Source: a virus. Taken from it: a DNA stretch of 21,180 nucleotides. The stretch lies in IMG/VR virus record IMGVR_UViG_3300025669_001229, positions 1-21,180 of that record; one strand, 5' to 3'. Made by a program: the position numbers and the translations under genes. Each line of letters begins with the position of its first letter. The first letter of the stretch is position 1. Below are positions 1 to 21,180 of this stretch, in pieces. The notes under the pieces were generated by a model. That model saw only the letters and a list, made by a program, of their open reading frames with translations. It did no database searches and was not told the DNA's origin.

Positions 1-75
1 CTCTCTTGCATCTGCCTTTAAGTCTTTAATGTGAGTTGCTTGCATGTGTAAAAGGTCTATATCTTTCTGACTCAT
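1..75 (-). CDS. 5' end of a leftward gene of unknown function (cut by window edge)
   Basis: Read on the minus strand, an ATG at 75-73 opens a frame that stays open for 25 codons to the window edge. It begins MSQKDIDLLHMQ and ends KADARE. A GGAG Shine-Dalgarno element (88-85 on the minus strand) lies about nine bases upstream of the ATG, which supports this start. A leftward promoter at 233-260 would provide a leader of about 150 nt. The visible part is hydrophilic and probably helical. The family cannot be recognised from 25 residues. It is transcribed away from the virion genes, so it probably belongs to a different transcription unit. Confidence 0.6.
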   Translation of the reverse strand, partial: MSQKDIDLLHMQATHIKDLKADARE

Positions 76-96
76 TGTATTTCTCCGATTCTGCAC

Positions 97-154
97 TAGC
101 GCCTAAGCGCTATCCTTACGGTCTAAGGCTCTTAGCACCTCGCTTACTCTAAGC
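97..154 (-). ncRNA. Hairpin cluster in the 5' leader of the leftward gene (attenuator-like)
   Basis: Four short inverted repeats lie almost end to end. They are TAGCGC/GCGCTA with a 4-nt loop (97-112), CCTTA/TAAGG with a 5-nt loop (114-128), CTAAG/CTTAG with a 3-nt loop (123-135), and GCTTA/TAAGC with a 3-nt loop (142-154). The second and third share bases 123-128, so they cannot form together. Mutually exclusive hairpins in a leader of about 150 nt suggest conditional control of the downstream leftward gene. It does not match any riboswitch or tRNA that I recognise. The stems are short, so this is tentative. Confidence 0.35.
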
Positions 155-232
155 TAAACTATCGGCTTACCATCGGCTTGGCTACTCTTTGCCCTATCTA
201 CCTATATTGAGAATGAACCTTGCTACACAACT

Positions 233-260
233 AGTATACCACATATTAAAGGATATGCAA
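233..260 (-). promoter_or_regulatory. Leftward sigma70-type promoter with extended -10
   Basis: On the minus strand TTGCAT (260-255) is followed after 16 bases by TATACT (238-233). The -10 is preceded by TGG, giving an extended -10 of the form TGN-TATACT. Transcription would start near 226 and run towards the ATG at 75. Confidence 0.55.
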
Positions 261-377
261 GTTTTATTAATAAATACTTGTTCTATAAGTATATATAATA
301 CCTATATATACAGAGGGTGCAATAAATGATATGTAATATATCCTTGACAAGTGTATAATAATGGTGAAATATACTAC

Positions 378-392
378 TTGATGAATCATCAA
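378..392. promoter_or_regulatory. Operator-like inverted repeat upstream of the rightward promoter
   Basis: TTGATGAATCATCAA is a perfect inverted repeat with 6-bp arms around a 3-base centre. It ends six bases before the -35 box at 399-404. A second ATCAA lies in the promoter spacer (409-413). The position fits a regulator-binding site; the regulator is not in this window. Confidence 0.4.
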
Positions 393-398
393 CATTAC

Positions 399-427
399 TT
401 GACATAACATCAAACATAGTGTATACT
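399..427 (+). promoter_or_regulatory. Rightward consensus sigma70-type promoter for the virion operon
   Basis: TTGACA (399-404) and TATACT (422-427) are separated by exactly 17 bases. Transcription would start near 434. This is the strongest promoter I can see and the natural candidate for driving terS and the downstream chain. An additional TTGACA at 344-349 also has a TATACT (370-375) but with a poor 20-base spacing. Confidence 0.65.
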
Positions 428-437
428 TATATCAGAC

Positions 438-626
438 ATGTTAATAAACAATACTACTATAAAGAGAGCACATTGGGTAGATGAGCAAGGTGGCTTTCAA
501 GTAACGTCACAGCCAGTAGTAAGGGTAGAACGTGCCAAAAGAGTCTTTTATGCCCGACTCAATGTAAATAGAGATATTAGAAAGTACATAAACATATACA
601 ACACTATAAGCAAAGAATACATCTAA
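438..626 (+). CDS. Doubtful small ORF, 62 residues, near-leaderless
   Basis: An open frame of 62 codons starts only about four bases after the predicted transcription start of the 399-427 promoter. It has no Shine-Dalgarno site, so it would have to be translated as a leaderless message or not at all. The product is basic and polar, with a central VRVERAKRVFYARLNV stretch that could be beta-rich. No signal peptide, membrane segment or known family is visible. It could equally be untranslated leader of the terminase operon. I keep it because its start coincides so closely with the predicted transcript end. Confidence 0.25.
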   Translation: MLINNTTIKRAHWVDEQGGFQVTSQPVVRVERAKRVFYARLNVNRDIRKYINIYNTISKEYI

Positions 627-777
627 AGCAGCACAAAACCAATAGGGGTATTACAAGGGTAGGCCGCTAAAAGGCTCACCACAAGCTTATAAACACTATA
701 ATTGCGGGCTACTTGAACCTCACAGCACTTCTATTAAACCCTCTTAGAAATAATAAGAATAACAATAAGGATACCTA

Positions 778-1188
778 ATGAACTTACAACAAAAGACCTT
801 CTGCTATGAGTATCTTAAGGACTTTAACGCAGTACAGGCATACAAGAGAGCTAAGTATAGTAGTAGGGGAGCAGAGCATAACGCCTATAAACTACTAAAG
901 AACCCTGATATAGACAAGCTCATACAAGAAGAGCTATCTAAGACATGGGATATGAGCAAAGACCAATGGTTACATGGACTTATAGACCTTAAGAAGCAGG
1001 CATCTAAGTACTCGGACAAGATACGATGTATGGAGTTGTACGGTAAGAGTCGTAACTACATCGGCGCTGACACCACTATTCAGAACGTCAATTACTACAG
1101 CCAAGCACTAGACAAGCTTAAGCAACGACCTATTGAGCCTATTGATACTACTAACACTAACAAGGTAGAACTACCTATTAGTGCTTAG
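778..1188 (+). CDS. terS: Terminase small subunit
   Basis: This is the DNA-recognition subunit of the packaging motor, which binds the phage packaging site and hands DNA to the large subunit. The first 60 residues match the Terminase_2-type pattern: QQKTFCYEYLKDFNAVQAY, then AKYSSRGAEHNAYKLLKNPDI, a helix-turn-helix with the conserved A-x-R/K-A-x-Y-S and LL-x-N-P positions. The remaining half is helical and polar and ends in a Thr/Asn-rich tail. Length (136 aa) is normal for the family. An AAGG Shine-Dalgarno element lies seven bases before the ATG. It is the first confident gene of the rightward operon, and terL follows after 283 bases, a larger gap than anywhere downstream. Confidence 0.85.
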   Translation: MNLQQKTFCYEYLKDFNAVQAYKRAKYSSRGAEHNAYKLLKNPDIDKLIQEELSKTWDMSKDQWLHGLIDLKKQASKYSDKIRCMELYGKSRNYIGADTTIQNVNYYSQALDKLKQRPIEPIDTTNTNKVELPISA

Positions 1189-1471
1189 ATACTATCTAAC
1201 ATAAAGTGTTGTGCTTGTGTAGTTTACATAACCCCTATTATAAGGCGGTGGACTCTAATCTTTATAAAGACATGTATTTGTGAGAGGGTGACTATGGGGT
1301 CATACCCCCCTCCCCACCCCTTGTTATGTGTATACACCCACACACAGAATTCTATAGTATTTTCATATTTACTGAGCACAAATACTAGCATTTGTTAATA
1401 ATTATTACAAACACGGTAATATTGAGTAACTTGTGCTTAGAATAACTACCTTTTGATAGGAAAGAGGGTTA
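1189..1471. other. terS-terL intergenic region with C-tract and palindrome
   Basis: This is the only sizeable gap inside the virion operon and I find no gene in it. It contains a GGGGT/ACCCC hairpin with a 3-base loop (1296-1308) running into a C-rich tract (1304-1320). Further on there is a near-perfect AT palindrome, TTGTTAATAATTATTACAA (1392-1410). A GAGGG Shine-Dalgarno element precedes terL. Packaging-start sites often lie in or near the terminase genes, so this is a candidate cos/pac or regulatory segment. The sequence alone cannot decide. Confidence 0.35.
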
Positions 1472-2923
1472 ATGAGCCTAGCACCTGAAGAGAAGAAGAT
1501 ATGGGAAGATAGAGTTTCCCTATGGTCTACATCTGTATATGACTTTGCTATGGATGTGTTTCCTCATTTTCTCTTTAAGTCTGTTGCGCCATTCCATAAA
1601 GATATATATAGAGAACTACCCCTACACCCCTATCTTGCAATAGAGGCCTTTCGTGGTAGTGCTAAGAGTACAATCAATCTAATCATCTACCCAATATGGC
1701 ACAGTATCTTCCGTAAGGCGGGGGACATTAGCTTACTGAGTAAGAGTGAAGAATTCGTAGTAAATGAGATAGCCCGCAAGATTAAGGCTGAATTTGAGAA
1801 CAACACCTATCTACAGATGCTTGGTGTAGGCCCCACTAAGAAATGGAGTGAGACCTACTTCGTCATTAACAATGGTATTGCCTTTGAGAGTGGTGGTATA
1901 TCTGGTCAGCTACGTGGTGGTCGCAGGGGTCTAATTGCACTAGATGACCTTGAGGATGAAGAAACAGCCATATCTGAAGACCAGAGGGATAAGCTACGTA
2001 GGCGTATTAATAAAGAGTTAATACCTAAGCTTTTACCAAACTCTCAGATGGTCTATTTGGGTACACCAGTGCACATGCTCTGTTACTTAAGGCAGTTACT
2101 AGAGACTCCTGATAATGGTTGGCATAAGATGAGGTATCCAGCCTACAAGGATAACATGGAGGAGGAGGGGCATGAGACATGGGCTGATATGTTCCCCCAT
2201 TCACGTCTACAGGAGATGAAGAAGATTATGGGAAGCAATGCCTTTGCCGCTGAGATGCTCTGTAACCCCCTCTCCAGTGCAGATATACCCATTAAGGAGA
2301 AGCATCTAAGATATTGGACTGAACTACCCAAGCAGTATAGCTGTGTAATAGCGGTAGACCCCGCATATAGTGAAGATGAGAACGCTGACTACAAGACTGC
2401 CAGTGTTATTGCGATAGACCAGAACAATAATAGGTACCTAATAGATTATGTACGTAACCACGCCCCCACAGGTGAGTTCATTGATGCCATATTGAACCTA
2501 TACCTACGTTATAAGGGCATTATTACAGGAGTTGGTCTTCCAAAGGGTGGTGGAGATAGGGAATTCTTCTCTTCCTTCCTAAAGAAGCTCGATGAACGTC
2601 GTTTACAGGAGGTTCCTATACAGGAACTGAAGAATACCATGCGCTCTGCTACTGGTCAGAGTGTGCGTAACAAGAAAGCACGTATTACTGCCTCCCTACA
2701 GCATCTCTTTGAGCAGGGTAAGTATTATATACACGCTAATCACACTGAAGCCCGTGATGAGATACTAACTATTGGTCAATCTAAACATGATGACATAGTA
2801 GATACCATGGCCTATGCGGAGCAGATACTACAACCAGTCTATTTCGATACAAACCAGCACGAGAAGGACTTTGAAGAGGAAGCTGCAACAGCCTTTCACG
2901 GAGATACGGGGTACGGAATTTGA
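1472..2923 (+). CDS. terL: Terminase large subunit (packaging ATPase/nuclease)
   Basis: This is the motor ATPase that translocates DNA into the prohead and the nuclease that cuts concatemers. The N-terminal ATPase has a Walker A-like AFRGSAKST (residues 59-67), a Walker B region LIALDDLEDEE (154-164) and a coupling motif LGTP (196-199). The C-terminal RNase H-like nuclease begins at VIAVDPAYSEDE (292-303, acidic D296) and contains a second acidic cluster KHDDIVD (438-444). Length (483 aa) and domain order are standard and both active sites look intact. The next gene starts within its stop codon (TTGA overlap at 2920-2923), implying translational coupling. Confidence 0.93.
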   Translation: MSLAPEEKKIWEDRVSLWSTSVYDFAMDVFPHFLFKSVAPFHKDIYRELPLHPYLAIEAFRGSAKSTINLIIYPIWHSIFRKAGDISLLSKSEEFVVNEIARKIKAEFENNTYLQMLGVGPTKKWSETYFVINNGIAFESGGISGQLRGGRRGLIALDDLEDEETAISEDQRDKLRRRINKELIPKLLPNSQMVYLGTPVHMLCYLRQLLETPDNGWHKMRYPAYKDNMEEEGHETWADMFPHSRLQEMKKIMGSNAFAAEMLCNPLSSADIPIKEKHLRYWTELPKQYSCVIAVDPAYSEDENADYKTASVIAIDQNNNRYLIDYVRNHAPTGEFIDAILNLYLRYKGIITGVGLPKGGGDREFFSSFLKKLDERRLQEVPIQELKNTMRSATGQSVRNKKARITASLQHLFEQGKYYIHANHTEARDEILTIGQSKHDDIVDTMAYAEQILQPVYFDTNQHEKDFEEEAATAFHGDTGYGI

Positions 2924-4296
2924 AGGTGCTATTTTTGTATCCGAATGTGGGCACGGAATTGCGGATTCCCCTTGCAATCTCTATCCTTATTGCTTCTCTT
3001 CGTAAGGCAAGACACGAAGTACAGCTTTTCGATACAACTTTCTACGGTGAGTTTCACACAGATAATGAAGTTATGGTTAAGATGGGCACTCATAAGGGCA
3101 CTAACCTTAACGCCCTTGTTGGTGAAACTAAACGGATTGATGTAAAAGATGCACTGACTGATGTAATCAGTGACTTTAACCCAGACATCATATGTGTATC
3201 CCTTGTGGAGAGAAACTTCCACACCGCAAAGGAACTATTGAGTGATGTGGACGTACCAGTATTGGCGGGTGGCATAATGCCAACCATTGCCACAGATTAT
3301 GTACTAAAGCAGTATTGGGTGGATATGGTATGTGTAGGAGAGGGCGAGAATGCCCTCGTAGACTACTTGGAGACCCTTAACCCCCTCACACCCAACATAT
3401 GGAGTGAGAAGCTGCATAACCCCCTTAGACCCCTTATAGACCTTGATGATGTACCTGAACAGGATTGGACAGATTTTGATGAGAGACATCTACTGAAGCC
3501 CTTTATGGGTAAAGTCTATAGAGGTGGTGCTTTTGAGTTTTCCAGGGGGTGCTTTAAATCTTGTACCTTCTGTGTTGCCCCTAAATTAAGGGAAGTCCAG
3601 AAAGGGTTGGGTTGCTACCACAGGACTAAGGCCCCCCAAACTCTCATTAGAGAGATAGAGCACAAGATAGATGACTATGACTTAACGATGCTTTCCTTTA
3701 GCGACACGGACTTCCTTGCGGGTGTACATAAGCCTACTATGGGGGAGTTCCTATCAATGTATGCAAAAAGGTTTAAGCTACCCTTCACCATGCAGACATC
3801 CGTATCCAAGCTACTGGATGAGGATGTGCTGGAGTTACTGCGGAAGTCACAGTGCTGTGCAGTGAGTGTTGGTGTGGAGAGTGGTAGCCGTAGAATACAA
3901 AAGGATGTTCTGGGAAAGGTCATACCAGAGGAAATGATAAAGAAGGCTTTTGACCTATGTAGAAAACACAAGATACGGGTGACGGCAAACTATATGGTTG
4001 GTCTCCCCTACGAGACTGAAGATGATGTCCGAAAGACCATACAGCTAAACCGCCTCATAAATCCCCCCTCGGTGGCCGTCACCTTCTTTACTCCATTTAT
4101 AGGAACTAAGCTGTATGATGTTTGTATTAAGGAGGGGTTCTACCAACCGTTTGAGGGTAAGAACCAAGAGAACGTATATGATTACCCACCACTTAACATG
4201 CCTGGGATGTCCCAGAATAAAATCAAAAGCCTAGTAGAGGAGTTTGTAATGGAGTTCAACAAATACCAAGAGGATTTTAATATAATCAATGGCTAA
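2920..4296 (+). CDS. B12-binding-type radical SAM enzyme inserted between terL and portal
   Basis: Residues 1-150 form a cobalamin-binding-like Rossmann domain (LFLYPNVGTELRIP, then NPDIICVSL, VLAGGIMPT and VGEGENALVDYLE), without an obvious DxHxxG histidine motif. The radical SAM core follows, with the 4Fe-4S motif C211-x3-C215-x2-C218 (RGCFKSCTFC). The barrel signatures SVGVESGSRRIQKDVLGK and VTANYMVGLPYETEDDV are also present. Such enzymes generate a 5'-deoxyadenosyl radical and perform methylations, rearrangements or cyclisations on varied substrates, so the reaction cannot be assigned. Length (458 aa) and motifs are complete. The start is a TTG overlapping the terL stop by 4 bases, and the 3' end overlaps portal by 8 bases, so it is built into the virion operon. 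It may serve the downstream sugar block or modify a virion component (inference). Confidence 0.85.
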   Translation: MKVLFLYPNVGTELRIPLAISILIASLRKARHEVQLFDTTFYGEFHTDNEVMVKMGTHKGTNLNALVGETKRIDVKDALTDVISDFNPDIICVSLVERNFHTAKELLSDVDVPVLAGGIMPTIATDYVLKQYWVDMVCVGEGENALVDYLETLNPLTPNIWSEKLHNPLRPLIDLDDVPEQDWTDFDERHLLKPFMGKVYRGGAFEFSRGCFKSCTFCVAPKLREVQKGLGCYHRTKAPQTLIREIEHKIDDYDLTMLSFSDTDFLAGVHKPTMGEFLSMYAKRFKLPFTMQTSVSKLLDEDVLELLRKSQCCAVSVGVESGSRRIQKDVLGKVIPEEMIKKAFDLCRKHKIRVTANYMVGLPYETEDDVRKTIQLNRLINPPSVAVTFFTPFIGTKLYDVCIKEGFYQPFEGKNQENVYDYPPLNMPGMSQNKIKSLVEEFVMEFNKYQEDFNIING

Positions 4297-6430
4297 AAGA
4301 ACTAAGAAAATGACTCAAAAGGAAGAAGCACTCTACGACATAATCGCAAATGACGTGGAGGAAACAAAGGCTAATACGGACGTTTGGCGTAATGACCATG
4401 ATAAGTGGTATAGGTTAAGGTTCCGCATAAAGAAGGCCAAGTCCTTTCCTTTTGTCGGATGCAGTAATCTACGTCTTCCCACTATTGAGACATATATACG
4501 TAAAGCCAAAGCAGCCCTCATTGGTATCTATGCGAACATAAAGCCCCGTATGCAAGTAGTACCCCAGAGTGGGGAAGCAGTAAAGAGTGCAGGTAACGTG
4601 GAGAAGTTTCTTGACTACCTTGCAGACTACCACATAATGCTCATGAACAAACTCGTACTCTGTTGCGATAAGATGTTGGAGAAGGGGTTTACTCTCATGA
4701 AGGTTACATGGCGCATGGAGAGTAGAGCGTATGAGGAAGTAATTGATGCAGGAGAGCTTGCACCAGAAGAAGTGGATGTACTGCTTAACCTCGCAGTACC
4801 CATGGAACAAATACTACCCATGGCAATTAAGAAGCTTGATGTGGATACTTCAGAGACAGTTGTTGAGGATAACATAGTTGCCCTAGAGAAGGGAATTGGA
4901 GAACTACGTGCGGGTAAGACCAAGGTAACTGTAAAGCTAGAGGATGAGCTATACAATGCCCCCGATGTCTATGTCTGTGACCCAGGTAGCATATATGTAC
5001 CTTCTGATGCGGGGCATGATGTACAAGACCTTAGATGGATATGTGAAGAATACTATGAGTCCATTGGTCAGCTTAAAGATAAAGCTCGTAATGGTATACT
5101 TGATGAGGATGCCGTACAAACCATAACTGATTCCAAGAATGGTAAGCCCAGTGATTCCACAGATAAGGACGAAGACAAGACAATAGAAGCAACCAAGGAT
5201 GAGAGGGAAGGTATTGATAAGGCTGGCAATCAGTCAGAGCAGATAAAGATATGGGAGATGTATAAATACTACTCCCCTAAAGAGGGAGAGCCTGAGCAGA
5301 AGTGGCAGTTTATACTTGCCCCTGATTTTAGACTTATCCTTAAAAAGCAGGTGTGTCCCTATGACCACAAGAAATACCCCTTTATTAGATTCGCTACAGA
5401 AATCATTGATAACCGTTGGTTTGCTCCACGTGGTATACCTCAACATCTTGAGGATGTCTCTAAGGAGATTGATGCACAACATAACCAGAAGATAGATAAC
5501 CAGACCATACGCAATGCACCCATGTTCAAGTTCCGCAGTGGTATAGTCAATCCCAAGCTAGTGAGATTCATACCAGGTCAGGGTATACCTGTATATGGTA
5601 TGAACCCGCTTGATGACTCAATTAAGCTCATGGATAACTCCAATGCAAATACGGAGTTCTCCTATGAACGTGAAGAGATGATTCTAAAGACCACAATACA
5701 GGAGTATCTCGGTCAGGTTGATTACTCACTACAGTCCATGATAAATAAGAGGCAGCCACGAACAGCGAGTGAAGTTGGTATGCAAGCTCAGGCAGCTAAC
5801 CAGGTCTTCTCACTTGATGCCTCCATGTGGACAGGTGCCGTTGCAGACCTATTTATGCAGATACTACAGCTATGTCAGCAGTACATGCCTGAGAGAGTAT
5901 ATGCTACGGTAGTCGGACAGGATGACCTTGAACCCATCCAGCTCTCCCGTGATGATATACAGGGTAAGTACCACATAGTATGCCGTGGTAATGATATGAA
6001 CACTAACCCCATGGTGAGGGCACAGAAGTCTGCTCTTAGGGTACAGACACTGGTTAATCCACTTATGCTGGAGACTGGTGTTATTACACCACCTAATGTA
6101 TATAACATACTTAAAAGATATATGCAAGATGAAGGCGAGGTTGGTTGGAAAGAGATGATAACTCAGCCCAAGCCACCTGAGCCACCACAACCCCCTCCAC
6201 CTGGTACAATAATCACACCAGGCTACGATGAGCTTACAGACGCTGAACAGGCACAGGTTCTTACTTCTATTGGAGTTAAACCTGACGCTCAAGGTAGATT
6301 GTTGGAGAAACAGGATGAGAGGGAAGATGAACAGCATGAACAAGCTATGGGGATAGCGGATAAGATAATAAAAATGAGGGGGATGAAGAATGCCGAGAAA
6401 GCCAAGAAAGAGGGCACCAAGAAAGGTTAA
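4289..6430 (+). CDS. Portal protein
   Basis: This is the dodecameric ring at the capsid vertex through which DNA enters and leaves. The call rests on size (713 aa, like P22-type portals of about 725 aa), position after the terminase and before scaffold and capsid, and sequence character. The start has a helical N-terminal clip/wing region, with NLRLPTIETYIRKAKAAL and FLDYLADYH. A loop rich in charged residues around 285-325 may be exposed. The stem/crown region contains QHLEDVSKEIDAQHNQKIDN and EYLGQVDYSLQSMINKRQPRTASEVG. The C-terminal part has a Pro-rich linker (PKPPEPPQPPPPG) and then a charged helical tail that may form a barrel. The ATG overlaps the radical SAM gene by 8 bases. Confidence 0.82.
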   Translation: MAKRTKKMTQKEEALYDIIANDVEETKANTDVWRNDHDKWYRLRFRIKKAKSFPFVGCSNLRLPTIETYIRKAKAALIGIYANIKPRMQVVPQSGEAVKSAGNVEKFLDYLADYHIMLMNKLVLCCDKMLEKGFTLMKVTWRMESRAYEEVIDAGELAPEEVDVLLNLAVPMEQILPMAIKKLDVDTSETVVEDNIVALEKGIGELRAGKTKVTVKLEDELYNAPDVYVCDPGSIYVPSDAGHDVQDLRWICEEYYESIGQLKDKARNGILDEDAVQTITDSKNGKPSDSTDKDEDKTIEATKDEREGIDKAGNQSEQIKIWEMYKYYSPKEGEPEQKWQFILAPDFRLILKKQVCPYDHKKYPFIRFATEIIDNRWFAPRGIPQHLEDVSKEIDAQHNQKIDNQTIRNAPMFKFRSGIVNPKLVRFIPGQGIPVYGMNPLDDSIKLMDNSNANTEFSYEREEMILKTTIQEYLGQVDYSLQSMINKRQPRTASEVGMQAQAANQVFSLDASMWTGAVADLFMQILQLCQQYMPERVYATVVGQDDLEPIQLSRDDIQGKYHIVCRGNDMNTNPMVRAQKSALRVQTLVNPLMLETGVITPPNVYNILKRYMQDEGEVGWKEMITQPKPPEPPQPPPPGTIITPGYDELTDAEQAQVLTSIGVKPDAQGRLLEKQDEREDEQHEQAMGIADKIIKMRGMKNAEKAKKEGTKKG

Positions 6431-6773
6431 GCAAAAGCTCGTTACTAAGGCTCCTACTATAGAGTATAAAGAGAACAAGGAGCTTAACGAGTACGTGCAG
6501 GAGGCTAGTGAGGTAAGGCAATTAACCTCCATGGCTGGTTGGGCAATACTTGAGAGGGATATAAAAGTCTATAGGGAGACTATTATAAACAAGCTGGCAT
6601 ATCTTCACCCTGATAGACCAGAGTTCTATGAGGCCAGGCTACTATTCCAGGCTTCAGACAAACTACTATCCCTGGTGAATGACTACGAAGCAAATAGAGA
6701 TAAGATGATAGAGTTTTTAAACAAGCTGGAAAATCCAGCCTTGGCAGTAGCACTAGACGTAGATACGGAATAA
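6390..6773 (+). CDS. Small helical virion-region protein of unknown function
   Basis: A 127-residue protein overlaps the end of portal by 41 bases. Its GAGGGGG Shine-Dalgarno element (6376-6382) lies seven bases before the ATG, inside the portal gene. The first 20 residues are strongly basic (PRKPRKRAPRKVKQKLVTK). The rest is predicted helical and partly heptad-like (ASEVRQLTSMAGWAILERDI, then DKLLSLVNDYEANRDKMIEFLNKLE). There is no signal peptide or membrane segment. The basic arm suggests contact with DNA or with the acidic scaffold, but I do not recognise the family. Its position between portal and scaffold suggests a role in head assembly. Confidence 0.7.
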   Translation: MPRKPRKRAPRKVKQKLVTKAPTIEYKENKELNEYVQEASEVRQLTSMAGWAILERDIKVYRETIINKLAYLHPDRPEFYEARLLFQASDKLLSLVNDYEANRDKMIEFLNKLENPALAVALDVDTE

Positions 6774-6784
6774 TAGGAGGATTT

Positions 6785-6892
6785 ATGGCAAGAAAGGGAG
6801 CTTGCGGGGGTCGACCGAGGGTAGGAAAAGTAGGAGACCCTAAACCGAGACGTGGAAGAAGACGTGGACGTAGACGAAATAGAAGAAGTTAA
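6785..6892 (+). CDS. Protamine-like Arg-rich 35-residue protein
   Basis: A short gene with a perfect AGGAGG Shine-Dalgarno (6775-6780) four bases before its ATG encodes 35 residues. Of these, 13 are Arg and 3 are Lys, with a single acidic residue (D18). The N-terminal half is Gly-rich (MARKGACGGRPRVGKVGD). The C-terminal half is almost entirely arginine clusters (PKPRRGRRRGRRRNRRS). The composition resembles protamines and viral core peptides that neutralise packaged DNA, which is an analogy only. Other options are an RNA-binding or scaffold-interacting peptide. It lies between portal and scaffold with gaps of 11 and 38 bases and is easily missed by gene callers because of its length. Confidence 0.7.
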   Translation: MARKGACGGRPRVGKVGDPKPRRGRRRGRRRNRRS

Positions 6893-6930
6893 ACGTAAGC
6901 CCTGGTAGGGTTAAAATCAAAGGAGAATTA

Positions 6931-7848
6931 ATGGAACCTGACAAAGACGTAAAGTTGGACTCGTCACCCGACATGGAAGAGGTACTAAATGACGTACCAG
7001 CAGTAGAAGGTGCACCAGCAGTAGATGGGACTCCTGCGCCCCCAGCACCTGCCCAAGAAGAAGCGGAAGTCGAAACGTCTCCTCAAGACGTTAAAGAAGA
7101 GGTAGCACCACCAGATAACCGCCCGATAGATAATGTCGCTTGGGAAGCAAAAAGAAAAGTAGATGAACTTTCCCCAAAGATAGACCAGATACTGGAACAG
7201 ATGTCTAAGGGGAGTCAAAAGAAAGAAGAACCGCAGTACAGTAAAGCTCAACTCCAAGCTTATGCTATCGCACCTGAAACGGCTACGGAGCAAAGACTCT
7301 GGGCATATGGCGAAATAAATAAGATGGATAAGACTGAGCGAATGAATGAGTACCAGGAGATAATGCAGAATACCCAGACGAAATCAATGTCTGATGTGAA
7401 ACGCAATCAGGCAAATGAGTGGGTAGCAAAGGCGTTCCCTGATACTGTCCTCAAAGATGATGCGGGAAACCCTGTAGATTGGGACAAGTCTAATCCAGTT
7501 CTTAAAAGAGCGGATGAGTACATGTCACAGAACAGGGCTTTACAGAGTGACCCTGAAGGACTTAAGGCCGCTGTAAAGATGGCAGCTTTTGACCTCGGAG
7601 TTCAGATGAATAGAAAAACACAAATTAAGCTTGACCGTACTACAGGTCAATTACGAAAGGAGCAAAAGAAACAACTTGCAAGTTCGGGTGGAAGTAGACC
7701 GACAGAGAATGCGGAACAACTGGCTCAAACTAGATATGGGGCGTTACAGGGAGCTTATAAAAAGGCTTCTAAGTTACGTGACAAAGACACAGCCAGAAAG
7801 ATTTTCGCAGAGATGTCTAAGATAAAAGGTCTCAACCCCTTCGTGTAA
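6931..7848 (+). CDS. Capsid scaffolding protein
   Basis: Scaffolds occupy the prohead, direct coat assembly and leave or are digested before packaging. The protein (305 aa) sits directly before the capsid gene. It has the typical charge asymmetry: an acidic, Pro/Ala/Glu-rich disordered N-terminus (first 75 residues), helical coiled segments in the middle, and a basic C-terminal region (QIKLDRTTGQLRKEQKK, and KKASKLRDKDTARKIF) of the kind that binds coat. A short imperfect hexapeptide repeat (PAVEGA, PAVDGT, PAPPAP) begins around residue 23, backed at DNA level by a 12-bp repeat at 6996-7007 and 7014-7025. An AGGAG Shine-Dalgarno precedes the ATG. No protease motif is seen. Confidence 0.78.
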   Translation: MEPDKDVKLDSSPDMEEVLNDVPAVEGAPAVDGTPAPPAPAQEEAEVETSPQDVKEEVAPPDNRPIDNVAWEAKRKVDELSPKIDQILEQMSKGSQKKEEPQYSKAQLQAYAIAPETATEQRLWAYGEINKMDKTERMNEYQEIMQNTQTKSMSDVKRNQANEWVAKAFPDTVLKDDAGNPVDWDKSNPVLKRADEYMSQNRALQSDPEGLKAAVKMAAFDLGVQMNRKTQIKLDRTTGQLRKEQKKQLASSGGSRPTENAEQLAQTRYGALQGAYKKASKLRDKDTARKIFAEMSKIKGLNPFV

Positions 7849-7866
7849 GGAGTTTCCTAAAATATT

Positions 7867-8802
7867 ATGGCAGGTGGAGCAGACGGAATACTACAAAGTT
7901 TTGGCTCAACAGGTGGTGCGAAGGAAGATATAGTCGATTTAATCGAACAAATATCTCCTACCGAAACGCCATTTCTTACCTTACTTGGTAAGACGAGAGC
8001 ATATAACACATATCATGAGTGGCTGACAGATGTAATGAATGCGACAGCCACTTCTGGTGACGTGGTAGCAGAAGGTGAAAGCGCAACAAACTATGCACTT
8101 CAGGATAAGACCAGATATGCCAACTACACTATCATATCTGATAGGGTATTTACAATATCTGGCACTGAAGAGAGCATATCACATTACGGTCTTGATTCTC
8201 AGTATGCCTATCAGCTTGAAAAAGCTATGAAGGAACTGAAGATAAAGATTGAGAGACAGCTTCTTGGTGCGTCAGCTGCGAGTGCTGGTGCTGAGGGGAC
8301 AGCGAGACATTTGGGTGGAGCGTTTAAGTTCGCTATAGATTATGGCAACGTAGTCAGTGGTGAAGCGTCCACATCAGCTCTCACAGAGAGTGTATACAAT
8401 GACTTGCTGGAAGATTGCTTTGAAGATGGTGGTATGCCTGACACGACATTCGTGAATGGCTGGCTGAAAAGGCGCATATCCTCATTCCAGAGTGACAACC
8501 AACGAACTAAGGAACATGACGGCAAACTAGATAGTGTAGTTGACGTCTATATTTCTGACTTCGGTCAACAGAGAATAGTTCTTGACAGATGGTGTGATGG
8601 GTTAGCCAATGCCGAAAAGGGTGCTGGTTTAACATTGGAAATGGATAAGTGGAAGATAGCTTATCTAAGACCACCCAGAACCAATCCTCTTGCGGTAGAC
8701 GGTGACAGAAAGAGTGTTCAGATACTTGCTGAATATACTCTTGAGGCACTTGCACCTACCCAGATAGGGTTCATGTCAGCATTCGCTACGGCGTCTGTTT
8801 AA
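7867..8802 (+). CDS. Major capsid protein, SU10-like
   Basis: This is the main shell protein, HK97 fold by family. The N-terminal signature (residues 20-70: EDIVDLIEQISPTETPFLTL, then the EWLTD and EGESATNYALQDKTR segments) is the pattern of the SU10-like major capsid family (formerly DUF5309). The length of 311 aa also fits. The long helix (QLEKAMKELKIKIERQLLG) and the C-terminal beta region ending in EYTLEALAPTQIGFMSAF are consistent. The nearest strong AGGAG lies 14 bases upstream of the ATG, an unusually wide spacing, and could pair with TCCT just after it (7848-7858). I keep this ATG because no better start exists. No predicted cleavage site or decoration-domain insertion is evident. Confidence 0.85.
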   Translation: MAGGADGILQSFGSTGGAKEDIVDLIEQISPTETPFLTLLGKTRAYNTYHEWLTDVMNATATSGDVVAEGESATNYALQDKTRYANYTIISDRVFTISGTEESISHYGLDSQYAYQLEKAMKELKIKIERQLLGASAASAGAEGTARHLGGAFKFAIDYGNVVSGEASTSALTESVYNDLLEDCFEDGGMPDTTFVNGWLKRRISSFQSDNQRTKEHDGKLDSVVDVYISDFGQQRIVLDRWCDGLANAEKGAGLTLEMDKWKIAYLRPPRTNPLAVDGDRKSVQILAEYTLEALAPTQIGFMSAFATASV

Positions 8803-8816
8803 CGAATAACGGCTTA

Positions 8817-8838
8817 GTGGGTGTGCCTTAACACCCAC
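8817..8838 (+). terminator. Hairpin after the capsid gene (attenuator-like)
   Basis: GTGGGTGT and ACACCCAC form a perfect 8-bp stem around the 6-base loop GCCTTA, 14 bases after the capsid stop. No T-run follows, so it is not a canonical intrinsic terminator. It may act as a partial terminator, an RNase or RNA-stability element, or a translation brake on the next gene, whose ATG (8845) lies just beyond it without a Shine-Dalgarno site. Confidence 0.5.
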
Positions 8839-8844
8839 ACCAAT

Positions 8845-9288
8845 ATGAAACCAAACTTTGAAAGCTCCCTTCGTGGAGATAGTGATGCAGAGGTTCAGAG
8901 CCTATTTAAACAGGCTATGAAGCGTAAGGAAGATAGAATGAAATATCACCTTATAGGTGAGTTGCTTAATGGAAAGACTGTGGACATCACTAAGAGCAAG
9001 CAGTTGTTTGAAACTCTCAATAAAGAGAAGTTGGAGTTTGCTCAGTTACTTAAGATGAATCCAGAGGAAGCCAAGGCATGTGCAGAGGGCGTAAAGACAG
9101 ACAAGCTAAATGTAGATGCTGGCGGTAAGTGGTGGAATCCAAAGAGTAAAGCTAAGTGGGGTAAGAAAGGTAGTATCCCTCCCTGCTGTTTCTACGCTAG
9201 ACCGAAGGAGTATTGGAAGAACGAGGGTTTTACCAACCACTTCTTTAACACCTTCACTAAATTCAGAGTGAGTGACAAACCTATATGA
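8845..9288 (+). CDS. Conserved-looking hypothetical protein after the capsid gene
   Basis: A 147-residue soluble protein. I choose ATG 8845; the frame extends upstream to a GTG at 8821, but that codon lies within the hairpin stem. Neither start has a Shine-Dalgarno site. Residues 1-75 are charged and helical (MKRKEDRMKYHLIGELLNGK, and LFETLNKEKLEFAQLLK). The C-terminal half is richer in aromatics, with GGKWWNPKSKAKWGKK, then IPPCCFYARPKEYW and FFNTFTKFRVSDK, a pattern that looks like a defined fold. I do not recognise the family. It lies between the capsid gene and the sugar block and overlaps neuB by ATGA, so it may be a minor head protein or the first member of the block. Confidence 0.7.
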   Translation: MKPNFESSLRGDSDAEVQSLFKQAMKRKEDRMKYHLIGELLNGKTVDITKSKQLFETLNKEKLEFAQLLKMNPEEAKACAEGVKTDKLNVDAGGKWWNPKSKAKWGKKGSIPPCCFYARPKEYWKNEGFTNHFFNTFTKFRVSDKPI

Positions 9289-10016
9289 AATATATGATAT
9301 ACATAATAGCTGAGTGTGGGATTAATGCCAATGGTAATGTAGAGGTTGCCAAGGAACAGATAGACCTCGCCTGTGCATCAGGTGTAAGTGCTGTGAAGTT
9401 CCAGGCATACGACAGTGATATACTACACGGTAAGAGTAGCCCTGTATATAAGGACGCTAAGAGGGGTGAGCTATCCCCTAAGAACCTACAGGTACTGGCT
9501 GACTACTCTCCAATAGAGTGGTTCGCTACCCCCTTCGATGTAGGGGCTGTAGACCTACTAGAGACCATAGGGGTTAAGAGATATAAGGTAGCCTCCCGCT
9601 GTATGACTGACTGGGGATTACTTAGGGCTATTAACGAGACTTCTAAGCCCGTTATAATGTCTACAGGTCGGCACGACAACAACGCTATAAAGAAAGCCAT
9701 AGACATACTGGACACATGCGATGTTACCCTCATGTACTGTGTACCTAACTACCCTACTAAAATTAAGGATATTAACTTTACTAGAATGGTAAAGATGATG
9801 GAGCTGTATAAGCTACCTGTGGGCTTTAGTGACCACACCACTGGTATCTGGGCATCCATAGAAGCAGTAAGATTGGGAGCAAAGGTCATTGAAAAGCATT
9901 TCACGGTATCACGTAGCCTATCTGGGTGTGACCAGGTATGTAGCCTTGAGCCGCATGAGATGAAACTACTGGTAAAGTCAATACGCCAGTTAGAGTGTCA
10001 CAGGAGCATACTATGA
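9285..10016 (+). CDS. neuB: NeuB-type nonulosonic acid synthase, catalytic barrel only
   Basis: NeuB-family enzymes condense phosphoenolpyruvate with a 6-carbon amino sugar to give sialic, legionaminic or pseudaminic acid. The TIM-barrel motifs are in order: IIAECGINANG (7-17), VKFQ (37-40), EWFATPFD (78-85), YKVAS (100-104), MSTG (125-128), YCVPNYPT (151-158), VGFSDHTTG (179-187), VIEKHFT (201-207) and GCDQVCSLEP (214-223). The metal ligands expected from bacterial NeuB (H184, H205) and the acidic D216 are present, as are lysines K38 and K101. At 243 aa it is about 100 residues short of usual NeuB and lacks the C-terminal SAF (antifreeze-like) domain, which normally completes the partner active site. 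The usual NHxG reads NANG. Which nonulosonate it makes cannot be told. It overlaps both neighbours by ATGA. Confidence 0.88.
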   Translation: MKYMIYIIAECGINANGNVEVAKEQIDLACASGVSAVKFQAYDSDILHGKSSPVYKDAKRGELSPKNLQVLADYSPIEWFATPFDVGAVDLLETIGVKRYKVASRCMTDWGLLRAINETSKPVIMSTGRHDNNAIKKAIDILDTCDVTLMYCVPNYPTKIKDINFTRMVKMMELYKLPVGFSDHTTGIWASIEAVRLGAKVIEKHFTVSRSLSGCDQVCSLEPHEMKLLVKSIRQLECHRSIL

Positions 10017-10945
10017 GCTTTAAGGCCAACGATAAGGTATACGAGATAGACCCAGGACTACGTGACCACATTAAACCAGGGTGGCAGACTATGCTACTTC
10101 CTGCCAAGGATAGGTTGGGCAAGGGGATGGACATTAACTCCTTTGTACCCTCCGTATACATGGCAGAGAAGACCCTGAATGAGCATGGGGAAACAATGGT
10201 GGGTAAGCAAATCCTTGAGGCTGGCTGTAATGAGGGTGCAAGGTCATACCTAATGGCTAAGTACCAGGATACAGTGGTTCATGGGATAGATGTTGATGAG
10301 TACACCATAGACCAATCCCCCGATATGAAGGTCTGGAATCCCATTGATGCGGAGTTTATGCAGAACAAGTTTCGTAATATGAGGGCATCGGTTGGGTCTA
10401 AGTTCCCACAGATAATGAGTAAGGTGAGCTTTGAGACCGCCAGTATTTCATCTTATATGACACCCAAGCAATACGACATGATAATAAGTTGGGATACCCT
10501 AGAACACGTTATAGACATACAGAGAGCCTTTAAGAACATGTATGATTTATTGAAGAATGGGGGAGTAGCTTATCATGAATATAATCCTTTTTTTGCTATC
10601 AATGGTGGTCATAGTCTTTGTACCCTTGATTTTCTATACGGTCATTGCCGTCTTAATTCACAAGATTTTGACAAGTACGTTAGGGAACTCAGGATGGAGG
10701 AAGAAGAGATAGACCGTAACTTCTACCACAAGTGCCTTAATCGTGCTACTAGAGCAGATATAAGAAAGCTTGCGGAAGAGGCTGGATTTGAGGTGCTTCT
10801 ATTTGCAGGTAGGTCATCCTTTGATTTACATAATATGATGAAGGCGGTGGAGATGGTGCTACCTGAAGTGAAGGAGCTATATCCCACGGTCACACTAGAG
10901 GACTTAATCCACGACCAAGTACAACTTGTATTGAGGAAGAAATGA
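10013..10945 (+). CDS. Class I SAM-dependent methyltransferase in the sugar block
   Basis: This is probably a methyltransferase that modifies the sugar or a precursor. The Rossmann core has the SAM-binding motif ILEAGCNEGARS (67-78), an acidic post-motif HGIDVDE (90-96) and YDMIISWDTLEHV (154-166). A conspicuous block EYNPFFAINGGHSLCTLDF (189-207) probably forms the substrate pocket. I choose ATG 10013, which has AGGAG (10002-10006) six bases upstream and overlaps the neuB stop as ATGA. An in-frame GTG at 9995 has no comparable site. The substrate is unknown; O- or N-methylation of a nonulosonate is a plausible role from context only. Codon choice shifts to T-ending codons around 10575-10680, possibly a mosaic segment. 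Confidence 0.8.
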   Translation: MSFKANDKVYEIDPGLRDHIKPGWQTMLLPAKDRLGKGMDINSFVPSVYMAEKTLNEHGETMVGKQILEAGCNEGARSYLMAKYQDTVVHGIDVDEYTIDQSPDMKVWNPIDAEFMQNKFRNMRASVGSKFPQIMSKVSFETASISSYMTPKQYDMIISWDTLEHVIDIQRAFKNMYDLLKNGGVAYHEYNPFFAINGGHSLCTLDFLYGHCRLNSQDFDKYVRELRMEEEEIDRNFYHKCLNRATRADIRKLAEEAGFEVLLFAGRSSFDLHNMMKAVEMVLPEVKELYPTVTLEDLIHDQVQLVLRKK

Positions 10946-11586
10946 CCAATTATTGGATAGCTAGTAATAGACCGTTTGAGGGTAGGGTAGCTACTAATCC
11001 CCGTGAACTAAGTAAGCTATTAGATGCCTACTCCCCAGATACACCAAAGGCTATTTACTTCCCCTTCTGGTCATGGAAGGTACCCTTGGATATATTACAA
11101 CGTATAAGTTGTATTGGCTTTCACTCTGCACCTCTACCAAGGGGGCGTGGTGGTTCACCTATACAGAATATGATACGTTCTGGTTATGAATATACGGAAG
11201 TGTGTGCCTTTAGAATGACTGAGGATTACGATGATGGGGAGATACTTATTAGAACTCCCGTATCACTGAGTGGTGACTTGCAGACCATAGTAAATCGCAT
11301 ATCCACTAAGATTGAAATAATGATTCCAATGATAGACCAGGGTAAGCACAGGGATTCCAAATCAGATGTATTTGGAGATGTACCTGCTCACTTTAAAAGA
11401 ATAACTAATAACACATTACCTGAGACAGAAACACTATCTCAACTCTTTGATGAAATACGTATGAGGGATGACGTGGGGCATCCAAAGGCAATTAAGTACC
11501 ATGGGAAGTATACCATAGAGTTTACAAACGCTTATTACGGGTGCGATGATAAGCTCTATGCGAAAGTGAGGATTTATGAGTCCTAA
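10942..11586 (+). CDS. Formyltransferase-like protein (methionyl-tRNA/sugar N-formyltransferase fold)
   Basis: The hallmark CIGFHSAPLPRGRGGSPIQN (57-76) corresponds to the folate-dependent formyltransferase motif NxHxSxLPxxRGxxPxQ. YDDGEIL (96-102) corresponds to the following DxG motif. H61 and D97 of the catalytic Asn-His-Asp triad are kept, but the Asn position is Gly (G59). Downstream, HFKRITNNTLPETE and FDEIRMRDDVGHPKAIKY match a branch I associate with nonulosonate and surface-polysaccharide loci rather than with tRNA-Met formylation. At 214 aa it is shorter than Fmt (about 310). It could transfer a formyl or other acyl group to an amino sugar. Starts with an ATGA overlap and runs 11 bases into the next gene. 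Confidence 0.78.
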   Translation: MTNYWIASNRPFEGRVATNPRELSKLLDAYSPDTPKAIYFPFWSWKVPLDILQRISCIGFHSAPLPRGRGGSPIQNMIRSGYEYTEVCAFRMTEDYDDGEILIRTPVSLSGDLQTIVNRISTKIEIMIPMIDQGKHRDSKSDVFGDVPAHFKRITNNTLPETETLSQLFDEIRMRDDVGHPKAIKYHGKYTIEFTNAYYGCDDKLYAKVRIYES

Positions 11587-12202
11587 TTATTTTAAGGGTA
11601 AGACCATAGTTACGTTCTTGGCACATCCAGATGATGAAGCATTGGGTTGTGGGGGTACGCTTGCGAGAGCAAGGAATGAGGGTGCAGAGATACATTGTGT
11701 AATACCCGTGAAACGTATAGCAAGTGATTGTAAAAAGGTTATGAAGAAATTAGATGCTAAAGTACATTGGGGAAACTTCGATGATAATAGTATGGATAAG
11801 TACCCACTGCTCGATGTGTGTAAATTTGCAGACAATATTATATCTAGTATTAAGCCAGATATTGTCATTACACATCACAGTAATTGCACTAATCAAGACC
11901 ATAGGGTGTGCTATGAGGCAGCTTCTATTGTAACTAAGCCCCTCAAGCGTAAGATTGATTTATGGACATGTGAGGTTCTTTCATCTACGGGGTTTCTAAG
12001 ACCCTGTTCATTTGAACCAAACCTGTACGTAGGTCTATCCTATGCAGAGCTTGATGATAAGTTGGAAATGGTTAATATGTATGAAAGTGAACTCCGAGCT
12101 GACCGTTCCACAGGGGTTGTAGAATGCCTTGCAACACTACGAGGTGCGGAGAGTGGTAATGAGCTTGCGGAAGGATTTATGGTGGTGAGGTCATATGTCT
12201 AA
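11576..12202 (+). CDS. PIG-L/LmbE-family deacetylase
   Basis: PIG-L enzymes are zinc-dependent de-N-acetylases of GlcNAc-type sugars. The metal motif AHPDDEALGCGGT (16-28) supplies H17 and D20 as ligands and D19 as the expected general base. The second motif TNQDHRVCYEA (105-115) supplies the third ligand, H109. The C-terminus RGAESGNELAEGFMVVR (189-205) is also typical. Length (208 aa) is normal and all key residues are present. A GAGGA Shine-Dalgarno just before the ATG lies within the formyltransferase gene. Placed directly after a formyltransferase-like gene, it suggests exchange of an acetyl for another acyl group on an amino sugar (inference). Confidence 0.87.
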   Translation: MSPNYFKGKTIVTFLAHPDDEALGCGGTLARARNEGAEIHCVIPVKRIASDCKKVMKKLDAKVHWGNFDDNSMDKYPLLDVCKFADNIISSIKPDIVITHHSNCTNQDHRVCYEAASIVTKPLKRKIDLWTCEVLSSTGFLRPCSFEPNLYVGLSYAELDDKLEMVNMYESELRADRSTGVVECLATLRGAESGNELAEGFMVVRSYV

Positions 12203-13238
12203 GCCTAAGATTTACTTAAGAGACTACAACGGAATATTGCAGGGACTGGGTAAGAGAGAAGACCTAGAGTTCGTGGATGACCCCCGTGATTGTGATGCCA
12301 TTGTTACGTGGCAGGATGTACGTGGGGATATGCTGGAACTGGCAAAGATAAACAAGGAACACTTTAAGAAACCCTTTATCGCAGTACAGCATGGACGTGG
12401 TTGTACCCGTGACTATGAGGCTCCTGATAACTTCCCCTTACTTGCGGATAAGTTCTGTTGCTGGGGTATGGATGACTACGATAGACTGTGCAAGCTTGGC
12501 TATAAGGACAAGGCTGTTATTACAGGCTCTCCCCTCATAAGCCGTATAAAGCATAATGATGCTCACGATGAAAAGAACATAGTCTTTGCACCAGTCACTA
12601 CAATGCACGAAGAACCAGATAACATAATTACATACCTGGAACTCAAGAAGATGGAAATGTCTAGGTCTCAGGATGTATTGAAAAAGCATAGGGCACAGCT
12701 AATAGAAGCGTGGAATCCAAAGATTGTAAACCCCTCTGCCGAGGATAAGATAAACTCCATATCCTACCTCGATATAAATACTAAATGGAGACTCATTTCA
12801 AAACTAACCCCCGTACACGATAAGGGACTTTACCCAGGGGCAATAACCCTCACCGCACCGAGCCACGCATCACACATAGAGAATTGTGTAACAATGCTGT
12901 CTCAGACGGATGTTGTCGTGTGTTTAGAGGAGGGAACATTCCAAGTGCTAGTGATGGCAATGGATATTCCCATAGTTGTAGTTAAGGGCTTTAAGCTCAC
13001 TAACTACGGGGGTGTTGATTACACTAATAGGGAAGCGGTCATAACCAAGGGTTGTGAATGGGTAGACCTTGCAGACCTGGAGAGTGCAATCGAGAGAGAA
13101 CTGGCAGACCCTGGAAGGTTGGCTAAGGAGAGAAGAGAAGTCGTTAGGAGAGAGTTTGGGGATATTACCCAAGACCCTAATGATAAAATAATAGAAGTAA
13201 TTAAGGAGCAAATTAATGGGAAAAATACTGATAAGTGA
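12195..13238 (+). CDS. Putative GT-B-fold glycosyltransferase or related transferase
   Basis: The 347-residue soluble protein shows the pattern of GT-B enzymes related to capsule and glycerophosphate transferases or UDP-GlcNAc 2-epimerases. A first Rossmann half contains PFIAVQHGRGCTRDY (60-74), then FCCWGMDDYDRL (87-98) and AVITGSPLISRI (107-118). A second half contains NIVFAPVTTMHE (128-139) and DVVVCLEEGTFQVLVMAMDIPIVVV, the usual donor-site helix region. The exact family is not certain. It could transfer the activated sugar, or act as a NeuC-like epimerase/hydrolase supplying NeuB. No membrane segment. It overlaps the deacetylase by 8 bases and the following gene by 23. Confidence 0.6.
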   Translation: MSKPKIYLRDYNGILQGLGKREDLEFVDDPRDCDAIVTWQDVRGDMLELAKINKEHFKKPFIAVQHGRGCTRDYEAPDNFPLLADKFCCWGMDDYDRLCKLGYKDKAVITGSPLISRIKHNDAHDEKNIVFAPVTTMHEEPDNIITYLELKKMEMSRSQDVLKKHRAQLIEAWNPKIVNPSAEDKINSISYLDINTKWRLISKLTPVHDKGLYPGAITLTAPSHASHIENCVTMLSQTDVVVCLEEGTFQVLVMAMDIPIVVVKGFKLTNYGGVDYTNREAVITKGCEWVDLADLESAIERELADPGRLAKERREVVRREFGDITQDPNDKIIEVIKEQINGKNTDK

Positions 13239-13644
13239 CGAGACGAACAGTGCCTACACGGCACAGGTAACAAATGGTAGACAAGTAAGAGCTAACACAG
13301 GTTCAGGTACGCATCTAGCAATAGCGTCAGGTGCATCATCTTCAACAGTGGTTCTAAACTCAACCCCATGTTGGATTGATAGGATAATCATAGGTTCATT
13401 ACCAGCCACGGCTACAGACCTACTGATATATGATACATCTGGAACCACTCTATCTGCTGCTGATTTTGATGTAGCGGGTGCTAACAGGATAGCCAAGATA
13501 GACATACCTGTTGATGCCACTGCTTCACAGTTTCCAGGTATTATAGATGTAGGTGTGTATTGCACCTCTGGACTGACGTATGCACTTGGTGGTAATTCAC
13601 TTGATGGCAATCTGGATAACATAACCATAATCTACCAGACCTAA
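13216..13644 (+). CDS. Small Ser/Thr-rich beta protein, putative virion decoration protein
   Basis: A 142-residue protein with an AAGGAG Shine-Dalgarno seven bases before its ATG, starting inside the preceding gene. It has short alternating beta-prone segments (IDRIIIGSLP, DLLIYDTSG, RIAKIDIPVD, DNITIIYQT), many Gly/Ala, and 31 Ser/Thr residues (22 percent), clustered around 36-50 (ASGASSSTVVLNSTP) and 71-80. No enzyme motif, signal peptide or membrane segment is present. It resembles small phage head or decoration proteins in style, but I do not recognise a named family. It is the one structural-looking gene in the sugar block and lies between two transferases, so it is a candidate acceptor of the sugar (inference). 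Confidence 0.65.
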   Translation: MGKILISDETNSAYTAQVTNGRQVRANTGSGTHLAIASGASSSTVVLNSTPCWIDRIIIGSLPATATDLLIYDTSGTTLSAADFDVAGANRIAKIDIPVDATASQFPGIIDVGVYCTSGLTYALGGNSLDGNLDNITIIYQT

Positions 13645-13652
13645 GGAGTACT

Positions 13653-14786
13653 ATGAAATTAGCTTTTGCTGTTCCACGTAGTGGATGTGCCTGGTGGAGA
13701 TGTATCCAACCAGCCCAGATGATAAAGAAGCTCGGCCTTGCTGAGGTTCAGGTATTCGACCAGAATACAATGGGTGAAGTTGAGATACAGGATATGCTCC
13801 AATGGAGTGATGTTATTATCCAACAGTCCCCACTGGGTATAGAAACGGTGGCATCAATAGCTAAGTTCAAAGATATGGGTAAAGCGGTGGTGGGTGATTA
13901 CGACGATTTGACGTTCTCCCTATCACCGTTTAACCCCGCATATAAGACCCTTGGGTTACGTGATGTTACTATAAAGCGTACTGATACGGGGAAGGAAGAG
14001 CTACTGTGGAAGGATGGGGTAGATGGGTTCGCCCTTAAACCTAATTACTTCCGTTACCGTTCCCTACAGGACATACTGAAGTCCCTCAGTGCAGTGACCA
14101 CTACCTGTGGGTTCATTAAGGGTAAGTACGGCGAGTTCTCCGATAATATACACATACTACCCAATTCCATTGACTTTAACCTATTCAAACCCCTCATGAA
14201 GAAAGATACAGGGCAGATAAGGATAGGATGGACGGCCTCTGATAGCCACCATGCAGAGATATGGATGGTTAAGAGGATAATGAGAAAGGTAATGGATAAG
14301 TACGGGGATAAGGTAAAGTTCGTTCTCCTTGGTAACATAGAGGGGATATGTGAAGGTGACATATCACTGGATGAGAGCGAGATTGAGAGACATAACTTCT
14401 GTGGACTGGATATATACCCACTTAAAGCAGCAGCCCTTAACCTTGATATAGGTATATGCCCCCTTAATGTGGAAGACCCCAACAGTTTAGATTTTAACAG
14501 AGCCAAGAGTCAGTTGAAGTGGTCGGAATACGCTTCCCTCAAGATACCAGCAGTATGCTCAAAGATAGAGCCATACGACTGTGTAGAGGATGGTAAGACT
14601 GGACTACTTGCGAGTAATGATGATGAGTTCGTGGATAAGATAGGTGAGTTGGTGGAGAGTGAGTACATGCGGGATAGGATAGCTACCGCTGCCTTTGAGA
14701 AGAACTATGAGGACTACAACTTAGAGAAGAACGTAGTGCTGTGGATGGAAGTGTACGAACAGGCACTGGAGACAATGAATGCTTGA
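13653..14786 (+). CDS. GT4-like glycosyltransferase (GT-B fold)
   Basis: This 377-residue enzyme has the layout of GT4-type glycosyltransferases. The N-terminal acceptor domain has FAVPRSGCAWWR (5-16) and DYDD (82-85). The interdomain segment NIHILPNSIDFNLF (165-178) leads to a donor domain with RIGWTASDSHH, FVLLGNI and KWSEYASLKIPAVCS. This is followed by a C-terminal segment (IEPYDCVEDGKTGLLA) that corresponds to the nucleotide-sugar site. It probably transfers an activated sugar to a protein or glycan; neither donor nor acceptor can be read from the sequence. There is no membrane segment. TAAGGAG precedes the ATG, making it one of the few genes in the block with its own spaced ribosome site. 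It overlaps the next gene by 8 bases. Confidence 0.8.
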   Translation: MKLAFAVPRSGCAWWRCIQPAQMIKKLGLAEVQVFDQNTMGEVEIQDMLQWSDVIIQQSPLGIETVASIAKFKDMGKAVVGDYDDLTFSLSPFNPAYKTLGLRDVTIKRTDTGKEELLWKDGVDGFALKPNYFRYRSLQDILKSLSAVTTTCGFIKGKYGEFSDNIHILPNSIDFNLFKPLMKKDTGQIRIGWTASDSHHAEIWMVKRIMRKVMDKYGDKVKFVLLGNIEGICEGDISLDESEIERHNFCGLDIYPLKAAALNLDIGICPLNVEDPNSLDFNRAKSQLKWSEYASLKIPAVCSKIEPYDCVEDGKTGLLASNDDEFVDKIGELVESEYMRDRIATAAFEKNYEDYNLEKNVVLWMEVYEQALETMNA

Positions 14787-15366
14787 TGTAAAGAGACTAA
14801 TACTGGGTACTGTTCAGTTCGGACAGGACTATGTAGTTAAGAAGGTACAACCAGATGAAGTGTATAAGATACTTAACTACGCCCATGATGTCGGCATAGA
14901 TACACTGGATACAGCATATGCCTATTCTAACTACGAGTTACTTAGTTCCTTTATGTGCTTTACGGGAAAGAAGTTTAAGATTATATCCAAGGTTAAGAAT
15001 GAGGAAGAGCTATTCACCACACTGGCTTTCTTCCCTCATATGGTGACTTGCCTTACACATGGATTTGATGAGAAATTGTTGGGGTCATTAACTCGCATGC
15101 TGGAGAACTGTAAGTCTGGTATGAGCATATATGGGAAGCATGAGATTAGGGAATGTGATGTACTACAGGTGCCCATGATTAAAGAGTTCTTACCACTACT
15201 GGATGAACACTACCACCTTCGCTCTATCTTCGGTAGGGGTGAGAAGTTGAAGGATAAGACGGTTAAGGAGTGTGTTGGAGAAGCCTTTGACACCAAGGCG
15301 GGTAAGATAGTCATAGGTGTAGATAGCTTGGCACATCTAACGGAGATAGTAAATGCAGTGGAATGA
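14779..15366 (+). CDS. Short aldo/keto reductase-like protein
   Basis: The start LILGTVQFGQDYV (7-19) and TLDTAYAYSNYELL (42-55) are the first strands of the aldo/keto reductase barrel. The catalytic tetrad is present: D44, Y49 (spacing 5 as in the family), K71 (ISKV) and H94 (CLTH). The C-terminal GKIVIGVDSLAHL matches the nucleotide-binding end. At 195 aa it is about a third shorter than usual (280-320 aa), with shortening in the middle of the barrel, so it may be a minimal version or non-reductive. Family enzymes reduce sugar aldehydes and ketones with NADPH. It overlaps both neighbours, by 8 and 14 bases. Its adjacency to the aminotransferase and cytidylyltransferase suggests a joint modification step. 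Confidence 0.75.
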   Translation: MLDVKRLILGTVQFGQDYVVKKVQPDEVYKILNYAHDVGIDTLDTAYAYSNYELLSSFMCFTGKKFKIISKVKNEEELFTTLAFFPHMVTCLTHGFDEKLLGSLTRMLENCKSGMSIYGKHEIRECDVLQVPMIKEFLPLLDEHYHLRSIFGRGEKLKDKTVKECVGEAFDTKAGKIVIGVDSLAHLTEIVNAVE

Positions 15367-16585
15367 GACTATAAAATACATATCTTGTGGTACACAGACG
15401 CTCTCTAAGAAACCCTCTATGTTTGTAGAAGGGGTATACCCTGTATACTTAGAGAGGGGTAAGGGTGCCAGAGTGTGGAGAATAAACCACCAGTCCTACA
15501 TAGACTACCCATTGGGTCTTGGAGCTATACTCCTGGGACACTCCGATAGCAAGGTTAATAAGGCTGTATCAGCACAGATGGAGAAGGGTACACTATTCAC
15601 CCTACCATCCTACCAAGAGACTGTGTTAGCCAAGAAGATAGTTGAGATGATACCCTGTGCGGAGAAGGTACGGTTCCTTAAGACGGGTAGTGAGGCTACA
15701 TCAGCGGCGATTAAGATAGCCAGAGCCTACACCAAGAAGGAGCATATAGCCTATTGTGGCTACCACGGGTGGCACGATTGGTACACTGTGGATACGGAGA
15801 AGAACGATGGTATACCCAGTTCCTATGGTGATTATATACATAAGTTCGATTATAATGACATTAAATCCCTAAAGAGTATATTCAAGAATCACGATATAGC
15901 TTGTGTAATAATGGAACCCTACATCTATGCTGAACCCGAGGATAACTTCCTAAACAAGGTTATAGACCTAGCCCATAAGAACAACTCACTTACAATATTT
16001 GATGAGGTTGTTACTGGCTTCAGAACCCTGAAATACTCAGCACAGGCTATGTTTAAAGCAACCCCCGACTTATCTACATTTGGTAAGGGTATGGCTAATG
16101 GCTACCCCATAAGCGTAGTGTGCGGTAAGTCCGAGATAATGGATGTACTAGAGGGAGATTGCTTTGTATCTTCTACCTTCGGTGGAGAGCTACTTAGTAT
16201 CGCAGCAGCCCTGGAAGTATTGAATCAGCTAACAACTTATAACATAATAGATACTATATGGGAACGTGGAGAAGAATTGCTATTAGGGTACAACTCAATA
16301 GCCAAGAAGCTGGGAATAGATACCAAGTGTATTGGTTATCCCTGTAGGACTATGTTCATGTTTCCCACGGGAGACCATAAGAGCCTGTTCTGGCAGGAGT
16401 GCATTAAGCGAGGGGTCTTATTCGGTTATGCACAGTTCATATCATACTCTCATAGTGCTAAAGATATAGACTACACACTTGAAGTTATAGGTGAAGCCCT
16501 TAGCGTGGTTAAGGATAACTGGAAGGCACCTTTAAAGGCTCTTGAAGGCGAACCAGCACAGAAAGTGTTTAGGTTGGTTAAATGA
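15353..16585 (+). CDS. Class III PLP aminotransferase, glutamate-1-semialdehyde aminomutase-like
   Basis: This is a fold-type I PLP enzyme of 410 aa. The phosphate-binding TGSEAT (111-116), YHGWHDW (137-143), FDEVVTGFR with D217 (216-224) and the PLP lysine K245 in STFGKGMANGYP are all intact. Overall it resembles HemL-type aminomutases more than ordinary transaminases. Its place in a nonulosonate-type locus argues for sugar amination rather than haem synthesis. It may take the amino-transfer step usually done by the DegT-family enzyme PseC/LegC, which is not seen here. The ATG has GGAG upstream and overlaps the reductase by 14 bases; the stop overlaps the next gene as ATGA. Confidence 0.85.
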   Translation: MQWNETIKYISCGTQTLSKKPSMFVEGVYPVYLERGKGARVWRINHQSYIDYPLGLGAILLGHSDSKVNKAVSAQMEKGTLFTLPSYQETVLAKKIVEMIPCAEKVRFLKTGSEATSAAIKIARAYTKKEHIAYCGYHGWHDWYTVDTEKNDGIPSSYGDYIHKFDYNDIKSLKSIFKNHDIACVIMEPYIYAEPEDNFLNKVIDLAHKNNSLTIFDEVVTGFRTLKYSAQAMFKATPDLSTFGKGMANGYPISVVCGKSEIMDVLEGDCFVSSTFGGELLSIAAALEVLNQLTTYNIIDTIWERGEELLLGYNSIAKKLGIDTKCIGYPCRTMFMFPTGDHKSLFWQECIKRGVLFGYAQFISYSHSAKDIDYTLEVIGEALSVVKDNWKAPLKALEGEPAQKVFRLVK

Positions 16586-17112
16586 CGCTGGCTATCATAC
16601 AGGCAAGACTTACATCTAAGAGGCTACCAGAGAAGATATATAAGACCATTGATAATATTAGGATTATAGATAGGGTTATATCTCAAGTAGAAATATCTAA
16701 GTCAATAGATAGGCTCGTAGTTGCTACACCGCACAAGTTAGATATAGATACACAACAGTTTATTGGAAGTGAAGAGGATGTTTTGGACAGGTTCTATAAA
16801 TGTGCTTGTAAGTTTAAGCCAGATACTATTGTAAGGATTACAGCAGATTGCCCTCTCTTGGACGTAGAGGTTATAGACTATGCTGTGAAGTATTATCGTA
16901 ATCATTCATACCCCTACGTGGTTATTGCACCAGTAGATGGGTTGGATGTTGAGGTATTCTCCATGGATATATTAAAAGAGGCATGGGAAAATACATCAGA
17001 TAAGGATGATAGGGAGCACGTTACTCCATATATGCGGAGAAAGACTAAGCTATCCGTAGATACGGAAGGGGATTTAAAACACGTTAGGGGGATGTATGAA
17101 CTGGGGAGATAA
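16582..17112 (+). CDS. SpsF/NeuA-like cytidylyltransferase
   Basis: These enzymes use CTP to activate nonulosonic acids or KDO-like sugars as CMP-sugars. The CTP-binding loop AIIQARLTSKRLPEK (4-18), GSEEDVLDRFY (62-72), VRITADCPLLD (84-94), DREHVTPY (143-150) and SVDTEGDLKHV (158-168) match the SpsF/CTP_transf_3 pattern. At 176 aa it is shorter than typical members (about 230-250 aa). The missing part lies mainly in a loop around residue 55 and at the C-terminus; the active-site motifs are all present. It is the natural partner of the NeuB-type synthase. The ATG overlaps the previous stop by ATGA without an independent ribosome site, so it is probably translated by coupling. Confidence 0.85.
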   Translation: MTLAIIQARLTSKRLPEKIYKTIDNIRIIDRVISQVEISKSIDRLVVATPHKLDIDTQQFIGSEEDVLDRFYKCACKFKPDTIVRITADCPLLDVEVIDYAVKYYRNHSYPYVVIAPVDGLDVEVFSMDILKEAWENTSDKDDREHVTPYMRRKTKLSVDTEGDLKHVRGMYELGR

Positions 17113-18094
17113 GACAGTCTTATTGATAGGCGGTACGGGTTCTTTTGGAAGTGCCTTTGTAGGATGCTTGGAGGGAAGATACAAACCCAAGGCATTAAGG
17201 ATATTCTCAAGGGATGAGCATAAGCAGACTCAGTTGCTCAATACCTATGCGGGTGTAGGGGATGGTAATAATGTAAGTGGCTTTATAGGCGATATAAGGG
17301 ACAAATCCCGTCTTATGATGGCAATGCAGGGAGTTGATGTGGTCATCCACGCTGCTGCTCTGAAACAGGTGCAATCCTGTGAATACAATCCCTTTGAGAC
17401 TATAAAGACCAATGTTTTAGGGAGTATGAATATCATAGAATGTGCCTTGGCTCATAACGTGGAGAAAGTGCTTGCCATATCTACGGATAAGGCGGCTGCC
17501 CCACTGAATTTATACGGTGCATCTAAGATGTGTATGGAGAGATTGTTTGTTCATGCCAATAATTATAGAGGAGTATCTAAACGTACTAAGTTTTCTTGTA
17601 CTCGTTACGGTAATGTGGCTGATAGCAGAGGCACTATAGTACCAGTATGGAGAGAGATACTAGCCAAGAAGGGTGTTATATCTATTACTAACCCCAAGGC
17701 TACACGATTTTGGATTAAGATGAGTGCCGCTAACAAGTTTGTATTGGATGTGTTGGACGCTATGGATGACCTTGATGGTGGGGAGATATTCGTACCCCGT
17801 ATGCCCTCAGTCAACATAATGACTGTATATCAAGCCATAACAGACGGAGTGACTACATTCCATGTTATAGGGGATAGAATAGGGGATAAGCTACATGAGA
17901 CCCTAATCCTTGCGGAAGAGATTAAACATACTGTGGAGATTGACCTTGGGTATATAGTATGCCCTGAGAATCCACATTGGAGTTATGCTAGACCGAAAGG
18001 CACACTACCTGGCTATATGGATGGCTATAGGAGTGATAATAATGTTCAATTCCTGAATAAGACGGAGATAAAGGAGACAATACGTGTCCACTAA
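17096..18094 (+). CDS. pseB: PseB-like NDP-sugar 4,6-dehydratase
   Basis: The short-chain dehydrogenase fold shows GGTGSFG (12-18, NAD(P) binding), FSRDEHKQ (37-44), AALKQV with EYNPFETIKTNVLGS (87-110), and the catalytic STDKA (129-133, D131-K132). Y140 and K144 (NLYGASK) complete the site. This combination is characteristic of PseB/FlaA1-type inverting UDP-GlcNAc 4,6-dehydratases, which make the 4-keto-6-deoxy sugar that starts pseudaminic acid synthesis. Length (332 aa) is normal. The C-terminal HWSYARPKGTLPGYMDGYRSD is also family-like. Non-inverting legionaminic-type dehydratases (LegB) look different, so a Pse-like branch is favoured, though the final sugar is not proven. It overlaps the first tail gene by 11 bases. 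Confidence 0.88.
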   Translation: MNWGDKTVLLIGGTGSFGSAFVGCLEGRYKPKALRIFSRDEHKQTQLLNTYAGVGDGNNVSGFIGDIRDKSRLMMAMQGVDVVIHAAALKQVQSCEYNPFETIKTNVLGSMNIIECALAHNVEKVLAISTDKAAAPLNLYGASKMCMERLFVHANNYRGVSKRTKFSCTRYGNVADSRGTIVPVWREILAKKGVISITNPKATRFWIKMSAANKFVLDVLDAMDDLDGGEIFVPRMPSVNIMTVYQAITDGVTTFHVIGDRIGDKLHETLILAEEIKHTVEIDLGYIVCPENPHWSYARPKGTLPGYMDGYRSDNNVQFLNKTEIKETIRVH

Positions 18095-18776
18095 TTTCAG
18101 TACACTTAAAACACAAGTAGGCCAGCTAGTGGGGGATACAAGCACAACCTTCCTCTCCATTATAGGGGTCTACATTAACTCACGGTATCGTGAGATACTT
18201 AGAAGAACCAACTGGAATTCGATAGTCCCAGATTACACCATAACGGCTACTTCAGCTAGTACGACTACATCGGCCTCTACATACACCCTTCCAAGTGACT
18301 TCGGTAAGGAACTGTATGTCTATGTCAATAGCATTGACATACCACATAAGACACTTGAGGCGATTGAACTGGAGTATCAGAGCCAGTTAGCTAATACTGG
18401 TAACATAGAATACTACTCTATATTCACAACTAAGGATACATCCGCTACTTCTGCTGAAGCCAGTGCAGGTAGGGTACAGAAGATAAGGTTCTGGAGAGCA
18501 CCCTCTACTGACAATACAGTTCTAATACCCTATTCAATGAGGGCTGCTGACCTTAGTGGCGATAGTGATGAGCTGGTACTGGACTGTGAGACTGCCATAA
18601 GATATGGTGCAGCTGCTGATGCTCAGTTATACAAGAGGCAGTACAAGAAGGCAGAACAGATGGAAGGTTTATACGAGAAGGCTATAATCAATCTTATGTG
18701 GGATAAGGACTTTTCATCCAACAGATTACCAGTAATGGATGCAGAAGCGTTAGACAGAGATGTGTTTGGTGGATAA
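18084..18776 (+). CDS. Head-to-tail adaptor (connector) protein
   Basis: A 230-residue protein starting at a GTG with AAGGAG (18071-18076) seven bases upstream. The N-terminus (STLKTQVGQLVGDTSTTF, then IGVYINSRYREILRRTNW) has the usual pattern of phage adaptor proteins that attach under the portal (P22 gp4-like in role). The middle is beta-rich with a Thr/Ser/Ala stretch. The C-terminal helices (ETAIRYGAAADAQLYKRQYKKAEQMEGLYEKAI) are typical of the family. The gene begins inside pseB, showing that the sugar block and tail genes share one transcript. There is no sign of truncation. The exact family is not certain, but position and layout fit well. Confidence 0.72.
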   Translation: MSTNFSTLKTQVGQLVGDTSTTFLSIIGVYINSRYREILRRTNWNSIVPDYTITATSASTTTSASTYTLPSDFGKELYVYVNSIDIPHKTLEAIELEYQSQLANTGNIEYYSIFTTKDTSATSAEASAGRVQKIRFWRAPSTDNTVLIPYSMRAADLSGDSDELVLDCETAIRYGAAADAQLYKRQYKKAEQMEGLYEKAIINLMWDKDFSSNRLPVMDAEALDRDVFGG

Positions 18777-20308
18777 TGGCTAAAGACGATTCTCCTAAAT
18801 ATGCGATAAGACGTGACCTATCTGGTGGAATGAATACTCGCCAGAATGAGAATATAATCAGTGACACCCAAGTTACACTCCTACAGAACGCTGAGATTGC
18901 TGTAGCGGGTGAGAGGTCTATGAGGAAGGGTAACACCCTATCTAAAGACCTTAGTAACGACTTCGGTACTGGGGCCTTTGGTTTTGAACCAGAGGGTGGT
19001 ACTAACGAGTTACTTGTAACTGAAGACACCTCCCTACATGGCTGTACTAATCCCGCTGGAACAGGTACAGACACCTATACAGAGCATAAGGGTGACTTCA
19101 CAGCTGATAAGCAGACCACTATAGTAAGAGCCTTAGAGAGCGATGAAGGCGATGTAGCTATCGTATCTAACGGTACAGACAACTGCTTTAGAATGAAGCA
19201 AGACCACACCATGCAAGACCTTGGAGACACCAACACTTCACCACCGCTTACTACAGTGATGGAATATTACAGAGACAGGCTATGGGCGTTAGATGGTGAG
19301 AAACTTATGTACTCAGGGGCTGTACCAGTTGACTACTCAGCTACCTTTGTAAGAGATACCAACTATTATAGTATACCTATAGGAGACCCTAAGTTCCTCA
19401 TAGGTACTAGAAACTACGGGATAATCGTAGGTGGCTCAAGTAGCATCTATGTACTTAACCCCACAGTCGTTCCTGACCCAGCAGCAGACAAGCCAGATAA
19501 GATGGTGGAGTACGGGTGCGTGGCGGGTAACACAGCAAAGCAGGTAGCTGATGACTTCCTATACCTATCCTATGATGGTGTAAGGGGTCTATTCCGTACA
19601 ATCAATGATGAACTACAGTCAGGTGATAGCAAGCCCCTATCTTGGAACCTAGAGAAGGAACTGGGTGAAATTAACTGGACATACGCTCATCTTGCTGACG
19701 CTGTTTACTTCGACAATAAGTATATGATTACACTACCCACGGGTTCTTCTACGGTCAACAACAAGATATGGGTATTCTACCCAGCTTACCAAGCCTGGGC
19801 TGTAATAACGGGTATGAGTATAGGCAGGTTCGCCACAGTTAAGATAGGTAATGCGGAGAGACTGTGTGGTATAGATGCCGCTGATGGTAGTGTCTATCGC
19901 ATGTTCTATGGCACCTCAGACAACGGTAGTGCCATTGTCTACCAGGAAGAGGGACGTGCAGAGGACTTCGGTGAACCCCTTAGAAACAAGCAGGGTGGTG
20001 AAGTTAAGATAAAGGCTATCAATAGAGGCTCTGAGGCTGTTATAACACCCTATGCTGATATAGATAATGCAGGTTATGTGCAACTGGATGGCTCCTCTTT
20101 AACTATAGAAGCGGGTGGTCTAGACTTTAACTTTGACTTCCCTTTTAACTTTGATGCTGTCCGTGGTAGTGAACAATGGCACATAGATAATCTTGGTTCA
20201 TTCAAGCAGTTTAAACTTAAACTACTGTGTAATACTAAGGATGCTGAGGTCACTATATTAGAGAACCAGATAATAACATTTGTAGAAGAGTACCAAAATG
20301 AGGACTAG
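18776..20308 (+). CDS. P22 gp10-like tail stabilisation/hub protein (beta-propeller-like)
   Basis: This 510-residue, beta-rich protein follows the adaptor directly, with stop and start sharing one base. The N-terminal RRDLSGGMNTRQNENIISDTQ is the common opening of tail proteins that close the portal after packaging. Repeated short beta units with aromatic residues (EYYRDRLWALDGEKLMYSG, FLYLSYDGVRGLFRTI, NKIWVFYPAYQAWAVITG, LCGIDAADGSVYRMFYG) suggest a propeller. A C-terminal beta domain (from about 420) ends in VEEYQNED. In P22-like phages the corresponding gp10 joins adaptor to needle. A tail-tube role cannot be excluded from sequence alone. Confidence 0.68.
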   Translation: MAKDDSPKYAIRRDLSGGMNTRQNENIISDTQVTLLQNAEIAVAGERSMRKGNTLSKDLSNDFGTGAFGFEPEGGTNELLVTEDTSLHGCTNPAGTGTDTYTEHKGDFTADKQTTIVRALESDEGDVAIVSNGTDNCFRMKQDHTMQDLGDTNTSPPLTTVMEYYRDRLWALDGEKLMYSGAVPVDYSATFVRDTNYYSIPIGDPKFLIGTRNYGIIVGGSSSIYVLNPTVVPDPAADKPDKMVEYGCVAGNTAKQVADDFLYLSYDGVRGLFRTINDELQSGDSKPLSWNLEKELGEINWTYAHLADAVYFDNKYMITLPTGSSTVNNKIWVFYPAYQAWAVITGMSIGRFATVKIGNAERLCGIDAADGSVYRMFYGTSDNGSAIVYQEEGRAEDFGEPLRNKQGGEVKIKAINRGSEAVITPYADIDNAGYVQLDGSSLTIEAGGLDFNFDFPFNFDAVRGSEQWHIDNLGSFKQFKLKLLCNTKDAEVTILENQIITFVEEYQNED

Positions 20309-20316
20309 GAGATAAT

Positions 20317-21015
20317 ATGGGAACTATTACAAAGGGGGGTACGCTCCCTGATACTGGAGTAACTAAGAACGAGGTTTATGCACTGGTTGATAATGCTACT
20401 GTAACATCTATAGTCGATGCTGATGTAGCGGCAGCAGCAGGGATAGCGGCAACTAAGTTAGATATGTCTGGATTAGACTCTGCAATTACATATGCAGTGG
20501 GGTCACAACCAAATAGAAGTATAATACTTACCGCTAGTGGGGCTACAGTACCAGGTACTAACGGAGCAGAGCAGGTACAGGTAGACGGAACCAATGTAAG
20601 CTACTGGGTGCTGGGGTTTGATACTACTACCAGTGAGAAAGCGTATTGGACATTCGTTATACCCGATAGCTATAACGACCTAGCTATTACAGCCACTCTT
20701 TACTGGACAGCTAAGACTGGTGGTTCGGTAAGCGAGACGATAGATTTTGATATAGCAATAGGTGATGTTACGCCTAATGTACCCGAAGCCATTGATACGG
20801 CACCTGGTAATATAACATCTATTACAGATACAGCCCTGGCTGCGCCAGTGGGTAAACTTCATGCAACATCAGCTATAAGTGTGGCGGCACCTATGGTAGC
20901 TGGAGACTTGGTAATAGTAAAACTATCCCGTGATACTGGTAGTGATAACTTGGCAAATGATGCTAGAGTTCTTGCTGTTAAGCTTGAGTGGGGCAAAGAT
21001 GTGGATACTGATTAA
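20317..21015 (+). CDS. Tail appendage/fibre-like structural protein
   Basis: A 232-residue protein with GGAG before its ATG. Residues 28-50 (VTSIVDADVAAAAGIAATKLD) match a short repeat-like segment common in phage tail fibres. A beta-sandwich-like domain follows (TNVSYWVLGFDTTTSEKAYW, then FVIPDSYNDLAITATLYW and DLVIVKLSRDTGSDNLANDA) that ends ARVLAVKLEW. It is rich in Thr, Ala and Asp and poor in Cys and Met, as usual for virion surface proteins. No enzymatic motif is visible. It may connect the tail to the lectin-like protein encoded next, or be an appendage itself. Confidence 0.65.
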   Translation: MGTITKGGTLPDTGVTKNEVYALVDNATVTSIVDADVAAAAGIAATKLDMSGLDSAITYAVGSQPNRSIILTASGATVPGTNGAEQVQVDGTNVSYWVLGFDTTTSEKAYWTFVIPDSYNDLAITATLYWTAKTGGSVSETIDFDIAIGDVTPNVPEAIDTAPGNITSITDTALAAPVGKLHATSAISVAAPMVAGDLVIVKLSRDTGSDNLANDARVLAVKLEWGKDVDTD

Positions 21016-21032
21016 AGCGTTAAGGAGGGGTT

Positions 21033-21180
21033 ATGGCAGGACTTAATAATAACACAAAGCTACTACTTCACTTTGATGGTGCGGATGCTGCTACAACTAC
21101 CACGGATGCTGCAGGTAGGCATACACCCATCAACTTTGTAGGTAATGCACAACTGGATACGAGCAATAAGAAGTGGGGTA
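21033..21180 (+). CDS. LamG/concanavalin A-like tail protein, 5' part only
   Basis: The gene opens with AAGGAGGGG followed by ATG 21033 and runs off the window after 49 codons. The start reads AGLNNNTKLLLHFDGADAAT, then TDAAGRHTPINFVGNAQLDTSNKKWG. This is the usual beginning of LamG-like jelly-roll domains found in phage receptor-binding and fibre proteins. Such domains bind glycans or act as trimerisation and structural modules. A receptor-binding role is likely from position after the tail genes, but only the first domain is visible. Confidence 0.65.
   Translation, partial: MAGLNNNTKLLLHFDGADAATTTTDAAGRHTPINFVGNAQLDTSNKKWG

Follow-up and report, generated by a model that had tools for sequence, protein, structure and literature searches.

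The phage DNA analysed here, 21,180 bases that form a single IMG/VR virus record and that we call the window, carries ten intact sugar-enzyme genes and one gene for a beta-rich protein between its major capsid protein (MCP) and head-tail adaptor genes, and on balance we consider it probable that this block is a phage-owned virion-glycan cassette, by which a nonulosonic-type sugar is made and attached to a virion protein. All of the window's genes lie in the same direction (+ strand). They begin with the terminase small subunit (TerS, 778..1188; Terminase_2, 1.8e-16) and large subunit (TerL, 1472..2923; PHROG 38, 6e-77), a B12-binding radical SAM protein (2920..4296; Radical_SAM, 4e-19; B12-binding, 2e-11), an SU10-type portal (4289..6430; SU10_portal, 7e-23), a probable scaffold protein (6931..7848) recognised without a family match from conserved synteny and its position between portal and MCP, the SU10 MCP (7867..8802; SU10_MCP, 1e-73) and g8821 (8821..9288), a conserved protein of 155 amino acids in the window and 145-160 in its family. 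The sugar block follows, and after it come the SU10 head-tail adaptor (18084..18776; SU10_adaptor, 3e-13) and further virion genes, among them one for a weakly matched head-closure-like protein (18776..20308; PHROG 578, 3e-4; PHROG 5107, 1e-6). The matches to PF17236, PF23899 and PF24175 (SU10 MCP, portal and adaptor) exceed their cutoffs and mark the phage as SU10-like. A first-pass annotation made from the sequence had placed ten sugar-enzyme genes and a structural-looking gene in this interval and had taken them for a nonulosonate-type set between two core virion genes of a phage; the open reading frames are all intact and the phage origin is supported, but the order needs one amendment, in that g8821 separates the capsid gene from that of the NeuB synthase.

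The block opens with a NeuB-type nonulosonate synthase of 243 amino acids (9285..10016; PF03102, 1.4e-60; PDB 6ncs, 1.5e-38; its assignment is also supported by a tree), followed by a SAM methyltransferase (9995..10945; Methyltransf_23, 2e-15), an N-formyltransferase-like protein (10942..11586; Pfam N domain, 4e-7, and C domain, 1e-9), a PIG-L deacetylase with HPDD and QDHR motifs in its sequence (11576..12202; PIG-L, 3e-19), an enzyme of GT-B fold according to its predicted structure (GTB12195, 12195..13238) and the small beta-rich protein g13216 (13216..13644). Its right half encodes a GT4-type glycosyltransferase (13653..14786; Glyco_trans_1_4, 3e-7; PHROG 7162, 4e-23), a short aldo/keto reductase of 195 amino acids whose Pfam match (2e-8) covers the first ~70 residues only (14779..15366), a class III (GSA-like) aminotransferase (AT3, 15353..16585; Aminotran_3, 2e-44), an SpsF-like cytidylyltransferase of 176 amino acids (16582..17112; CTP_transf_3, 7e-27; PDB 6oew, 3e-15) and a PseB-like UDP-GlcNAc 4,6-dehydratase (17096..18094; Polysacc_synt_2, 1e-77; PDB 2gn4, 5e-72).

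Scans with NeuB brought up contigs in which MCP, g8821 and NeuB likewise follow one another, and the neighbourhood search that the annotation had proposed, for NeuB beside an SU10-like capsid gene, found this order in every relative long enough. A scan with g8821 gave eight loci, and NeuB comes next in all that extend further, either directly or with one small gene (L005) or two genes (L003) in between. Three further contigs have essentially the window's cassette, namely L006, L082 and, for its right half only, L169. The order in L006 and L082 is NeuB-MT-DUF4910-GNAT-FT-PIGL-MT-GTB-g13216-GT-Gfo/Idh-SpsF-PseB-AT3 (MT, methyltransferase; FT, formyltransferase); the adaptor lies 3' of the cassette in L082, L006 ends within AT3, and L169 runs from FT through AT3 to an adaptor-like gene (read by eye). 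The formyltransferase gene is two open reading frames in L006 and L082, and a Gfo/Idh/MocA oxidoreductase occupies the position of the aldo/keto reductase in all three. Other contigs of this phage group (group 1) differ past NeuB: L003 has E1-alpha/E1-beta, a hexapeptide acyltransferase and GTB, and L008 has GNAT and radical SAM genes. Since the genes past NeuB vary while MCP-g8821-NeuB is constant, the slot is stable and the enzyme set modular, and the block's conservation in other contigs means that it is neither a chance arrangement nor an assembly artefact. The possibility that the contig is an assembly chimera or has picked up host DNA, which the annotation had named among the outcomes that would overturn its view, has nothing in its favour and is ruled out by the shared synteny of independent contigs; it would also be at odds with the uniform base composition (GC 0.40-0.46 across the block) and with the gene overlaps found at both ends of the block. 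Within the block most genes overlap the next by 1-23 bp, and promoter- and terminator-like sites are not in excess there, being fewer than in shuffled sequence.

The enzyme families named in the first-pass annotation are correct according to Pfam, NCBIfam and PDB matches, including PseB, NeuB and SpsF. The window NeuB scores 205 bits against PF03102 (cutoff 22), its best PDB match is the sialic acid synthetase 6ncs, and alignment with 6ncs shows that it keeps the SDH and EKH(F/Y)T motifs; SpsF scores 95 bits against CTP_transf_3 (cutoff 22.6). We take 6ncs and 6oew to be Leptospira proteins. Comparison of the dehydratase with 2gn4, a UDP-GlcNAc C6 dehydratase, shows STDKAA..LYGASK to be kept, with the catalytic DK and YxxxK present. 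The closest NCBIfam models are PseB for the dehydratase (TIGR03589, 348 bits, under its cutoff of 408), NnaB/PseI for NeuB and a GSA-aminomutase-like model for AT3, and no window sugar enzyme reaches an NCBIfam equivalog cutoff. Domain motifs had been called mostly intact; those of PseB, NeuB and PIG-L are, but NeuB stops after the barrel with no match to PF08666 (the SAF/antifreeze-like domain, which is present in the NeuB of L021, L044 and L053), and the aldo/keto reductase and SpsF are below typical length. At a site where its family usually has NxH, the formyltransferase sequence reads GFH.

The window shares with the known Pse and Leg pathways (PseBCHGIF, Leg) a PseB-like dehydratase, a NeuB/PseI-type synthase and a cytidylyltransferase, but has a class III rather than a DegT-type aminotransferase, a formyltransferase in the place of PseH (a GNAT occurs in L006 and L082) and a NeuB without SAF domain. 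Pfam and NCBIfam searches of the window found neither a DegT-type PseC nor a PseH, and no PseG-type hydrolase was recognised. A pathway that the annotation had described as near-complete thus retains its PseB, NeuB and SpsF families, but as judged from the sequence the canonical pseudaminic pathway is incomplete. Synthesis of a CMP-activated nonulosonic-type sugar by the phage is nevertheless likely. A doubtful but reasonable alternative is that the cassette makes a Kdo-like or some other ulosonic acid for the virion and not a true nonulosonic acid: SpsF also matches the KdsB models of NCBIfam, SAF-less NeuBs sit in Bacteroidota SpsF-AT3-SDR-NeuB clusters, and L003 has an E1/transketolase-like pair, as many of those clusters do. 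Against this reading, the window has a PseB-like dehydratase and no KdsC-like HAD, and the phage NeuBs form a clade separate from that of the Bacteroidota.

Orthologues of AT3 are present in 57 of 395 Bacteroidota genomes (E<=1e-70), and in most of 16 regions inspected they stand in SpsF-(transketolase)-AT3-SDR-[about 180 aa]-NeuB clusters; in a Methylomagnum plasmid the matching small gene of ~180 amino acids carries the annotation HAD hydrolase. This clustering supports SpsF, AT3 and NeuB acting together. The Bacteroidota clusters (L150-L164) resemble the window in having these three close together, with NeuB likewise SAF-less, but they are cellular, have SDR, HAD and transketolase genes for PseB, FT and PIG-L, lack GTB12195 and carry a NeuB of another clade. 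The SAF-less form is not a phage-only invention, as it occurs in Bacteroidota and in the Methylomagnum plasmid. The closest cellular NeuB found, in a scan with narrow patterns, is only 38% identical, so we name no donor. Unrelated large phages carry PseB-AT3-..-Gfo/Idh-NeuB-FT-PIGL-GNAT, and in the GenBank phage collection three records have NeuB while none has GTB.

Scanning IMG/VR with an alignment of the GTB12195 family, with genomic context disregarded, gave 55 loci, and after merging with the NeuB-scan contigs 57 contigs carry GTB. A capsid gene lies upstream in 56 of the 57 (the remaining contig starts inside the cassette), and the adaptor lies downstream in all 25 that are long enough to reach it. 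The arrangement is no oddity of a single phage; the slot is used across 57 contigs. Capsid and adaptor lie 6.3-13.3 kb apart in these contigs but about 1.3 kb apart in the cultured Pelagibacter phage HTVC106P, whose adaptor was confirmed by profile. SU10-like phages such as HTVC106P and Cronobacter phage Ss1 share the TerL-portal-scaffold-SU10_MCP order with the window. In cultured relatives the capsid-adaptor stretch holds only small genes, as seen in HTVC106P and two others. Profile comparison detects no similarity to SU10_MCP in the capsid proteins of 53 of the 56 (hhalign probability 0.1%), and we call these phages group 2. Their order is MCP-GT-GTB-..-DUF4910-CTP transferase-NeuB-LicD-methyltransferase-adaptor; GT, GTB, DUF4910 and one NeuB clade are common to both phage groups, the short NeuBs of the window's group and of group 2 being joined in the tree at 100/98. 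A separate clade (100/98) is made up of eight full-length NeuBs that occupy this slot in group 2, and about ten group-2 contigs carry this second lineage there. The tree and gene order indicate that one synthase has been replaced by another in place, so it is the synthase function that is kept. The related cassette copies are under purifying selection: dN/dS is about 0.04-0.29 in those cassette families that allow a measurement, and it stays well under 1 in all cases with close pairs (there are few such pairs for GT, GTB and DUF4910, and those for NeuB, PseB, AT3 and SpsF include other phages and cells). As to the radical SAM gene that is inserted between terminase and portal in the window, its homologues lie 5' of TerL in L006 and L007 and within the cassette of some group-2 phages.

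The protein encoded at 12195-13238 had been called a transferase; a GT-B fold is indeed predicted (pLDDT 89), but it has no Pfam, PHROG or NCBIfam match. By sequence it has no homologue in cultured phages, plasmids or solved structures in the PDB, and among 395 Bacteroidota genomes only four gave weak partial matches. The neighbours of the predicted model are UDP-GlcNAc 2-epimerases (Z 19.5), TarL/TagF (Z 18) and NeuC (Z 16.4), and such a fold does not by itself separate a transferase from a hydrolase. We favour GTB12195 as a candidate nonulosonate transferase, because it was not seen in the cellular and large-phage clusters with the same sugar enzymes and because it stands with a GT gene after the capsid gene. 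Less probably, it would be the missing UDP-sugar hydrolase or 2-epimerase in the role of PseG or NeuC, leaving sugar transfer to the GT4 protein only; the epimerases, NeuC among them, are its closest folds, and the window has no other hydrolase candidate. If it had that role, however, one might expect it in the Bacteroidota and large-phage clusters, and in group 2 it is always paired with the GT gene and belongs to a core that retains it without PseB. Between GTB12195 and the GT4 gene lies g13216, in all four group-1 cassettes that reach there with both genes (the window, L006, L082 and L169). It evolves fast (32-39% identity, versus about 50-67% for neighbouring genes); an IMG/VR scan with it found only the L006 and L082 contigs, the L169 homologue coming later by profile. 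It did not prove to be a known decoration protein, fold-search matches being at noise level (best Z 7.1), and by its position only it is a candidate glycan acceptor or decoration protein.

A homologue of PEP mutase with the EDKx5NS motif, the hallmark of PepM, stands between LicD and the adaptor in eight contigs of group 2 (eleven overlapping loci). In the three contigs inspected, the genes after it encode phosphonopyruvate decarboxylase-like halves, a phosphonate-type Fe-ADH and a cytidylyltransferase; all best matches in this module are under NCBIfam cutoffs. Its gene content suggests that some group-2 cassettes may make phosphonate-bearing glycans, which would fit the idea of a virion coat. 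A broader proposal, to which we give slightly less than even weight, is that at least two phage lineages use the interval between capsid and adaptor as a dedicated, exchangeable glycan island, which supplies a CMP-activated nonulosonic-type sugar of the phage's own and, in about eight contigs of group 2, a phosphonate as well (PEP mutase, phosphonopyruvate decarboxylase, Fe-ADH, cytidylyltransferase and LicD), building a phosphonoglycan coat on the capsid.

Sets of NeuB, SpsF, PIG-L and AT3 normally serve surface polysaccharides or flagella, and they occur in large phages too, so the cassette might instead remodel the capsule, LPS or S-layer of the infected host, perhaps keeping out other phages or making release easier. 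We think this unlikely. A hydropathy scan of the cassettes examined found no clear membrane proteins (flippase, polymerase, lipid-linked initiating transferase or GtrA/GtrB-like), the position between capsid and adaptor is invariant in 57 contigs, and the place in the operon implies late expression. Coating of the virion by the cassette product is plausible, and strict co-location with the capsid gene and the lack of a clear flippase or polymerase support it. On the virion-glycan reading the cassette would be expressed late, together with the head genes; the PseB-like dehydratase and the class III aminotransferase would give an amino-deoxy precursor, whose N- and O-substituents the formyltransferase, PIG-L protein and methyltransferase would tailor; NeuB would condense the precursor with PEP, and SpsF would activate the product as a CMP-sugar. 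We infer that attachment is by soluble transferases: GTB12195 and the GT4 protein, two soluble GT-B-fold enzymes, would transfer the glycan to a virion protein encoded on the same transcript, for which g13216 and the capsid protein are possible candidates. The glycan might hide or alter the particle surface, or might serve in adsorption to hosts or particles.

Glycosylation of virions by phage transferases is already known, and the apparent phage-encoded synthesis in the capsid-adaptor slot would be a variant of it. We found no publication on phage nonulosonate cassettes or phage pepM in a partial coverage of the literature. As related in PMC12363180, citing Freeman et al. 2023, phage-encoded glycosyltransferases modify the capsid and tail of mycobacteriophages Che8, Corndog and Myrna. 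To judge from that account, the action of phage glycosyltransferases on virion proteins is common to those phages, where it was shown, and to the window phage, where it is our reading; the latter adds apparent sugar synthesis and CMP activation, set between capsid and adaptor. If our reading is correct, these phages carry the whole route to a sialic-acid-like coat, sometimes phosphonate-bearing and under the same control as the capsid, and do not merely add host sugars. They would then offer a test system for the roles of virion glycans in the environment (adsorption, aggregation, grazing, and evasion of antibodies or receptors), virus particles would be a possible source of nonulosonates and phosphonates, and the phages would be coating their own shells in an unusually elaborate manner.

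In some group-2 phages (the second phage group with a sugar cassette, whose capsid protein, MCP2, shows no sequence similarity to that of the window), a phosphonate-type module lies between NeuB and the adaptor. It occupies 13832-16541 of locus L192, 13673-16330 of L177 and 13272-16119 of L173, the three loci in which its later steps were read, and is also found in L175, L204 and the overlapping pairs L014/L193, L024/L176 and L059/L191. Its predicted products are a PEP mutase with the EDKx5NS motif, a split phosphonopyruvate decarboxylase, Fe-ADH, a cytidylyltransferase and LicD. In a third group of phages, the genes directly 5' of TerS-TerL-portal form a legionaminate-like set (L010, 3456-18554; other members L009, L013, L019, L027, L029, L030 and L043), comprising PseA-, HisF- and DegT-like genes, a hexapeptide transferase, a NeuB without the classical C-terminal SAF domain, a PseB-like gene, an SDR and NeuC. 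The cellular cluster SpsF-(transketolase)-AT3-SDR-HAD-NeuB (AT3, class III aminotransferase), whose NeuB is SAF-less, is conserved in Bacteroidota (L150-L164) and on a Methylomagnum plasmid (L095).

In the window, the gene at 2920-4296, which separates the terminase gene from that of the portal, encodes a B12-binding radical SAM protein; homologues lie upstream of TerL in L006/L007 and within some group-2 cassettes. In L006 (11151-11731) and L082 (8176-8761), which are independent contigs, the formyltransferase-like gene is split: its N and C domains are encoded by separate ORFs that overlap.

In a related phage, L008 (4138-6269), we read ATP-grasp-like and PdxA-like genes between portal and scaffold, and in L003 (6847-7674) a sulfotransferase-like gene between NeuB and g8821, a conserved gene (155 aa in the window). 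In L018/L206 a 174-aa ORF separates two MCP2-like ORFs, perhaps as an intron or insertion. By our reading of the sequences, HNH-endonuclease-like genes adjoin the capsid gene in L005 (4877-5476), L008 (7968-8594) and L216 (8243-8944); these are possible homing elements, and as such could aid exchange of the capsid-adaptor sugar cassette.
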